From NCBI GenBank assembly GCA_902773925.1, contig CACYGI010000004.1, positions 62,001-126,000 of the forward strand: a DNA stretch of 64,000 bases. Direction: 5' to 3'. Source of the DNA: an uncultured Bacteroidia bacterium (lineage in GTDB: Bacteria; Bacteroidota; Bacteroidia; Bacteroidales; UBA932). Below, one piece after another: positions 1-64,000 of the stretch. Made by a program: the position numbers and the translations under genes. The notes under the pieces are model-generated. The model ran no database searches. It was given only the letters and a program-made list of their open reading frames with translations, and was not told where the DNA came from. Position 1 is the first letter of the stretch. Each line of letters starts with the position of its first letter.

Positions 1-1
1 T

Positions 2-652
2 CTGAAGGATCTCGACCTGAAGTACGAAGTCGCCGGAATGGAACATCTCCAAGGCCTCGAAGACAAGCCCTTCATAACCATCAGCAATCACCCCTACGGA
101 GGCCTGGACGGTCTTATCATCATAGATCTTATCGGACATTTCCGGGAAGACTACAAGGTGATGGCCAACAGCATACTGTCACTCGTAAAGACCATGGAAG
201 ACAACTTCATCAGCGTCATCCCCCACAACAAAGCCTCCGAGGGTATCGCAAACGAGAGTATCGCCGGCATCAGGATGGCCCTGGCCCACGTCCGTGACGG
301 CCATCCCCTCGGCCTATTCCCTTCCGGAGCAGTGTCAGACTACAGCTTCCGGGACCGCTGCGTCCGCGACCGTCAGTGGCAGGATTCGGCCATCCGCCTC
401 ATCCGCAAGATGAAGGTCCCTGTCGTTCCCATCCACTTCCTGGACCGCAATTCCAACCTGTTCTACTTCCTGGGCCTGATCAACTGGAAGTTGCGCATGA
501 TGCGCCTGCCAAGGGAGGTCATCAACAAGAAAGGCAAGACGGTCCACCTGGCCATCGGCCCGGTCATAGATGTCGAGACGCAGGAAGCCTGCCCCGAGGA
601 CCAGTTCGCTTCGATGCTTCGCAACTCCGTCTATGGAGCCGTAGCGGTTTAA
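2..652 (+). CDS. Lysophospholipid acyltransferase family protein (GlsA/PlsC-like), 5' truncated
   Basis: The reading frame is open from the first bases of the window, so the N-terminus lies outside; an internal ATG at 38 is probably not the real start. The protein shows the acyltransferase motif NHPYGGLD near the beginning and FPSGAVSDY about 60 residues later, the layout of membrane-associated LPLAT/PlsC enzymes that move an acyl chain onto a hydroxyl. The NHPxGGLDG variant is typical of the Bacteroidota putative-hemolysin acyltransferase branch, which includes GlsA, the O-acyltransferase of glycine lipid synthesis. A GlsB-like gene two genes downstream supports that reading. Substrate is inferred, not visible. 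It ends in TAA 44 bp before the next gene. Confidence 0.8.
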   Translation: MKDLDLKYEVAGMEHLQGLEDKPFITISNHPYGGLDGLIIIDLIGHFREDYKVMANSILSLVKTMEDNFISVIPHNKASEGIANESIAGIRMALAHVRDGHPLGLFPSGAVSDYSFRDRCVRDRQWQDSAIRLIRKMKVPVVPIHFLDRNSNLFYFLGLINWKLRMMRLPREVINKKGKTVHLAIGPVIDVETQEACPEDQFASMLRNSVYGAVAV

Positions 653-663
653 AAACTTTTTTA

Positions 664-671
664 TATCTTTG
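664..671 (+). promoter_or_regulatory. Candidate -7 box (TATCTTTG)
   Basis: TATCTTTG matches the Bacteroidota -7 consensus TAnnTTTG and lies 26 bp before the ATG at 697. No good TTTG -33 box was found. Confidence 0.5.
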
Positions 672-696
672 TAGAGATAGTAAAGCCGTTTCAGTT

Positions 697-1122
697 ATGA
701 AAAAGTTCCTTCTAACCCTGCTTATGGTACTGGCGGTGGCCTGCGGTATGATAGCTGTCTCAACAACGGTCGTATCCTGCAACGAGCAGCCCGCACAGAA
801 GACGTGGGTCACGTACAAGGTGGCCGTCACTCACCTTGAGGTCCCCCCGGGAGCAACGGCTGACGTCAAGGAGCCCGGACGCATCGTCGCCGAGATGAAG
901 ACAGCCCTCAACAACGTCCTGACCGGAGGCCGCGAAGGTATGTACTCCGAGAACAAAAAGAACGACGCCGCTGCGGTCAAGGCCTGCAACGGCATCTACG
1001 ACACCTACAAGGGCCAGGAGACGCTCAATTACACCATCACCCTCTCCAAGCAGCACATCAACGTGCTTGGCGACGTTCAGGATTCGGTAATCCTGAGCGA
1101 ATACGTTTTCAGCGTCGAGTAA
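697..1122 (+). CDS. Small secreted protein or lipoprotein, unknown function
   Basis: 141 residues. It begins with MKKFLLTLLMVLAVACG, a lysine pair followed by a hydrophobic stretch, and a Cys in TVVSC near residue 28 could be a lipobox, so export and possibly lipid anchoring are likely. The rest is a soluble domain of about 110 residues with alternating hydrophobic residues suggesting beta strands. I do not recognise a family. The start was chosen because it gives a clean signal sequence and follows a -7 box; the frame stays open further upstream, but that part overlaps the preceding gene. It converges on the GH3 gene with a 9-bp gap. Confidence 0.65.
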   Translation: MKKFLLTLLMVLAVACGMIAVSTTVVSCNEQPAQKTWVTYKVAVTHLEVPPGATADVKEPGRIVAEMKTALNNVLTGGREGMYSENKKNDAAAVKACNGIYDTYKGQETLNYTITLSKQHINVLGDVQDSVILSEYVFSVE

Positions 1123-1131
1123 AGACCCTGA

Positions 1132-2664
1132 CTAAATCCTGGAATTAAGCTCCAGCAGGGGCTCGATAAACCCGCGTGAATTGCTCAGGCGGGGGACTTT
1201 GTTCTGTCCGCCCAGCTTGCCGCGGCTGGCCATCCACTCCTCGAACAGACCTTCGCGCGCAACGACCAGCTCCAGCCGCTGCAGGGTAATGTCATCGCGG
1301 CGCTTGGCCTCGTAATCCGAATTGATGTGCTGCAGTGCCTCGTCCAGCACGCGCGCGAACTCCTCTGCCGAAGCCGGCTGCACGGCAAATTCGATCAGCC
1401 ACTGATGGCGGCAGCGGGCCGAAGAGTCCATAAACACGGGAGCGGCGGTATAATCACGGACGACGGCACCGGTGGCTTCGCAGGCGGCAGCAATGCCTTT
1501 ATCCGCATTATCCACGATCAGCTCCTCGCCGAAGGCATTGATAAAATGCTTCGTACGCCCTGTGATGACGAACTTGTACGGCTTAACCGAAGTAAACCTG
1601 ACCGTATCGCCAATGATGTAGCGCCACAGGCCGCAGGAGGTCGAAATCAGGACGGCATAATCGACGCCCGTCGCAACCTCCCAGAGCGGAACGGGACGCG
1701 CATCCGCACGGCCGAACTCCGACATCGGAATAAACTCGTAGAAGCAGTCATAATCGATCATCAGCAGCATCGAGCTGTCCGAAGGATCATCCTGCACCCC
1801 GAAGAAGCCCTCGGAAGCATTGTAAGTCTCACGATACTGTATGCCCGCGCCGCGGAAAAGGCGGCGGTACTGCTCCCGATAAGGCGTAAAGGCCACTCCG
1901 CCGTGGAAGAAAACCTCCAAATTGGGCCAGATATCATCCAGATACTCCCGGCCCGTCACCTCCATCATCCGAGTGAGCACGGAAAGCATCCACGAAGGAA
2001 CGCCGCTGATATTGGTGACATCCTCCTTCGAGATGGTGCGTGCCATAGCTTCGCGCTTCTGCGCAAAATCAGCCATCAGCGCAATCTCCTTCGAGGGGAC
2101 GCGGGAGGCATTGATAAACCCGGGCAGATTCTCCATCATCACGGCGCTCACATCACCCACGAAGCTGTTGGCGGTATTGTAGTTGGGTGCGTGGCTGCCA
2201 CCGAGAATCATCGCCTTGCCGTGCATCAGCCGGCTGGAAGGATTCTGCCTCAGATAGAAATAGACATTGTCCATACCGCCCCGGTAATGCAGCATAAAAA
2301 GGCCGCGACGGCTTACGGGGATGAACTTGCTCTTGTCGGCCGTGGTGCCGGAGGACTTGGCAAACCAGCGGACCTTGCCCGGCCAGAGAACGCTCCCGGC
2401 CCCGTGGCGCATCCGCTCGATGTCGCCCTTGAGCTCTTCGTACGTGCATACGGGGACCGCTTTTGCGAAATCTTCGTAGCTCTTCATCCCGGCATATCCG
2501 TAGCGACGGCCCCACTCGGTACGCGCCGAGCGGCGGACAAGATAGCGCAGAACGCGCCGCTGAACGCCTTCAGGGTCGGTCGTATAACGGCGGACAGCCC
2601 CCTTGCGGAGCAGTCTGAGCACAATATAAAACAGTCTGGTCTTACAGTCCATCCCGGATGCCAT
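1132..2664 (-). CDS. GH3 family acyl-adenylating / acyl-acid amido synthetase-like protein
   Basis: 510 residues from ATG at 2664; a TTG one codon upstream and an ATG at 2652 are alternatives. The protein carries the ATP-binding motif SSGTTADKSKFIP near residue 105, a YNASEGFFG segment corresponding to the second adenylation motif, and CGLWRYIIGDTVRF like the third. GH3 enzymes activate a carboxylic acid as acyl-AMP and in plants join it to an amino acid. Bacterial substrates are largely unknown. The gene is divergent from the GlsB-like N-acyltransferase across a 79-bp region, and a GlsA-like gene lies just upstream, so a role in making or recycling N-acyl amino acids is attractive but inferred. 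Confidence 0.85.
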   Translation of the reverse strand: MASGMDCKTRLFYIVLRLLRKGAVRRYTTDPEGVQRRVLRYLVRRSARTEWGRRYGYAGMKSYEDFAKAVPVCTYEELKGDIERMRHGAGSVLWPGKVRWFAKSSGTTADKSKFIPVSRRGLFMLHYRGGMDNVYFYLRQNPSSRLMHGKAMILGGSHAPNYNTANSFVGDVSAVMMENLPGFINASRVPSKEIALMADFAQKREAMARTISKEDVTNISGVPSWMLSVLTRMMEVTGREYLDDIWPNLEVFFHGGVAFTPYREQYRRLFRGAGIQYRETYNASEGFFGVQDDPSDSSMLLMIDYDCFYEFIPMSEFGRADARPVPLWEVATGVDYAVLISTSCGLWRYIIGDTVRFTSVKPYKFVITGRTKHFINAFGEELIVDNADKGIAAACEATGAVVRDYTAAPVFMDSSARCRHQWLIEFAVQPASAEEFARVLDEALQHINSDYEAKRRDDITLQRLELVVAREGLFEEWMASRGKLGGQNKVPRLSNSRGFIEPLLELNSRI

Positions 2665-2677
2665 CAAATTTTCGGCG

Positions 2678-2685
2678 CAAATTTA
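2678..2685 (-). promoter_or_regulatory. Candidate -7 box for the GH3 gene
   Basis: On the minus strand this reads TAAATTTG, matching TAnnTTTG, 13 bp upstream of the GH3 start. It lies back to back with the box at 2709-2716. Confidence 0.4.
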
Positions 2686-2708
2686 ATCGAAAAAACTCAA
2701 TTCATCAG

Positions 2709-2716
2709 TATATTTG
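2709..2716 (+). promoter_or_regulatory. Candidate -7 box for the GlsB-like gene
   Basis: TATATTTG matches TAnnTTTG, 27 bp before ATG 2744. With the box at 2678-2685 it forms a compact divergent promoter region. Confidence 0.5.
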
Positions 2717-2743
2717 CAAAGATTGAACAATCGGCATTAGCAG

Positions 2744-3718
2744 ATGAAGAAAATTATCGACCCCATCAACCCCGGGCTGATGAAGCAGGAGTTGAGCGAA
2801 GACCGGTTCTTCTGCCGGGCTGCGCACGGCAACGCAGTAGTTTATCTGATAGACAACCAGACCGCGCCCAACGTGATGAAAGAGATAGGCCGGCTTCGCG
2901 AAATGGCGTTCCGCCAGGGCGGAGGTGGCACCGGGGAGCCCCTGGACCTGGACCGCTTCGATCTCGACCCGAGCCTGGGCGGTTACAAGCAGATAGTGCT
3001 CTGGGATCCCGAGCGCGATGCTATCATCGGAGGCTACCGTTTCGTCTGCTGCCGCAATTGCAAGATGGATGCCGACGGTCAGCCCATTATGCCGTCCTCG
3101 CATCTTTTCACATTCTCGCAGCGTTTCCTCAAGCGCGAATTCCGCAATACGATAGAGCTCAGCCGCTCGTTCATCTCGACCGAATACCAGTCCACGGGGG
3201 ACGGGCTGCGCCAGTCAGTATTCGCTTTGGACAATCTTCTGGATGCCATCTCGAGGCTGCCGCATATGCTGCACATCCGCTATTATTTCGGCAAGATGAC
3301 CATCTACCGCTCCTACCCGCAGCAGGGACTGGACCTGTTGCAGTACTTCCTGCACAAGTATTTCCCGCCAAAGGGCAATGAGCCGTGGGTCAGGGCCAAG
3401 CAGCTGATCCCGATTCCGGCCGAAGGCTCGATGGACGACATATTCAACGGCGGCAACTTCGCGTCGGATTACCCGATACTGAAGGATTGCCTCAAAAAGC
3501 TGGACGCCCGCATCCCGCCGATGGTCAATACCTATATGAACCTGTCCAGCACGATGCAGTATTTCGGCGGCGGGTACAATGACGAATTTGGCGACGTTAT
3601 CGAATGCGGCGCCATCATCCGTCATCAGGACATCGTAAAGGAACGTTTCAAGAAAGTCTTCGACCTGCGCAAATTCAAGCATCTGCGCAAGCTTCGCAAG
3701 TGGATCCTCAAGGGCTGA
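2744..3718 (+). CDS. GNAT-like N-acyltransferase (GlsB/OlsB-like, formerly 'hemolysin')
   Basis: 324 residues. The central part (FDLDPSLGGYKQIVLWDPE, then IIGGYRFV and IELSRSFIS) matches the acyl-ACP N-acyltransferase family that includes OlsB (ornithine lipids) and GlsB (glycine lipids of Bacteroides). These enzymes attach a 3-hydroxy fatty acid to an amino acid amine; a PlsC-type partner then acylates the hydroxyl. The GlsA-like candidate partner ends at 652. The C-terminal 120 residues are rich in Lys and Arg, consistent with peripheral membrane binding. Amino acid specificity cannot be read from sequence, so GlsB is a family-level call. It is convergent with the DUF4954 gene 7 bp away. 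Confidence 0.8.
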   Translation: MKKIIDPINPGLMKQELSEDRFFCRAAHGNAVVYLIDNQTAPNVMKEIGRLREMAFRQGGGGTGEPLDLDRFDLDPSLGGYKQIVLWDPERDAIIGGYRFVCCRNCKMDADGQPIMPSSHLFTFSQRFLKREFRNTIELSRSFISTEYQSTGDGLRQSVFALDNLLDAISRLPHMLHIRYYFGKMTIYRSYPQQGLDLLQYFLHKYFPPKGNEPWVRAKQLIPIPAEGSMDDIFNGGNFASDYPILKDCLKKLDARIPPMVNTYMNLSSTMQYFGGGYNDEFGDVIECGAIIRHQDIVKERFKKVFDLRKFKHLRKLRKWILKG

Positions 3719-3725
3719 GGCCTGT

Positions 3726-5573
3726 TTATTTCTTCTTGAGTCCGGCTATCAGCGGATGCTCTTCTGCTGTACATCCGCGCACGGCGAGAAAGTCTGCGTC
3801 GCGGACTGCACTGTCGCCGTCTATGCCGTAACCGATGCGGAATATCTCATCGTATTCGCGGGCAGCATCTTCGGCGGCAAGGTCGGCGAGAACCCTGGCG
3901 GCGGCATCGCGGCGGCTGAGCACAGCCTGGACGGCAGCGCTGTCATCACCACCACCCAGAAGGCCCTGGGAGACAAGCACGCTGCGGACCCAGTTCCATT
4001 CCCAGTCGGCACGCAGAGTCGCGATGGAGGCAAACACGGCGGCAGGCTCCGCCCCACCCTTGATGGCTTCGACGGCAGCCTCGACAGCCTCCTGCGGAGC
4101 AGCCTGTCCTGCGATATCTACCCAAAGGCCGGCGCCTGAGACACTTCGGCCGGGGAATCTGGTGTCGGCCAATTCGAGGGCATCGGAACCGCAGGCATCC
4201 AGACGCGCTGCAAGCACATCACCCAGATAGCGGTCGAGAGCCAGGCGGTAGAGCTTGCGCCCCTGCTCGATATCGCGGCTGCAAATGGTAAAACCGTTGC
4301 CCTTGTAATCACCCTGCGCAGCATCCAGCGCAGCGAGAGCCTTCAGCACGCCGCCCATCGTATAGGGCGAGAAGACCTGAGGATCGACGATATCACGCTT
4401 GACTCCGCGACGCACGTCGCGTGAAAGCCATTTCGAGCCATCGCGGACCAGACCGGCGCTGCGAAGCACCGCACCCGGCATCAGGCGTGCGCTCCGGCCG
4501 TCCGGCAGCAGGTACGAGAAGGGGAAATCAGCCGTATCGGGATGCGACTCGTGATGGCCTACGACGATGCTGAACGCACCGACGCGGGCCGGCCAAAGCA
4601 TATACGAAGATGAAGCCGTCTTCACGCCGCGGCCGAAAACGCCCTGATGGATCGGGCCGAGCTTGTAATTGTGATTGCTCTGATTGGTCGCGCTTCCGGC
4701 GTTGTAGAACGACGTCATCGCGGCGATGAGCAGCGTAGATTTATGATGCGAAACGGTAAAAGGCCCAGCGAAAAGCGAGCAGGCCTCGCCGTTTTCCAGC
4801 GAAGAATTGGCAAAAAACAGCGAATCCGTGGCCGTAAATCCGCGGCCGATATGGCAGCCCTGGCCCACGTAGCAGCGCAGGAGCGAAGCAGCTCCGTCCA
4901 CGCGCGAGCAGTCCGCGAAAATAAAGTCCTCGGCCTCGACGCCGCTGCCCACGAAAGCGGGACATTCGCCGCCCATAAGCGTACCGTTGACCAGCCGGCG
5001 CGCGCCCTCGATATGGCAGCCTTCGCCGACATTGATGTCAGTCAGCTCGGCACAGTCGCATACGACCGCACCGTCGCCCACGCGGGAGGAGAACTTCACC
5101 CCCTGTCGGGCCAACTTGCCGGCACGCTGATTGAGCGCATCGATAAGCTCCTTGTCGTGGCGGTAGAGAGCCCAGATGTAAGCCTCCTGCGCAGTCAGGC
5201 CCTCGTGAAGGATGACCTCGCGCCCGCCGCCCTCGTTGAGTACGGCGACGCTGACGCCCTGTCCGAAATATCCGAGGGAATGGCACGTGATCGTCCCGAC
5301 GCGCTCGATACGGCAATCACGGCCGATGATCACGCGCGAGAGCTGACCGGCATTGCGGATGCAGCTGTTGTCCCCGATCCTCACGTCGCAAAGCCACGCA
5401 TCCCTCAGGCAGAGACCTTCGCCCAGATAGATATCCTCTTCGAAATCCACCCGGAAGATATTGTCGGTACTGAAATCCTTCTTGACGTGGATAGAATCCC
5501 AGTCCAGGGCCGTACATTCCTGTCGGCCAAGGGCAACACGCTCGCCCGGAGTCAATTGTCTGTAAGCTTCCAT
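3726..5573 (-). CDS. DUF4954 family left-handed beta-helix protein
   Basis: 615 residues, cytoplasmic, no signal peptide. Residues about 40-270 contain spaced hexapeptide-like repeats (YLGEGLCLRDAWLCDVRIGDNSCI and similar), indicating a left-handed parallel beta-helix as in sugar acyltransferases and nucleotidyltransferase C-domains. The length and the segment TITCHSLGYFGQGVSVAVLNEGGG fit DUF4954, a Bacteroidota family of unknown activity. Its start codon shares one base with the stop of the upstream NTP_transf_5 gene (TAATG), so the two are translationally coupled. It is the last gene of the polysaccharide locus, which suggests a role in nucleotide-sugar or glycan modification; this is inferred. 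Confidence 0.85.
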   Translation of the reverse strand: MEAYRQLTPGERVALGRQECTALDWDSIHVKKDFSTDNIFRVDFEEDIYLGEGLCLRDAWLCDVRIGDNSCIRNAGQLSRVIIGRDCRIERVGTITCHSLGYFGQGVSVAVLNEGGGREVILHEGLTAQEAYIWALYRHDKELIDALNQRAGKLARQGVKFSSRVGDGAVVCDCAELTDINVGEGCHIEGARRLVNGTLMGGECPAFVGSGVEAEDFIFADCSRVDGAASLLRCYVGQGCHIGRGFTATDSLFFANSSLENGEACSLFAGPFTVSHHKSTLLIAAMTSFYNAGSATNQSNHNYKLGPIHQGVFGRGVKTASSSYMLWPARVGAFSIVVGHHESHPDTADFPFSYLLPDGRSARLMPGAVLRSAGLVRDGSKWLSRDVRRGVKRDIVDPQVFSPYTMGGVLKALAALDAAQGDYKGNGFTICSRDIEQGRKLYRLALDRYLGDVLAARLDACGSDALELADTRFPGRSVSGAGLWVDIAGQAAPQEAVEAAVEAIKGGAEPAAVFASIATLRADWEWNWVRSVLVSQGLLGGGDDSAAVQAVLSRRDAAARVLADLAAEDAAREYDEIFRIGYGIDGDSAVRDADFLAVRGCTAEEHPLIAGLKKK

Positions 5574-6643
5574 TATTTGTAGCCTTTGATTTTACGCCAG
5601 AGATACTGCCAGAGCCTGAAAAAAGGAAAGGCGATGACCTCCGTCGGGTATTCGGTCAAAAACCGGGCCTGACGGTGCGACTTCTTGGCAAACTTCTTCA
5701 TCCGGCTGTCCTTCGGATTGTGGCGCAGGCGGCCGTCGAATTTGCCGAAATTGCCCGAAAGCATAATCTCGTCCAGCAGCACGACGCCGGCGACTTCATT
5801 GATCGGACAGAGAAGATATTCGTCCTCGATGTCATATACGACCTTGAGCACGTACATCACGGCGCCCGCAAAACGCACCATCCGCAAGCGCTTCATCCAG
5901 CGCATCACGTAAGGCCGCTTCTCTGCCGGAAGGTGATGCAGGATATAATAATAATCCATCAGCTGGCGCAGGCCCACGCCCTCTTCCAGCAGATGGCGGT
6001 AGATATGCACCATCGAAAATACCGCGTCGAAATCGACCGTCGTGCGGCGGAAATCCCGGTCGCACTTTTCGGAGCCCATCTGGGCATCGATCTGCGAGAT
6101 GAAAAACCGGTGGAGCTTGTAGTTGGTGAGCGGATTGTACATCCAGCTGGGCCAGAAATGCACCTCAACGTCAACATCCTCGAACATCTTGATCTCAGCG
6201 TGATGATACACCACCTGGGTAACCTCGTAATGGCTGCTTACGTACTTGAGGATCTCGCGGCGGTCGCCCTCGACCCATACGTCGATATCTCCGGCCTGAC
6301 GGTCGGTCGGCACAGGATAGTAGAGCGCCGTCCCCTGCCCCTTGAGGATACAGGAGCGGAATCCGCCTTCGTCAAAGAACTTCTGCACCCTGGCGCAATA
6401 CTCGTCCTGACGGCGGTTGTCCATCGTAATCTTCTTCTGGATACCCATCCACACCAGGAAAAGCTTATGCTCGGGGAATTGTTCGGCAGGAATACGGTCA
6501 TAGAAAACCTCCGCCATCACGCCCTGCACCGACTGCTTGTAAGCCACGCGCAGCATATCTTCCCACTCTGCTTCGGTTGGTGCCACGTCAAACTGCTTGC
6601 GGCGGTCAAGGGCGATTTTTGCCAGGTCAAAAAATTGATTCAT
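5573..6643 (-). CDS. Nucleotidyltransferase family protein (NTP_transf_5 type)
   Basis: 356 residues. The motif RQAGDIDVWVEG near residue 120, following the strand LKGQGTALYY, is the metal-binding signature of the uncharacterised nucleotidyltransferase family PF14907. A basic tail (KKFAKKSHRQARFL) may approach the membrane. Such proteins are frequent in surface-polysaccharide loci but the substrate is unknown. It lies 4 bp after a GT4 glycosyltransferase and overlaps DUF4954 by one base, so it should be co-transcribed with both. Catalytic Asp residues are intact. Alternative reading: a non-catalytic relative. Confidence 0.82.
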   Translation of the reverse strand: MNQFFDLAKIALDRRKQFDVAPTEAEWEDMLRVAYKQSVQGVMAEVFYDRIPAEQFPEHKLFLVWMGIQKKITMDNRRQDEYCARVQKFFDEGGFRSCILKGQGTALYYPVPTDRQAGDIDVWVEGDRREILKYVSSHYEVTQVVYHHAEIKMFEDVDVEVHFWPSWMYNPLTNYKLHRFFISQIDAQMGSEKCDRDFRRTTVDFDAVFSMVHIYRHLLEEGVGLRQLMDYYYILHHLPAEKRPYVMRWMKRLRMVRFAGAVMYVLKVVYDIEDEYLLCPINEVAGVVLLDEIMLSGNFGKFDGRLRHNPKDSRMKKFAKKSHRQARFLTEYPTEVIAFPFFRLWQYLWRKIKGYK

Positions 6644-6647
6644 ATAG

Positions 6648-7760
6648 TTACTTTTTTGCTATCGTTTTGATGTACGCCTCGTATCGCCGTGCGACCTTCT
6701 CCCACACATACTGCGCCTCGACACGGGAGAAATTGGCCTCGCGCTGAGCCTCCAGCTCCTGCGGCGCGGCGATGCAATGCTCCACGGCCTGTCGGATATC
6801 CTCATCCGATTCGGGCCGCACCCAGACGGCGGTATCATCCTGCAGCACCTCGCGGTTGGCCGCTATATCCGAGGCGATGACCGGCAGGCGGTAACTCATT
6901 GCCTCAAGCAGCCCGATCGAGAGACCTTCGATGGTCGAAGGCAGGCAGAACGCATAAGCCGAGCGAAGCAGGGCATCTTTGTCGGCGCCATATACCGCGC
7001 CGGTAAATATGATCCGGGGGCAGCCGGCAGCCAGAGCGTGCAGCGACTCTACATACTGCGTGTCAGCGGGATTGGATCCTGCGATGACCAGCTGGAAACC
7101 CTCGTGCGCCGCAGCCCGAAAGCCGCGGATCAGATAATCGGGATTCTTGTCCTGCACTATGCGTGCCAGAAACAGGAAATACCGATGCGGCACAATGCCG
7201 AAACGCTCAAGGATATCGGAAGCGGGGGCCTCTTCCGGCGGCAGGTTGACCGCCGTAGGCATTGTCACCGCCTCGCGTCCATAACGCTCGCGGAAATAGT
7301 CGGTCTGCGCCTGGGAGCACATCAGCAGATGGCGGTTGGTATGGGCGGTAATGCGCTCCATCAGCTTCATCACGCGCTGCTGGCGCGGGGAATATTTGCT
7401 GCGCTGCCATTCCAGGCCGTGCCCCATCATCAGCGAAGGCACCCCGCCGATAGTGGCCAGCGGACTCCAGAGCGAAGGCGGCCACGCGTTATAGTGGATC
7501 AAGCTCACGCCTTTTTCGCGCAGCAACGTGCGCAAAGTGGCCTTGAGGCCCACCCAGGGCTTGCAGACAAGATTGCTCTTCGGTCCGCGCATATATATCA
7601 GCCGCACGCCGTTTTCCTCACGCACCTCGTTGTGGTCGCTCTCGCAATAGACCGTGCAGTCGTGTCCCATCCGGGCCAGGCAGCGGGTCAGATTGAACAT
7701 ATAGTTCTCAATCCCGCCGAGGAGGTGGATGTCGCGCGAACCTATGAAGATGATTTTCAC
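6648..7760 (-). CDS. Glycosyltransferase family 4 (GT-B fold)
   Basis: 370 residues. The start is GTG at 7760, directly abutting the stop of the radical SAM gene, giving MKIIFIGSRDIHLLGGIENY, a standard GT4 N-terminus with a Gly-rich loop. The C-terminal half has FCLPSTIEGLSIGLLEAMSYRLPVIASD in the position of the E-x7-E donor-binding motif (written here only to locate it by E residues of TIEG and LLEA). Retaining transfer of a hexose from a nucleotide donor to a lipid-linked glycan is the family role. Donor and acceptor are not predictable. Part of the radical SAM-GT4-NTP_transf_5-DUF4954 run. Confidence 0.9.
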   Translation of the reverse strand: MKIIFIGSRDIHLLGGIENYMFNLTRCLARMGHDCTVYCESDHNEVREENGVRLIYMRGPKSNLVCKPWVGLKATLRTLLREKGVSLIHYNAWPPSLWSPLATIGGVPSLMMGHGLEWQRSKYSPRQQRVMKLMERITAHTNRHLLMCSQAQTDYFRERYGREAVTMPTAVNLPPEEAPASDILERFGIVPHRYFLFLARIVQDKNPDYLIRGFRAAAHEGFQLVIAGSNPADTQYVESLHALAAGCPRIIFTGAVYGADKDALLRSAYAFCLPSTIEGLSIGLLEAMSYRLPVIASDIAANREVLQDDTAVWVRPESDEDIRQAVEHCIAAPQELEAQREANFSRVEAQYVWEKVARRYEAYIKTIAKK

Positions 7761-8792
7761 TTACCGAAGACCCTGCAGTTCGTTGTTGCCTACTTTATAG
7801 AACGGGATGCGCTGCGTATCGACGCGTCCGCCGCGAAGGACGGCCCACTTGTTGCGCAGGATCCACGGCGCGATCTGGCGCAGATACTTTTTCATCACCG
7901 GAGAAACGCTGCCTATCATCCAGCAGCTCTTGGGGCAATGCGCCACCTTGTCGCGGATGGCCGCGGCCTGCGGGCTGTTCCATATCTGCTCGAATGTGGC
8001 GTCATTCAGATTGCCCATCGTGCCGTACCAGCAGCTCTCTTCCATACCGTTGCAGGGCAGGATATTGCCGAAGGGATCGAGGAAGAAATTCTCGGTGCCG
8101 GCCTCGCAGGGAAGCATCCTCCGGCCGCCGTTGATATAGTTGATCAGGCCCAGGTTGAAGAATGCCCGCGCCCAGCTCTTGGGGTTGCGCTCCTTCATCA
8201 GCCGCTGGATCAGCTCGTCGAAATTGGCGCAGACCTCGTCGCGGTTGGTCACCTGATTGTCATACTTGTGGAAATAGAACGAGTTGTGGAAGCTTGCGGT
8301 GGCAAATTCCATCCCCAGATTCTTGCTCAGCTCGTAAAGATCCAGCATATCGCTGCTGTTGTTGTTGGAAACCGTAATGCCGAATCCGATATCACGGACG
8401 CCCATACGGCGCAGCTCCAGCAGCGTCCGGAGTCCCTTGTCAAATCCGCCCTGACGGCCGCGAAGATCGTCATTCTTGCAGCTCAGGCCCTCGATGCTGA
8501 TGCGGTAACCCACCTTCGGATGGCGGCGCGCCATCTCCAGCACTCTCTCGGGGAAGAAACCGCTCGTCGAGAAAACGATGCGGGAAGTCTTCTTCTCAAG
8601 CACCTTGACTATATCTTCGATGTCCTCGCGTACAAATGGCTCGCCGCCCGTGATATTGACCGAACGCATATGCGGCAGCTTCTCCAGCAGCGCCGGAGCG
8701 AACTCCTCCGAAGGCCGCGTCGGATTGTCCCAGATATTGCACATCTTGCAGTGCATCGGGCAGCGGTAAGTAACTATGACAGATCCGTCCAT
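7761..8792 (-). CDS. Radical SAM protein with SPASM-like C-terminal cysteines
   Basis: 343 residues. CPMHCKMC at residues about 11-18 is the CxxxCxxC that binds the radical SAM 4Fe-4S cluster, followed by NITGGEPFVRED, the SAM-binding GGE region. The C-terminal part has CEAGTENFFLDPFGNILPC and further cysteines (CPKSCW), typical of an auxiliary-cluster SPASM or twitch domain. The substrate is unknown; members in polysaccharide loci are usually unassigned. A -7 box 21 bp upstream and the 122-bp gap to the previous gene suggest that a separate transcript begins here and continues through DUF4954. Confidence 0.88.
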   Translation of the reverse strand: MDGSVIVTYRCPMHCKMCNIWDNPTRPSEEFAPALLEKLPHMRSVNITGGEPFVREDIEDIVKVLEKKTSRIVFSTSGFFPERVLEMARRHPKVGYRISIEGLSCKNDDLRGRQGGFDKGLRTLLELRRMGVRDIGFGITVSNNNSSDMLDLYELSKNLGMEFATASFHNSFYFHKYDNQVTNRDEVCANFDELIQRLMKERNPKSWARAFFNLGLINYINGGRRMLPCEAGTENFFLDPFGNILPCNGMEESCWYGTMGNLNDATFEQIWNSPQAAAIRDKVAHCPKSCWMIGSVSPVMKKYLRQIAPWILRNKWAVLRGGRVDTQRIPFYKVGNNELQGLR

Positions 8793-8812
8793 AAATCAAT
8801 GGTTAGAATTTA

Positions 8813-8820
8813 CAAATATA
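8813..8820 (-). promoter_or_regulatory. Candidate -7 box for the radical SAM operon
   Basis: Minus-strand TATATTTG, 20 bp upstream of the start at 8792, inside the only sizeable gap (122 bp) in this part of the polysaccharide locus. No convincing -33 box. Confidence 0.45.
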
Positions 8821-8914
8821 CTCATTTTTCGCTAAGCAGGACAGTTGCATATTTTGATAATAATTCGCAACAATTTCAGGCTATCCCGAAGTGGGGAACC
8901 TGACCATGAGATGA

Positions 8915-9883
8915 TTATTCCGCCCTGCGAAAGAGATTCACGGCCGTCCTGGCCGCTGCAACAGCAGCCACCTTGAGAGGGAAAATCCACTTGATAATAC
9001 ACCAGCAGATACGCTTCGCCAGATTCAGCGAGGCATAGTGCCGCAGGTACACGTCAGCCGAGCGCATCTCGCATTTCTGTAGGAACGGAGAGAATTTACG
9101 GCCTGTCGTGCCGGCGCCAAGATGGATGACCCTTGCGGATGGAACGCAGTAGTTGTGCAAGCCCAGCCGCGAGGTCTTACTGTAAAGGATATTTTCTTCA
9201 TAATACAGGAACGTTCGACTATCAAATCCTTCGACAGCCTTCCAAACCCCGGCTGAAGCATACATAAAAGAGCCGTTGGGCAGCTGGCATTCAACAGGAT
9301 CGGCGGTATGCGGGACGGATTTCAGTACCTGCATATCAATCCAGTCCCGATCGACGAGCCGCATCAGAAGCGGAAATTTATACCCGAAGCGGGTCATTAT
9401 AGTCCAGGCCGACGGAGCATAACGGACGCTCGCCATATCCACGTCCCCGTCAGGCCGTAGAAGCAGCGGCGTGACTATACCGCGATTCGCGATAGATACG
9501 TAAGACTCACAAATGCGGGGAATAGCATCCTCGACGAAAAGGATATCGTTGTTGAGGATGGCGATATCCTCTATCTCTTCATCCGCAAAAATATGCCTCA
9601 GGCCCTTGTTGTTGCCGCGGGCATAACCGTCGTTGGTGGCGCTCGCGAGCAATGTCATCCGCGGCAGGACTCCCTTCGGCTCATCCTCATCAGTCAGGCG
9701 AAGATATTCGCCCTCAAAGCGTGGACGGAGCCAGGATTCCAGCCCCGGTACGGCATCAGGAGCAGTGGAGCCGTTGTCCACGATGAAGAACTTGACCGGC
9801 GCGGTATTGTAGCGAAGGATGCTCTCAATGCAGGCAATGGTCGCTTCGGAATTGTTATAAGTCAATATGAGAAGTGCCGTCAT
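8915..9883 (-). CDS. Glycosyltransferase family 2
   Basis: 322 residues. It opens with TALLILTYNNSEATIACIES, the nucleotide-binding strand of GT-A GT2 enzymes, followed by FIVDNGSTAPD and later NDGYARGNNKGLRHI and ILNNDILF (the metal-binding DxD-like region). The pattern resembles rhamnosyltransferase-like GT2 proteins. A hydrophobic, basic C-terminus could contact the membrane. The start overlaps the preceding GT4 gene by 4 bp (ATGA), indicating coupling. Donor sugar not assigned. Confidence 0.88.
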   Translation of the reverse strand: MTALLILTYNNSEATIACIESILRYNTAPVKFFIVDNGSTAPDAVPGLESWLRPRFEGEYLRLTDEDEPKGVLPRMTLLASATNDGYARGNNKGLRHIFADEEIEDIAILNNDILFVEDAIPRICESYVSIANRGIVTPLLLRPDGDVDMASVRYAPSAWTIMTRFGYKFPLLMRLVDRDWIDMQVLKSVPHTADPVECQLPNGSFMYASAGVWKAVEGFDSRTFLYYEENILYSKTSRLGLHNYCVPSARVIHLGAGTTGRKFSPFLQKCEMRSADVYLRHYASLNLAKRICWCIIKWIFPLKVAAVAAARTAVNLFRRAE

Positions 9884-10965
9884 TCTTCCATAGGATTGAT
9901 GAATCTCGCGTATGCTGCCAGATATCTCTCCGCCGTCTCTCTGACATCGAAATGGTCCTGTACGTAACGGCGTGCATTGGCCAGCTTTTCTTCGCTGTCA
10001 TAATGGCTGCAGAGATTGCGGATAGCAGCGGCGCATGATGCGGCGCTACAGCTCTCGAACAGGTGTCCATAAGTACCTCCGACGGTCAATTCAAACGGGC
10101 CATCGGCATTGGATGCAACAACTGGCAGCATGGCTGCCATGGCCTCGATAACTGTCAGGCCGAAACCCTCCTTACGAGAGGCCATTATAAATGCATCGAA
10201 GTCCTTGAGATGCTCGAACATCTCTTCGTGTTCGAGATTGCCGGCCAAGAGAATCCTCTCCTCCTGTCCGGCCTCGCGTATAAGCGAGACTATCTTTTCG
10301 CGATCAGGTCCGTCGCCGTAAATGGTCAGGTGCAGATTCAAATCACCAAGCAGCGACAGGGCTTCTATTAGTATATCCTGCCCCTTTTGTTCAAGCAGCA
10401 GACGGCCGACTGTCACCATTCGCATCGGTGATTGCTCCATGTCCGGCCGGGAATACGGTCTGAGAGCAAACTTTTCGGTATGGATACCGTTGATGATAAG
10501 AGGCGCATCTATCATATAATCCCTGCGCAGAGCCTTCTGCACCGAGGAGGAAATGGCATAGACTGTCTTGAAATGCGGAAGGCGCTTATCCAACCTCTCG
10601 ACAAGATCCGGAAGACAATGCATCGTAAGGACGCATTTCTTCCTCAGACGCCAGAAAAGGATCGAGATAAGTCCGGCATCGTGACAATGGATGACATCGG
10701 GTGCGACCTTGAGGAGTATATGGTTGAGACGCAGGATCGGCAGTGGATTGCGGCTTGCTGGCCTGCGGCGCAGGCATATCACCTGCACTCGAGAATCAAC
10801 GTGAGAAAGAAGTTCTTCGTTGATGATATCGTTGACCACTATCAGCGTGACACTGTGCGAAGCCTCAACCTGAAACCGCGTAATATCAAGCAGCATCGTC
10901 TCGATACCGCCGGTCTTATATCCCCACACAAGGTGAACTATCTTATATTGTGCGCTCTCTTTCAT
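9880..10965 (-). CDS. Glycosyltransferase family 4
   Basis: 361 residues. KIVHLVWGYKTGGIETML is a GT4 N-terminus; MVTVGRLLLEQKGQDILIEA and FIMASRKEGFGLTVIEAMA contain the domain-linker VGR and the E-x7-E donor-binding motif. The gene begins inside the last 23 bp of the polymerase gene and ends in an ATGA overlap with the GT2 gene, so it belongs to the same minus-strand operon. The role is addition of one sugar to the repeat unit at the cytoplasmic face of the membrane; specificity unknown. Confidence 0.88.
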   Translation of the reverse strand: MKESAQYKIVHLVWGYKTGGIETMLLDITRFQVEASHSVTLIVVNDIINEELLSHVDSRVQVICLRRRPASRNPLPILRLNHILLKVAPDVIHCHDAGLISILFWRLRKKCVLTMHCLPDLVERLDKRLPHFKTVYAISSSVQKALRRDYMIDAPLIINGIHTEKFALRPYSRPDMEQSPMRMVTVGRLLLEQKGQDILIEALSLLGDLNLHLTIYGDGPDREKIVSLIREAGQEERILLAGNLEHEEMFEHLKDFDAFIMASRKEGFGLTVIEAMAAMLPVVASNADGPFELTVGGTYGHLFESCSAASCAAAIRNLCSHYDSEEKLANARRYVQDHFDVRETAERYLAAYARFINPMEE

Positions 10966-12337
10966 TTTCGTTTTTTTCTGGCAGGTCTTCCCTCTTGGAG
11001 CGAAATACCCACGCCATCATCAGCGAAGTGAAGAAGAGCGGAAATCCGGCCTCGAAGAAGACTGAGTCAAATGTATTGATAAAGTAGAGGATAAATATCG
11101 GGACGACGATGCGAGCAGTTGACCGTGCCCGCCAGGCCACGATAAAGACCATAATGAACAGCAGCAGATGGAGCGCGGTGCCGACCCAGCCGTAACGCAA
11201 TACAACGGGGACCCAGGCGATATCTCCACTGTCTATCTGACATCTCTGCCCCACTTTTTCAAGATTTTCCGTGCCGAGCAGAAAATCGAAACGATTGGCG
11301 CAGGCCGGAGAGTCTTCGTGGATTGCCCCTACTCCGAAAGCAGCGTACTGAGGATAATCCGAGAGGTACTGGATACGCTCGGCGAGCATCGCGATACGGA
11401 AGGTCAGGGTACCGGAATTGAATGAATACAGATCGATATTCTCAATATCCGTCGCCACCTGCGTAATATCCTCTACGGTCGTAGTGCTACGGACGCTGGA
11501 TTTTGTCCTGAAGACCCCCATCACGAAGGGCAGCATCAGCACAACCATCACCAATCCTGTAATCACCGTGCGACGGCTGCCTTCACGGATGAAGAATATC
11601 AGCAGGGCCACGAGCAGAGCTATGAGGATGGCCCGGACGAACGTCAGCAGGACCAGCACGAACAGGAACAGGAATATGGCATAGCGCCACTTGCCGTACT
11701 TGCGTGCCTTGAGCACGTAAAACAGATAGAAGTACGTCAGGTTGGGGATATTGAGCGCGAAATTGAAACCCTCGCTGGCGACTTTCTCCTTATCATAACC
11801 CGTCAGGATATGAATACCCACGAACTGAAGCAGGTACAGGAGACCCTGTAACAGAGTGATGTAAAGTCCAATCTCGAAAAATCTTTCGTATGCCTTGAAA
11901 GGAATGGCGCGGAATGCGAAATATCCCATCATCATCAGACTTATGCGGACGACCTTGAATGCATACGAAAGGGAGTCCGCGTTGCTCGTTACCGTTGCGA
12001 TAAACTCACCCAGATAGAAAAGAAGGAATACGAACACGTACAAGGCGAACGGATCGAGACGGGGGGAATATCCGAGCACAGAACTACGGCTGAACTGACT
12101 TCCGTCAGGCATAGTCCTTGTGATGCGAAGTCGTCCGGACTGGACCTGGACAAACGGGATGAGCGCCAGATTGATGAGAATGCAGACGTCACTGCAGCGC
12201 TGGTGCTCCGTCGTGCCATCGAGCATAAAAAGCTGAGAGACGATGGCCAGATAGCACAGCAGGAATACGACGAACTGCCTCTTCCAGAACGCCCAGACGG
12301 CCACGGCCGCCAACAGAAGATAGACCGCCAGCATCAT
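10943..12337 (-). CDS. O-antigen ligase / polymerase-like membrane protein (Wzy-like)
   Basis: 464 residues from ATG 12337, which overlaps the flippase stop by 4 bp (ATGA). The frame is open further upstream, but that part overlaps the flippase and looks like shadow sequence. Multiple hydrophobic segments are visible (MMLAVYLLLAAVAVWAFW, FVVFLLCYLAIVSQLFML, FLFVLVLLTFVRAILIALLV and others), with a large loop before the last helices that contains many polar residues (ENLEKVGQRCQIDSGDIAW). This topology fits Wzy/WaaL polymerases, which join repeat units in the periplasm. Sequence conservation in this class is poor, so the call rests on topology and the neighbouring flippase. Confidence 0.75.
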   Translation of the reverse strand: MMLAVYLLLAAVAVWAFWKRQFVVFLLCYLAIVSQLFMLDGTTEHQRCSDVCILINLALIPFVQVQSGRLRITRTMPDGSQFSRSSVLGYSPRLDPFALYVFVFLLFYLGEFIATVTSNADSLSYAFKVVRISLMMMGYFAFRAIPFKAYERFFEIGLYITLLQGLLYLLQFVGIHILTGYDKEKVASEGFNFALNIPNLTYFYLFYVLKARKYGKWRYAIFLFLFVLVLLTFVRAILIALLVALLIFFIREGSRRTVITGLVMVVLMLPFVMGVFRTKSSVRSTTTVEDITQVATDIENIDLYSFNSGTLTFRIAMLAERIQYLSDYPQYAAFGVGAIHEDSPACANRFDFLLGTENLEKVGQRCQIDSGDIAWVPVVLRYGWVGTALHLLLFIMVFIVAWRARSTARIVVPIFILYFINTFDSVFFEAGFPLFFTSLMMAWVFRSKREDLPEKNENERERTI

Positions 12338-13710
12338 TTTGCCCAGATGCCGGTTGCCTTGCCGGATAAAAGACGCCCAAGCTGGATGCGGCCGGCGATG
12401 GCCTGTACCAGATAGACCAAAGTAGGAAATACGACAATCCCGGCTGTACCAAGTCGGCACGAGAAAGTGAGAAGCGGCCAGGCGATCAAAGCCGAGATGA
12501 GATAAATCGTCATCTGTATCTGGATTGTCCCAAGGCCAGCTATCAGATAAGTGTAGAGATTGCCTATGACCGTGATAATCGTATAGAATCCTACCGCAGC
12601 CGTCAGTATAAGGTCCACCTGCACCTGATCTCCGATCCATATATGATAGAACCATCCTGAAATGGCCACCATCACCGCTCCTATGACTGCCGCAACGATG
12701 CAGAAACGCTCCAGTTTATGAAGAGTATTGTACATCCAAACCCTGTCATTACGGTGCCACGCATCGGTAAATGCCGACCAGAATGGCGTGATGACAATCA
12801 GGCTTCCAGAGAACAGCAGGTTGAAGTAGCGGCTCGCCACGTTATAACTGGTCACCGCGTCCGGTCCAAGCTCGCGGAGCAGCACGAAGTTGATAAGCTG
12901 GAATACCACGAGCATCGAGATGTATATCACGAAGAACCGAATGCCGAGCGAAAGGATATCCTTGATCAGACCCGTGCGGATATTGCGGCGGCGCGGCGCG
13001 TATGCGCGATAGCGCGTGAAGCGGAATGCGATTAGAGAGCACGTCAGCAGTACGATGCACGGCACTCCGGAGAAATACAGGGCAAGATTGGTCAGGCTGC
13101 CGGTGGTGGTCTTTGTCAGGATGAAAATCACCCCGAGCGAGCAAAGCTGCCCGAAGCCGTTGATAGCTGCGGCAATCCCCGGCTTCTGGTCGGCGGTCAG
13201 AAGCATGCTGAAATTATTGACTACCATATTAAGGCAGAAAAAACCGCCTACGACTCCGAAAACGCGCTGCAGCTCCACTCGATACGAAGCATCGACATTG
13301 AGGACTGCAGGCCAGTCGATGAAGCAGTTGAGCACCATGAAGAGCACGAACACACCAGAGATAACCGCGCCGACGGCGAAATAAGTCGTACTCACGTATT
13401 CGGCGGCAAGCTGCTCATTACCCTTGGCCCTGGCTTCCGCAAAACAGTTGCGGAAGCCGTTGCCAAGCCCCAGATCGAAGAACGCTATCCACGCAATGAT
13501 GGACGAGACCGTCATCCATATACCGTACTGCGTAGGATTGACGTAGCTGATGGTCATCGGTACGAGCAGCAGCGAAGTCAGCACCGTGACACACTTTGTC
13601 ACCAGAGAAAGGATTATATTGCGAAGAGCGGCTTTCGAACGCGGGTTGCGATCGGCGATGAGCGTCCTTATGCGGAGCGGCAGCAGATCTGTCAGGCGGT
13701 TAAAGCTCAT
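12334..13710 (-). CDS. Oligosaccharide flippase family protein (Wzx-like)
   Basis: 458 residues with about 12-14 hydrophobic helices. The N-terminal KAALRNIILSLVTKCVTVLT and PTQYGIWMTVSSIIAWIAFFDLG match the start of polysaccharide flippases of the MATE/MVF superfamily, which move undecaprenyl-diphosphate-linked repeat units to the outer face of the inner membrane. The gene overlaps the upstream WecA-like gene by 11 bp and the downstream polymerase by 4 bp, so initiation, export and polymerisation genes are contiguous. Confidence 0.85.
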   Translation of the reverse strand: MSFNRLTDLLPLRIRTLIADRNPRSKAALRNIILSLVTKCVTVLTSLLLVPMTISYVNPTQYGIWMTVSSIIAWIAFFDLGLGNGFRNCFAEARAKGNEQLAAEYVSTTYFAVGAVISGVFVLFMVLNCFIDWPAVLNVDASYRVELQRVFGVVGGFFCLNMVVNNFSMLLTADQKPGIAAAINGFGQLCSLGVIFILTKTTTGSLTNLALYFSGVPCIVLLTCSLIAFRFTRYRAYAPRRRNIRTGLIKDILSLGIRFFVIYISMLVVFQLINFVLLRELGPDAVTSYNVASRYFNLLFSGSLIVITPFWSAFTDAWHRNDRVWMYNTLHKLERFCIVAAVIGAVMVAISGWFYHIWIGDQVQVDLILTAAVGFYTIITVIGNLYTYLIAGLGTIQIQMTIYLISALIAWPLLTFSCRLGTAGIVVFPTLVYLVQAIAGRIQLGRLLSGKATGIWAK

Positions 13711-14902
13711 CTTCTATATTCTCATTCTTGTCTAGTCTGCTCTGGACTGACTTCCAGACGCGTGAACTGTCAAGTCTGGTATAAGAGGCCGCTGTATGAA
13801 GGCGACGGAAAAACCGGGTATCGTGGTCGCGATGCCAGCCAAGGAACAGCGCCGGCAGGAAAACTGAGACTGCACCGGCAGCAATCACTGCATAGAGCTG
13901 GACTTCCTGAGTGGCGCCGCGGCTCCAGACTACTGCCCATACGGCTACCGGAACGAGCGCCAGGACAATCTCCGTAAGTGTCACTGCCAAATGGGATAAT
14001 CCGGCATCGATAAATATGTGGTGAAGATGGGTCTTGTCCGCCTTGAATGGAGAAATGCCCCTCACGATCCTGCCGGTCATCACCCTTAAGGTATCAAATA
14101 CGGGCAGCGTCAGCACGGCAAGGCAGAAGGGGATCATTCCGAAATTGAAAGTCAGATATTCCTCGTAATATGACTCATACCGGCACATACTGAAGACCAT
14201 CGATGCTAGGATGGTACCCATCAGCATTGTCCCAGCATCGCCGATAAACATCTTACTGTGATGCCCGAAGACATTGTGCACGAAGAACGGGATCAGGGCA
14301 CCGATCGTCACCATCGCCAAGGCCGCGAACGAGTAGTCGTGCCCGACAAAAAACACCGTAGCGAACAAAGCGCAGGCTGTGATGCAGTAGCCGGAAGAAA
14401 GGCCATCCACGCCGTCGATCATATTGATGGCGTTGATGATGCCAACCATTGCGAAAGCCGAAAATGGCACGGAAATCCAAGTTGGCAGATGGTCGATGCC
14501 CCAAATTCCCTGGAAATTGCAGATAGTAAAACGCGTGCCATAGATCAACAGCAGCGCAACGACAGTCTCGACTGTCAGCCGCACCCAAGGCTTGATGGTC
14601 AGCAGATCGTCCATCATTCCGACATAAAGCATAACGATCATCGCTCCCAATACGGCAAAAAGGCTTGTATAAGACATCATTGTCTTGAAGTAGCACAAAC
14701 CCACGACGATGCCCAGAAAGACGGCTGCGCCTCCGAGCACCGGGACCGGATTGTGCTGTAATTTGCGCTGTCCGGGCCGGTCCATAAGGCTGTTCCGCCG
14801 GGCAATGTTAATAAGAGGCACGAAAGCCACCCACGACACCACCAGCGCAATCACAAGCAATGTCAGCATACGGTACTTCGGTGCGAAGCCAAGATCAAAC
14901 AT
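13700..14902 (-). CDS. Undecaprenyl-phosphate sugar-1-phosphate transferase (MraY/WecA/TagO family)
   Basis: 400 residues, polytopic. Diagnostic segments are NMIDGVDGLSSG (catalytic Asp loop), FIGDAGTMLMG and HLHHIFIDAGLSH (the His-rich loop). These place it in the polyprenyl-phosphate N-acetylhexosamine-1-phosphate transferase family, closest in pattern to WecA/TagO. It starts the lipid-linked repeat unit by transferring a sugar phosphate to undecaprenyl phosphate. It overlaps the flippase gene by 11 bp. This appears to be the intact initiating enzyme of the window; a second family member at 59842-60887 is broken. Confidence 0.88.
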   Translation of the reverse strand: MFDLGFAPKYRMLTLLVIALVVSWVAFVPLINIARRNSLMDRPGQRKLQHNPVPVLGGAAVFLGIVVGLCYFKTMMSYTSLFAVLGAMIVMLYVGMMDDLLTIKPWVRLTVETVVALLLIYGTRFTICNFQGIWGIDHLPTWISVPFSAFAMVGIINAINMIDGVDGLSSGYCITACALFATVFFVGHDYSFAALAMVTIGALIPFFVHNVFGHHSKMFIGDAGTMLMGTILASMVFSMCRYESYYEEYLTFNFGMIPFCLAVLTLPVFDTLRVMTGRIVRGISPFKADKTHLHHIFIDAGLSHLAVTLTEIVLALVPVAVWAVVWSRGATQEVQLYAVIAAGAVSVFLPALFLGWHRDHDTRFFRRLHTAASYTRLDSSRVWKSVQSRLDKNENIEDEL

Positions 14903-14956
14903 ATTTCTCGTAAGCCGCTAATACAGCATTGTATTCTGCAAATATAACAAAAAATC

Positions 14957-15907
14957 CTATCTGACAGATAGGATCCAACCCGCAGGCATCAGAAGCAGCA
15001 CAAGACATTTTCGATACCACCCCCTCACGTCATGCAATATCTGGTAAGGTTTCTTTCCGATTATAAAACCGTCGCGGCTGATTCCGACAAGAAATGCCAT
15101 GATCTGCTTCGGGTCATAAATGAAATACTTGAGCAGATTATTGACACCATACAGCCACCAATAGTAATTTGCTGAAGCGCGATTATGACTTTTGGCGGTA
15201 AGGGCATTATCCGTGTCGTGGAAATATATGCGCCCGGGCCGGTCCACAACTCTTTCGAGATACTTCTTGCCTATCTCGAACCAGACTATGTTCTCTGGAC
15301 AGAAACGCGTATCGGAAGTCAATTCGGGGAACGGGAACGCACGCATAAGATCTGTTCTGGTAAAGCCGAAATTCTCGCCGCTGATATGATACTTGAACCG
15401 CAGATCGGGAGTGTACACATCAAGGGGTGAGACGGGAAGCGGGCGTCCGGTAATCTCACCCGTCAGATCATCTATACAGCGCAATACCACCCCCTTATAA
15501 TTCTCCTTATCAGGTATGGCCTGCCATTCTTGATAAAAAGACACAACGGCATCGGGAAGCATCACGTCATCGCTGTCCATCGTCAGGAAAACTTCAGACT
15601 CACTGACGCTCACGGCAAAGTTTGTGGCGATATGCTTACCCCTGTTTTCCTGATAGAAATAACGGATAGGCAGGCGGTCTTCATCGCACCATCTGCGTAC
15701 AAGTTCTTCAGTTCCATCAGTGCTCCCGTCATTGACAATCACCCACTCAAACAAATCACAGCCGCATACCTCCTTATTGCGTAGCAATGACTCATACAGC
15801 CGAGGCATCGTCGCATCGCGTTGGTAGGCGGGAGTAAAAACAGTCATCCACGGCTTCCTGAATTTCAAACCCGATTCACTTGCGAAACTTCTTCGGTCAC
15901 TCGACAT
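14957..15907 (-). CDS. Glycosyltransferase family 2
   Basis: 316 residues from ATG 15907; a TTG two codons upstream is less likely. The GT-A core is clear: WMTVFTPAYQRDATMPRLYE, then WVIVNDGSTDGTEELV and VFLTMDSDDVMLPDAV with the DxDD metal-binding motif. It transfers a sugar from a nucleotide donor by inversion. It sits between the AT-rich beta-helix gene (18-bp gap) and the WecA-like gene (54-bp gap), all on the minus strand. Confidence 0.9.
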   Translation of the reverse strand: MSSDRRSFASESGLKFRKPWMTVFTPAYQRDATMPRLYESLLRNKEVCGCDLFEWVIVNDGSTDGTEELVRRWCDEDRLPIRYFYQENRGKHIATNFAVSVSESEVFLTMDSDDVMLPDAVVSFYQEWQAIPDKENYKGVVLRCIDDLTGEITGRPLPVSPLDVYTPDLRFKYHISGENFGFTRTDLMRAFPFPELTSDTRFCPENIVWFEIGKKYLERVVDRPGRIYFHDTDNALTAKSHNRASANYYWWLYGVNNLLKYFIYDPKQIMAFLVGISRDGFIIGKKPYQILHDVRGWYRKCLVLLLMPAGWILSVR

Positions 15908-15925
15908 AAGCAAAAACTATTCAGA

Positions 15926-18484
15926 TTAATATACGGCGAGACGTGCCAGTGACTCAATAATGGGAGAATTCTTGATTTCATCCTCATCTGAAATCTCGAC
16001 AAATTCTGAGAAGGAATCACCCGTCTCTGTGCGATATAAGTCTATAGCTCTCAAAACCGCCTCATCGTATGTATTACAATTGGGTAACCATGAGGTACTA
16101 TCCGAAGCTACCGGGTAATAAACAATGGTGTTTGAAGGAACAATATTACATAGTAAAGAACCTTGTTTAACATAGAAAACATTTCCTCTTAGAAAATCCA
16201 CGCAGGCACTACTATGCCGATAATATGTGCCTCTGCCACCATAGAAAACATTTTTGCCAATATACATTCCAGAAACACCAGACAATAAATTAGCATCTCG
16301 TATTTCTGGAGAAAACATTTCATTATCTCCACAACCCACGCATATGTTTTCTATAAAAAAGCAATTTGCCAAAGGGAAATTATTATTACTGGCTTTTGAA
16401 CAAAAGGACTCATAAGCTTGGCGGCATTTAAAAAATAAATTGCCGCGAAATACAATATTTTCAGCCCCACAAGATGCTGTTGCGGCATTTGTTAGAAAGC
16501 CTTGAATGGTCGCCCCACAATCAAAAACACGTGATACTTTACAGTGCTCCACAATAATGTTATTGGGCTGAATTGAATCATCAATCCAGAATTCTATACC
16601 ATTACCCCATCTAACATAGTTATTGGTTCCATCGTTTTGAGAGCAACCCCCTATCAAATCAATCTCAATGTTATGAAGTTTGATTTCAGATCTATCTCCA
16701 GCTGCAAGAATTCCAAAGTTATAGCCCTCAATCCGTACATCAGACACTTCACAATGACTAACCTTCAAGGCTGCATTATCAGAAGAATCAACAAATCTAC
16801 TGAAAAACAATTGAGAAAAATCTTCTCCGATAGTACCGTCATATTTTAAATACAAAGTATTCCCATCCTGCATAAAGTCACCACTATTATTCAGCCAAGA
16901 ATAGCCCTGTGGATTTGTTCCTTGGTAGTTGCTTGCATCTGATTGACTATAGTAGTTAACTTTATGTCCAAAAACTATAGAGTCAGTCTCGGGGTTATAT
17001 ATAAAACCGATATTATGGTTCATAAACGAATCACCAAGTTGCGCTAAATTTAGCCCATAAATATGCTTCTCAGAATCCACAAGAGTAAATGGTCCAGTAT
17101 TATTAATTCCGGAAAGGATGGCAAAATGAGATAAACACGGCTTTTTCCCAAATGAATAACTGGATAAATTAATATTCTCTAAAACAATAGAACCTTCATT
17201 GCGGAAAATATCTCCTCTTTTCAATTTAATTGTTTTTCTACTCTCACTTCTATTGCTCAATAAGTTCAAAGCAGCATGAACTGTCCTGAGTGGAGAATCC
17301 TCCGATAGTCCAGTATTAGTATCATTCCCTTCAGAAGACGAACAATAACAGACAACCTCTTGAACCTTTTCCAAAAGATAATCTACCTTTTCTTTCAAGA
17401 CATCAAGATCATGCCTATTCTCAAAAACAAACCCGGGTACCAATTCAGTGGTTACATTAAACTTCACATGCCCGACAAAGGAATCTCCAGATCGAAAATA
17501 AACAAAAAGAAAAGAAATAGGGGCATTAAAAGAATAAGTCAAGTCAAATGTCTCATCTTCCTCGTGAATAAAAAGGGGGACATCACTAATACTGTCATTG
17601 CCATCATTCAAGTGAATTTCAGCGCGTAGCCCAGCAACAAAGGAACTTGATAATGCATTTTTTTTGCCAACAAAATGCACTTTTTTTCCATAGTTTCCAT
17701 TAGGTAATGTGAGCAGAAATCTGTTATATCCACTGCCACTTGAATCAATATCGGCATCAAATGAATAACCATAATTAAAAAGGTTAGCATTATTCAATTT
17801 TTTTTCGACCGTTTTGATTGATTCAAAAATCCTAGAACATTCACAATATGTAATATCCTTATCCGCTGCAACGATACCTATTGAGATGAAAGTCGCCCCA
17901 TTTGATAACAAATCGGACACACTCAATTCGACTCTATTGACTCCCCAATTTGAAATATTTGATAGGAATTGTCGATTTGTATTTAAACTATTTATTACTG
18001 CTCCGCTGTTACCAATTCCATCAATAATAATCTTATTTGCATTTATGCTCAATAGATTGATCATAGCGGAACACATTATACCCCAATGACTAATCGTGCC
18101 ATCAGACTGAATATATTCTCCAACCACAAAGTCCGGAAGCTCACTAACATATGTTCTTTCAAAGCAATCCGTAACAATCTCATTGTATTTTGTGTCCTTC
18201 AAACACAATGGTATTGATTGCTTAGACCAAGCAGACGAGTACAAAAATAGAGCGAATTCCCCACTTTCAAGTAAAAGTCCTGAAAAATATGAATAAACGC
18301 CCTCGGTATATGCTATATAAAAAACTTTCTCATCTGGTTGCCCTGGATTTGTAGTTGGGTAAGCAACTCCTTTAAATTGCCATCCTGAACCCAGGTCTTG
18401 TACCATTTCCAACAATACATTTTTTTGTATTGGGTCAGAAATCATAGAATTAATATCACTGTACAAAGAAGAATAATTAGACAT
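15926..18484 (-). CDS. Beta-helix protein with phage-tail-like N-terminal domain
   Basis: 852 residues, no signal peptide or membrane helix. Residues about 30-75 (GWQFKGVAYPTTNPGQPD, then KVFYIAYTEGVYS) resemble a module I know from tail fibre proteins of Bacteroides phages. A long beta-rich part follows, then a probable short coiled coil near residue 360 (LKEKVDYLLEKVQEV), then EGNDTNTGLSEDSPLRTV at about 390, a common entry into right-handed parallel beta-helices, with Asn-rich rungs to about residue 800. The gene is clearly more AT-rich than its neighbours, suggesting transfer. No phage genes flank it; it lies between glycosyltransferases. A capsule-acting, tailspike-like or scaffold role is speculative. 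Confidence 0.7.
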   Translation of the reverse strand: MSNYSSLYSDINSMISDPIQKNVLLEMVQDLGSGWQFKGVAYPTTNPGQPDEKVFYIAYTEGVYSYFSGLLLESGEFALFLYSSAWSKQSIPLCLKDTKYNEIVTDCFERTYVSELPDFVVGEYIQSDGTISHWGIMCSAMINLLSINANKIIIDGIGNSGAVINSLNTNRQFLSNISNWGVNRVELSVSDLLSNGATFISIGIVAADKDITYCECSRIFESIKTVEKKLNNANLFNYGYSFDADIDSSGSGYNRFLLTLPNGNYGKKVHFVGKKNALSSSFVAGLRAEIHLNDGNDSISDVPLFIHEEDETFDLTYSFNAPISFLFVYFRSGDSFVGHVKFNVTTELVPGFVFENRHDLDVLKEKVDYLLEKVQEVVCYCSSSEGNDTNTGLSEDSPLRTVHAALNLLSNRSESRKTIKLKRGDIFRNEGSIVLENINLSSYSFGKKPCLSHFAILSGINNTGPFTLVDSEKHIYGLNLAQLGDSFMNHNIGFIYNPETDSIVFGHKVNYYSQSDASNYQGTNPQGYSWLNNSGDFMQDGNTLYLKYDGTIGEDFSQLFFSRFVDSSDNAALKVSHCEVSDVRIEGYNFGILAAGDRSEIKLHNIEIDLIGGCSQNDGTNNYVRWGNGIEFWIDDSIQPNNIIVEHCKVSRVFDCGATIQGFLTNAATASCGAENIVFRGNLFFKCRQAYESFCSKASNNNFPLANCFFIENICVGCGDNEMFSPEIRDANLLSGVSGMYIGKNVFYGGRGTYYRHSSACVDFLRGNVFYVKQGSLLCNIVPSNTIVYYPVASDSTSWLPNCNTYDEAVLRAIDLYRTETGDSFSEFVEISDEDEIKNSPIIESLARLAVY

Positions 18485-18792
18485 GGCGGTAGTATTTATT
18501 ACTGAAAAAATCCATTAATAATAAATTATCTAACAGTTATTTAGCAAAAAAGGATCGTAGAAAAATAATCTCTTAACAGCTTAGTTATCTGAATATCCAG
18601 CTTACCACTATATCTGAAAGCAAACTATTACTTGGTATTCTATGTATCATTTTGCTCTATCTAACGAGCCAGTTATTTTTCCATCAGCATATTATTGACT
18701 TTCGTCTCAATGCGAATATAGGACATTATTTTAAGAAAGCCAAAGACTGAGATAATTAATCGAGTCCTGAAAGATCAAAAAGATACGCGGTA
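18485..18792. other. AT-rich intergenic gap in the polysaccharide locus
   Basis: 308 bp between the beta-helix gene and the upstream GT4. It is as AT-rich as the beta-helix gene, so both probably arrived together. I found no ORF of note, no exact TAnnTTTG box on the minus strand and no strong hairpin. Confidence 0.5.
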
Positions 18793-19992
18793 CTATCCTA
18801 TTACCTCTTCGTAGAAATCAATCAGGCGATGGTATACCTTCTCTTCGGAGAAATGGTCTTCGAAGAAGCGGCGGGAACCTGCCGAAAGGGATGCGTAGTC
18901 CTCGTCAGACAGAGCGGCGAGACGCTGTGCGGCTGCAAGAAGGCCTTCGGCGTCACAAGGCGGAAAAAGGTATCCGCTCTCGCCTTCGCTGACGATTTCG
19001 GGGATACCGCCGATCGTCGCTCCGATGACAGGCTTGCCGGCGGAGTACGCCTCTATGATTGAAAGTGGATTGTTCTCGTACCACTCGGAAGGTACGATAA
19101 CGCAGCAACAGTTACGCAGCAGGGAAGAGAGGTCCTCACCGGTACGATAGCCGCAGAATTCGATATTTGACATACCGGCGGCACGAGCACGGAGCTCATC
19201 CTCAAGTGGTCCAGTACCTACCACCTTCAGACACAGGCCGGAGTCCCGTCTGAATGCCTCGATCAAGGTATGAACGCCCTTTTCGCGCGAGAGGCGGCCG
19301 CAGAAGAGGAAGTAATCCCCGCGACCGACCTCCGGTGCCGAACCCTCAGGCAGGCAGTTATATATGATGCAATGCCTTGTCCCCGCAAAGCCGGAATCGT
19401 GTGCCAGATGACGGTCGTAAGCGAACCGGCTTACGAAGTGAAAGCCTCCGATCAGCCGCCTCGGATTGAAAAACCAGCGACGTAGGTACATTTCGAAAGT
19501 CATCAGCAGGCTCTGAGGGAGACTGCCCTTGGCGCAGCGATGCTTCAGGCATGGCATGAAATTACCTTCCGTGCATCTTTCGCATACGGCACCGGTACCA
19601 TCCATGAACAGATATCCGGGACATACCAGCCGGTAGTCGTGGACAGTATGGACTACCGGGATATGATGACGGCGCAAGACCTGCAGTACCGCTGGAGAAA
19701 GTCCGCCCCATATCAAGTGAACGTGTGCGATATCGGGCTTCTCCATCTCGAGCAGACGCTCCAGCGCCCTTGCAGCACGGCGGTTATAGCAGTATGATAT
19801 TGCTGATTCTATAACAGATGAAGGCCTACGCGGAAAGAACTCCGACTGGGCGCAAGGCAAGTTGCGCTGGTCAGCGAAACTGAACCAAAGCACCTCGTGA
19901 CCATGAGCCGCAAGCAACCGTCCCGTCTGGAAATAGACGGTCTCCGAACCACCACGGCGGTAGTGGTAATTATTAATCAGGAGTACCTTCAT
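18793..19992 (-). CDS. Glycosyltransferase family 4
   Basis: 399 residues. MKVLLINNYHYRRGGSETVY is a typical GT4 N-terminus; FLFCGRLSREKGVHTLIEAF and NNPLSIIEAYSAGKPVIGA carry the linker Arg/Lys and the donor-binding Glu motif. A Cys-rich middle segment (CERCTEGNFMPCLKHRC) is common in this subgroup and could bind a metal. It is the first gene of the locus in transcription order, separated from the rest by the AT-rich insertion-like segment. Confidence 0.88.
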   Translation of the reverse strand: MKVLLINNYHYRRGGSETVYFQTGRLLAAHGHEVLWFSFADQRNLPCAQSEFFPRRPSSVIESAISYCYNRRAARALERLLEMEKPDIAHVHLIWGGLSPAVLQVLRRHHIPVVHTVHDYRLVCPGYLFMDGTGAVCERCTEGNFMPCLKHRCAKGSLPQSLLMTFEMYLRRWFFNPRRLIGGFHFVSRFAYDRHLAHDSGFAGTRHCIIYNCLPEGSAPEVGRGDYFLFCGRLSREKGVHTLIEAFRRDSGLCLKVVGTGPLEDELRARAAGMSNIEFCGYRTGEDLSSLLRNCCCVIVPSEWYENNPLSIIEAYSAGKPVIGATIGGIPEIVSEGESGYLFPPCDAEGLLAAAQRLAALSDEDYASLSAGSRRFFEDHFSEEKVYHRLIDFYEEVIG

Positions 19993-20033
19993 CCTGTTTC
20001 CGCGAGGCCTTCTGGCCTTAGTCCGCCCTGCGC

Positions 20034-20555
20034 TTACTCAGCCGTTGCCAGGGGGCTGGGGACTTTGTAAACGCGGGTTGCAAGCTCCTTGTCGAGCTGA
20101 TAGATGCCGTACTTGTTGTCGCCTGCCATCTCGAAGCTGTCGATCAGCTCGCGGGCATTCTCCTCCTCCTCGACCTGCTCGTCAACGAACCAGTTGAGGC
20201 GGTTGATGCTTGCGAAATCCATATCCTCGTGAGCGATGACAGCGAGGTTGTGGATGAGCGAGGTGACTACCTTCTCGTGCTCGAGGGTCTTCTTGAACAT
20301 ATCCAGAGGGGTCTTCCACTTGGTATCGACCTTGGCGATGGGCTTCAGGACGACCTTCGCACCCTGGCTGTTGAGATAGTTCATAAAGATGCGGGCGTGG
20401 TCCTGCTCCTCGCGGAACTGGATGAAGAACCAGTTTGCTACACCTTTGAGGCCCTTGTCCTCTGCATCGAGGGACATCGAGAGATAGAGATAAGCCGACC
20501 AGAGCTCTGCATTGATCTGCTCATTGATTGCATCGTGAAGTTTCTTGCTGATCAT
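20034..20555 (-). CDS. ftnA: Ferritin (FtnA type)
   Basis: 173 residues from ATG 20555, giving MISKKLHDAINEQINAE; a longer in-frame start is possible but overlaps promoter-like sequence. Ferroxidase ligands can be counted: Glu17, Glu50 and His53 (EEQDHA), Glu94 (EHEK) and Gln127 (DEQVEEEE), the standard bacterial non-haem ferritin set. The protein forms a 24-mer cage that oxidises Fe2+ and stores it in the cytoplasm. It is divergent from the YiiX-like lipoprotein gene across 77 bp. Not a bacterioferritin: the haem-ligand Met position is not evident. Confidence 0.95.
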   Translation of the reverse strand: MISKKLHDAINEQINAELWSAYLYLSMSLDAEDKGLKGVANWFFIQFREEQDHARIFMNYLNSQGAKVVLKPIAKVDTKWKTPLDMFKKTLEHEKVVTSLIHNLAVIAHEDMDFASINRLNWFVDEQVEEEENARELIDSFEMAGDNKYGIYQLDKELATRVYKVPSPLATAE

Positions 20556-20605
20556 AATGATAGTTTTTAGATTCTGCGAAGATAACGAAATTTCAGCAGG
20601 ATTGT

Positions 20606-20613
20606 TATATTTG
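20606..20613 (+). promoter_or_regulatory. Candidate -7 box for the YiiX-like gene
   Basis: TATATTTG matches TAnnTTTG, 19 bp before ATG 20633. Confidence 0.5.
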
Positions 20614-20632
20614 CCTCGCAAAAACGAAAGAA

Positions 20633-21310
20633 ATGAAACGCCTGATGACAGTCATCGCGGCCGCTGCCATTGCCTGCAGCTGCAGCCCAAAAAACGAAGT
20701 TGCCGAAATCCGCGGCATCCGCACCGGAGACCTGGTATTTGCCGGCCTGCCCTACTCTTATACGCTGGGCGAAGACAGCGGAGCCGGAGAAGGCAGCATC
20801 GCCGAGGCCATCGCGGCCGCAACTGCGAATGACTCCATCAATTTCATCCATACCGCAATAGCCGAAGTGGCCTCGGACACGCTCTGGATCATCGATGCCA
20901 CGATAGCCCACGGCGTGGACCGTCATCCCTGGGACGTTTTCATCAGCGACTTTACGCTCAGGGACGGATCCGAGCCCATCATCCGCGTCCGGCGCCTTGC
21001 CGATACGACCGGAGTCTGCTCATTCGTCGAGGCCGCAAAGCAGTTTGTCGGACGGCCTTATGACCTGTCATTCCGCGAGGGCAACGATGCATATTACTGC
21101 ACAGAGCTGGTCCGCGCCTCATACATCACGCCGGACGGGAAGCATCTCTTCGAGGCCGTTGCGATGAATTTCAACGGCCCGGACGGGGAGCTGCCCCTCT
21201 ACTGGCGCCAGCTCTTCGAGCGCCTCGGCGAACCGGTCCCGAACGGCGAGCCGGGCACCAATCCGAACCAGATGTACACCTCCCCCCTTCTCGTTCCGGT
21301 GACGTTCTGA
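20633..21310 (+). CDS. YiiX/YebB-like permuted NlpC/P60 lipoprotein
   Basis: 225 residues. MKRLMTVIAAAAIACSC has a lipobox ending in Cys15 or Cys17, so it is probably a lipoprotein. IRTGDLVFAGLP, NFIHTAIAE and ATIAHGVD provide the first strands and a His; FVEAAKQFVGRPYD and NDAYYCTELVRASY provide the catalytic-type Cys followed by Glu-Leu-Val. The order His before Cys indicates a circularly permuted papain-like fold as in YiiX (PF05708), which may act on peptidoglycan peptides or lipids. The true substrate is unknown. It stands alone between ferritin and the fermentation operon. Confidence 0.8.
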   Translation: MKRLMTVIAAAAIACSCSPKNEVAEIRGIRTGDLVFAGLPYSYTLGEDSGAGEGSIAEAIAAATANDSINFIHTAIAEVASDTLWIIDATIAHGVDRHPWDVFISDFTLRDGSEPIIRVRRLADTTGVCSFVEAAKQFVGRPYDLSFREGNDAYYCTELVRASYITPDGKHLFEAVAMNFNGPDGELPLYWRQLFERLGEPVPNGEPGTNPNQMYTSPLLVPVTF

Positions 21311-21329
21311 CAGGCATTTGTATTTAACA

Positions 21330-21360
21330 TTTGCTTTTATCAAAAATAGTCCGTACCTTG
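21330..21360 (+). promoter_or_regulatory. Probable promoter of the buk-ilvE-vor operon
   Basis: TTTG at 21330-21333, a 20-bp spacer and TACCTTG at 21354-21360 resemble TTTG-N19-21-TAnnTTTG with a shortened T run. ATG follows at 21394. Confidence 0.4.
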
Positions 21361-21393
21361 CTTGATTAAAAAACCTATACCGAAGTACCCTGT

Positions 21394-22557
21394 ATGGACA
21401 TTTCAGACCTGGGCGGAGACGCCGTAAAAGGCAACATTCTGGCTATCAACACCGGTTCGACGACAACGAAGATCGGTTACTTCATTGATGGCCGCCTTGC
21501 ATTCGAGCAGAAGCTCGAACATTCAGCAGAAGATATTTCTAAGTTCAACTATGTGATGGATCAGGAGCCGATGCGCCGCAAGGCCATCCTCGACTTCCTC
21601 AAGGCCAAAGGCATCGCACTTACCGACATCGATCTGGTAATGGCCCGCGGCGGCCTCTTCACCCCCGTCATCACGGGCGTCTATGAGGTCAACGAGGATA
21701 TGAAGGAGACCCTCATCAGCGGCCGCGACGGAGTCCACGCCTGCAACCTGAGCGCCACAATCGCGGATGCAGTGGTCAAGGCGGTCAATGCAGAGCACAC
21801 AGCCAAGGGCGACAGCCCCCGATACGGCATCTACCGCGCATACGTGGCTGACCCGCCGATGGCGGATGAGATGCTGCCCGAATGCCGCATCTGCGGTCTT
21901 CCGGAGTTCCGCCGCATCACCCTCTTCCACGCTCTCAACTCGCGCGCCATCGTGCGTCGTTACCTGAGGGAGCATCCCGGCTGCGGAGCTGACTTTACGG
22001 CCATAGTCGCGCATATGGGCGGCGGAGTAACCGTCTCCTGCCACCGCGGAGGCACCGTCATCGACACGACCAACGGCGTGGGCGGCGACGGTCCGATGAC
22101 CCCCGAGCGTGCGGGCACCTGCCCTCCCAACCAGCTGGTCGAGATGTGTTTCAGCGGCCTCTATACCAAGGACCAGATTATGAAGAAGCTGGTCGGCAAG
22201 GGCGGCGCGGTCGCATATTTCGGCACCAACGATATGCGCACCATCGAGGAGAAGGCCATCGCCGGCGAGCACGATTACGTGATGTTTACCGAAGCATTCT
22301 GCCTCAACATCGCCAAGGCCATCGCAGCCGAATCGGCGACCGTCTCGGGCAAGGTTGACGCCGTCATCCTGACCGGAGGTATCGCATACAGCAGATTTAT
22401 CACCGAAAAGATTGCCGCGCGCGTAAGGCACATCGCGCCGGTAACCATATACCCCGGCGAGGACGAGCTTTCGTCCCTGGCCGAAAACGGCTACCTGGTC
22501 CTGGCCGGCAAGGCAAAGATCCACACCTATGCCAAGGACCACATTATTGAAGACTAA
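21394..22557 (+). CDS. buk: Butyrate kinase
   Basis: 387 residues. LAINTGSTTTKIGYF is the N-terminal phosphate-binding loop of the acetokinase family in its butyrate kinase form; HMGGGVTVSCHRGG, DTTNGVGGDGPMTPERAG and ILTGGIAYS complete the ASKHA core. The N-terminus is about ten residues longer than usual because no nearer start codon exists. It makes ATP and an acid from acyl phosphate; with IlvE and the oxidoreductase downstream the likely substrates include isobutyryl or isovaleryl phosphate. A phosphotransbutyrylase is not in the window. Confidence 0.92.
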   Translation: MDISDLGGDAVKGNILAINTGSTTTKIGYFIDGRLAFEQKLEHSAEDISKFNYVMDQEPMRRKAILDFLKAKGIALTDIDLVMARGGLFTPVITGVYEVNEDMKETLISGRDGVHACNLSATIADAVVKAVNAEHTAKGDSPRYGIYRAYVADPPMADEMLPECRICGLPEFRRITLFHALNSRAIVRRYLREHPGCGADFTAIVAHMGGGVTVSCHRGGTVIDTTNGVGGDGPMTPERAGTCPPNQLVEMCFSGLYTKDQIMKKLVGKGGAVAYFGTNDMRTIEEKAIAGEHDYVMFTEAFCLNIAKAIAAESATVSGKVDAVILTGGIAYSRFITEKIAARVRHIAPVTIYPGEDELSSLAENGYLVLAGKAKIHTYAKDHIIED

Positions 22558-22588
22558 ACAATTAAACAAACCCTAATCCTTTTTAGTA

Positions 22589-23626
22589 ATGGAGAACATC
22601 GATTATTCAAAACGTTCGTTCAACTACTATCCTACAAATGCCATCGTCACGAGCAAATGCATCGACGGCAAGTGGTCCGCACCTGAAGTCAATACCGATT
22701 TCAACCTCTCGCTCCACTGCTTCGCGGGCATTTTCCATTATGCACCCTCCTGCTTCGAGGGCCTGAAGGCATATCGCGGCGTAGATAACCGCATCCGCCT
22801 CTTCCGTCCTGACGAGAATGCAAAGCGTATGATCAGCAGCGCAAATTACCTCGATATGCCCGCTCCTTCGGTCGAGCTGTTCATCGAGATGTGCAAGATG
22901 TGCGTCATCGCCAACTGGGAATACATTCCTCCGTTCGATTCGGCAGGTTCGCTCTATCTGCGTCCCATCCTGATCGGCATCAATCCGCAGCTGGGTATCC
23001 GTTCGTCCGACGACGTGATGCTCGCGGTTATGGCTTCGGGCGTCGGCACCTACTCCGGCGCAAAGATCCTCGTCCCCGGTACGGCAGTGCTCTCGCGCAA
23101 TTTTGACCGCGCCGCTACATTCGGCTCCGGCGGTTACAAACTCGGCGCCAACTACGCACAGTCCCTGCACGCATACAATATCGCGCACAATCTCGGTTAC
23201 CGCGAACTGCTGTTCCTTGATACCGCAACCCATTCCCATATCGAGGAGTTCGGCTCGTCCAACTTCTTCGCCATCAAGAACGGATGCTATATCACCCCGG
23301 ACAGCACGAGCGTGCTTCCTTCCATCACCAACAAGAGCCTTCGCACGGTCGCGGAGGAGCTGGGCCTGAAGGTCGAGCGCCGCAAGATCTATGTCGAGGA
23401 GCTCGCCGAGATGGAAGAGGTCAACTCCTGCGGTACCGCAGTGGTCATCACTCCGATCTGCTCCATCGACGACAAGCCGGGCCTGGAGAGCAAGGAGATT
23501 ACCCGTACCTACAAGTTCGGCGATACCGTCGGCACCGTCAGCGAGAAACTGTACCACCGCATCGTCGGCATCCAGAAGGGTATGGAGGAAGACACTTACG
23601 GCTGGTGCCAGTTCGTGGAGAAATAA
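22589..23626 (+). CDS. ilvE: Branched-chain amino acid aminotransferase
   Basis: 345 residues, fold-type IV PLP enzyme. FHYAPSCFEGLKAYRG, LYLRPILIGINPQLG, GGYKLGANYAQSLHAYN (with the PLP Lys in this region) and EEFGSSNFFAIKNG match group II BCATs. It interconverts valine, leucine and isoleucine with their 2-oxoacids. It lies 31 bp after buk and 5 bp before the TPR gene; with the downstream oxidoreductase it supplies 2-oxoacids for oxidation to branched acyl-CoA. Confidence 0.93.
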   Translation: MENIDYSKRSFNYYPTNAIVTSKCIDGKWSAPEVNTDFNLSLHCFAGIFHYAPSCFEGLKAYRGVDNRIRLFRPDENAKRMISSANYLDMPAPSVELFIEMCKMCVIANWEYIPPFDSAGSLYLRPILIGINPQLGIRSSDDVMLAVMASGVGTYSGAKILVPGTAVLSRNFDRAATFGSGGYKLGANYAQSLHAYNIAHNLGYRELLFLDTATHSHIEEFGSSNFFAIKNGCYITPDSTSVLPSITNKSLRTVAEELGLKVERRKIYVEELAEMEEVNSCGTAVVITPICSIDDKPGLESKEITRTYKFGDTVGTVSEKLYHRIVGIQKGMEEDTYGWCQFVEK

Positions 23627-23631
23627 TCGGA

Positions 23632-23910
23632 ATGGAGAAGGTTCTCGCCCGCGTAAGCTCCCTTATCGACAGCCACCGTGCAGATGAGGCTATCGCCGAA
23701 GCACGTGCGTGGATTGACGGCGGAGGCGCCCCTTCGGACGAGTTGTATTATCTGATGGGCAACGCGTGGCGCAAAAAGGGTGACTGGCAGAAGGCCATCG
23801 ACAGCTGGCTGGAGGCGGTTTCGATCAATCCCGAAAGCCCCGCCCGCGAAGCGATCGAGTTTGCCGACGAGATTCTCTCCTTCTATAATAAGGATATGTA
23901 CAACCAATAA
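23632..23910 (+). CDS. Small TPR-like protein
   Basis: 92 residues from ATG 23632, five bases after ilvE. The sequence LYYLMGNAWRKKGDWQKAID followed by SWLEAVSINPES is one clear tetratricopeptide repeat, preceded by a degenerate one. TPRs mediate protein contacts. It is embedded in the 2-oxoacid oxidoreductase operon and may help assembly or be a conserved passenger; no catalytic residues are evident. Similar small TPR genes accompany these operons in related bacteria, from memory. Confidence 0.8.
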   Translation: MEKVLARVSSLIDSHRADEAIAEARAWIDGGGAPSDELYYLMGNAWRKKGDWQKAIDSWLEAVSINPESPAREAIEFADEILSFYNKDMYNQ

Positions 23911-23922
23911 AATAATAACAGT

Positions 23923-24153
23923 ATGGCCAAAATGAAAGGTGCGACCGTGGTCGATATCGAGCGTTGCAAGGGATGCCGCCTGTGTGTGGTGGCCTGCCCT
24001 CTGGATGTGCTCGCACTGACCACGAAGAACGTCAACCAGAAAGGTTACAACTATGCTGAGGCCGTCAAAGAGGACACCTGCACGGGATGCTGTTCCTGCG
24101 CTATCGTCTGCCCTGACGGCTGTATCACCGTTTACCGCAAAAAGGAGGAATAA
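23923..24153 (+). CDS. 4Fe-4S ferredoxin subunit of 2-oxoacid:ferredoxin oxidoreductase (delta)
   Basis: 76 residues with two clusters of the 2x[4Fe-4S] type: CKGCRLCVVACP and CTGCCSCAIVCP. It passes electrons from the thiamine pyrophosphate site to a free ferredoxin. It stands immediately before the alpha subunit (2-bp gap), the order of VorD/KorD-type operons. Confidence 0.92.
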   Translation: MAKMKGATVVDIERCKGCRLCVVACPLDVLALTTKNVNQKGYNYAEAVKEDTCTGCCSCAIVCPDGCITVYRKKEE

Positions 24154-24155
24154 TC

Positions 24156-25238
24156 ATGGCAGAGAAAGAAATTACCCTGATGAAAGGCAATGAGGCCATC
24201 GCCCACGCAGCTATCCGCTGCGGTTGCGACGGCTATTTCGGCTACCCTATCACTCCTCAGTCCGAAGTCCTCGAGACTCTTGCAGAACAGAAACCCTGGG
24301 AAACGACCGGTATGGTCGTGGTCCAGGCCGAGAGTGAGGTTTCCTCTATCAATATGGTCTATGGCGGCGCCTGCACCGGCAAGCGCGTTATGACTTCGTC
24401 TTCCAGCCCGGGCGTCAGCCTGATGCAGGAAGGTATCTCCTATCTCGCAGGTGCAGAGCTCCCCGCACTCGTTGTCAACGTTTCGCGCGGCGGCCCGGGT
24501 CTGGGTACCATCCAGCCTTCGCAGGCTGACTATTTCCAGACGGTCAAGGGCGGCGGCCACGGCGACTATCGCCTCATCACCCTGGCTCCGGCTTCGGTGC
24601 AGGAGATGGCGGATTTCGTCGATCTGGCATTCGAGCTTGCATTCCGCTACCGCAATCCCGCTATGATTCTTTCTGACGGCGCTATCGGCCAGATGATGGA
24701 GAAGGTCGTCCTTCCTCCCTTCAAGCCCCGCCGCAGCGAAGAGCAGATCGCCAGTGAGTGCCCGTGGGCTACCATCGGTCGCAAGGGCGGTCGCAAACCC
24801 AATATCATCACCTCTCTCGAGCTCCGTTCCGAAGAGATGGAGATCATCAATCTCCGCATCCAGGCCAAGTATCGCGAGATTGAGAAGAAAGAGGTCCGCT
24901 TCGAAGAGTATATGACCGACGATGCCGAATACCTGATCGTGGCTTTCGGTTCGGCGGCCCGCATATCGAAGAAGGTCATCTCCATCGCCCGCGAGCAGGG
25001 CATCAAGGTCGGTCTGCTGCGTCCTATCACGCTGTGGCCGTTCCCTTCGGCAAAGATTGCCGAGCTCGGCAGCCGGATGAAGGGCATCCTTACCCTGGAG
25101 ATCAATGCCGGTCAGATGGTCGAGGATGTACGCCTGGCCGTCGAATGCAAGGTCCCCGTCCAGTATTTCGGCCGTCTCGGCGGTATCATTCCCGAGCCGG
25201 AGGAAGTCGTGGAGGTACTCAAGAAAATGGTTAAATGA
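24156..25238 (+). CDS. vorB: 2-oxoacid:ferredoxin oxidoreductase alpha subunit (VorB/KorA-like)
   Basis: 360 residues. KGNEAIAHAAIRCGCDGYFGYPITPQSE is the pyrimidine-binding domain start of the alpha chain (described here by its GYPITPQSE motif), and TSSSSPGVSLMQEGISYL and FPSAKIAELG belong to the same domain set. The complex oxidatively decarboxylates a 2-oxoacid with CoA and ferredoxin. The gene set with butyrate kinase and IlvE favours branched-chain 2-oxoacids (VOR), but 2-oxoglutarate (KOR) cannot be excluded from sequence alone. Third of four subunit genes in operon order after the ferredoxin. Confidence 0.9.
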   Translation: MAEKEITLMKGNEAIAHAAIRCGCDGYFGYPITPQSEVLETLAEQKPWETTGMVVVQAESEVSSINMVYGGACTGKRVMTSSSSPGVSLMQEGISYLAGAELPALVVNVSRGGPGLGTIQPSQADYFQTVKGGGHGDYRLITLAPASVQEMADFVDLAFELAFRYRNPAMILSDGAIGQMMEKVVLPPFKPRRSEEQIASECPWATIGRKGGRKPNIITSLELRSEEMEIINLRIQAKYREIEKKEVRFEEYMTDDAEYLIVAFGSAARISKKVISIAREQGIKVGLLRPITLWPFPSAKIAELGSRMKGILTLEINAGQMVEDVRLAVECKVPVQYFGRLGGIIPEPEEVVEVLKKMVK

Positions 25239-25247
25239 GTTTGAATT

Positions 25248-26018
25248 ATGACAAGAGAAGAAATCATACGAGAGGAGAATCTGGTCTATAAGAAACCGGA
25301 ATTGCTCAACGATGTTCCGATGCATTACTGCCCCGGCTGCAGCCACGGCGTGGTGCACAAACTGATCTCGGAAGTCATCGCAGAGATGGGAATGCAGGAG
25401 AAGTCTATCGGTATCTCGCCGGTGGGCTGCGCCGTGTTCGCATACAAGTATATCGATATCGACTGGGAGGAGGCTGCCCACGGCCGCGCTCCGGCGCTGG
25501 CTACGGCTGTCAAGCGCCTGCTTCCGGATCGTCTGGTGTTCACCTATCAGGGTGACGGTGACCTGGCCTGCATCGGTACGGGCGAGACTATCCACGCCCT
25601 GAACCGCGGCGAGAACATCACCATCATTTTCATCAACAATGCCATTTACGGTATGACCGGCGGCCAGATGGCTCCGACCACGCTGCTTGGTATGAAGACT
25701 GTAACCTGCCCTTACGGCCGCGACCCGAAGCTTCACGGTTATCCCCTGAAGATTACCGAGATCGCTGCCACTCTCGAGGGTACCTGCTATGTCACCCGCC
25801 AGAGCGTGCAGAACGTGGGCGCTATCCTTAAGGCAAAGCGCGCCATCCGCAAGGCCTTTGAGTATTCGATGCAGGGCAAGGGCTCGAACCTGGTGGAGAT
25901 CGTCTCTACCTGCAACACCAACTGGAAGATGACTCCTGAGAAGGCCAACCAGTGGATGGAGGAGAATATGTTCCCCTTCTATCAGCTGGGCGACCTGAAG
26001 GATAATGGCAACAAATAA
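25248..26018 (+). CDS. vorA: 2-oxoacid:ferredoxin oxidoreductase beta subunit (TPP-binding; VorA/KorB-like)
   Basis: 256 residues. HYCPGCSHGVVHKL contains the CxxC-H typical of the beta subunit; TYQGDGDLACIGTGETIHALNRGENITIIFINN holds the TPP-Mg binding GDGD...NN motif (given here only by its ends GDGD and NN). The N-terminus KPELLNDVPMHYCPGC matches VOR/KOR beta chains. It is 9 bp after the alpha gene and 12 bp before gamma. Confidence 0.9.
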   Translation: MTREEIIREENLVYKKPELLNDVPMHYCPGCSHGVVHKLISEVIAEMGMQEKSIGISPVGCAVFAYKYIDIDWEEAAHGRAPALATAVKRLLPDRLVFTYQGDGDLACIGTGETIHALNRGENITIIFINNAIYGMTGGQMAPTTLLGMKTVTCPYGRDPKLHGYPLKITEIAATLEGTCYVTRQSVQNVGAILKAKRAIRKAFEYSMQGKGSNLVEIVSTCNTNWKMTPEKANQWMEENMFPFYQLGDLKDNGNK

Positions 26019-26030
26019 AACTGAAACGGT

Positions 26031-26576
26031 ATGACACACGAGATTATTATTTCCGGATTCGGAGGACAGGGTGTCCTCTCGATGGGCAAGATTCTGGCTT
26101 ATTCGGGCCTGATGGAAGGCAAGGAAGTGACGTGGATGCCGGCTTACGGCCCCGAGCAGCGTGGCGGTACGGCCAATGTCACCGTTATCGTCAGCGACGA
26201 GCCTGTCTCTTCGCCGATCCTCAGCAGTTACGATGTGGCTATCATCCTCAACCAGCCTTCGCTTGACAAGTTCGAGCCGAAGGTCAAGAAGGGAGGCATC
26301 CTGATCTACGACGGCAACGGTATCAATGTCCCGCCCCAGCGCAAGGATATCAATGTGTACCGCATCGACGCAATGGATACGGCTGCCAAGCTCAATATGA
26401 TCAAGGTCTTCAATATGATGATCCTCGGCGGTCTGATGAAGGTCCGTCCCGTGGTCACCATCGAGAGTGTCCTCAAGGCCCTCCGCAAGACCCTCCCCGA
26501 GCGTCATCATCATCTGATCCCGATGAACGAGGAGGCCATCCGCAAGGGTATGGAGATCATCGTCAAGGAGAACTAA
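26031..26576 (+). CDS. vorC: 2-oxoacid:ferredoxin oxidoreductase gamma subunit
   Basis: 181 residues. EIIISGFGGQGVLSMGKILA and AYGPEQRGGTANVTVIVSD are hallmarks of the gamma domain that contacts CoA and completes the complex. It is the last gene of the operon; a strong hairpin terminator begins 24 bp after the stop. Confidence 0.92.
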   Translation: MTHEIIISGFGGQGVLSMGKILAYSGLMEGKEVTWMPAYGPEQRGGTANVTVIVSDEPVSSPILSSYDVAIILNQPSLDKFEPKVKKGGILIYDGNGINVPPQRKDINVYRIDAMDTAAKLNMIKVFNMMILGGLMKVRPVVTIESVLKALRKTLPERHHHLIPMNEEAIRKGMEIIVKEN

Positions 26577-26599
26577 GACTACATCCTACACTACAAAAG

Positions 26600-26632
26600 C
26601 AAAGGTGACTCAGCAGAGCCACCTTTGTTTTT
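26600..26632 (+). terminator. Rho-independent terminator of the buk-vor operon
   Basis: CAAAGGTG pairs with CACCTTTG, then CTC with GAG across one mismatch, with loop AGCA; a T run follows directly (TTTTT). Position just after the last gene makes the role clear. Confidence 0.88.
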
Positions 26633-26640
26633 CTCCACCA

Positions 26641-26657
26641 GGCTGCGCGCAGCCGGC
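26641..26657. repeat. Palindromic 17-mer, copy 1
   Basis: GGCTGCGCGCAGCCGGC, whose first 14 bases are a perfect palindrome. The identical 17-mer recurs at 46109-46125, again just after a plus-strand gene. Confidence 0.7.
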
Positions 26658-26666
26658 GGACGAAAG

Positions 26667-26700
26667 CGGGAACAAAAATGCGTGTTTTTGTTCCCGTTTT
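26667..26700 (+). terminator. Second hairpin downstream of the operon
   Basis: A perfect 12-bp stem, CGGGAACAAAAA with TTTTTGTTCCCG, a six-base loop and TTTT after it. It could be a back-up terminator between the convergent operon and fabG. The rest of 26577-26868 shows no supported gene. Confidence 0.6.
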
Positions 26701-26868
26701 GCGTTCAGGCAGCCGGAGAGAGGCTCCGGAATTACCAGAAGGAGATGGGCGGGAGGAAGATGGGGTCTTCGAGCTGGGAGGCGGCGAGGGGACGCGGGGC
26801 GTCAGTGCAGACCGTCTCGCACAGGGGTGGAATGTATGTCAGCTTCCCGGGATGCATACGAGGGGGTT

Positions 26869-27615
26869 CTACATTCCCATTCCGCCGTCAATCTGAATCA
26901 CCTGACCGGTAACATACGATGAAAGCTCGCTCGCCAGGAAGAGGCACACCTTGGCGACCTCCTCGGGCGTACCGCCACGGCGCAGCGGGATGCGCGACTC
27001 CCACGCCTTGAGCATCTCGGGATCCAGCTTGGCCGTCATTTCCGTCAGGATAAATCCGGGAGCGACGATATTGGCACGCACGCCACGGCTGCCAAGCTCC
27101 TGGGCGATACTCTTGGTAAGGCCGATCATACCGGCCTTCGAAGCACTGTAATTGCACTGGCCTGCATTGCCGTGGACACCCACCACCGAACTCATACTGA
27201 TGATAGATCCGCCACGCTGTCGCATCATAACGGGAGCGACGGCGTGGATAAAATTGAACGCACTCTTGAGATTGACCTTGAGCACGGCATCCCACTGATC
27301 CTCAGTCATTCGCAACATCAGCGTATCACGCGTAATGCCGGCATTGTTGACCAGGACATCCAGATGCCCGAACTCCTTGACCACGGCCTCGACAGCCCCG
27401 GCAGCCGAAGCAAAATCCGAAGCATCCGAAGCCAGCGCAAGCACTTTCACGCCAAAGGCTTCAAGCTCGGCGCGGGTAGCCTCAGCCACCTCGTCAATCT
27501 TCAGGTCAGTAAATGCGATGTCAGCGCCTTCGGCCGCAAAAGCCAGCGCGACGCTCTTGCCGATTCCACGGGCCGCTCCGGTAACGAGGGCCACTTTTCC
27601 TTTGAGTAAATCCAT
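26869..27615 (-). CDS. fabG: 3-oxoacyl-[acyl-carrier-protein] reductase
   Basis: 248 residues, short-chain dehydrogenase. TGAARGIG is the NADP-binding glycine motif, NNAG follows, and the catalytic set is Ser of ISMSSVVG with YSASK (Tyr and Lys). The C-terminus VTGQVIQIDGGMGM is typical of FabG. It reduces 3-oxoacyl-ACP in fatty acid synthesis. It starts 2 bp after the rimO stop and is the last gene of the nusB-to-fabG run. Confidence 0.92.
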   Translation of the reverse strand: MDLLKGKVALVTGAARGIGKSVALAFAAEGADIAFTDLKIDEVAEATRAELEAFGVKVLALASDASDFASAAGAVEAVVKEFGHLDVLVNNAGITRDTLMLRMTEDQWDAVLKVNLKSAFNFIHAVAPVMMRQRGGSIISMSSVVGVHGNAGQCNYSASKAGMIGLTKSIAQELGSRGVRANIVAPGFILTEMTAKLDPEMLKAWESRIPLRRGGTPEEVAKVCLFLASELSSYVTGQVIQIDGGMGM

Positions 27616-27617
27616 AA

Positions 27618-28949
27618 TTATACAACTTCAGCCAGCAGGTCATATTCACCCGCCGAAACAATTTTTACATCAAAAAACGTACCTACAGCAGCCTGCGGAC
27701 CGGATACGCCGGCAAGCTTGCTCAGAGAGGCGGCATCCCCGACGAGAATCTCGCCGTCCACCTCGGGCGACTCGAAACGCGAACGCGTGACCAGCACGCC
27801 ATCGGCATACGAATCCGCCAGAACGCGCTCCACCGTCCCGATGCGCGAGACATTGTAAGCCTCCGAAATACCGCTCTGCACCTCCATCAGCCGGTCATAG
27901 CGCTCCTGCTTAACGGCCTCGGGGACCTCATCCTTAAGATGCTCTGCACCCCAGGTACCCTCCTCCTCGGAGTAGCGGAAAGCGCCGAGACGCTCGAAAC
28001 GATACTCCCGGACAAAATCCAGCAGGCGCTCGAACTCGGCCTCCCCTTCCCCGGGATGCCCCACCATCAAAGTGGTACGGAGCACGACGCCGGGAACGCT
28101 CTCGCGGATACGGTCCAGAATCCGACGCGTACCCTCGCCGTCGATATGGCGGCGCATCGCCCGCAGCACCGCATCCTCGCTATGCTGCAACGGAATATCC
28201 AGGTAAGGACAGAGTTTGGGATTGGTCGCCATCGCCTCGAGCACGTCCTGCGGAAAACCTTCAGGATACGAATAGTGCAGGCGAATCCGCTCGATCCCGT
28301 CGATCTCCGACAACCGGTCGATCAGGCGCCGGAGCTCGCGGCGGCCGTAGAGATCCATACCGTAATAGGTAGTATCCTGCGCGATGAGGATCAACTCGCG
28401 GACACCGCCCCCGGCAAGCGAGCGCGCCTCATCCTCGAGCACCTCCAGGGGCACCGACACGTGCGGGCCGCGGATCAGCGGAATAGCGCAATACGAGCAG
28501 CGGCGGTCGCAGCCTTCGGAAATCTTGAGATACGCATAATGCGCCGGCGTGGTCAGGTAGCGGCGGGCTGCAAGCGACGGATTGGACGGAACGTGCAGCG
28601 CCTGCAGCAGCTGAGGCATCTCATTGACCCCGAAAAAACCGTCCACTTCCGGAATCAGGCCGGGCAGCTCACTCCGGTACCGCTGGGCCAGACAGCCCAT
28701 CACGAACAGATGCCGGATGCGACCCTCCTGCCGGTCGCGGACAGCCTCCAGAATGGTATTGACCGACTCCTCCTTGGCATCGCCGATAAATCCGCAGGTA
28801 TTGATGACCACGGTATCGGCCGGCTCCAGCAACGGATCAGCCTCCTCCGGGACGACGGTGTATCCGCCCGCCTGGGCCAGGCGCAGCAGATGCTCCGAAT
28901 CCACACGGTTCTTCGAGCAGCCAAGCGATATGAGCCGGATGCGCGACAT
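27618..28949 (-). CDS. rimO: Ribosomal protein uS12 methylthiotransferase
   Basis: 443 residues. The N-terminal domain has LGCSKNRVDSE and further Cys for one Fe-S cluster (NTCGFIGDAKEES, VMGCLAQRY); CDRRCSYCAIP is the radical SAM CxxxCxxC; a C-terminal TRAM-like part (VERVLADSYADGVLVTRS) follows. FIGDAKEES is characteristic of RimO rather than MiaB. It methylthiolates an Asp of S12. The start shares a base with the DUF5606 stop (TAATG). Confidence 0.93.
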   Translation of the reverse strand: MSRIRLISLGCSKNRVDSEHLLRLAQAGGYTVVPEEADPLLEPADTVVINTCGFIGDAKEESVNTILEAVRDRQEGRIRHLFVMGCLAQRYRSELPGLIPEVDGFFGVNEMPQLLQALHVPSNPSLAARRYLTTPAHYAYLKISEGCDRRCSYCAIPLIRGPHVSVPLEVLEDEARSLAGGGVRELILIAQDTTYYGMDLYGRRELRRLIDRLSEIDGIERIRLHYSYPEGFPQDVLEAMATNPKLCPYLDIPLQHSEDAVLRAMRRHIDGEGTRRILDRIRESVPGVVLRTTLMVGHPGEGEAEFERLLDFVREYRFERLGAFRYSEEEGTWGAEHLKDEVPEAVKQERYDRLMEVQSGISEAYNVSRIGTVERVLADSYADGVLVTRSRFESPEVDGEILVGDAASLSKLAGVSGPQAAVGTFFDVKIVSAGEYDLLAEVV

Positions 28950-29386
28950 TATGCCTCGGCAGTCTCCTCCTTGGCAGCCTCATCCTCCTCCTCGACAAAA
29001 TCGAGCGAAGCGAAATGAAGCAGGCAATTGTACCACTCCAGAATCTTCTTCATATGAGAGACATAGAAGCGGTCTGCATCATAATCTGGGATAACCTCGC
29101 CGAAGAAAGCCTCGATCTTGCGGGGATCGGACTTGGGAGACATCGCCTCGCCGCCCGAGAGCTTCTCAGCCATTTTGCGAAGCACCTCCTTGAGGCTGAT
29201 ATCCGCCTCGTCAGTGTAGATAGAGATATCGGAGAGCGAGGAGACGCGGGCGTGAGCCCCGAAAGTAGTGCGGCGGCCGGTCTCGAGAGACTCGGCGATA
29301 ATGCCGGCCTTGGCCTGTGCCAGATAAAGGAAGAGTCCGTGCTCTCCAGAAACTGACAGTATTTTCTTAAGATCAGTTTTTTCCAT
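28949..29386 (-). CDS. DUF5606 family protein
   Basis: 145 residues. DLKKILSVSGEHGLFLYLAQAK then SLETGRRTTFGAHARVSSLSDISIYT is the conserved DUF5606 pattern of Bacteroidota (read by KILSVSG, GLF and ISIY); the acidic tail EEEDEAAKEETAEA is low complexity. No function is established. It overlaps coaE by 14 bp and rimO by 1 bp, a tight arrangement suggesting co-translation. Confidence 0.85.
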   Translation of the reverse strand: MEKTDLKKILSVSGEHGLFLYLAQAKAGIIAESLETGRRTTFGAHARVSSLSDISIYTDEADISLKEVLRKMAEKLSGGEAMSPKSDPRKIEAFFGEVIPDYDADRFYVSHMKKILEWYNCLLHFASLDFVEEEDEAAKEETAEA

Positions 29387-29984
29387 AATCGGTATTATTT
29401 ATCTTTTTGACAATATCATCAATCTGCGGGACAAGGGGCACGGAGCCCGAATTGTCCACCGTAAAATCAGCCTTCGCAATGCGCTGAGCGTCACTCCACT
29501 GAAGAGAGATGCGGCGCGCGGCCTGCTCCGGACTGACGCTGTCGCGGGAGCAGATACGCTCGATCCGCACATCTTCGGGGGCCGTCACGACCACCACGAA
29601 GTCGGGGCTGATGCCTGCCATGGGCCGCTCGAGCAGGATGGCTGACTCGATCAGCACCAGAGGCGAGGACTGAGCCTGCGCCCAGCGGTCGAAATCGCGC
29701 GCCACGGCCGGATGCACCAGAGCCTCAACCCGGCTGCGGATCTGCACATCGCTGAAAATACGCGCCGCAAGTCTGATGCGGTCCAGTCGGCCGTCAGGAG
29801 CGACGATATCCTGCCCCGCCACGTCTGCAACAGCGGCAAGCAGCTGCGGGTCGCGGTCATACAGGCTCTTTGCCGCAGCATCCGAATCGTAGGCGGGAAT
29901 GCCCATTGCCCGGAAAATCTGCACGACAAAAGATTTGCCGCTGCCAATACCGCCCGTACAGAGTATGACTTTGCGATTGCTCAT
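29373..29984 (-). CDS. coaE: Dephospho-CoA kinase
   Basis: 203 residues. CTGGIGSGKSFV is the Walker A loop in the CoaE form, followed by AYDSDAAAKSLY (substrate-binding Asp) and HPAVARDF and ESAILLE. It phosphorylates dephospho-CoA in the last step of CoA synthesis. It overlaps the YbbR-like gene by 4 bp (ATGA). Confidence 0.93.
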   Translation of the reverse strand: MSNRKVILCTGGIGSGKSFVVQIFRAMGIPAYDSDAAAKSLYDRDPQLLAAVADVAGQDIVAPDGRLDRIRLAARIFSDVQIRSRVEALVHPAVARDFDRWAQAQSSPLVLIESAILLERPMAGISPDFVVVVTAPEDVRIERICSRDSVSPEQAARRISLQWSDAQRIAKADFTVDNSGSVPLVPQIDDIVKKINNTDYGKN

Positions 29985-30958
29985 TTGCGGTCACGGATAA
30001 GACATTCGACAATCGGCGGATCGAGACGATACTCGTACACCGGGAAAGAATTGCAGCGAAGCACCGGCACGGCCTTGGTGCTCATACCGCCCGAAACGGT
30101 GCGGAAATCCACCGTCAGCGAAAAATCCGATGCGCTCAGATGCGTCCCGTAGGGCACCTTGCACAATACATCGACCTTCGAAGGCAGGACGGTCACCGAA
30201 CGGTTGCGGGGAATGCGGAGCACGCGAACGTCCAGCTCCAGGGGGAATTCGACATAGCGGACCACGTTCACCACGTAATCCACGCGATTACGCTCCAGGC
30301 GGAAACCGGGAATCTCGTTGAGACTCACCGAGCCGCGCGTCGTGCGGTCGAGATCCTCCAGATCGATCGTAGCCGTGCTCACGTGATCCACCAGATGCAG
30401 GTCCTGCTCCCGGCCATAGACATTGACCGAATCGGGAATCAACTCCAGCGGCCGGTCGGTCATATATTGCGGGGCAAACTCCAGGGACTGCCGCACCTCG
30501 ATGGGCACGCGCTTGAAACCCTGGCGGATCATATGGAATGAAAGCGTTTTCTCCTCGATATATGAGATATCCAGATCGCTCCCGAAAAACTCCACTATAC
30601 CATTGTAGAGGTCGTGGGAATTGACCAGGAAATAATCATCCCGGTTAAGGTCGCGGCGGATGTACTCAGGCTCCAGCGTCACGCTCACCTCGAGGGGCTT
30701 GCGCTCGCTCTGGCTGAACTTCCGCATATCGTAACCCTTGGCCTCGGCATCAATCCAAAGCACCTCTTCGGAGAGTGAATTGGCCTCGTAGCCCTCTATC
30801 GGCGAATCGAGCAGGATGCGGCAGTGCACCGTCACCGAATGCGGCTGCCACAGATTGTAACTTGCCCGCATAAAAACGGCCAGAAGGAGAGAAATGGCCA
30901 GTATGGCCAAACTTCCCCTTCTGCTGTTGAAACCGTCCTTTATGCGGCGCCAGTTCAT
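29981..30958 (-). CDS. YbbR-like / CdaR family membrane-anchored protein
   Basis: 325 residues. One N-terminal transmembrane helix (GSLAILAISLLLAVFMRASY) is followed by an extracytoplasmic region with YbbR-like beta domains (for example RPLELIPDSVNVYGRE and FPLELDVRVLRIPRNRSVTVLPSKVDV in part). In Firmicutes YbbR/CdaR regulates the diadenylate cyclase CdaA; no such cyclase is in this window. The start shares a base with the yajC stop. Confidence 0.82.
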   Translation of the reverse strand: MNWRRIKDGFNSRRGSLAILAISLLLAVFMRASYNLWQPHSVTVHCRILLDSPIEGYEANSLSEEVLWIDAEAKGYDMRKFSQSERKPLEVSVTLEPEYIRRDLNRDDYFLVNSHDLYNGIVEFFGSDLDISYIEEKTLSFHMIRQGFKRVPIEVRQSLEFAPQYMTDRPLELIPDSVNVYGREQDLHLVDHVSTATIDLEDLDRTTRGSVSLNEIPGFRLERNRVDYVVNVVRYVEFPLELDVRVLRIPRNRSVTVLPSKVDVLCKVPYGTHLSASDFSLTVDFRTVSGGMSTKAVPVLRCNSFPVYEYRLDPPIVECLIRDRK

Positions 30959-31290
30959 TAGCCCTGCTGGGTCTCGCTGAAGTCGCGGACAAGAGATGCC
31001 TTGTCAACCTTGATCTTGACGTTCTCGTCAATCTCCAGGAGCACCTTCGAACCCTCGACCGAAACCACCTTGCCGTAGATACCGCCTGCGGTCACGACCT
31101 TGTCACCCTTGGTAAGGCCCTCGCGGAACTTGTTGAGCTCCTTCTGGCGCTTCTGCTGGGGACGGATCATAAAAAGCCACATTATAACGAAGATAACGGC
31201 GAGCATCAGCAGGAAGCTGAGGTTGCCGCCCTTGGGCTGAGCTGCTGCTTCGGCCTCGGCCTGAAGCAGAGTGAAAAACATCATTTTCAT
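30958..31290 (-). CDS. yajC: Preprotein translocase subunit YajC
   Basis: 110 residues. One transmembrane helix (LSFLLMLAVIFVIMWLFMI) is followed at once by RPQQKRQKEL and GDKVVTAGGIYGKVVSVEG, the YajC signature. It associates with SecDF-YidC. It lies 25 bp after nusB and overlaps the YbbR-like gene by one base. Confidence 0.93.
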   Translation of the reverse strand: MKMMFFTLLQAEAEAAAQPKGGNLSFLLMLAVIFVIMWLFMIRPQQKRQKELNKFREGLTKGDKVVTAGGIYGKVVSVEGSKVLLEIDENVKIKVDKASLVRDFSETQQG

Positions 31291-31315
31291 AGTATCGTAA
31301 TTTTAAAAATATTTA

Positions 31316-32284
31316 TCAGAATTGCATCATTTCTTCCTTGATCTTGACGATCTCGCCGGAAGCTATTTTCTCCTTTATGATCTTGTCCAGGATGCCGTTG
31401 ACGAAGACGTGGCTGTTGGCCGTGCTGTAGAACTTCGAAATCTCGACGTATTCGTTGATGGTGGCCTTGACGGGAATCGAGGGGAAATGCACCGCCTCGG
31501 CGATGCCCATCACCATCAGCTCCACGTCGGTCGAGACGAGGCGCTGCGAATCCCAGTTCTCCACCTTCGAATGGATCAGCTGCGAGTACTCTTCGTGGCC
31601 GGCGACGGACTCCTCGAGCAGCTCGCGGGCGAATGCCTTGTCATCCGGATGGATGAATGCGCGCTTGCCCAGCACCTGCTCCAGGGACTCGAGTCCGGTG
31701 CGGCGGAAGGCAGCGACCTGCTCGCCGATGGCGCGGATGATGACATTGAGCACGTAGCAGATATCGTCCGGCCAGAGGGCTGAACGCTCCTCGATGATGC
31801 TCTCCAGCATCGGGTCGTCCTCGAACTCCTCCTCGAAGATGCGACGCCACAGCAGGCAGTCGGCCTCGAAGGAATCCTCACTGGAAGTTATATATTCGCG
31901 ATAGTAGTCTGAAGAAAGGATGGAGGCGGTCAGCTTCTTGACATAGACGTCGTGATCGGCCCAGCTCAGCGCGTGGTTCTGGCAGAAGCGGCCGAACTCG
32001 GGATCCTTCTGCAGCAGGGCGGTGAAGCGGTTGTCCACGAAGCGATAGCTCGGCGAGGCTTCCTCCTCCGTCGGGTGGAACTTGCGAAGTCCGGCCTCGA
32101 TGCGCTCGCGTGCGACGCGCGTTACGCTGCCGGTTATGTTGAGCAGGAAATAATACAATTCGGGCGTCATCTCACACGCCTTCATCAGATTTTTGACCGC
32201 CGCATCAACACTCTCTTCGCCGGAGAATACGTGGGCATAGAGAGTTTTGAAGGCTTTAATCCGGATTAATCTGCGATTGAGCAT
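31316..32284 (-). CDS. nusB: Transcription antitermination protein NusB (long form)
   Basis: 322 residues from ATG 32284 (MLNRRLIRIKAFKTLYAH); five codons more are possible upstream but lie closer to the promoter. The C-terminal third (FARELLEESVAGHEEYSQLI, LMVMGIAEAVHFPSIPVKATINEYVEISKFY, in part) is the RNA-binding NusB domain. Bacteroidota NusB proteins carry such a long N-terminal extension. It acts with NusA, NusE and NusG on rRNA transcription. First gene of the yajC-coaE-rimO-fabG run. Confidence 0.88.
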   Translation of the reverse strand: MLNRRLIRIKAFKTLYAHVFSGEESVDAAVKNLMKACEMTPELYYFLLNITGSVTRVARERIEAGLRKFHPTEEEASPSYRFVDNRFTALLQKDPEFGRFCQNHALSWADHDVYVKKLTASILSSDYYREYITSSEDSFEADCLLWRRIFEEEFEDDPMLESIIEERSALWPDDICYVLNVIIRAIGEQVAAFRRTGLESLEQVLGKRAFIHPDDKAFARELLEESVAGHEEYSQLIHSKVENWDSQRLVSTDVELMVMGIAEAVHFPSIPVKATINEYVEISKFYSTANSHVFVNGILDKIIKEKIASGEIVKIKEEMMQF

Positions 32285-32307
32285 ATCAAATTCAATCAAT
32301 TATTTTG

Positions 32308-32315
32308 CAAAGATA
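32308..32315 (-). promoter_or_regulatory. Candidate -7 box for nusB
   Basis: Minus-strand TATCTTTG, 23 bp upstream of ATG 32284, back to back with the plus-strand box at 32338. Confidence 0.55.
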
Positions 32316-32337
32316 ATCTTAAAACCAAAATAAAAGT

Positions 32338-32345
32338 TAACTTTG
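32338..32345 (+). promoter_or_regulatory. Candidate -7 box for DUF3276-pfkA
   Basis: TAACTTTG matches TAnnTTTG, 19 bp before ATG 32365. Confidence 0.55.
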
Positions 32346-32364
32346 CTAAAAATAAAACGGAATT

Positions 32365-32703
32365 ATGTACTTTGAAGATTACGAAAATGCCGGTCGACAG
32401 GAGCGCTCAGGAGATGACGTCTATTCGAAGCCGATCCGTGCAGGGAAGAGGACCTACTTCTTTGATGTAAAGGCCACGAAGGGAAACGACTTCTATCTGA
32501 CTATCACCGAGAGCAAGCGGCGCGTGGAGCAGGACGGACGGTTTGTCTATGACAAGCACAAGATTTTCTTGTATAAAGAGGACTTTGCCAAATTTACCGA
32601 AGGACTCCAGGAAGTCATAGACTATATCCGTGAACGCTGCCCCGTTCCGGATCACACACCTCAGGAAGCAGGCTATCAGGACGTGACGTTCGAAGAGCTC
32701 TGA
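32365..32703 (+). CDS. DUF3276 (PUR-alpha-like) protein
   Basis: 112 residues. [20 protein letters not shown] and [14 protein letters not shown] with [15 protein letters not shown] match DUF3276, a Bacteroidota family with a PUR-alpha-like nucleic-acid-binding fold. Function is not established; single-stranded DNA or RNA binding is the family hypothesis. Its TGA overlaps the pfkA start. Confidence 0.88.
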
Positions 32704-33692
32704 TGATGAGAAGGATCAAAACCATAGGCGTTCTGACCTCAGGAGGGGATGCCCCCGGAATGAACGCCTGCATACGCGCGGTTACGCGATCGGCAATCTA
32801 TTCCGGATGGAAGGTTATCGGTATCTACCGTGGCTTCGAAGGAATGATTGCCGGCGAATGCCGTGAACTTACCACCGAAGATGTCAGCAATATCATCCAG
32901 CGCGGAGGCACCATTCTCAAGACTTCGCGCAGCGATGAATTTATGACCCCCGAGGGCCGGCGCAAGGCTTATGACAACTGCATCAGGCAGTTTGACATAG
33001 ACGCCCTTGTGGTCATCGGCGGCAACGGCTCGCTCACCGGCGCACAGGAGTTCGCCAGGGAGTACGACATTCCCGCCATCGGATTGCCCGGCACCATAGA
33101 CAATGATCTCTACGGCACCGATTCGACCATCGGTTACGATACGGCGCTCAATACCATCGTTGACGCGGTGGACAAGATTCGCGACACGGCCTGCTCGCAC
33201 GACCGCATTTTCTTCGTGGAAGTGATGGGACGCGACGCGGGATTCCTCGCGCAAAACAGCGCCATCGCTTCGGGCGCCGAGGCCGCCATCATTCCGGAGG
33301 AATACACCTCCGTCGATCAGCTCGGCAGCCTTATCAGCCGCGGATTCCGCAAAAGCAAGAACAGCAGCATCGTGATCTGCTCCGAGAGCCACTCGATCGA
33401 GGGCGGCATTATGCACTACGCCGAACGTATGCGTGCAGCCTACCCCGATTTCGATGTGCGCGTCACCATCCTCGGCTACCTGCAGCGCGGCGGCCGCCCC
33501 TCGGCGATGGACCGCATCCTGGCCAGCCGGCTGGGCGTTGCGGCGATCGAAGCCCTCAAGGAGGGTCAGCGCAACGTGATGATCGCCATCGCAGACGACC
33601 AGATAGACTACGTTCCGCTGTCGCGCGCGATAAAGATGGACAAGCCGATCAACAAAGAGCTGATCAACGTCCTGAGCATTTTATCGATCTGA
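32703..33692 (+). CDS. pfkA: ATP-dependent 6-phosphofructokinase
   Basis: 329 residues; ATG 32703 or the adjacent ATG 32706. [13 protein letters not shown] is the ATP-binding loop, GNGSLTGAQ follows, and [20 protein letters not shown] has the catalytic Asp; [14 protein letters not shown] is the effector/substrate region. GGNGS and the following Gly pattern fit an ATP- rather than PPi-dependent enzyme, though this is not certain. It commits fructose 6-phosphate to glycolysis. Confidence 0.92.
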
Positions 33693-33701
33693 TCGATTTA
33701 G

Positions 33702-34763
33702 CTAAAAATCAATCTGGAAGAAATAGGTGGCGCCCATCTGAAGGGTGCCGCCTTTTGCATAATTATTGCCCGCCGCAAGCAGGTGGACGCGGAGGCTGCG
33801 GTCCTTCATCGGGAACCAGAAAGCCGTGAATGCGCCCAGCCAGAGATCTTTCTCAGCGGTAATCTGCATCGGTATGCAGCTTCCGGGAATATTCCACGAC
33901 GAAGCATAACCACCCCACTCGCTCTGCTCCTGACGGCTGCACTGCCAGACGCCCTGGGCGTACAGCTCCAGCTGCGGCGTAACAGCCCAGCCAAGGCGAA
34001 GCCCGATGGCCTCTTCCGAATCAAATGCGTGACGCAGCTCGGTGAAATGCGACGAAAGGTCCAGCTGGCAGCTGAAGGGGCCGTTGGTGTACATATGGCC
34101 GAAGGCGAAATAATTCATAAAACTGCCGTCGGGACGCTGGATGCCGTTGTAGGTGTAGAGAGTGTTGAGATGCTCGCCCGAATATGCCCACTGTCCGGTA
34201 AATGCGAGGCAGTGGCTGTCGAAAATGCGGCTGCTGTAAGGGGTGTCGGTGATCTGGAACATCAGGTCCGAACGCCCGGTCAGGTGGAATCCAATGCTGC
34301 CGCCCCAGAGGTACGCCTGGTAGTTGGCCACGAACGTATCGCAGACATCCGTGAAATAGTCCTGGGCATACAGGTCATAGGTATAGTTGCCATAGGCCAT
34401 ACAGTCCTTGCCCAGCTGGACGTAGAACCGGCCGATATCCCAGCGAATCTTGAGGATATCTATCCAGTTGAGATCGTCGGCATATCCCAGATTGGTGTAG
34501 AGACGTTTCGTGCCGGACCAGTTGTAACGGGCCCAGCGGTTGCTCATCGAGAGGGTGAAGCCGTCTCCGAAAGGGAGATTCAATATACTGTAGAGGATCG
34601 TATTGTCATATCCTACGCTAGTGCCTTCAAATGTATCGAAAAGTGATACCGCTACGCGCGGAGCTATCAGCAGATAACCGTTTTCACTCTCTTCCTGGGC
34701 GCCGGCCTTGACTCCGCAAAACAGCGTCAGGACCGCCATAAGCATAATCGTCTTTCTCTTCAT
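33702..34763 (-). CDS. Putative outer-membrane beta-barrel protein
   Basis: 353 residues. The signal peptide is MKRKTIMLMAVLTLFCGVKAGAQ (cleavage probably after AGA). The mature part is rich in alternating aromatic and polar residues, with many Trp and Tyr, and ends in YFFQIDF with a terminal Phe, a mark of Bam-inserted barrels. I do not recognise a named family. It lies 10 bp after the endonuclease lipoprotein gene, so the two are likely co-expressed at the cell surface. Confidence 0.7.
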   Translation of the reverse strand: MKRKTIMLMAVLTLFCGVKAGAQEESENGYLLIAPRVAVSLFDTFEGTSVGYDNTILYSILNLPFGDGFTLSMSNRWARYNWSGTKRLYTNLGYADDLNWIDILKIRWDIGRFYVQLGKDCMAYGNYTYDLYAQDYFTDVCDTFVANYQAYLWGGSIGFHLTGRSDLMFQITDTPYSSRIFDSHCLAFTGQWAYSGEHLNTLYTYNGIQRPDGSFMNYFAFGHMYTNGPFSCQLDLSSHFTELRHAFDSEEAIGLRLGWAVTPQLELYAQGVWQCSRQEQSEWGGYASSWNIPGSCIPMQITAEKDLWLGAFTAFWFPMKDRSLRVHLLAAGNNYAKGGTLQMGATYFFQIDF

Positions 34764-34773
34764 TATCTTTCGT

Positions 34774-37425
34774 TTATAATCCCCATTCCGATGCTTTCAC
34801 CGTACTCTTGGGCGCATTGGGCACGTTGACGAAGAAGGTCAGGCCGGTCAGCGCTTCGAGCTCCTCGACCGTATAGAGGTCCTGCGACGTAGGCTTGTGA
34901 CCCGCGTTGCTGTAGTGGCCGAGAATGAATGCGGCGCACTTGAGCTCGGTTTCGCTGCACTGGTCGACCGCCTTGCCGGTATTGCCGCCCTTTGTGCGCA
35001 AGAGGACCTTGTACCAGGCGGTAGGTATCTGGAACTGGCCCGTGGAGTTGGAGCCCTTCGCGGCGGTCACCGTATGGCCGTAGCGGTCGGTAAACGTCTC
35101 GAAGATGCAGCCGATGACCTGGTAGAGCGTGTCACGGCAGAGCTGCCCGTCGGTAAATGACTCGAGATTGTTCCACGCGCCGCCGCCGGTATTGAATCCG
35201 GCCTGGATCTGGGCGCCTATATTGGAATGGTAGAATGCCTGTTTGTTGGTTGCCACCGAAACGGTGCGGTCGCTCGAGCCGAGCATATGGCCGCGGGTGT
35301 AAGGGGTGAATTTCGCGCTCTGCGGGCACTTGATATTCGGGTCGTCCTGATACGAATCGTTACGCCCCGAGCCGCCCAGATAGCATTCGTGCATAGGCGC
35401 AGCCACCCAAACGGCGTGTATCTTGCCCTTCGAATAGCCGCAGGAGAAGTTGCGGATCGAAGGTGCGTCGGCGCGGAAGGTATGCGAATAGTACATATCC
35501 GGATTGTCATCGTCGATGCCGTCGCGATTGGCATCCTTCTGTGCGGGGAGCTCGAACCAGCCGTAATCCGCCTGGCCCGTCTGGCCGCCGCTGCCTTCCT
35601 TGCGGGTGGTGAAGCTGCGGACCGAGCCGCTGTGGGTCGTGCCGGCCTCGACTACGAATGCGCGGTAATAATAGGTCGTATTGGACGGCAGTCCGGCAAG
35701 GGTGACCGAAAATTCGCCCGTCTTGCCCGAAGGAGCCGGCGCATATACCGAAGCGTCCATCGAAGATTCGCTCGTGCCATAATGGAATCCCACCTGCGTG
35801 GGAACCTCGTCCGTGCAGTTGAACGAGCCGTAGAGGGTCGCGCCCGAGGTCGTGATGTCGGTTATGTTGGAAAGCGTGGTGACAGAAGATCCGTCAGGTT
35901 TGACGTACAGCTGGATGGCCTTCTGGCTTGAGGTATAATTGAGGAACCTTGGGCTCGACGAATTGTACTGGAGCGCTCCGCAGGATGAATTGGTACTGGA
36001 GAGCGTCATCACGCCTGCATTGAACGTTATGTCCCAGGTCGTGGTGCCGTCATCCCAGCAAAGGCTCTTGGCGGCATTTGCTCCGAGCAGGTGGCCGTCT
36101 TCGTCGGCAAATGTCCAGTAGCTGCCCGAGGTGCCGAGAGTCAGGATGAGAGCCTCGTCAGGCAACGACTCGATGGTAGTCTTGTCGCTGCTGAATGTGG
36201 CCGTGAGCGAGGAGAGAAGCTTGCCGCTCAAATTTCCCGCCACCTTATCGTATGCATTGGCTGCAATGACTACCTTCATTCCGGCCGAGAGCTGGCTCAT
36301 CGAAGTGGCGAGAGTCCACTCTACCGGGCCTGCGGATGCGCCTTCCTGGGTCACCGTGACGGTCTTGGTGACGTCCGGGAAACCGCTGCGGCTCAGACTC
36401 AGGTAGAGATGGCCCGTCCGCGCGGAGGTCGAGGTATTGGCCGCGACCGAGTAATGGACTTCGCTCCGGTCGGTGGAAATGGATGCGCCGCTGATGCAAC
36501 CGTCGTAATCGACTGCAAGATCCCAGGCATCAGCCGCGGTGAGCGTGACGTCCAGAGTGCCGTAAGATACGCCCGAAGCCGGGACCTGCACATTGTCAGC
36601 CGCGTCTATCGCGGGCGAGAGCCATTTGCCTTCGGGAATATTGACGTCGATCAGGTGCTGGCGGTCATTACGGACGGCGACCAGCTGAGTGTGGTTGGTA
36701 TATTGGGCTTCGCGGCCGGCTGCATCGATGAATGTCAGCTCAAGGCCGTTGTAGGTGCCGGGCCAGACGCTGATCCAGTATTCCGCCCCTGCCTCAAGTG
36801 CGCCGTCCAGGGTTACTGAGCTCGCGCCTGATGTGACTGCCGCCGTCGGCTCGCCGCCGTTCCAGGAGACCTGCGCCGTACCTGCGGGTGAATCGCTGCC
36901 ATCTCCCGTCGCCTCGAACCGTACCGATACGATGCCGGAGTTGCGGACCTTGATACCGAGCAGTGCGCCCGCGTTGCGGAAATTGAGATCCGTCGAGGAA
37001 GCGTCCGCGATGGCCGGAGCAGCCTCGGGGGCGAAACTGCCCGCGACGGCCGTCTGGACCGAGGGCATCGTGACCGTTACCTTTCCGCCGGAAATGGTGG
37101 CCGAGGATGATGCCGGGCTGAGGGCGTAATTGCCCGAAGCCGGAGCGACGCTGCCAGAGAAATGAGCCTGAAGACCGCCCTTGGAGACCTCGGTGACGTT
37201 CAGCGTGGCGTTGCCGCCTGTCGGGGTCAGGATGCTGATGGCATCCGCCGTGCTCCAGAGCACCTCGCCGTCAGGACCCAGAGTAGTCCTGGTCCACGCG
37301 TCCCGCGTTGCGGTATATATATATGAGTCCGGCTGAAGGTCTGCCTCGGGAGTGACCTGACGGCAGGAGACGGCCGAGAGAAGCGCGGTCGCAGCCGCGA
37401 CAAATCCGAGAATGAGCTTTTTCAT
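34774..37425 (-). CDS. Lipoprotein with fimbrillin-like, BACON and DNA/RNA non-specific endonuclease domains
   Basis: 883 residues from ATG 37425. MKKLILGFVAAATALLSAVSC is a lipoprotein signal (Cys21). Residues about 30-260 resemble fimbrillin N-terminal modules (RTTLGPDGEVLWSTADAISI). A BACON-like domain follows (VSYGTLDVTLTAADAWDL to TKTVTVTQEG), then a beta-rich unknown part, an FN3-like segment (TTYYYRAFVVEAG) and, in the last 240 residues, a NUC1 endonuclease with YTRGHMLGSSDR and FYHSNIGAQIQ. The usual DRGH has Thr for Asp here. It probably degrades nucleic acid outside the cell. Start overlaps the small ORF stop (ATGA). Confidence 0.82.
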   Translation of the reverse strand: MKKLILGFVAAATALLSAVSCRQVTPEADLQPDSYIYTATRDAWTRTTLGPDGEVLWSTADAISILTPTGGNATLNVTEVSKGGLQAHFSGSVAPASGNYALSPASSSATISGGKVTVTMPSVQTAVAGSFAPEAAPAIADASSTDLNFRNAGALLGIKVRNSGIVSVRFEATGDGSDSPAGTAQVSWNGGEPTAAVTSGASSVTLDGALEAGAEYWISVWPGTYNGLELTFIDAAGREAQYTNHTQLVAVRNDRQHLIDVNIPEGKWLSPAIDAADNVQVPASGVSYGTLDVTLTAADAWDLAVDYDGCISGASISTDRSEVHYSVAANTSTSARTGHLYLSLSRSGFPDVTKTVTVTQEGASAGPVEWTLATSMSQLSAGMKVVIAANAYDKVAGNLSGKLLSSLTATFSSDKTTIESLPDEALILTLGTSGSYWTFADEDGHLLGANAAKSLCWDDGTTTWDITFNAGVMTLSSTNSSCGALQYNSSSPRFLNYTSSQKAIQLYVKPDGSSVTTLSNITDITTSGATLYGSFNCTDEVPTQVGFHYGTSESSMDASVYAPAPSGKTGEFSVTLAGLPSNTTYYYRAFVVEAGTTHSGSVRSFTTRKEGSGGQTGQADYGWFELPAQKDANRDGIDDDNPDMYYSHTFRADAPSIRNFSCGYSKGKIHAVWVAAPMHECYLGGSGRNDSYQDDPNIKCPQSAKFTPYTRGHMLGSSDRTVSVATNKQAFYHSNIGAQIQAGFNTGGGAWNNLESFTDGQLCRDTLYQVIGCIFETFTDRYGHTVTAAKGSNSTGQFQIPTAWYKVLLRTKGGNTGKAVDQCSETELKCAAFILGHYSNAGHKPTSQDLYTVEELEALTGLTFFVNVPNAPKSTVKASEWGL

Positions 37426-37571
37426 AGCCCGCCTCCCTGGGATTCCCAAGTGTTGAACCCCGAAAAATCCTTGTCATCACCGTAGCTTTCACCGGTACCG
37501 GAAGTGCAGACAAGCCTGAGCGACTGCACGTTCACAATATCCGAAAACGGCTTCAAATACTCTTTATTCAT
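37422..37571 (-). CDS. Small ORF upstream of the endonuclease lipoprotein
   Basis: 49 residues: MNKEYLKPFSDIVNVQ at the N-terminus, then a Cys and an Asp/Gly-rich tail ending ESQGGGL. Its TGA overlaps the lipoprotein ATG (ATGA), indicating translational coupling. It has no signal peptide. A similarly placed 47-residue ORF precedes the BspA-like lipoprotein at 40958. Short proteins starting MKKxYxxP with acidic Gly-rich tails are common beside Bacteroidales surface lipoproteins, from memory; function unknown. Confidence 0.6.
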   Translation of the reverse strand: MNKEYLKPFSDIVNVQSLRLVCTSGTGESYGDDKDFSGFNTWESQGGGL

Positions 37572-37584
37572 TATTTGGACGCTT

Positions 37585-37592
37585 CAAAAGTA
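37585..37592 (-). promoter_or_regulatory. Candidate -7 box for the small ORF-endonuclease-barrel operon
   Basis: Minus-strand TACTTTTG fits TAnnTTTG, 13 bp upstream of ATG 37571. No -33 box at the usual spacing. Confidence 0.35.
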
Positions 37593-37640
37593 TCTGACAA
37601 ATATCGCCATTAATCGGAGATTAACAAAATAATTATTTTT

Positions 37641-37671
37641 TTTGCAAGAATGAAAAATATTCCTACCTTTG
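37641..37671 (+). promoter_or_regulatory. Promoter of tRNA-Glu
   Basis: TTTG at 37641-37644, 19-bp spacer, TACCTTTG at 37664-37671: a full Bacteroidota consensus, 13 bp before the tRNA 5' end. Confidence 0.8.
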
Positions 37672-37684
37672 CTGCTCCAATCGC

Positions 37685-37757
37685 GGCCCTATCGACTAAG
37701 GGTTCAGGTCGCCACCCTCTCAAGGTGGAAATACGAGTTCGAATCTCGTTAGGGCTA
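37685..37757 (+). tRNA. tRNA-Glu (CTC)
   Basis: 73 nt. Acceptor GGCCCTA pairs with TAGGGCT; D-stem GACT with GGTC; anticodon stem CCACC with GGTGG around loop CTCTCAA, anticodon CTC; T-arm ACGAG-TTCGAAT-CTCGT; discriminator A. CCA is not encoded. Confidence 0.95.
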
Positions 37758-37759
37758 CA

Positions 37760-37795
37760 AAAAGAGACCGATGCTTCGTGCACCGGTCTCTTTTT
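37760..37795. terminator. Bidirectional terminator between tRNA-Glu and dnaK
   Basis: AAAAGAGACCG pairs with CGGTCTCTTTT, with an inner TGC/GCA pair and a small loop. A T run lies on both strands, so it can end the tRNA transcript and the convergent dnaK transcript. Confidence 0.85.
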
Positions 37796-37827
37796 ATTTT
37801 CAGCCGGCGCCAGGGCCGGCCGAATGT

Positions 37828-39750
<1,923 letters not shown>

Positions 39751-39826
39751 AATTGAAATCTCCTATTTTTTATTGTTTTTTCTCGAAATCCATTCGCCGC
39801 TTTTGCGGCTGCGACCTTTGACTTAT

Positions 39827-39876
39827 CCAACTTTGTGCCAACCGCGAAACCTCCGCCAAAACTGACAATGTGGCAG
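39827..39876 (-). promoter_or_regulatory. Candidate stress promoter of dnaK: palindrome plus sigma-54-like element
   Basis: On the minus strand CTGCCACATTGTCAG (39862-39876) is an inverted repeat CTGnCA-N3-TGnCAG. It is followed by TTGGCACAAAGTTGGA, with GG and GA ten bases apart where sigma-54 promoters have GG-N10-GC. No TAnnTTTG box was found upstream of dnaK. Regulation by RpoN is an inference. Confidence 0.4.
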
Positions 39877-40222
39877 ACTCCGCACCTTTTTTCTGCCCGA
39901 AGGCCCTGAGCCGCAGTTGCGCTAAAGGCGCAAAAGCGGCGTTTTGCGCGTCAGACGGCTTGCTCGAAACTCCTCCTTTTTAGTCGGCTCCGCCGCCTAA
40001 CAGTCGTCAGACAAACTCTCGCACGCTTCGCAGACGCCGTCTTTTGGCTTAAACGCTATTTCGCTTTTGCTTATGCGCAGCTGCGGCCAGGCCTTCGGGC
40101 GTGAAAGGCGCAAACATCACCCTTTTTGTCATCCTGAGGCCTAAGAATCTATCGCTCCGCACGGAAAGCAGCGTTTCCGATGCTCCGCTCTAAGCCGACG
40201 AAGCAGTCGGTCGGCCGTCAAT

Positions 40223-40350
40223 ATGCGGCAAGTCAATCCGCCTCAGACGTCATTCTAAGGCAGGTTGATCTGCCGCACAGGCTAAAAACGGGCGATGCGG
40301 CAGGTTGACCGGCCTCAGAAAGCACTACAAGGCACATCGCCCTGCCGCAT
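40223..40350. repeat. Two tandem stem-loop units with 72-bp period
   Basis: Unit 1 (40223-40277) and unit 2 (40295-40350) each begin ATGCGGCA and end TGCCGCA, with a shared internal GCCTCAGA and AGGCA. Each can fold into a hairpin, and unit 2 with its flank also pairs GGGCGATG with CATCGCCC. Confidence 0.7.
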
Positions 40351-40415
40351 ATTTCGTCTGGCCTTTCATTTAGGTTGTCACTTTATTTGGCAAGCATTTG
40401 GGTTGTCCCCTGATC

Positions 40416-40618
40416 GGCTTGGCATTTAACTACCTGAATTTCACCAGATAGCTGAAAGTGCTACCCCCACTCAGAAGGGGTAGCACTTTCAGCTATCTTG
40501 CGGTGTATCTGCCGGTTAAGTGCCAAAGCAAATCAGCCTAGCACAAAGCCGTACAAATCATTAATACTCGTCTACGGCGTTCTTTGGATTAGAGCCTTCG
40601 CTTCGCTCAGGATAACAA
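40416..40618 (+). repeat. Dispersed ~203-bp repeat, copy A
   Basis: The reverse complement of 46135-46337, about 90% identical by eye, with a central stretch of more than 60 bases that is identical. It contains a perfect 22-bp stem (40446-40467 with 40477-40498, loop of 9) and ends in the CCTTCGCTTCGCTCAGGAT motif. Confidence 0.88.
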
Positions 40619-40673
40619 GGGTAGTAGCCGGGGGTTCCACTCTTTGCTTATGTTTCTTTAATAGAGCAAATTA

Positions 40674-40705
40674 TTTGACTTTATCAATTTATTATCATAT
40701 CTTTG
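40674..40705 (+). promoter_or_regulatory. Promoter of the BspA-like lipoprotein operon
   Basis: TTTG at 40674-40677, 20-bp spacer, TATCTTTG at 40698-40705. The start codon of the first small ORF is at 40958, so the leader would be about 245 nt. Confidence 0.75.
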
Positions 40706-40957
40706 CCCGGCTACTTGTGAGAGATGTTACCATATCAAAGGATGAGTTCATCTCTGGACAAATTCTGAACGTTTCCCCCCTATTCCTCTGACATTGCGCT
40801 TATAGACAGAAATGTCTGTTGCTGATAGCCGTGTAGCCCCGCCAGAGGTTCTCTTTTATCGACGAGGTTCCCGCCTTATTTTTTTACGTGATTTCCCCTG
40901 CTGAAGCCGGAATCCGTCTGCTGTTTGTCAGAACAACCACTATATATATTTAATAAT

Positions 40958-41101
40958 ATGAAAAACAGTAAATTACAAAAAGAGGATGTTGTAGGGCGGT
41001 TCTACACTCCTCCAGTCTGCAGGTTTTTTTATTTCGAACCCGGACAATTTATGTGTGTCAGTCAAACAGAGCCCGTCGGAGAAATCGAGGGTGAATGGTA
41101 A
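40958..41101 (+). CDS. Small ORF upstream of the BspA-like lipoprotein
   Basis: 47 residues: MKNSKLQKEDVVGRFYTPPV, one Cys, FFYFEPGQF, another Cys, ending GEIEGEW. It overlaps the first ATG of the lipoprotein gene by 7 bp. No signal peptide. Same position and size as the small ORF at 37422-37571, and the downstream proteins share an N-terminal domain, so this is a repeated gene-pair arrangement. Function unknown. Confidence 0.55.
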   Translation: MKNSKLQKEDVVGRFYTPPVCRFFYFEPGQFMCVSQTEPVGEIEGEW

Positions 41102-43077
41102 AAATGAGTAAAAAAATGAAAAACTCTTTGATTTGCAGTGTTTTGGTAGTTATTGCCATCACTGCGGGTTGCCAAGAAAAACAAGAAATACTTATCCGGG
41201 AAGAATCAAAAGTATTCATAGCTACGATAGAAGATGATAATGAAAGGGAAACAAAGACTTCCCTTGACGGGGAAGGTAATGTGCTATGGAAACTTGGAGA
41301 CCAGGTGAGTATCTTTGCCGGGAGTACCATCAACGAACAATATCAGGTTACCGATGCCTCTGACGGGAAGACCTCAGCTACTTTGAACAGGGTCACCAGT
41401 CCCGGATTTGTTGCAGGAACTGATATAGATAACAACGTGGCTTTCTATCTCTACGCTTCAACAGCAGGTATTGCAAAGAAAGGAAGCGGCTATGTCATCG
41501 GAGACATAAGCCTTCCCGCGACCCAGAACTATGCGGCAGAAAGTTTTGGCAATGGGGCTTTTCCTATGGTAGCAGTGACAAGCACCGCAGAGGATATGAA
41601 ACTGAAGTTCAGGAATGTCCTTGGCGGCTTGAAACTCCAATTAAAAGGAACCGTCACCATTACCTCCATCACCGTGACGGGCAACAATGATGAAATCCTC
41701 TGTGGTGATGCTGAAGTGACCGCAACCTATGGTGGAATTCCATCCATCAGCCTTTCTGATGCCTCTGCAAAGACTGTCACCCTGGATTGTGGTGAAGGGA
41801 TTACTCTTGATCCGGAAACGGCAACTCCCTTTATCATTGCCCTTCCACCTATGACAATGACTAATGGGTTCACCGTGGTTGTGACTGACTCTGAATCCAG
41901 GCAGATGGAAATCAGGACCACAAAGACCCAGACCATCCCACGATCAAGCCTTGTGAAGATGCCTGTTGTGTTATATACTGGGATAAAAACAGCCTGTGAT
42001 TCTTTTAAACCTTTTACCATTACATCAACAGGAAGTACATCCGTATCAATTGCAATGGTTGGTACTCCATATTCTGTCGATCTTGAATATAAGTTAGGGG
42101 CAGGAGAATGGACCGCATATACAATTGGTTCCACCATAGATTTGGAAAATGGAGAGTCGTTGCAATTCAAAAAACGTTTTGGGGAAAATGTTTTTTCAAT
42201 GAGCAGGGGTGACTATTACAAGATTGTCGTCGACGGGCCCGGGAGCGTGGAAGTATCAGGCAACATAATGTCACTGATAGACGGGAGTATGGAGGCGCTT
42301 ACCCTAAATTACTCTTGTATTTTCTACAGGTTGTTTGACAGGTGCACAAGACTAACCGGTGCAGCCAACCTTGTTCTGCCTGCTACGACATTGTCCCGAT
42401 CTTGTTATGAAAGTATGTTCTATGGTTGCACGGGTCTTGAAACAGCACCTGAGTTACCAGCTACGACATTATCTGTATGCTGTTATTATGCGATGTTCTT
42501 TGGTTGTACAAGTCTTACTGCCGCCCCGATAGAACTTCCGGCCACCACACTGGCAGATTATTGTTATCATGGGATGTTCTATGGTTGTACAAGCCTTGAA
42601 ACAGCACCTGAATTACCTGCCACCACATTGGCAGAGTACTGTTATTATGCTATGTTCGTCGGTTGTACAAGTCTTTCTTCTGCACCCAGGGTACTTCCTG
42701 CCACAACATTAAAACCCCATTGTTATGAATTTATGTTCTGTAGTTGCGCGAGTCTTGAAACAGCTCCTGAGTTACCCTCCACTACACTGGCAGAGCATTG
42801 TTATGAATATATGTTCTTCTGCTGCTACAGCCTGACCACTGCCCCGGAACTTCCGGCAACTACTTTAGTTAATGGCTGTTATTATTCTATGTTTAGTTAC
42901 TGCAGCAATCTGAGGTATATAAAAGCATTATTTACCACCTCACCGGAAACGGCCTATACAGGTTGGTGGGTTGATGGCGTCGATCCGTCCGGCACATTTG
43001 TAAAGAGTAGTTCAGCGTCCTGGGATGTGACTGGTATTCACGGTGTTCCTTCTGGCTGGACGATAGAAACAGAATAA
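41095..43077 (+). CDS. BspA-like repeat lipoprotein with fimbrillin-like N-terminal domain
   Basis: 660 residues from ATG 41095; ATG 41104 is an alternative. A lipobox ITAGC follows a hydrophobic helix. Residues about 50-300 are fimbrillin-like (KTSLDGEGNVLWKLGDQVSI), matching the N-terminus of the endonuclease lipoprotein. Residues about 423-607 are seven tandem repeats of 26-27 residues of the form LPATTLAxYCYxxMFxGCTS followed by LxxAPE, each with conserved Cys. These BspA-type leucine-rich repeats usually bind host or microbial surfaces. The gene is more AT-rich than its neighbours and lies between inverted repeat copies, which suggests acquisition. Confidence 0.85.
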   Translation: MVKMSKKMKNSLICSVLVVIAITAGCQEKQEILIREESKVFIATIEDDNERETKTSLDGEGNVLWKLGDQVSIFAGSTINEQYQVTDASDGKTSATLNRVTSPGFVAGTDIDNNVAFYLYASTAGIAKKGSGYVIGDISLPATQNYAAESFGNGAFPMVAVTSTAEDMKLKFRNVLGGLKLQLKGTVTITSITVTGNNDEILCGDAEVTATYGGIPSISLSDASAKTVTLDCGEGITLDPETATPFIIALPPMTMTNGFTVVVTDSESRQMEIRTTKTQTIPRSSLVKMPVVLYTGIKTACDSFKPFTITSTGSTSVSIAMVGTPYSVDLEYKLGAGEWTAYTIGSTIDLENGESLQFKKRFGENVFSMSRGDYYKIVVDGPGSVEVSGNIMSLIDGSMEALTLNYSCIFYRLFDRCTRLTGAANLVLPATTLSRSCYESMFYGCTGLETAPELPATTLSVCCYYAMFFGCTSLTAAPIELPATTLADYCYHGMFYGCTSLETAPELPATTLAEYCYYAMFVGCTSLSSAPRVLPATTLKPHCYEFMFCSCASLETAPELPSTTLAEHCYEYMFFCCYSLTTAPELPATTLVNGCYYSMFSYCSNLRYIKALFTTSPETAYTGWWVDGVDPSGTFVKSSSASWDVTGIHGVPSGWTIETE

Positions 43078-43080
43078 GTT

Positions 43081-43656
43081 TTACATTTTCCAGGCGGAGA
43101 CATCGACGCCGGAGAGTTCGGCCTGACGGATGCGGGTGGAGGAAATGTCCCAGAGGGGGCCGTCGAGTGGAATGATGCGTTTGAGGGTGCTGGCGGCATT
43201 GTGGCGGGCACATTCACTCTCCAGATCGACGCCGGCGCGCGGATACACCCAGATCTCGTAATTGTCGATAAGGTCCTGATAACGGTACCAGCGCTGAAGG
43301 GATGCCAGGCAGTCGGCGCCTATGACAAGGATATGCTGGGCGTCGGGCTCAGCTTGGTCCAGATACTCAAGCGTCTGTATGGTATAGGTCGGCTCGGGCA
43401 GGTGAAATTCGACATCGGAGACCGTCACATTCAGGTGACGGCGGCGGATGGCACGGCGCGCATTCTCCAGACGGACATTTGCGTCAGCAAGATCAGCCTT
43501 GCCCGAAGGATTCTTAGGAGTAACGACAATCCGCAGCTCGTCCGCATCCCCGTTTGCCAGGACGTAGCGCATAATCTCGTAATGCCCCACGTGCAGCGGG
43601 TTGAACGAGCCGAAAAACAGGGCGACCCTGCGGCGCGGTGAATCTTGTACTGTCAT
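43081..43656 (-). CDS. nadD: Nicotinate-nucleotide adenylyltransferase
   Basis: 191 residues. FFGSFNPLHVGHYEIMRY contains the GxFxPxHxGH nucleotidyltransferase motif, and ISSTRIR is the C-terminal ATP-binding signature. It adenylates nicotinate mononucleotide in NAD synthesis. It directly abuts gmk (stop and start adjacent) and converges on the BspA-like gene. Confidence 0.92.
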   Translation of the reverse strand: MTVQDSPRRRVALFFGSFNPLHVGHYEIMRYVLANGDADELRIVVTPKNPSGKADLADANVRLENARRAIRRRHLNVTVSDVEFHLPEPTYTIQTLEYLDQAEPDAQHILVIGADCLASLQRWYRYQDLIDNYEIWVYPRAGVDLESECARHNAASTLKRIIPLDGPLWDISSTRIRQAELSGVDVSAWKM

Positions 43657-44226
43657 TCAGAGTTTCAGGAAATCCTGCACCAGCGCATCTGCCTGCTGCA
43701 GGCAAAGTGTCAGATCGTCATTGACCAGGATATGGTCAAACTGCGGAGCGAATGCCATCTCTTCGGCAGCCTTGCGCACGCGCACCTCGATGGCCTCGGC
43801 CGAATCCGTCGCGCGCGAAAGAAGCCTCTGGCGAAGCACGTCGACCGACGGCACGCTGATGAAAACGGAGCAGGCGTCATCGCCGAAAATGCGCTTCAGA
43901 TTGACTCCACCCTTGACATCCACGTCAAAGAGGATGACGTGTCCCTTGTCCCAGATGCGCTTCATCTCAGACTTGAGCGTACCATAATATACGCCCCCGT
44001 ACACCTCCTCGTGCTCCACGAACTCATCCGCGGCAATCCGTGCGCGAAACTCCTCCGGAGTTATGAAATAATACTCGCGGCCGTCCTGCTCCTGTCCGCG
44101 CGGCGCACGCGAGGTGGCCGAGACCGACAGCTCGAAAAAATCGAAAGTATCAAGCAGGTGCTTCACCACCGTGCTTTTGCCGGAGCCGGAGGGAGCCGAG
44201 AATATGATGACTTTGCCTTTTTCCAT
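43657..44226 (-). CDS. gmk: Guanylate kinase
   Basis: 189 residues. FSAPSGSGKSTVV is the P-loop; SVSATSRAPRGQEQDGREYYF is the GMP-binding segment (seen in the Ser-x-Thr-x-Arg-x-x-Arg pattern), and VDVKGGVNLKRIF follows. It phosphorylates GMP to GDP. Adjacent upstream of nadD. Confidence 0.94.
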   Translation of the reverse strand: MEKGKVIIFSAPSGSGKSTVVKHLLDTFDFFELSVSATSRAPRGQEQDGREYYFITPEEFRARIAADEFVEHEEVYGGVYYGTLKSEMKRIWDKGHVILFDVDVKGGVNLKRIFGDDACSVFISVPSVDVLRQRLLSRATDSAEAIEVRVRKAAEEMAFAPQFDHILVNDDLTLCLQQADALVQDFLKL

Positions 44227-44273
44227 TTTAGTCGTAAAAACCGTTTTTCAGGACAAAGTTATGAAATAATCCT

Positions 44274-44281
44274 TATTTTTG
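44274..44281 (+). promoter_or_regulatory. Candidate -7 box for fba
   Basis: TATTTTTG fits TAnnTTTG, 51 bp before ATG 44333. Confidence 0.4.
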
Positions 44282-44332
44282 TAAAAATGCCGTCAAGGCA
44301 CGATTCATTTACGAACTCTAACTTTTTTGTTT

Positions 44333-45334
44333 ATGGTATCATACAAAGAAATTGGTTTGGTCAACACCCGCGAAATGTTCGCAAAGGCCGTCAAAGGTGG
44401 CTATGCCATCCCCGCTTTCAATTTCAACAACATGGAGCAGCTGCAGGCCATCATCCAGGCTTCGGCTGAGACCCGCAGCCCGGTCATCCTCCAGGTTTCC
44501 AAGGGCGCACGCAACTACGCCAACCAGACGCTGCTGCGTTATATGGCGGAAGGTGCGGTCCAGTATGCAAAAGAGCTTGGTTGGAAACGTCCCCAGATTG
44601 TGCTTCACCTCGATCACGGTGACACTTTCGAGACCTGCCAGAGCTGCATCAGGATGGGTTTCTCATCTGTGATGATCGATGGCAGCGCACTCCCCTACGA
44701 AGAGAACATCGCCCTGACGCGCAAGGTCGTCCGCTATGCCCACCGTTATGACGTGACGGTCGAGGCAGAGCTTGGCGTGCTGGCAGGCGTCGAGGATGAG
44801 GTCAGCGCGGAAGAGTCCCACTACACCCGCCCGGAGGAAGTTATCGACTTCGTCAAACGTACCGGCTGCGACTCGCTCGCCATCTCGATCGGCACGAGCC
44901 ACGGTGCTTACAAGTTCCGTCCGGAGCAGTGCAAGCGCGATCCCAAGACCGGCCTGCTCGTCCCCCCGCCGCTGGCATTCGACGTGCTCAAGGCTATCGA
45001 GAAGAAGCTCCCCGGCTTCCCTATCGTGCTGCACGGCTCGTCTTCCGTCCCGCAGGAGTATGTCAAGATGATCGACACCTACGGCGGCAAGATGCCCGAT
45101 GCTGTCGGTATCCCCGAGGAGCAGCTCCGCAAGGCAGCCAAGAGCGCCGTCTGCAAGATCAACATCGACTCCGATTCGCGTCTGGCGATGACCGCTACGA
45201 TCCGCAAGGTGCTGGCAGAGAAGCCCGGCGAGTTTGACCCTCGCAAGTACCTCGGCCCTGCACGCGATGAGATGAAGAAGCTCTACGCCTGGAAGATCGT
45301 ACACGTGCTCGGCTCCAACGGCAAGGCACGCTAA
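44333..45334 (+). CDS. fba: Class II fructose-bisphosphate aldolase
   Basis: 333 residues from ATG 44333; a TTG two codons earlier is unlikely. VLHLDHGDTFETC has the zinc-binding His and catalytic Asp, VEAELGVLAGVEDEVSAEE carries the metal-binding Glu, and LHGSSSVPQEYV the phosphate-binding Ser-Ser. It splits fructose 1,6-bisphosphate in glycolysis. Followed 15 bp later by an RluA-type gene. Confidence 0.93.
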   Translation: MVSYKEIGLVNTREMFAKAVKGGYAIPAFNFNNMEQLQAIIQASAETRSPVILQVSKGARNYANQTLLRYMAEGAVQYAKELGWKRPQIVLHLDHGDTFETCQSCIRMGFSSVMIDGSALPYEENIALTRKVVRYAHRYDVTVEAELGVLAGVEDEVSAEESHYTRPEEVIDFVKRTGCDSLAISIGTSHGAYKFRPEQCKRDPKTGLLVPPPLAFDVLKAIEKKLPGFPIVLHGSSSVPQEYVKMIDTYGGKMPDAVGIPEEQLRKAAKSAVCKINIDSDSRLAMTATIRKVLAEKPGEFDPRKYLGPARDEMKKLYAWKIVHVLGSNGKAR

Positions 45335-45349
45335 TCCATTATCCGCCCT

Positions 45350-46099
45350 ATGATCTATCCAGAACTGCCGGCTGAAGTCAGCGAAGATATAGCTTCGCGA
45401 ATCCTCTACGAAGACAACCATCTGATGGTCTTCAACAAGCTCAGTGGAGAGATTGTCCAGGGCGACAAGACCGGTGATGTCCCGCTTAGCGAGATGCTCA
45501 AGGCATTTATCGCCAGGCGGGACAACAAGCCGGGTCAGGTCTTTATCGGCGTGCCGCACCGCCTCGACCGCCCCGTCAGCGGCATCTGCCTTTTTGCCAA
45601 GACCTCGAAATGTCTCGAGCGGCTCAATGCCGCGTTCCGCGAGGGGACGGTTCACAAGACCTACTGGGCTCTGACCACCGCAAGGCCGGAGCCTTCCGAG
45701 GGAATGCTGGTCCATTTCCTCGTGCGCAACGAAAAGCAGAACAAATCCTACGCTGCCCGCACGCGGGAGGCTGCGATGCATCTTACCGGGCGCGGCGGCG
45801 TTTCCGGCGGCGCAGGCGCCGTCAAGGAGGCCCGCCTGAAGTACCGTCTCATCCAGGAGACGCAACGTTATTTCCTGGTGGAAGTGGAGCTGCTCACCGG
45901 CCGTCATCATCAGATCCGCTGCCAGCTTTCCGCTGCCGGTTGGCCGATCAAGGGGGACCTCAAGTACGGCGCACCCCGTTCCAATCCTGACGGCAGCATC
46001 AGCCTTCACGCCCGCAGCGTCACCTTCGTCCACCCCGTTCGCAAGGAAGAGATGACCATCACCGCTCCTCTCGACTGGAGCCCCATCATCAAAGCATAA
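45350..46099 (+). CDS. RluA family pseudouridine synthase
   Basis: 249 residues. PHRLDRPVSGICLFAKTSK is the catalytic HRLDxxxSG segment with the nucleophilic Asp; LLTGRHHQIRCQLSAAGWPI is the second conserved block. No N-terminal S4 domain is present, so this is the short RluA/RluC-like form. RNA target unknown. Followed by repeat-rich intergenic DNA. Confidence 0.88.
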   Translation: MIYPELPAEVSEDIASRILYEDNHLMVFNKLSGEIVQGDKTGDVPLSEMLKAFIARRDNKPGQVFIGVPHRLDRPVSGICLFAKTSKCLERLNAAFREGTVHKTYWALTTARPEPSEGMLVHFLVRNEKQNKSYAARTREAAMHLTGRGGVSGGAGAVKEARLKYRLIQETQRYFLVEVELLTGRHHQIRCQLSAAGWPIKGDLKYGAPRSNPDGSISLHARSVTFVHPVRKEEMTITAPLDWSPIIKA

Positions 46100-46108
46100 T
46101 TGTGGTTT

Positions 46109-46125
46109 GGCTGCGCGCAGCCGGC
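46109..46125. repeat. Palindromic 17-mer, copy 2
   Basis: GGCTGCGCGCAGCCGGC, identical to 26641-26657, nine bases after the stop of the pseudouridine synthase gene. Confidence 0.7.
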
Positions 46126-46134
46126 TACTATCTT

Positions 46135-46337
46135 TGTCATCCTGAGCGTAAGCGAAGGATCTATATCCAAAGAACGCCGTAGACGAGTATTAATGATTTG
46201 TACGGCTTTGTGCTAGGCTGATTTGCTTTGGCACCTAACTGACAGATACACTGCGAGATCCCGAAAGTGCTACCCCTTCTGAGAGGGGGTAGCACTTTCA
46301 GTTATCTGGTGATATTCAAGCAGTTAAATGCCAAGCC
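46135..46337 (-). repeat. Dispersed ~203-bp repeat, copy B (inverted relative to copy A)
   Basis: Matches 40416-40618 in reverse orientation. Its hairpin is shorter because the outer stem has mutated, leaving about 14 bp (GAAAGTGCTACCCC with GGGGTAGCACTTTC). It begins with a TCATCCTGAGCG repeat end. Confidence 0.88.
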
Positions 46338-46342
46338 AATTT

Positions 46343-46401
46343 TGTCATCATGAGCGGTAGCGAAGGATCTAGATCCTTCGGCCTGTGGCCTCAGGATGAC
46401 A
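46343..46401. repeat. 59-bp palindromic CATCCTGAG-type element
   Basis: TGTCATC at one end and GATGACA at the other enclose CGAAGGATCTAGATCCTTCG (46361-46380), a perfect 20-base palindrome. It looks like two head-to-head copies of the short repeat family also found at 40592, 46136 and 60357. The remaining part of 46100-46477 shows no gene. Confidence 0.75.
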
Positions 46402-46446
46402 GGAAGGGGCTTGCCCCCGGTAGGCGTAGGCCAACTCTCCGCACAA

Positions 46447-46473
46447 AAAAAGTCAGCGCAGGGCTGACTTTTT
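46447..46473 (-). terminator. Terminator of tRNA-Ser
   Basis: AAAAAGTCAGC and GCTGACTTTTT pair around a five-base loop; on the minus strand the T run follows the stem, just downstream of the tRNA 3' end. Confidence 0.8.
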
Positions 46474-46477
46474 CGTG

Positions 46478-46565
46478 CGGAGAGATCGGGATTCGAACCC
46501 GAGATACGCTTTTGGCGTATACACGCTTTCCAGGCGTGCCTCTTAAGCCACTCGAGCATCTCTCC
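46478..46565 (-). tRNA. tRNA-Ser (GGA)
   Basis: 88 nt. Acceptor GGAGAGA with TCTCTCC, discriminator G; anticodon stem CACGC with GCGTG around CTGGAAA, anticodon GGA; a long variable arm ATACGC/GCGTAT as expected for serine; T-loop TTCGAAT. Confidence 0.95.
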
Positions 46566-46602
46566 AGTACCTCTGGTCCGGAACAAGTCCGGATTGGGAG
46601 TG

Positions 46603-46635
46603 CAAATATAATAAAATTCGCCGAATTGCGACAAA
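46603..46635 (-). promoter_or_regulatory. Promoter of tRNA-Ser
   Basis: Minus-strand TTTG (46632-46635), 21-bp spacer, TATATTTG (46603-46610), 37 bp upstream of the mature tRNA. Confidence 0.7.
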
Positions 46636-46657
46636 AAATGCGTAACTTCGCAAAGCT

Positions 46658-47506
46658 ATGACCAAAACCCCGGAAATATCCCCCGAACTCAGACGGCGCC
46701 TTGCCGGCATACGCCACGTCGCACTCGACATGGACGGCACGATCTATCTTGGAGACACCGTCTTTCCATTCACGGCAGCATTTCTCGGACAGCTGGGCCG
46801 TCTGGGCATCGGATACTCATTCCTGACCAACAACCCCACCCGCTCCCGCCGCGACTACCTCGCCAAGCTGCTCAGGATGGGCATTCCGGCACGCGAGGAG
46901 CAGATTTACACATCGGTAGCCGTGACCATTGACTACCTGCTCACGCACTACCCCGGCGCACGGCGGCTATATATGCTTGGCACTCCGAGTATGGCCGGAC
47001 AATTTGCCGAATCGGGATTCATCTCCATAAGCGAAGACGACCAGAAGGCTCCCGATGCGGTAGTCATATCATTTGACACGACACTCACCTACCCGCGCCT
47101 CTGCCGGGCTGCCTGGTGGCTCTCTCAGGGACTGCCATACGTCGCGACCAATCCCGACCGCGTATGCCCTACGGAGTTCCAGACCGTGCTGGTAGATTGC
47201 GGCTCGCTCTGCGCCTGCCTCGAAACGGCGACAGGCCGGCGACCGGAGGCTGTCTGCGGCAAACCTGCCCCAATGATGCTCGCCCCGCTGCTGCGCGACC
47301 ACGGCCTGCGTCCGGACGAGCTCGCAATGGTCGGCGACCGGCTCTACACCGACGTCGCTATGGCCGCGGGCATCGGCGCACTGGGCGTCCTTACGCTTAC
47401 GGGAGAGACCACGCCGGAGATGCTTGAGGGCGCGACCCTACAGCCGGATCTTACGGTCGAAAGCATTTCCCGATTCGGAGACATATTGCAGGACATCCGC
47501 AGATGA
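46658..47506 (+). CDS. HAD-IIA family hydrolase (NagD-like)
   Basis: 282 residues. ALDMDGTIYLGD is HAD motif I with both catalytic Asp; SFLTNNPTRSRRDY is motif II; KPAPMMLAPLL and VGDRLYTDVAMAAG are motifs III and IV. The large cap between motifs II and III defines subclass IIA as in NagD and phosphoglycolate phosphatases. Substrate is probably a small sugar or nucleotide phosphate but is not determined. It overlaps the membrane protein gene by 4 bp. Confidence 0.88.
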   Translation: MTKTPEISPELRRRLAGIRHVALDMDGTIYLGDTVFPFTAAFLGQLGRLGIGYSFLTNNPTRSRRDYLAKLLRMGIPAREEQIYTSVAVTIDYLLTHYPGARRLYMLGTPSMAGQFAESGFISISEDDQKAPDAVVISFDTTLTYPRLCRAAWWLSQGLPYVATNPDRVCPTEFQTVLVDCGSLCACLETATGRRPEAVCGKPAPMMLAPLLRDHGLRPDELAMVGDRLYTDVAMAAGIGALGVLTLTGETTPEMLEGATLQPDLTVESISRFGDILQDIRR

Positions 47507-48462
47507 GTCCGTATTCCACCATAACCCGGGTCCGCCGTTCCAGCCCGCTCACATCCGTGCTGCTGGCTGTGTTCCCGCTGTGCCTGATAGCCTGGGACCT
47601 GATATATCCCGTCAGTGTAGCAGAAACCGGCTGGGTATCGGCACTTGCAGGACTTGCCATTCTGGCCGTCTGCGCCATCTGGGTCAATTCGCTCAACAGC
47701 CGCTATTCCTCCAACCTGAGCTTCCAGCTGCCCGGGCTCTACCTGCTGCTGGCGCTCTCGCTGCCCGGCTCCGTATATCTGTCGAACGAGCATTTCGCAG
47801 CCCTGCTGATACTGGCCGTCGTCACGCTGATGTGCCGCTACAAGCAGGAAAGCCACCGGAGCGACCTGGTATTCTGTATGGTATTTATCAGCGCGGTGGC
47901 CTCCTCGCTATTCCCGCCGCTGCTGCCCGCGTTGCTCCTTCTGATCCTGACAGGCATCATTTACAGCGATCGCAAATCATCATTCCTGATCATACTTCTG
48001 CTCTCGACCCTCATCGGCATTGCCGCAGGATGCGGATGCAGCTACCTTTTCCACGGACCGGAGACGATGTCTGCAAGATGGGCATCCTACTGGAGCGCTC
48101 TGTCCACTCCGCTGCGGGGCGGCGGATCCTCATCCTGGCAGCAGATAGCGATGCTATCGATGATGATTGCAGGCAACGTGGTCTCGATAATCCTCTTCCT
48201 TCTCAACCGCCGTCACCTGCGGCGCGAAGAGTCCCGTCTGCTCAATACGACCGCTCTGGCGACCGCCACGACCGGAGTCCTGCTGACGGTATATTACATA
48301 GGGAGCAGTCTCTGGCCGCTCGTCCTGCTGCCGGTTATGGCACCTCTCTCGCAGGTCATATTCAACCTTCGGGACGAAGGCCGCGGAGTGCTGCTGATGA
48401 TTTTCGTGCTGATTTACGGCCTTCTCGCCGTAGCCCTGCGCATCCTGCCCTTTATAGGGTAA
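47503..48462 (+). CDS. Polytopic membrane protein, unknown function
   Basis: 319 residues with about eight to ten hydrophobic helices (for example TSVLLAVFPLCLIAWDLIY, ALLILAVVTLMC, LPALLLLILTGIIY, VLLMIFVLIYGLLAVALRI). A basic loop NRRHLRREESRLLN lies between helices in the C-terminal half. I do not recognise the family; similar-sized proteins with this topology are common in Bacteroidota. It overlaps the HAD gene by 4 bp and the convergent hydrolase by 11 bp. Confidence 0.65.
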   Translation: MSPYSTITRVRRSSPLTSVLLAVFPLCLIAWDLIYPVSVAETGWVSALAGLAILAVCAIWVNSLNSRYSSNLSFQLPGLYLLLALSLPGSVYLSNEHFAALLILAVVTLMCRYKQESHRSDLVFCMVFISAVASSLFPPLLPALLLLILTGIIYSDRKSSFLIILLLSTLIGIAAGCGCSYLFHGPETMSARWASYWSALSTPLRGGGSSSWQQIAMLSMMIAGNVVSIILFLLNRRHLRREESRLLNTTALATATTGVLLTVYYIGSSLWPLVLLPVMAPLSQVIFNLRDEGRGVLLMIFVLIYGLLAVALRILPFIG

Positions 48463-49663
48463 GCCCCTTTATCCAGCCGATCATATCTTTGAGGACCTCG
48501 GGGGAAATGGTCTCCTCGATACCGTTGTACTCGACCGGCAGGCCGCTGGTGCAGTGTTGCAGCATATAATTGAGCCCGGGATAGACTTTGATCTCGGCCG
48601 AGGGACAGCAGCGCCGGATGATCGCGACGTTGGGTGCGGACATCACCTGGACATCCTTTGCGCCGCTCAGCGCGAGGGTCGGACAGACCACGCGGCGAAG
48701 GTACGGCGCGGGATCCAGATCGAGGAAATAACGGCCCCAGCGACCGCCGTTGACGCGCATCTTGCCGAGGGCCATATAGGACTGATTCTCAGCGTTGCGC
48801 TGATCAAATCCCTGTGCCATCAGGACGGCGCGATTCTGCCGGAAGAGGGTCGTGTCGCCGCGCTCAGCCATACCCGACATCGAAATGATGAAATCCGGAC
48901 GGCCTTCGGCAGCGAGCATAAATGCAATCGTACCGCCTTCGCCGTGGCCCAGCACGCCTACGTGCGCAAATCCCGCCTGATGCAGGAAGTCAATGCCGGC
49001 CGCAGCATCGTCGCGGAACGAGAGCGTCGTGGCCGAACCTGCGATGCCGGCGTCATTGCCATAGCCGCGGTCGTCGTATCGCAGCGTGGCGATGCCCTCG
49101 CGGGCAAATGCATCCGCTATGACGGCGAACGGACGGTGCTCGAACGACTCCTCGTCGCGGTCGTGCAGGCCGGCGCCGCTGACAAGCAGCACTACGGGAT
49201 ATGGCGAACCATCCTCGCGCGGCAGCGTGAGCGTGCCCCGGAGCGTATCACCTGCGCTCTCGAACTTGACTTCGCGGGTGCGGTACGGGAACGGGCGGAC
49301 GGGGGTCTGCGGACGGACGGCGGAGGGCTCGCCGCGCGTAAGGGCAAGCGTGAGGGACTCGCCGCCGATGCGGAACGAGCCGATGATGCGCCCCTGGAAG
49401 AGTACGCCTTCGAAGGTGGCGTCCATACGGGGAATCTTGAGCTTGAGCGTCGCGATGGTGCGTTCGGTGACCACGACCGGGATGCCGCGGACATTTTGCG
49501 AAGGCAGGTCGAGAGTGCTGTGCCAGCCGAGGCGGAAGAGGACCGGCATCACCTTGCCTTCTTCGCGCAGCATTCCACCCCACGCGCCTTCGATCTGCTG
49601 CGCACGGATTGTCGCACAGGTCGTTGCGAGCAGCATAATGGTCATCAGCAGATATTTCTTCAT
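48452..49663 (-). CDS. Secreted alpha/beta-hydrolase with Gly at the nucleophile position
   Basis: 403 residues. Signal peptide MKKYLLMTIMLLATTCATIRAQ; an N-terminal beta domain of about 120 residues precedes the hydrolase fold. VVLLVSGAGLHDRDEESFEH is the oxyanion strand region and LRYDDRGYGND follows. At the nucleophile elbow the sequence is LGHGEGGTIA, whereas relatives usually have GHSEGG: the codon is GGC, one base from AGC. If real, the enzyme lacks the usual Ser. A Cys of TTCATIRA may not be a lipobox. Ends overlap the membrane protein gene in convergent orientation. Confidence 0.8.
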   Translation of the reverse strand: MKKYLLMTIMLLATTCATIRAQQIEGAWGGMLREEGKVMPVLFRLGWHSTLDLPSQNVRGIPVVVTERTIATLKLKIPRMDATFEGVLFQGRIIGSFRIGGESLTLALTRGEPSAVRPQTPVRPFPYRTREVKFESAGDTLRGTLTLPREDGSPYPVVLLVSGAGLHDRDEESFEHRPFAVIADAFAREGIATLRYDDRGYGNDAGIAGSATTLSFRDDAAAGIDFLHQAGFAHVGVLGHGEGGTIAFMLAAEGRPDFIISMSGMAERGDTTLFRQNRAVLMAQGFDQRNAENQSYMALGKMRVNGGRWGRYFLDLDPAPYLRRVVCPTLALSGAKDVQVMSAPNVAIIRRCCPSAEIKVYPGLNYMLQHCTSGLPVEYNGIEETISPEVLKDMIGWIKGLTL

Positions 49664-49711
49664 TGGCGCTTCTTTTCGTTTAAGGCAGGCAAAGTTAATT
49701 ATTATTTGTCT

Positions 49712-49719
49712 TATCTTTG
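49712..49719 (+). promoter_or_regulatory. Candidate -7 box for ridA
   Basis: TATCTTTG, 16 bp before ATG 49736. Confidence 0.5.
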
Positions 49720-49735
49720 CAGAAAACTCGAACCT

Positions 49736-50110
49736 ATGAAACGAATTATTGCTTCTGCCAAGGCCCCCGCTGCCGTCGGGCCGTATTCGCAGGCCGTCGA
49801 GGCCGGCGGGACCCTCTATGTTTCAGGCCAGTTGCCCATCAACCCCGCTGACGGCGCGATGCCCGCTTCGGTCGCCGATCAGACCCGCCAGTCGCTCACC
49901 AATATCGGGGCGATCCTCAACGAGGCCGGTTATTCGTTCGATGACGTGGCCAAGACCTGCGTCCTGCTGACGGATATCGCTGATTTCGCGGAGATGAATG
50001 CCGTCTATGCCGAATTTTTCACCGGTGACAAGCCCGCGCGCGTCTGCTATCAGGTCTCCGCCCTGCCCAAAGGCGCCAAAGTCGAGATCGATGCCATCGC
50101 GGCAAAATAA
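49736..50110 (+). CDS. ridA: RidA family 2-iminobutanoate/2-iminopropanoate deaminase
   Basis: 124 residues from ATG 49736. APAAVGPYSQAVEAGGTLYV, GDKPARVCYQVSALPKGAKV and VEIDAIA match RidA, with the substrate-binding Arg (PAR) and Glu (VEID). It hydrolyses reactive enamine/imine intermediates made by PLP enzymes. The frame is open far upstream on this strand, but that is antisense to the hydrolase gene. Followed 8 bp later by the DUF1295 gene. Confidence 0.92.
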   Translation: MKRIIASAKAPAAVGPYSQAVEAGGTLYVSGQLPINPADGAMPASVADQTRQSLTNIGAILNEAGYSFDDVAKTCVLLTDIADFAEMNAVYAEFFTGDKPARVCYQVSALPKGAKVEIDAIAAK

Positions 50111-50118
50111 TAACGCTT

Positions 50119-51054
50119 ATGAACGTAAAGCTTATCGGCTCTCTTTTGGCCGTATCACTTATCGCATGCCCGCTGCTCTATATATTCGTGGGCCCGGCTC
50201 TGTCCCCACTTCAGATAGAAACACTCAAACTGCTGGCAATCATTACGCTATGTAGTGTCATATTCTGCTTTGCAGTGGGCGAAATCACATCCAACAACAG
50301 TCAGATGGACAAGCTCTGGAGCCTGCTTCCCATCGCTTATACCTGGGTTATCGCCTTCAAGGCGGGGCTGCCGCTGCGACTGGTCGTGATGGCCTGCCTG
50401 GTCACCCTGTGGGGCGCCCGTCTGACCTTCAATTTCGCCCGCAAGGGCGCCTATAAGCTGCGTTTCTGGGAGGGAGAGGAGGATTACCGGTGGAAGGTGC
50501 TCCGCGCGAAGAAGGAGTTTCAGCCTCACTGGAAATGGATGGTCTTCAATCTCTTTTTTATCAGCCTCTATCAGAATGTGCTGGTGCTTCTGACCACCTT
50601 CCCCGCCCTGGTGCTGATGGGCTCCGAGAAGCCTTTCGGATGGTTGGATGCCGTCGTGGCGGGGCTGATGCTGGGATTTATCGTCTATGAGACGGTGGCC
50701 GACGAGCAGCAGTGGCGTTTCCAGACGGCCAAGTGGAAGCTGATCGGCGAAGGCCGTAAGCTGGAAGATCTGCCTGCCCCGCTCGACAAGGGGTTCAATA
50801 CGACAGGCCTGTGGAGCGTCAGCCGCCACCCCAATTATTTTGCCGAGCAGGCAGTATGGTGCTGCTTCTATCTGTTCACCATCGCGGGCGGCATCGGGAT
50901 CATCAACTGGAGTATGATCGGCGCGCTACTGCTGATCGTCCTGTTCCTGGGCAGCAGCACATTCGCCGAGGAGATAAGCGCCGGCAAGTACCCCGAGTAC
51001 GCGCAATACTGCAAGCGGGTCAACAGGTTTTTCCCCGGCAAACGGTATAACTGA
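50119..51054 (+). CDS. DUF1295 (steroid 5-alpha-reductase-like) membrane protein
   Basis: 311 residues, several helices. The C-terminal GLWSVSRHPNYFAEQAVW and PEYAQYCKRVNRFFPGK are the signature of DUF1295/isoprenylcysteine methyltransferase-like integral membrane enzymes. LDKGFNTTGLWS precedes it. It probably reduces or methylates a lipid; substrate unknown. Its TGA overlaps the next ATG by one base. Confidence 0.88.
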   Translation: MNVKLIGSLLAVSLIACPLLYIFVGPALSPLQIETLKLLAIITLCSVIFCFAVGEITSNNSQMDKLWSLLPIAYTWVIAFKAGLPLRLVVMACLVTLWGARLTFNFARKGAYKLRFWEGEEDYRWKVLRAKKEFQPHWKWMVFNLFFISLYQNVLVLLTTFPALVLMGSEKPFGWLDAVVAGLMLGFIVYETVADEQQWRFQTAKWKLIGEGRKLEDLPAPLDKGFNTTGLWSVSRHPNYFAEQAVWCCFYLFTIAGGIGIINWSMIGALLLIVLFLGSSTFAEEISAGKYPEYAQYCKRVNRFFPGKRYN

Positions 51055-51989
51055 TGCCTCATCTGGGAGAATTGATTTCACTTTCGGTCGCCGCCTCGTG
51101 GACAGTGACCGCCCTTTTTGCCGATAAGGCAAGCCACAGGCTGGGCTCGACCACGGTCAACGTCCTGCGCCTGTCGATGGCCATAGTGTTTCTGGGGGCC
51201 ATCCTCTGGGTGACCATCCATCATCCCTATCCCATCTATGCCTCCTCCCGTGCCTGGCTATGGCTGGCTCTTTCGGCTCTGGTAGGCTATGTCTTCGGAG
51301 ACTGGTGCCTGTTCAACTGCTACCTTTCCATAGGTGCACGTTTCGGCCAGCTCTTCATGACACTCGCTCCGCCAATGGCCGCTATCGCCGGCTGGGCCAT
51401 CCTGGGCGAGTCGCTGGGCTGGAAATCCGGCCTGGCGATGGTAGTGACCCTCTGCGGTATCGCCATTTCTATCCTGAGCCGCAAAGACGGGCACAAGGTG
51501 CATCTGACCCTGCCCCTGAAGGGTGTCCTGCTGGGGCTTGGGGCTGGTCTTGGACAGGGTGTCGGACTCGTGCTGAGCAAAGTGGGCCTGCAGTATTATA
51601 CCGAATCCATCCCTTCAGACGCGCCTGCGATGATGGGGCAAATGCTTCCTTTCGCCTCGACGATGATCCGGGCCATTATCGGCGCCGCCGGATTCCTGCT
51701 GCTGATGTCACTGCAAAAATCTCTTCCCCGGCTCAGGTCGGCGGTGCATGACCGCACCGGAATGCGATACGCGCTGCTCGTTACCCTCTTCGGGCCCGTG
51801 GTGGGCGTTTCGCTCTCGCTGATGGCAGTCCAATATACCGCCGCAGGTATCGCCTCTACGCTTATGGCCCTCACTCCGGTTTTCATCCTCTTCCCCTACA
51901 CGTTCATCTATCATCAGCACCTCAAGCTGCGCGAGATCCTCGGCGTTGCGGTTTCGATGGCCGGAGTCGCATTATTTTTCCTTTTATAA
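51054..51989 (+). CDS. EamA/DMT family transporter
   Basis: 311 residues with ten hydrophobic helices in two repeated halves: LGELISLSVAASWTVTALFA starts the first and LTLPLKGVLLGLGAGLGQG the second. GARFGQLFMTLAPPMAAIAGW and TAAGIASTLMALTPVFILFP are the conserved EamA ends of each half. It exports or imports small metabolites; substrate not predictable. Confidence 0.85.
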   Translation: MPHLGELISLSVAASWTVTALFADKASHRLGSTTVNVLRLSMAIVFLGAILWVTIHHPYPIYASSRAWLWLALSALVGYVFGDWCLFNCYLSIGARFGQLFMTLAPPMAAIAGWAILGESLGWKSGLAMVVTLCGIAISILSRKDGHKVHLTLPLKGVLLGLGAGLGQGVGLVLSKVGLQYYTESIPSDAPAMMGQMLPFASTMIRAIIGAAGFLLLMSLQKSLPRLRSAVHDRTGMRYALLVTLFGPVVGVSLSLMAVQYTAAGIASTLMALTPVFILFPYTFIYHQHLKLREILGVAVSMAGVALFFLL

Positions 51990-51999
51990 TTGTTTTGTT

Positions 52000-52449
52000 A
52001 TGATCAAGATTGGAGACAGAATGCCTCAATTCGAGGTGGTTGACCAGGACGGCGTGACTGTCCGTTCCGAAGATTTTATCGGCAAGGGCCGCAAGACCAT
52101 TATCTATTTTTATCCGAAGGACAATACTTCCGGCTGTACGGCCGAGGCCTGCAGTTTCCGGGACAATTATGCCGAGCTGACCGCCGCCGGCTATAACGTG
52201 GTCGGAGTGAGCAAGGACAGCGCCAAGTCGCACAGCGGCTTCCGCGCCCGGTACGAACTGCCCTTCCGCCTGCTCTCGGATCCCTCGACCGATATGCTGC
52301 AGGCGTTCGGAGCCTGGGGCGAAAAGAAAATGTACGGCAAGACGGTGAAAGGCACCATCCGCCGTACATTTATATTCTCCGAAGAGGGCATCCTCGAGCG
52401 CATCATCGAAAAAGTCGATACCCGCAACGCCGCCGGCCAGATACTCTAG
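52000..52449 (+). CDS. bcp: Thioredoxin-dependent thiol peroxidase (Bcp/PrxQ)
   Basis: 149 residues from ATG 52000. FYPKDNTSGCTAEACSFRD contains the peroxidatic Cys46 and resolving Cys51 five residues apart, the PrxQ arrangement. It reduces peroxides using thioredoxin. Frame upstream of 52000 overlaps the transporter. Converges on the epimerase gene 7 bp away. Confidence 0.93.
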   Translation: MIKIGDRMPQFEVVDQDGVTVRSEDFIGKGRKTIIYFYPKDNTSGCTAEACSFRDNYAELTAAGYNVVGVSKDSAKSHSGFRARYELPFRLLSDPSTDMLQAFGAWGEKKMYGKTVKGTIRRTFIFSEEGILERIIEKVDTRNAAGQIL

Positions 52450-52456
52450 TCAGTAT

Positions 52457-53518
52457 TCAGGCCTTATAATACTCCTTGTACCACTGGGCGAAACGGCGCA
52501 GGCCTTCGCGGAGCGGGATCCTGGGGGTGAATCCGAAGTCTGCCTCGAGCGCGGTGGAGTCGGCGTAGGTCGTTGGCACATCACCGGGCTGCATCGCGAC
52601 CAGTTCGCGGTGTGCTTCAAAATCATAATCAGAGGGCAGCACGCCGGCACGCACCAGTTCCTCCTGCAGGATGCTCACGAAGTCAAGCAGATTCTCGGGC
52701 TGGCCGCCGCCGATATTATACACGGCATAAGGCGGCACAGGCAGGCCATCCTCACCCGTCCGGCGCTCAGGCGCACCCTGCATCACGCGCACGATGCCTT
52801 CCACGATATCATCTATGTAGGTAAAATCACGGCGACAGTTGCCGTAGTTGTATATCTGGATCTTGTCACCTCTGAGCAGCTTGTCCGTAAACCCGAAATA
52901 AGCCATATCGGGCCGGCCTGCAGGGCCATAGACCGTAAAGAAGCGCAGTCCCGTGCTGGGAATATCGTACAGCTTGCTGTAGCAGTGGGCCATCAGCTCG
53001 TTGCTCTTCTTCGTGGCCGCGTAAAGCGAAACCGGATTGTCCACGCGGTCGTCCGTGCTGAAAGGCACCTTCTTGTTGCCGCCATAGACAGAACTTGACG
53101 AAGCATAAACCAGGTGCTCCACCGGATTACGGCGGCAGGCCTCAAGGATATTATAGAAGCCTATGATATTCGACTGAATATAGGCCCCGGGGTTGTCGAT
53201 GCTATAGCGCACCCCCGCCTGGGCCGCAAGATTGACCACGATGTCAAACTTATGCTCCGCAAAAAGCCCGTCCACCAGCTCCTTGTCCGCAATACTCCCC
53301 TTTATTGACTTGTAATTGATGCCGGCAGGCTTGCACCTATCCAGCTCCTCGAGACGGTACAACTTCAGTTTCGGGTCATAATAGTCATTGAGATTGTCAA
53401 TTCCCACGATCGCGCCCCCCTTCATCTGGCCGAAGAGCCGCCGCACCAGGAAGCTGCCGATAAACCCGGCGTGCCCCGTCACGAGAATCGTCTTATTATC
53501 AAGGGTAAGCTTTTGCAT
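52457..53518 (-). CDS. NAD-dependent UDP-glucuronate 4-epimerase-like protein
   Basis: 353 residues. TGHAGFIGSFLVRRLF is the NAD-binding motif; YAATKKSNELMAH has the catalytic Tyr and Lys; LRFFTVYGPAGRPDMAYFGF is characteristic of UDP-glucuronate 4-epimerases of capsule loci. It makes UDP-galacturonate for surface glycans. The gene is separated from WbuC and the WecA-like gene by the AT-rich defence segment, although all share orientation. Confidence 0.88.
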   Translation of the reverse strand: MQKLTLDNKTILVTGHAGFIGSFLVRRLFGQMKGGAIVGIDNLNDYYDPKLKLYRLEELDRCKPAGINYKSIKGSIADKELVDGLFAEHKFDIVVNLAAQAGVRYSIDNPGAYIQSNIIGFYNILEACRRNPVEHLVYASSSSVYGGNKKVPFSTDDRVDNPVSLYAATKKSNELMAHCYSKLYDIPSTGLRFFTVYGPAGRPDMAYFGFTDKLLRGDKIQIYNYGNCRRDFTYIDDIVEGIVRVMQGAPERRTGEDGLPVPPYAVYNIGGGQPENLLDFVSILQEELVRAGVLPSDYDFEAHRELVAMQPGDVPTTYADSTALEADFGFTPRIPLREGLRRFAQWYKEYYKA

Positions 53519-53564
53519 TGGATTAAAAATTATGCTGCAAAATAGTAAATACTCACTTTAAACG

Positions 53565-53572
53565 CAAAGATA
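53565..53572 (-). promoter_or_regulatory. Candidate -7 box for the epimerase
   Basis: Minus-strand TATCTTTG, 46 bp upstream of ATG 53518; no clear -33 box. Confidence 0.45.
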
Positions 53573-53610
53573 CGCAATGCAGACCAATTACAATTCTATT
53601 TTTACAGATG

Positions 53611-53636
53611 AAAAAAGGCGCCCCGAAGGACGCCTT
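53611..53636 (-). terminator. Minus-strand terminator downstream of the defence genes
   Basis: On the minus strand AAGGCGTCC-TTCG-GGGCGCCTT forms a 9-bp stem with a TTCG tetraloop, followed by TTTT. It would stop transcripts coming from 54006-56264. Confidence 0.8.
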
Positions 53637-53745
53637 GATTATTTGGATTAAACCAATGAACAGATAAAACTGACAAAAGGCTCAATATCCTCTTCGACGC
53701 TGGCCTTTTCCAAAGTGGCCATATTACCTATACCAGTAAAAAATC

Positions 53746-53893
53746 ATTAGTTTATTTTGCTGCGCAAACATTAGTTTTTTCTGCGGCACGGCATTTATTC
53801 GCCCTTCAAATATGCGATAAAACAACTAACACCCATAATGACTAAGACAATTATTAGTTTATTTTGCTGCAGAATCATTAGTTTATTTCGCAG
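53746..53893 (+). repeat. Four direct copies of an 18-bp motif in two 24-bp-spaced pairs
   Basis: ATTAGTTTATTTTGCTGC at 53746 and 53853 is identical; variants start at 53770 (ATTAGTTTTTTCTGCGGC) and 53877 (ATTAGTTTATTTCGCAG). Within each pair the starts are 24 bp apart. They could be operator or recombinase-arm sites; no regulator or integrase is adjacent. Confidence 0.7.
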
Positions 53894-54005
53894 AGAGAGT
53901 CTTAACATCATTTAGTGGAGCCCTCCTCTTTAGAGTGCCTGCGGTAGATGGGTTCGCCGGTATCAAGGAGCACCTGTTCCAGAATATGCTGACCAGTGGC
54001 AACCA

Positions 54006-56264
54006 TTACTGTCCCAACAAACTGGAGAACATTTCACTATATGAATTGTCTTTTGAGGACCTTGATTGATAGTATGACCCCCGAGCCCAATCTTCGTCTC
54101 TTTCATCATATTCAGGCTCTCCTGAAAAACGGGATTTTGCCTCATCCACTGCCCCCTCCCAGATATCAACTCTCATCCTAGGTATCTTATCCGCAAGAAG
54201 GGAAGCTGTTCCTCCTATCATATCACATTCCTCTTCGCTAGTGGCAGATTCCAATTCTGCCTCCAATGAACTTTCTACTCTTTCTAACAACTCATCGCAT
54301 TCCAAGGCTTTCTGACCGAATTCAGTCATTTCCAGCAAATCCAAGATATTGACAAAATCATCCGACCAGTCTGCTTGTTCATATACGACAGCTGAAAGAT
54401 GTTCTAAATCCAGTGCATTTCTATCTCCCTTATCTAGACGATCAAGGAGCGTCATTCTGTCCAAAAGGCTATACTTGCTGCATTCAAGAAAGTTTTGGCC
54501 AACAACAGCACTTACCAACTGAGGATTATTCTTAAAGAGAGTTGTAAAAGTATCCTGCATCTTTACGATATAACCTGCAAGAGAAGTGCTTTCTCTCACG
54601 TACAATGATCCGGATTCCTTCAAAGTACATAGCCGGAAATGGGCAATGGCATATTCATACGCGCCAATTACAGCGGGATAAAGATTAGCTGTAATTTTAA
54701 TCATCCTATGAAAATCTGTTGATGGTAAATCCGAGAAGGTGTTGTATACCTGGTCTGCAAATAGTGCATTCTTAATCAGCATACTTTGCACATCCTCATA
54801 CGCTCTAACTTTATCAAGCAAATAATCAAATACTGAAGGATTATGAAAACCTGTTATGAGAGAAGTCATATGTCTTGAAGTGAGGACAAAAGTACCTTCC
54901 AACATCTTTAACGTTTCCTCCCAAGTCATTTCAGTGAGTGAGAGTGACAATTCACCAGATGTCCTATTAATAAAAAACTTCACAGCCGAATACCACTCAT
55001 CATTATACACGGGCCCATTCCCCATGGTCATTCTGATAAATAGAGCATATTGCGCCAGCTGTGGCATGTTACAGAAAGCGTAATCCCATACTGAATTAGG
55101 ATGCTCAAAGAAATCCAAGAACTGTTGAACAAAACTGGTCGGAGAAACCTGAAGGTATAGTTGCTTGTTCAGGAATGCTTCAATGATTCGGGGATTAAAA
55201 TTCTTATGCTTGATGAGTCTCAAGTATCGCGAGCCCAAAAGAAGTTGGCGAATATACTCTATAGGTATTTCTGCTTCCGCCAGATGGTTATACAAGATAT
55301 GCGCCCGAACTTCCTCTGTGTAATCTTCCAAATCTATCGTACACTTAGCCAACTCTATGTTTCTCACAGCAAAATGCTCATATTGCCTCATAGCTGACTT
55401 TAAGATGTATTCTCGGGTTGAAAGAATAAACAATTTGTCCGGCTTATGACGGATCGCATCAATGAACCGTATTACTTTGCTTTCAAAACCATCCTCAGTT
55501 ACATTAAAGTAGTTCGCTCCGAGAAAATCATCGAAAAAGAATACTTGTCTCTTCCCTTCAACCATCTTTTCAGCGGCGTCATCCATAGTATATACCCTGA
55601 TGGCTTCTTCATAATCCTCTCCCAGAAGTTTATAAACAAGCATTCTCGCTAAAGTTGTCTTTCCTATGCCGGGAATACCAGATATAATAACGAACCGGTT
55701 CTTCAGTAGAATGGACATCGCTTCATTAAAGCTGTCATTCATCACGTAGGTTGCGATATCTCTTCCTATCTCTTCGCGTTCAAAACCCGACCAATTCTCT
55801 ATACGACGATGAAGAATCCTCTCCATCACATTCGTACTCCCAATCCATAGCTTATAGTACTGATCCTCTATGTCATGAAACTGACCGAGAAGATTGTTGA
55901 TATCTTCTCTTCCAAGAATGTCTGTAGTATTAAGGATGAACGGCGCAAATAGATTGGTGATTTCATCCTTGTTCCCGGGAGTCAGTCCAACTGAAGTTGA
56001 AAGGATATAACGCTTGGGATTGAGACGCCTAACCTTTTCAACCTCCTGCTTTAAAACCCTCAATAACGAATCATAGTCTTTATAGCGCTTTGCCTGAACA
56101 ATAGTCGTACTCCTATGCGACGCACAAGCGAACCGAAGATCAATTCCATTATCGCGCCCAGAAGTAAAACTCTCGATGAATATACTCTCCCTTTTCTGGA
56201 GAAGATCCCTTGTGAGGCATTCAAACTCGTTGGGCTGAAGTATTTGGAAGTCGTACTCAAGCAT
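54006..56264 (-). CDS. Mrr-like nuclease fused to STAND NTPase (nSTAND3-type), probable defence protein
   Basis: 752 residues. The N-terminal 130 residues form a restriction endonuclease-like domain: SGRDNGIDLRF has Asp42 and IVQAKRY has Gln58-x-Lys60, the QxK form of Mrr nucleases. A P-loop NTPase follows with GIPGIGKTT (residues 196-204) and a Walker B VFFFDDFLGA near 241-250. The remaining ~450 residues are helical without recognisable repeats and may sense a trigger. This order resembles Avs-type STAND defence proteins, where target binding activates the nuclease, though it is shorter. AT-rich and flanked by gaps, so it appears to stand alone. Substrate and trigger are inferred. Confidence 0.78.
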   Translation of the reverse strand: MLEYDFQILQPNEFECLTRDLLQKRESIFIESFTSGRDNGIDLRFACASHRSTTIVQAKRYKDYDSLLRVLKQEVEKVRRLNPKRYILSTSVGLTPGNKDEITNLFAPFILNTTDILGREDINNLLGQFHDIEDQYYKLWIGSTNVMERILHRRIENWSGFEREEIGRDIATYVMNDSFNEAMSILLKNRFVIISGIPGIGKTTLARMLVYKLLGEDYEEAIRVYTMDDAAEKMVEGKRQVFFFDDFLGANYFNVTEDGFESKVIRFIDAIRHKPDKLFILSTREYILKSAMRQYEHFAVRNIELAKCTIDLEDYTEEVRAHILYNHLAEAEIPIEYIRQLLLGSRYLRLIKHKNFNPRIIEAFLNKQLYLQVSPTSFVQQFLDFFEHPNSVWDYAFCNMPQLAQYALFIRMTMGNGPVYNDEWYSAVKFFINRTSGELSLSLTEMTWEETLKMLEGTFVLTSRHMTSLITGFHNPSVFDYLLDKVRAYEDVQSMLIKNALFADQVYNTFSDLPSTDFHRMIKITANLYPAVIGAYEYAIAHFRLCTLKESGSLYVRESTSLAGYIVKMQDTFTTLFKNNPQLVSAVVGQNFLECSKYSLLDRMTLLDRLDKGDRNALDLEHLSAVVYEQADWSDDFVNILDLLEMTEFGQKALECDELLERVESSLEAELESATSEEECDMIGGTASLLADKIPRMRVDIWEGAVDEAKSRFSGEPEYDERDEDWARGSYYQSRSSKDNSYSEMFSSLLGQ

Positions 56265-56787
56265 AAAAAAACTCGGTTAAATAGTCTCTTTGGCGACCAT
56301 CATCTATCAAATCATAATCAGTCTTTTCAATAACAGCCTCGTCTGCTTTTATAGGTATTGTAATCCACCAAATGATAATAAAAAAGAATACTATTATGGT
56401 GTGAATAAGTTAATAATAGCTTCCATTAAGCACATACTCTAATCCAATAATAGCAATGAGTAAAGTAGCCACCAAAACTATTACCCCTGGTCTTTCAATT
56501 CTTTTCTTTCTGGAAAACGAAAACACTTATTGCAATCAGAGTTAGTCCACATTATTCTATTCTATTCTATTCATTACCACGGGGCCCAAAAAAAACTGAT
56601 CATTTCATTAATTCTCCTCAGCATATTTCCCTCACTGTTGGACTAACGCAAACAAATCCAGAACAGTAGTGTCAAACTTAAGAGGGGAACTGCGCTATTA
56701 TCACACATAGTATCTTTATTACAACAGGGAACGATAATCTTTATATTGACTGTAAATAGATGTCAGCGGCCAAAAAGGACAAGATAT
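56265..56787. other. AT-rich intergenic region
   Basis: 523 bp between the STAND gene and the three-gene operon. No supported gene. It holds a short (ATTCT)3 microsatellite at 56554-56572 and no exact TAnnTTTG box on the minus strand close to 56264. Confidence 0.5.
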
Positions 56788-57645
56788 CTACAAGTATTTT
56801 TTTTCAATATCCGCTGCCATATATATAGATTCCAACTCATTATGAGCTGTTGTCCGAACTAAGATGCCGATTTTGTTATCCGTATCCATAAGCCGAATAT
56901 CAATTAGGCCATTATTTCTTATTGTGGTCTTTTTCTTTGCCTTAGGATCAAAAGCCAAAGAATTCACCACTTCAACAATATATGACTCCTTCTTGATTCT
57001 CTGAGAGAACTCTTGCAGCGTTTGCTTGCCGTGGTCAGGCCGAAGGCTAATGCGCTTTGCTTCCGGAGCAATTTCTGAAGCCCTAAACTTGAGTGATAGA
57101 TTATTAATAGCCCACGACACAAACTCTGGTTCGGCGAACTGTTTTAGATGAGAGATGCCAAAAATTCTATGGTTTCGGGCTTTCCTTGTTTCATCTTCTA
57201 CGACAGAGAGAGTAAAAGATGTATTCTGAACCCAAAAATCATCTGAGGCAAAACTCACCACAAAACCAGAAGAATAATATGCACAGGCAAATCCGTCTGC
57301 AATAACTTCCTGCTCTTTTCGAACGAGCTTGGTTGTATGTAGAATATACATCTTTTCCTCTTCCGTATCGTCGTAAATGTAAGGAGGCTTAAGCATGGAC
57401 AAAAACATCTGAGCTCCGAAATTATTCCCATAAGCGTTCTTGGCAAGATAATCTTTCAATGAAAAATCTTTTTTCAATTCCAAGTCTTTTGCAGGCTTGT
57501 TAGAGCGCACTTTCTTAAAGCCAAGAAAACCTCCGCAGAACTTTAGAACCGCCACAAAGGTTTTTATTCTGCTCTCAATTTCCTGATCAGTTTCGCACAG
57601 GGGTTCAACGGAAATCTCATTAAAAAAGGGCTCCGGCTCACGCAT
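56788..57645 (-). CDS. Unknown protein of the Cas2-like/DUF3696 operon (candidate effector)
   Basis: 285 residues, soluble. Three parts can be seen: an N-terminal helical region; a middle segment (ACAYYSSGFVVSFASDDFW, then FGISHLKQFAEPEFVSWAIN); and a C-terminal module (RPDHGKQTLQEFSQRIKKES, VEVVNSLAFDPKAKK, ILVRTTAHNELESIYMAADIE) whose pattern, His-Gly, NSLxF and TTxxNxxExxxIA, I recall from many unnamed bacterial proteins. No classic nuclease motif is evident. It begins 4 bp after the DUF3696 ATPase gene, so they are surely co-transcribed. A role as effector of the ATPase is inferred from operon logic only. Confidence 0.7.
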   Translation of the reverse strand: MREPEPFFNEISVEPLCETDQEIESRIKTFVAVLKFCGGFLGFKKVRSNKPAKDLELKKDFSLKDYLAKNAYGNNFGAQMFLSMLKPPYIYDDTEEEKMYILHTTKLVRKEQEVIADGFACAYYSSGFVVSFASDDFWVQNTSFTLSVVEDETRKARNHRIFGISHLKQFAEPEFVSWAINNLSLKFRASEIAPEAKRISLRPDHGKQTLQEFSQRIKKESYIVEVVNSLAFDPKAKKKTTIRNNGLIDIRLMDTDNKIGILVRTTAHNELESIYMAADIEKKYL

Positions 57646-57649
57646 ACCA

Positions 57650-58780
57650 CTACACCAACTCTAACAACTGCTTCGTCCACTCATCCATAAAATCATCGGG
57701 AAATAAACTCAAATTCCCCTGGCTATCGCAATAAATCTCACATATCTCCGGGGTGCTTGTATTCTCACTATTGGAGAAATGCAAAATAATACTTTCCTCC
57801 GGCTTGATTATCCCGTTTTTTGCTGCGATTCTAAGGCCGTTGATAACATGATCACTATGTGTCTCAAGGAGCAGCTGGAATCCATTATCCAATGCCTTCT
57901 TTATCAGGAATTTAGCCAGTCTAGATTGTGCCCCAGAATGAAGATGTGCCTCGGGGTTCTCAATAATGACAAAACTGCCAGGTTTTGCCATCATGGCTGC
58001 AACGACGACAGGGAGAACATAACTATAGCCAAATCCCACGTTGATGGGTCTCAGCGTTTTTACACCACTGTTAGAGTTCAACCCCAATTCAATTTTATCA
58101 GTCGCAAAATTAATGGAAATCGACGCTCCTGACAGTATGATTGCAAGATTATGCTCCAGTTCGCGGATAAATTCCGGACCCTGTTCTGCAATAACATTAA
58201 TGATATTATCACCCACGGGGCTCAAATAAACACCCTCGGACCGAGTATACACATACTTTGCCTCATTGACAGGTCCGTTTCTATCTGCTGAAATATAGAT
58301 AGCATCTTTCAGGTTTTGTAAGATAGCATTATCCGAGGTTACGCCAGATGACAATTCAGCCCCCCCCTCAGTCGTCGATGAAATATCATCTGGTCCAGAC
58401 ATATATTCAAAAGTTTCCTTCCCATTTACCTTCTGTGAAACCAATGCCCCCATCTCTGGAAACTTCTCTATTGCTTCAAAACGTACTGCCACGCTTTCTT
58501 GAGCATCTGATTCGATGAACACCTCAAAAGAGCGGTCTTTGCTATCTTGATTAATCAGTTCACTAAAACAACCTTGATGAATATACCCGCCGTTAACGAT
58601 AAGTTGGTCCAGTGAGTTTGACCGCCTCATAGATTGACCAAGAAGAAGCAATGACTGCGATATACTGGATTTGCCACGACCATTCTTACCATACATAATG
58701 GTAATCGGCTTCAGCGAAATCTGAGTTTCTTCACCAAAGCATTTAAAGCCTTTGAGTCCTACCTTACTAATCATAATCAT
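57650..58780 (-). CDS. AAA/ABC-type ATPase with DUF3696 C-terminus (OLD-like)
   Basis: 376 residues from ATG 58780, which shares a base with the Cas2-like stop (TAATG). GLKGFKCFGEETQISLKPIT leads into the P-loop GKNGRGKSS (31-39). The signature-side motifs are VIIENPEAHLHSGAQSRLAK (Walker B, with Glu) and LLETHSDHVINGLR (H-loop). The C-terminal EICEIYCDSQGNLSLFPDDF with FMDEWTKQLL is the DUF3696 ending. Related SMC/OLD-like ATPases sense phage or DNA states and drive toxic partners (for example in Septu, Gabija and PARIS). No TOPRIM nuclease is attached, so a separate effector is expected. Confidence 0.85.
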   Translation of the reverse strand: MIMISKVGLKGFKCFGEETQISLKPITIMYGKNGRGKSSISQSLLLLGQSMRRSNSLDQLIVNGGYIHQGCFSELINQDSKDRSFEVFIESDAQESVAVRFEAIEKFPEMGALVSQKVNGKETFEYMSGPDDISSTTEGGAELSSGVTSDNAILQNLKDAIYISADRNGPVNEAKYVYTRSEGVYLSPVGDNIINVIAEQGPEFIRELEHNLAIILSGASISINFATDKIELGLNSNSGVKTLRPINVGFGYSYVLPVVVAAMMAKPGSFVIIENPEAHLHSGAQSRLAKFLIKKALDNGFQLLLETHSDHVINGLRIAAKNGIIKPEESIILHFSNSENTSTPEICEIYCDSQGNLSLFPDDFMDEWTKQLLELV

Positions 58781-59058
58781 TAATTCTTCATCCAATCCCA
58801 GAATGATCTTGGTAACCATCCTTGATAACGCTTTTCCGTAATATCCACAACGAAAATACGATCCTTGGCATCCATTGTTTCTCGGAGTTGTGTGGTAATC
58901 TCGTCAACTGACGCAGAATCATTCACCTTGACCATCCAAGTGGATTCAAGGGGATGCTGCCAACCATTCTCCCCTGCGAGTGTTTTTATCAACTCGTAGA
59001 GTTCCGTATAATTACGGCCGGGCTGCTTCAAATCATAAGTAATCAAAAACAATTTCAT
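58780..59058 (-). CDS. Orphan Cas2-like / SinR family protein
   Basis: 92 residues from ATG 59058, supported by a -7 box 19 bp upstream. MKLFLITYDLKQPGRNYTEL is the first ferredoxin-like strand and loop of the Cas2/VapD-like family (Tyr8-Asp9); HPLESTWMVKV, KDRIFVVDI and QGWLPRSFWDW complete the pattern of the orphan Cas2-like group often labelled SinR. No cas1 or CRISPR array is in the window. It is the first gene of a three-gene operon with a DUF3696 ATPase and an unknown protein. Nuclease or nucleic-acid-binding activity is possible but unproven. Confidence 0.8.
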   Translation of the reverse strand: MKLFLITYDLKQPGRNYTELYELIKTLAGENGWQHPLESTWMVKVNDSASVDEITTQLRETMDAKDRIFVVDITEKRYQGWLPRSFWDWMKN

Positions 59059-59076
59059 GTCTTTGTATTTGAAACT

Positions 59077-59084
59077 CAAATTTA
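59077..59084 (-). promoter_or_regulatory. Candidate -7 box of the Cas2-like operon
   Basis: Minus-strand TAAATTTG fits TAnnTTTG, 18 bp upstream of ATG 59058. It supports a transcript that starts at the Cas2-like gene. From here to 59441 I see no well-supported gene. Confidence 0.45.
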
Positions 59085-59441
59085 CACTTTTTTCCCCATT
59101 CAGCAATACCGCATGATATTGATTGATTGAAAAAGTGCGTACTAACTCTTACCTTTTCCACCTCGAACAACTTCTTAAACAACCCCCATCTTTCATCATA
59201 TACCATAGCAACAATATCGTAGTTGTATAAATTATTTCTTATTATCACGGTGCTTGCCATTAACTCTTCTCAAAACCCGTCACGAATAGCCCTTAGACAG
59301 CTCTCACATTGAGGATGAAAGTGGTATGATTTGAGCCTACCGTACGCTTTTAGAGGTTGTTTCATGCGCCCAATCAATAGATCACTATATGAGTATCGTT
59401 CTCTATGTACTATCTCGACTCAATTATCAAATCACGATTAA

Positions 59442-59837
59442 TCATAGAGAAAGGATATCCTCCTCCCCAATCGGCTCGTAGAGTCCATCTTTACACTCCA
59501 GGATTACCGTGCCGGATTCCAATACTTCGACAGAATGCCACTGGCCGATGGGGATGGTCACCGCCACGCAGTCACTGGCGGGAGCCAGGTCAATCACTTC
59601 CGTAACCACCCCGGCTTCATTATAGTACACCTCGCGCAGATGGCCACGCAAACAGACGACCGTTTCCGAGGATTTCTTGTGCCGATGAATCGGAAGCGGT
59701 GAGCCAGGTTCAATTGCATTGAGCATACGCTGCGAGCCGTCGGAAGGCGAATTCCGCAGGTCCATATTCATCCGCAGCCGCGGCGAGGCCTTCGCCTGGG
59801 CGGTCAAGTCATCCAGTATAGCTTGTGTAATCTTCAT
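59442..59837 (-). CDS. wbuC: WbuC family cupin
   Basis: 131 residues. SPRLRMNMDLRNSPSDGSQR, then PLPIHRHKKSSETVVCLRG with the cupin metal-binding HxH and Glu, and QWHSVEVLESGTVILECKDG match WbuC, a small cupin of O-antigen and capsule loci whose reaction is unknown. It lies 4 bp after the disrupted WecA-like gene, so it belongs to the same polysaccharide operon. Confidence 0.88.
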   Translation of the reverse strand: MKITQAILDDLTAQAKASPRLRMNMDLRNSPSDGSQRMLNAIEPGSPLPIHRHKKSSETVVCLRGHLREVYYNEAGVVTEVIDLAPASDCVAVTIPIGQWHSVEVLESGTVILECKDGLYEPIGEEDILSL

Positions 59838-59841
59838 AGTT

Positions 59842-60887
59842 CTATTTCTTCAGTGAGGCCAGATACTCCTCATGCAAATGATAATACTTCTTCATAAACA
59901 GCACATACGCCGCCGCCAGCACCAGCGCCACCACAATCAGATAGATCCAATGCGCCAGCACCGTATTCGGAATCAGATACACCATCACCAGCGAAATCAC
60001 CAGCTGCAGCCCCATATAAATCAGCGACACTACCACATGCGACATCCCCAACTCATTCGCCATCAACTGGTAGGCGTGCTTGCGATGCGCCTCACCCAGA
60101 TTCTCATGCAGCATCACCCGATGCACGATCGTGCAGCAGCCGTCGATGCCATACACCAGCAGGAAGATCAGCCAGGTGATATCCCGCGTCTTCATAATCA
60201 GGCAGCCGATCAGGAACAGCAGGATGAACGCCATCCCCACGCTCCCAACGTCCCCGGCAAAGCACTTCGCCTTGTTCTTCGGCCGAAAGTTGAAGATGCT
60301 GAACACCAACACGCCGATAATGGCCACCACCAGAAACGACTCCTCCACGAACCCTCTGTCATCCTGAGCGAAGCGAAGGATCTGTTCGCCAGCAGTAGCG
60401 GCACCAGCACCGCCAGCGAATACCCGGCCGTGATGCCATTGATGCCGTCCATGAAATTATAGATATTCGTCGCGCCCACGCACACAATCAGCGCAGCAAT
60501 GCCGATGAGCGCCCATACCCACCAGGCGAACTCACCGCCCGCAAATCCCAGGCTCTGGACAATCTGCCAGAACAGCAGTCCCATCGCCACGAACTGCACC
60601 ACCAGCCGCACGCTGTCCGGCAGCGAATGGATATCATCCACGAAGCTGATGCCCGCCGCCAGCGTCACCGCCGCCAGCATCCACGGATACTGGAAGCCGA
60701 AGAATGCGCTCCACACCCACAGGCCGATGACGAAGATAATTCCGCCCCCGCGGATCACCACCTTCGTATGCGAGCTCCGCTCGTTGGGTTTGTCGATGAT
60801 GTTGCATTTGTCCGAGATGCGGAAATATACCAACTCTGCAATAATCAGTATTACTGTTATAATTCCATATGTAATCCACATATACAT
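59842..60887 (-). pseudogene. WecA/MraY-like sugar-1-phosphate transferase disrupted by a 26-bp insertion
   Basis: Two frames carry one protein. The N-terminal part (60887 to about 60386) has FVDDIHSLPDSVRLVVQF and NIYNFMDGINGITAGYS; the C-terminal part (from about 60354) has AKCFAGDVGSVGMAF and HRKHAYQLMANE. Between them is a CATCCTGAGCGAAGCGAAGG element. Removing 26 bp (60360-60385) joins the frames through LLLANRGFVEESFLVV and gives 339 residues, a normal family length. As it stands the first frame runs on into RSFASLRMTEG and loses the catalytic loops. Either a true pseudogene or, if the element excises, a switchable gene; sequencing error is less likely given the motif. Confidence 0.88.
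60355..60385. mobile_element. Short CATCCTGAGCG-type insertion with 5-bp flanking duplication
   Basis: A 21-bp core at 60360-60380 is flanked on the plus strand by TCTGT on both sides (60355-60359 and 60381-60385). Core plus one duplicate is 26 bp, which explains the frameshift exactly. The core matches the ends of repeats at 40592-40613, 46139-46159 and parts of 46343-46401. Confidence 0.75.
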
Positions 60888-60891
60888 AGTT

Positions 60892-62244
60892 TTATTTCTT
60901 TACGTAATATCCACCCGTCTTATCCGAGTCTCTATGCTCAATAAGGTTTGATTTAGCCAACAAGGCAATATGTCTATCAATTGTAGGGATACTTTTTCCT
61001 GTCAATTCAGAAATACGTTTTCTCTGAATACCAGGATTAGCCTTAATAGCCTGATAAGTACTATTTACACTATCACTTAGGCTATCATTTCGACTATCAT
61101 TTACCCTATCATCACCATTTAATCCGCCATTACCTGTCACTTGTCCTGGAGCATCCTTCGCCTGCCTAATGGTTGCATACACCATAAACTCATTCTGTTT
61201 GTACTCCGGTGCTGGCAGTCCTGCCTCCTCCATCTCACGGAACATCCTGTCCACGCCCTCGCCAAACTCCTTCACCAGCTTGTACGACCGCATATACAAC
61301 GCAATCTTCGGGTTCCTCGAAAAGTGCATCTCTCGAATGTTATACGGTCTCACCAAGCCGGGCAGAATGCCGGGGCTCTCCACCGTAATATGGTCGTCAA
61401 ACAGCTTCACCTCATCTGTGCGGAATCGACCGTCTGGTCCCAGATATGTATGTTCCTTGATTTGCGTCTTCACAAAAGCCAGCACATCGTTTGTCAACTT
61501 CAATAACGGGCCGGTGAAAATCTCATCCTTCACCACGTTCATCTCCGTTCCCACCTTGGCTTCCGTGCCGTCATAGCGGATAACCCGAACCTGCGCCCGC
61601 TGGAAGAACCGCTGCGGATTCTTTCCGAACAGCAGCACGGCAGCCCCCGTCAGCGCCTCATACTCTCGCCCACGGTAGTCCTCCTTCTTCACCACATAGC
61701 CATTCTCGCGCAGATACGTCTCAGCCCCCTTTCCATAGCCTATCACCTTCACGTAATCCCCCACCAGCGCCATATCCAAGTCCTCCCATCGCGCGTTGTT
61801 CACAGGCGCATCCTCATAGTAATGTTCACCCTTGGCATACACCAGTTGCATTCGCTGCTCAAAGTTCAGTTTCTTCGACTTGTCGCCCACGCGATAGTAC
61901 ACCTCATCCGCCTGATTTGCATGCACTCGGACGCTCTGCGGCACCGTCATCAGAATGATATGGTTGGGCTGGCCATTCACGTCCGTCACATCCATATATT
62001 CCGTTGAAGCGGCTATCGACGGCACGCAGTAATCATACGAAGCCCTCAGCAGCTCGTTCACGTGCTCCGTCTTGCCATCCACCCCCGTGAGTGCCCCGTC
62101 ATCCTCCACACCGATGGCAATCCTTCCGCCATCCGCATTGGCGAATGCGATGATGGTAATCGCCAGCGCTTTCGCATCTATGCGGGCACTCTTCCGGTCA
62201 AATACCTGAAACTCCGTCGATTTCTGTATCTCTTCTATAGTCAT
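60892..62244 (-). CDS. Schlafen AlbA_2 domain / ATP-binding protein with C-terminal winged helix
   Basis: 450 residues. STEFQVFDRKSARIDAKALA and IIAFANADGGRIAIGVEDDG define the AlbA_2 domain; a central region (GRFRTDEVKLFDDHITVESPG, VKEFGEGVDRMFREMEEAGL by its GEGVDRM core) is the GHKL-like ATP-binding module. A Ser/Asp/Asn linker encoded by 12-bp repeats precedes the winged-helix tail (RISELTGKSIPTIDRHIALL). Such proteins are regarded as transcriptional regulators or defence-associated factors. It lies 4 bp upstream of the WecA-like gene in the same direction. Confidence 0.85.
   Translation of the reverse strand: MTIEEIQKSTEFQVFDRKSARIDAKALAITIIAFANADGGRIAIGVEDDGALTGVDGKTEHVNELLRASYDYCVPSIAASTEYMDVTDVNGQPNHIILMTVPQSVRVHANQADEVYYRVGDKSKKLNFEQRMQLVYAKGEHYYEDAPVNNARWEDLDMALVGDYVKVIGYGKGAETYLRENGYVVKKEDYRGREYEALTGAAVLLFGKNPQRFFQRAQVRVIRYDGTEAKVGTEMNVVKDEIFTGPLLKLTNDVLAFVKTQIKEHTYLGPDGRFRTDEVKLFDDHITVESPGILPGLVRPYNIREMHFSRNPKIALYMRSYKLVKEFGEGVDRMFREMEEAGLPAPEYKQNEFMVYATIRQAKDAPGQVTGNGGLNGDDRVNDSRNDSLSDSVNSTYQAIKANPGIQRKRISELTGKSIPTIDRHIALLAKSNLIEHRDSDKTGGYYVKK
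61070..61117. repeat. 12-bp tandem repeat inside the AlbA_2 gene
   Basis: CTATCA recurs at 61070, 61082, 61094 and 61106, a strict 12-bp period (units such as CTATCATTTCGA). In the protein this gives VNDS-RNDS-LSDS-like tetrapeptides, so copy-number change would keep the frame. Confidence 0.75.
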
Positions 62245-62380
62245 ATCGTATCTCTTTCAATAGGGTATCACCATCCGATTCGTCGCTCACTTAGCGACCT
62301 GCCGTGAGTCAAGGAAGCCATTATACGTTCTCCGTGAAAAGAGTTTCATCGTTACAGGTGAGGCTCTTTTTATGTATTCT

Positions 62381-62950
62381 CTATGGTTGAAATAAAACAT
62401 TTGCGTCCTTGGTATAAACCAACTCTATTACATCTTTCATTACACCCTTGCCTTCAATGTTTTCATATAACTCCAGCAATACGCCATCTTTAGAATACTC
62501 TATAAAGGCACCGACAAGAGTATCGTGAACACATCTTGGATCCTCTTCATAATTCCCAAGAGGAGATACAAGCGATTTCACCCTTTCTCTGTCCTCAGCG
62601 GCATGCCTTCTATTACCTTTCCGCTTCATTTCTACAGCGAGCAGATTTCTTCCATAGCCCCTCTTCTGAATTAGTAAGTCACTAACCATATATACTGGCA
62701 AATGGGCACTGTTCTCATAATGCTTCAGGTCGCCATTCCCCATACGATTGTACTCAACATCAGCAAAGTACCCTTTAAAACACTCTACACCGTTCAATTG
62801 ATCATACTTACGCATAAGGTTTTCCATGTGATGTGCTAGCCTGGCGCAAATGTTTCTTTCAGACACACCAAAACGGATGTTATCGTAGTCCATTTCATAG
62901 AGCCTTGTCAGCGACTTAATCAGTATCTCTTGAACAATAATATCTCTCAT
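62381..62950 (-). CDS. Probable PD-(D/E)XK-like protein of unknown function
   Basis: 189 residues. After a helical start (EILIKSLTRLYEMDYDNIRF), DVEYNRMGNGDLK and VSDLLIQKRGYGRNLLAVEMKRKGN give an Asp on one strand and Glu-x-Lys on the next, the arrangement of PD-(D/E)XK nuclease folds. Whether it cuts DNA is not shown by this alone. It is 9 bp after the coiled-coil/HEPN-like gene in an AT-rich three-gene run that continues past the window edge. A terminator-like AAAAGAG/CTCTTTT hairpin lies downstream near 62337-62372. Confidence 0.6.
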   Translation of the reverse strand: MRDIIVQEILIKSLTRLYEMDYDNIRFGVSERNICARLAHHMENLMRKYDQLNGVECFKGYFADVEYNRMGNGDLKHYENSAHLPVYMVSDLLIQKRGYGRNLLAVEMKRKGNRRHAAEDRERVKSLVSPLGNYEEDPRCVHDTLVGAFIEYSKDGVLLELYENIEGKGVMKDVIELVYTKDANVLFQP

Positions 62951-62959
62951 ACCTTCACA

Positions 62960-63667
62960 TCATTTCCTGTTAAACACTTTATCCAATCGCCTGAGGCCTG
63001 CTTTTATTAAGGCATCCATTGAAATCCCCAACTCTAGTGTCACCACTTCGAAGTCATGCAATCTCTGAATAGTTTCCGACCAACATATACCTTCCAACAC
63101 CTCACGCTGTTTCAAAAAATCATGGTCACGATGTGCTCCGGCATTGTGTCGCACCTCCGCAAGCTCAGGTTTTGTCTGTTTATAAAAATCCTGTAGTTCC
63201 TTTCTTGCAATCCTTGTTCGTGCCAACTCAGCGGATGACAATAGTTTCGATGCTATGTCTTGATATTTCTTAGCTGTAAGCAGCAATAGGTCATCACACC
63301 ATTCGTACATCATTACAAAAGCATCAACAGCTATCCGCTCTTTGCCACTCTCATTTTTCTCAAAATACAATAGTTTCTGTAGCCCTTTGGTTTCAAATGA
63401 ACACTGTTGACATTGCGCTGCTGTATTGACTATAAACTCTTGCTCTTCAAACGCTCGTTTCATCTGCATCAGAGTATGTGTCTGCCCGTTTCTCGCTATT
63501 CTTTCATCAATCTCTGCTATATTTCCTCTGCATATCTTTATCTGAAGTTCAAACTGCTCAAGACATTTCTTTTCTTCCGCTATAGTATTCTCCAATGCAG
63601 CCTTTAGATCATCTCCATCCGAAGAATCCATCCTTTGTTCCAGAAAAATATCTAGACACTTACCCAT
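62960..63667 (-). CDS. Helical protein with HEPN-like RxxxxxH motif
   Basis: 235 residues from ATG 63667; a TTG three codons earlier is possible. The first 70 residues are coiled-coil-like (LENTIAEEKKCLEQFELQIK). Near residue 180 ELAEVRHNAGAHRDHDF contains RHNAGAH, an Arg-x5-His pattern resembling the Rx4-6H motif of HEPN ribonucleases. A CxxC (QCQQCSF) near residue 88 may bind metal or be incidental. Family not recognised; with the PD-(D/E)XK-like neighbour a defence or RNA-processing role is conceivable. Confidence 0.55.
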   Translation of the reverse strand: MGKCLDIFLEQRMDSSDGDDLKAALENTIAEEKKCLEQFELQIKICRGNIAEIDERIARNGQTHTLMQMKRAFEEQEFIVNTAAQCQQCSFETKGLQKLLYFEKNESGKERIAVDAFVMMYEWCDDLLLLTAKKYQDIASKLLSSAELARTRIARKELQDFYKQTKPELAEVRHNAGAHRDHDFLKQREVLEGICWSETIQRLHDFEVVTLELGISMDALIKAGLRRLDKVFNRK

Positions 63668-63678
63668 CCTATGCAAAA

Positions 63679-64000
63679 TTAATAGTCCAATTTCGTAATG
63701 TCTGCCTCATCATCCATCTCTTTGGCCATCCGCTCATACTGCGCCCATAGGTCTTTGAAGACTTTCGAAACCCTCGGGTATTTCTTATTGTACTTTTCGT
63801 AAAGACCTTTGAATAATTCAGCATTTCCTCTCTCTATTCCACCGCCATCGTATGGTCCACGAGAAGTTAACCCGCGTTTATTAAAAAGCCCAGCATTGTA
63901 ACTACTGTAAAATGCCTTCTCTTCTATTGGCTCGATTACAGCAAATAACTTCTCTGCGTCATTTTCCCATTCAGGGAAATGCGCAAACAATTGTCCCAAT
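63679..64000 (-). CDS. Unknown protein, N-terminus beyond the window
   Basis: About 106 C-terminal residues are visible: ending in KEMDDEADITKLDY, with FNKRGLTSRGPYDGGGIERG and KYPRVSKVFKDLWAQYERMA. The frame runs off the window edge, so the start is not seen. No family recognised. It precedes the HEPN-like gene by 11 bp on the minus strand, so they are probably in one operon. Confidence 0.5.
   Translation of the reverse strand, partial: LGQLFAHFPEWENDAEKLFAVIEPIEEKAFYSSYNAGLFNKRGLTSRGPYDGGGIERGNAELFKGLYEKYNKKYPRVSKVFKDLWAQYERMAKEMDDEADITKLDY

Follow-up and report, generated by a model that had tools for sequence, protein, structure and literature searches.

The window, the 64-kb stretch of DNA analysed here, carries within a capsule or exopolysaccharide (EPS) locus a gene whose product joins the tail-anchor module of phage receptor-binding proteins to a right-handed parallel β-helix. 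The arrangement is likely to have arisen by capture of a whole tailspike gene of a Bacteroidota siphophage into the EPS locus, at the slot that a native secreted β-helix protein holds in relatives. This reading draws together a phage anchor that begins at residue 1, an enzyme end from the family typical of the slot and a foreign base composition that is uniform along the gene. Before capture the gene was probably a phage tailspike.

Gene and locus

The open reading frame starts with ATG, encodes 852 amino acids and keeps the boundaries given in the original prediction (Table 1). The window is part of a 280-kb contig from a draft genome of 1.72 Mb in 10 contigs. The capsule or EPS setting proposed earlier is borne out by the neighbouring genes on the minus strand, which encode Wzx-like, Wzy_C and WecA-like proteins, several glycosyltransferases (GTs) and a radical SAM protein, together with further GTs and a nucleotidyltransferase. 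The 852-amino-acid protein as a whole has no match among the Pfam, NCBIfam or PADLOC models, and a PDB search with the single tailspike sequence gave none.

Table 1. Features of the chimeric tailspike gene and its EPS locus (window coordinates)
Feature	Position	Strand	Basis
Chimeric tailspike gene, 852 aa	15926..18484	-	ORF, module matches, structure model
Siphophage tail-anchor (receptor-binding-protein N-terminal) module, residues 1-97	18194..18484	-	PHROG/phage matches
Middle part, residues 98-356, poorly predicted	17417..18193	-	Partial phage receptor-binding protein matches
Likely trimeric coiled-coil neck, residues 357-378 (LDVLKEKVDYLLEKVQEVV)	17351..17416	-	Clean a/d heptad helix
Right-handed parallel β-helix, residues 379-852	15926..17350	-	Homology, AlphaFold, Foldseek
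AT-rich cassette with sharp edges (ORF and 308-bp upstream intergenic), 31-37% GC	15926..18792	.	GC profile
Promoter-like site, Bacteroidales-type, TTTG-N20-TATATTCG, upstream of tailspike gene; one mismatch to -7 consensus	18713..18744	-	
GT4 glycosyltransferase directly upstream of tailspike gene; homologues flank stand-alone β-helix genes elsewhere	18793..19992	-	
GT2 glycosyltransferase, 12 nt downstream of tailspike gene	14957..15913	-	
WecA-like initiating sugar-phosphate transferase (PF00953)	13700..14902	-	
Wzx-like flippase (PF01943)	12334..13710	-	
Wzy-like polymerase / O-antigen ligase domain, Wzy_C (PF04932)	10943..12655	-	
Radical SAM/SPASM protein; conserved companion of β-helix gene in related loci	7761..8792	-	
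GT4 glycosyltransferase, second; conserved companion of β-helix gene	6648..7760	-	

N-terminal anchor module

Residues 14-93 match the family PHROG_36068 (E=2.7e-10), and residues 1-97 match proteins of the cultured phages Alistipes AS73P1, Parabacteroides PD491P1 and PDS1, and Croceibacter P2559Y (E values from 2e-10 to 6e-6). In the Alistipes, Parabacteroides and Croceibacter phages the module forms the start of proteins of 1,123-1,256 amino acids encoded by the last tail gene, and the gene order in the cultured phages is tape-measure gene, large tail gene, gp59 (a PHROG tail fiber family), module gene and then holin/lysis genes. A scan of IMG/VR found the module on 48 viral contigs. In 41 of the 48 loci gp59, the cognate tail gene, lies upstream of the module gene, either adjacent, overlapping or no more than about 430 nt away. 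The C-terminal ends placed behind the module vary, with GDSL/SGNH esterases in 11 of 38 and phosphoesterases, GDPD, M14 peptidase, fibre repeats and one β-helix among the others. The GC content of these receptor-binding-protein genes lies below that of the rest of the contig in 40 of 48 cases (range 34.7-50.6%), a range into which the window gene fits. Judged by these similarities, residues 1-97 are the classic exchangeable receptor-binding-protein anchor of Bacteroidota siphophages, and they sit at residue 1 in the window protein as they do in the phage proteins. The original prediction of a phage-tail-like N terminus is confirmed by both the cultured phages and the viral contigs.

The module did not prove to be common in non-phage capsule loci. 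It was found in 4 of 399 genomes of the family and 2 of 392 genomes of the order, the window's own copy counted, and the clear other cases are prophages, one with an endolysin-type neighbour (G356) and one in which the cognate tail gene adjoins (G508). Two further genomes, G395 and G288, gave weak or atypical matches. The lack of gp59 in three loci (L040, L054 and L057) raised the suspicion that they too were bacterial; their gene content is without EPS pointers and appears to resemble that of other phage types.

Middle part and neck

The structure of residues 98-356 is poorly predicted, and the first ~140 residues of this part match some phage receptor-binding proteins (loci L042/L043 and L063). 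The helix leading into the β-helix, residues 357-378, has a clean a/d heptad pattern over residues 360-378 and is likely a trimeric coiled-coil neck. Anchor, middle part and neck would all be parts of a phage tail, and the protein is expected to fold as a trimer.

β-Helix end and its bacterial family

The AlphaFold model of residues 369-852 is a right-handed β-helix with a pLDDT of 85.6 and a pTM of 0.89. Foldseek ranks GH136 lacto-N-biosidases at the top, followed by other β-helix glycosidases (GH110), the Klebsiella K1 capsule lyase and the HK620 tailspike, in keeping with the tailspike-like β-helix originally proposed for the remainder of the protein. The likeness to GH136 (LnbX, ErGH136) consists of the best Foldseek match (E 4.6e-9) and of sequence similarity over the N-terminal cap, for which the best profile gives E 1.9e-13. 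Membership of GH136 was rejected, with a TM-score of ~0.35 at 11% identity, a sequence alignment confined to the ~70-residue N-terminal cap and no Pfam or NCBIfam match.

A search of 84,980 genomes for relatives of the β-helix yielded 175, and the best 80 of the 175 places were retained. The closest relatives come from gut Bacteroidales and Opitutales and are stand-alone proteins with a signal peptide, not phage proteins. Those among the family genomes are likewise stand-alone, the closest having ~470-490 amino acids, and for three of them the surrounding EPS locus encodes radical SAM and GT proteins similar to those of the window (radical SAM, for example, 59% and 50%). Within the best 80 of 175 relatives, the Bacteroidales members of the closest clade are often found among Wzx, GT4, radical SAM and nucleotidyltransferase genes; the Opitutales members have other neighbours, such as one DUF4838 gene. 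A homologue of the GT4 flanking the tailspike gene directly adjoins the stand-alone β-helix gene in at least 9 loci. By homology and gene context, the β-helix is a member of a bacterial EPS-locus or secreted family rather than a generic tailspike helix, a point missed by the original prediction, and the tailspike gene occupies the usual slot of this family beside the same GT4. The polar residues Asp-609, Asn-628, Glu-631, Arg-652, Asp-655, Gln-661, Gln-689 and Glu-692, conserved in the stand-alone family, are kept in the window protein, and several glycine and tryptophan positions of the family have drifted. In the tree of the β-helix the window protein lies on a long branch without a resolved placement.

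Native members of the family, secreted by gut Bacteroidales, probably trim or bind the EPS of their own producer. The window protein is likely to be EPS-active as well, its β-helix cutting or binding the EPS made by this type of locus. The original prediction held that a host-kept tailspike could process or bind the capsule of its own cell; a tailspike-type protein is indeed present in an EPS locus with an enzyme end from a family typical there, and action on this type of capsule or EPS is plausible because the family is found in such loci.

No relative of the window β-helix was found among the cultured phage records, none of the 48 viral proteins with the N-terminal module carries it and profile searches of the viral contigs with the β-helix gave distant matches only. 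One of these lies in a P2-like phage (L190:5355-10371; IMGVR_UViG_3300028588_000143), in which Baseplate_J and Tail_P2_I are directly followed by a 1,030-amino-acid protein that begins with the family β-helix and is a putative tailspike, apparently of an unannotated type. The position of this distant relative indicates that the β-helix fold does serve as a spike. The viral contigs yielded no close relative of the whole 852-residue protein. The exact chimera was not found in any phage among the viral contigs and phage records, and a phage carrying it enters the proposed route as a presumed intermediate.

A second β-helix protein of the family without a signal peptide is encoded in an EPS locus of Muribaculaceae bacterium Zag1 (L117:14782-16464). 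Its gene is AT-rich, with 36.7% GC compared with 45-57% around it, and is preceded by TupA ATP-grasp, GT4 and ATPgrasp_ST genes. The ~115-residue N-terminal part of the protein has no phage protein match, and a suspected likeness to the middle domain of the window protein was not significant. It is possibly a parallel case to the window gene.

Base composition and proposed route of capture

The tailspike gene has 36% GC and a GC3 of ~29%. Sugar-coat genes next to it have 48-60% GC and 55-78% GC3, so that the tailspike gene is AT-richer than the surrounding glycosyltransferases, as had been noted. The GC3 values of the four protein parts, from the anchor to the β-helix, are 28.9, 29.8, 28.4 and 29.4%. 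This uniformity over all domains indicates that the gene arrived as one finished chimera, and no part of it looks native. The edges of the AT-rich patch coincide with gene boundaries, from 15926 to ~18800. The segment shows no convincing insertion repeats, and no remnants of the phage gp59 gene were found in the upstream intergenic region. The composition has not been ameliorated, which suggests a recent arrival.

The full chimera is present in one genome only of the 399 in the family. In a sister species (G039), whose radical SAM protein is 95% identical, the assembly breaks at positions corresponding to ~14604 and ~19397 of the window, on both sides of the segment. The gap extends from within the WecA-like gene to within the GT4 gene (G039:C25 and G039:C62), with the GT2 gene and the tailspike slot missing. 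Within the genus, the GT2/tailspike segment may be variable.

A mis-joined phage fragment of 2.9 kb in the contig would also produce a sharp GC step and a chimera seen in a single genome, and the assembly is a draft in 10 contigs. Such an artefact is nonetheless very improbable: the contig is 280 kb long, each junction within it coincides with a gene boundary, the next open reading frame is 12 nt away, and the enzyme end comes from the family that this slot would predict.

For the capture of a tailspike gene, the following route is proposed. A phage would have fused a β-helix from an EPS locus to its own tail anchor and so gained a means of attacking hosts coated with EPS. The chimera would then have been put beside the GT4 gene by recombination, perhaps of the phage version with a β-helix gene already resident there. 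Recombination with a resident homologue is a postulated step that would explain the exact slot.

The foreign composition, the occurrence in a single genome and the missing export signal described below are equally features of a gene with no function, left between two GT genes by a recent chance recombination, inactive and due to decay. The assembly breaks around the segment in the sister species are compatible with such a variable site. This is a possible reading of the present role, held back by the improbability of a random landing in the exact slot of a homologous enzyme, by the intact open reading frame and by the conserved residues that have been kept.

Search for phage genes in the window and genome

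In agreement with the original prediction, no other phage gene lies near the tailspike gene: none of the other open reading frames of the window matches any open reading frame of 52 phage-derived loci at E<=1e-4, and the tailspike open reading frame has 51 matching places in these loci at this threshold. The gene is not in a tail operon behind gp59, there being no phage gene in the window and no gp59 in the genome. The genome also contains no contractile sheath (Phage_sheath_1), no Terminase_6N and no second N-terminal module, by a test that comprised three family or profile searches and the module and leaves room for other kinds of phage-like particle. The suggestion that the protein is delivered by a tailocin encoded elsewhere lacks support because neither a cognate tail gene, a sheath, Terminase_6N nor a second module is present.

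Export and present role

The best 12-residue hydropathy at the N terminus of the window protein is 0.8, whereas 31 of the 32 stand-alone relatives reach a signal-like value (at least 1.6). The open frame upstream of the ATG extends by ~10 residues at most. The absence of a signal peptide reported originally holds, and as far as the sequence can indicate the protein has neither Sec nor Tat export and is probably not exported. Lacking an export signal, it would stay in the cytoplasm and reach the EPS only once the cell lyses or as part of the tails of phages of the matching family.

The locus may instead keep the tailspike as a domesticated enzyme that trims or cross-links its own EPS, reached by a non-Sec route of some kind or when a few cells lyse. 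The canonical EPS slot next to a GT4 that the relatives share, the intact frame of 852 codons, the conserved polar residues and the promoter-like site upstream are all consistent with such use, as are the AT-rich Muribaculaceae gene described above (L117, no signal peptide) and the precedent of WceF, knockouts of which increase stewartan chain length (PMC7949094). The missing signal peptide sets the protein apart from 31 of 32 stand-alone relatives, from WceF (Tat) and from Vibrio cholerae RbmB; the unameliorated composition suggests a recent arrival and only one of the 399 family genomes has the gene. Domestication is accordingly put forward tentatively.

A third reading takes the cytoplasmic spike to be built into infecting phages with matching tails, altering the adsorption of their progeny, as defence or as an exchange of host range. 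The protein carries the complete position-1 anchor of a widespread phage family, is cytoplasmic by sequence and has an enzyme end from a family found with the gene set of this locus. This reading is unlikely, as the searches for gp59 and a second N-terminal module found no cognate prophage in the genome and the protein is absent from the PADLOC models. That the EPS locus encodes such a spare spike on purpose, matched to its own coat, so that a swap of receptor-binding proteins would redirect or disarm the progeny of phages with the same anchor, is less likely still. All three roles are compatible with the origin as a captured tailspike; a decaying gene and a domesticated enzyme are about equally probable and both exceed the spare spike.

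Comparison with known systems

By this comparison the closest precedent for the window gene is WceF of Pantoea stewartii (PMC7949094). This stewartan hydrolase, whose gene belongs to the EPS cluster, is a trimeric β-helix that carries a P22-like head domain as well as a Tat signal. In WceF and the window gene alike, a phage-type N-terminal domain and a β-helix enzyme end are encoded inside an EPS cluster. WceF differs in its Tat signal, its P22-type head domain, its homologues in many Pantoea species and its shown activity, whereas the window gene has the anchor of a Bacteroidota siphophage, no export signal, a foreign composition, an occurrence in one genome and secreted stand-alone relatives. 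RbmB of Vibrio cholerae, a predicted β-helix lyase of the biofilm polysaccharide VPS of the species with a predicted signal peptide (PMC11637428), is similar in being a predicted β-helix enzyme for the exopolysaccharide of its own species and differs from the window protein in the predicted signal peptide, the lack of a phage module and its PL6-like lyase character.

The last tail genes of the Parabacteroides, Alistipes, Bacteroides and Croceibacter phages share with the window gene the N-terminal module at position 1 and modular enzyme C termini. The phage genes of PHROG_36068 differ in lying in tail operons, usually after gp59, and in carrying the window β-helix in 0 of 48 cases. Secreted proteins from Bacteroidales EPS loci (for example L102, L105, L107, L109 and L111) have a β-helix ~26-37% identical to that of the window protein and the same GT4 and radical SAM companions and slot, but they are ~460-490 amino acids long with a signal peptide, no phage module and a composition near that of their neighbours.

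One β-helix family appears in three guises: as a secreted enzyme of EPS loci, as a P2-like putative tailspike and as a phage-anchored chimera in an EPS locus. Bacterial enzymes that trim their own coat and phage spikes that penetrate it, usually discussed apart, are linked here. The exchange of coat-cutting enzymes between host and phage, proposed for Pantoea WceF, becomes traceable in gut Bacteroidales, and the window protein is a concrete candidate for asking whether a host-encoded spike enters phage tails.

Other features of the window

An AT-rich block at 54006-58819 encodes an nSTAND3/Mrr-like protein (PADLOC PDC-S73) and an ATPase pair of the NsnB/NsnC type, and is likely an anti-phage defence island ~35 kb from the tailspike gene. 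At 59842-60887 a second WecA-like Glycos_transf_4 protein is spread over two overlapping open reading frames (profile positions 119-155 and 4-106) and is probably frameshifted or decayed; it adjoins a Schlafen/AlbA_2 gene. A 660-amino-acid open reading frame at 41095-43077, with ~45% GC, is foreign-looking compared with its surroundings and has a weak match to BspA-type leucine-rich repeats.
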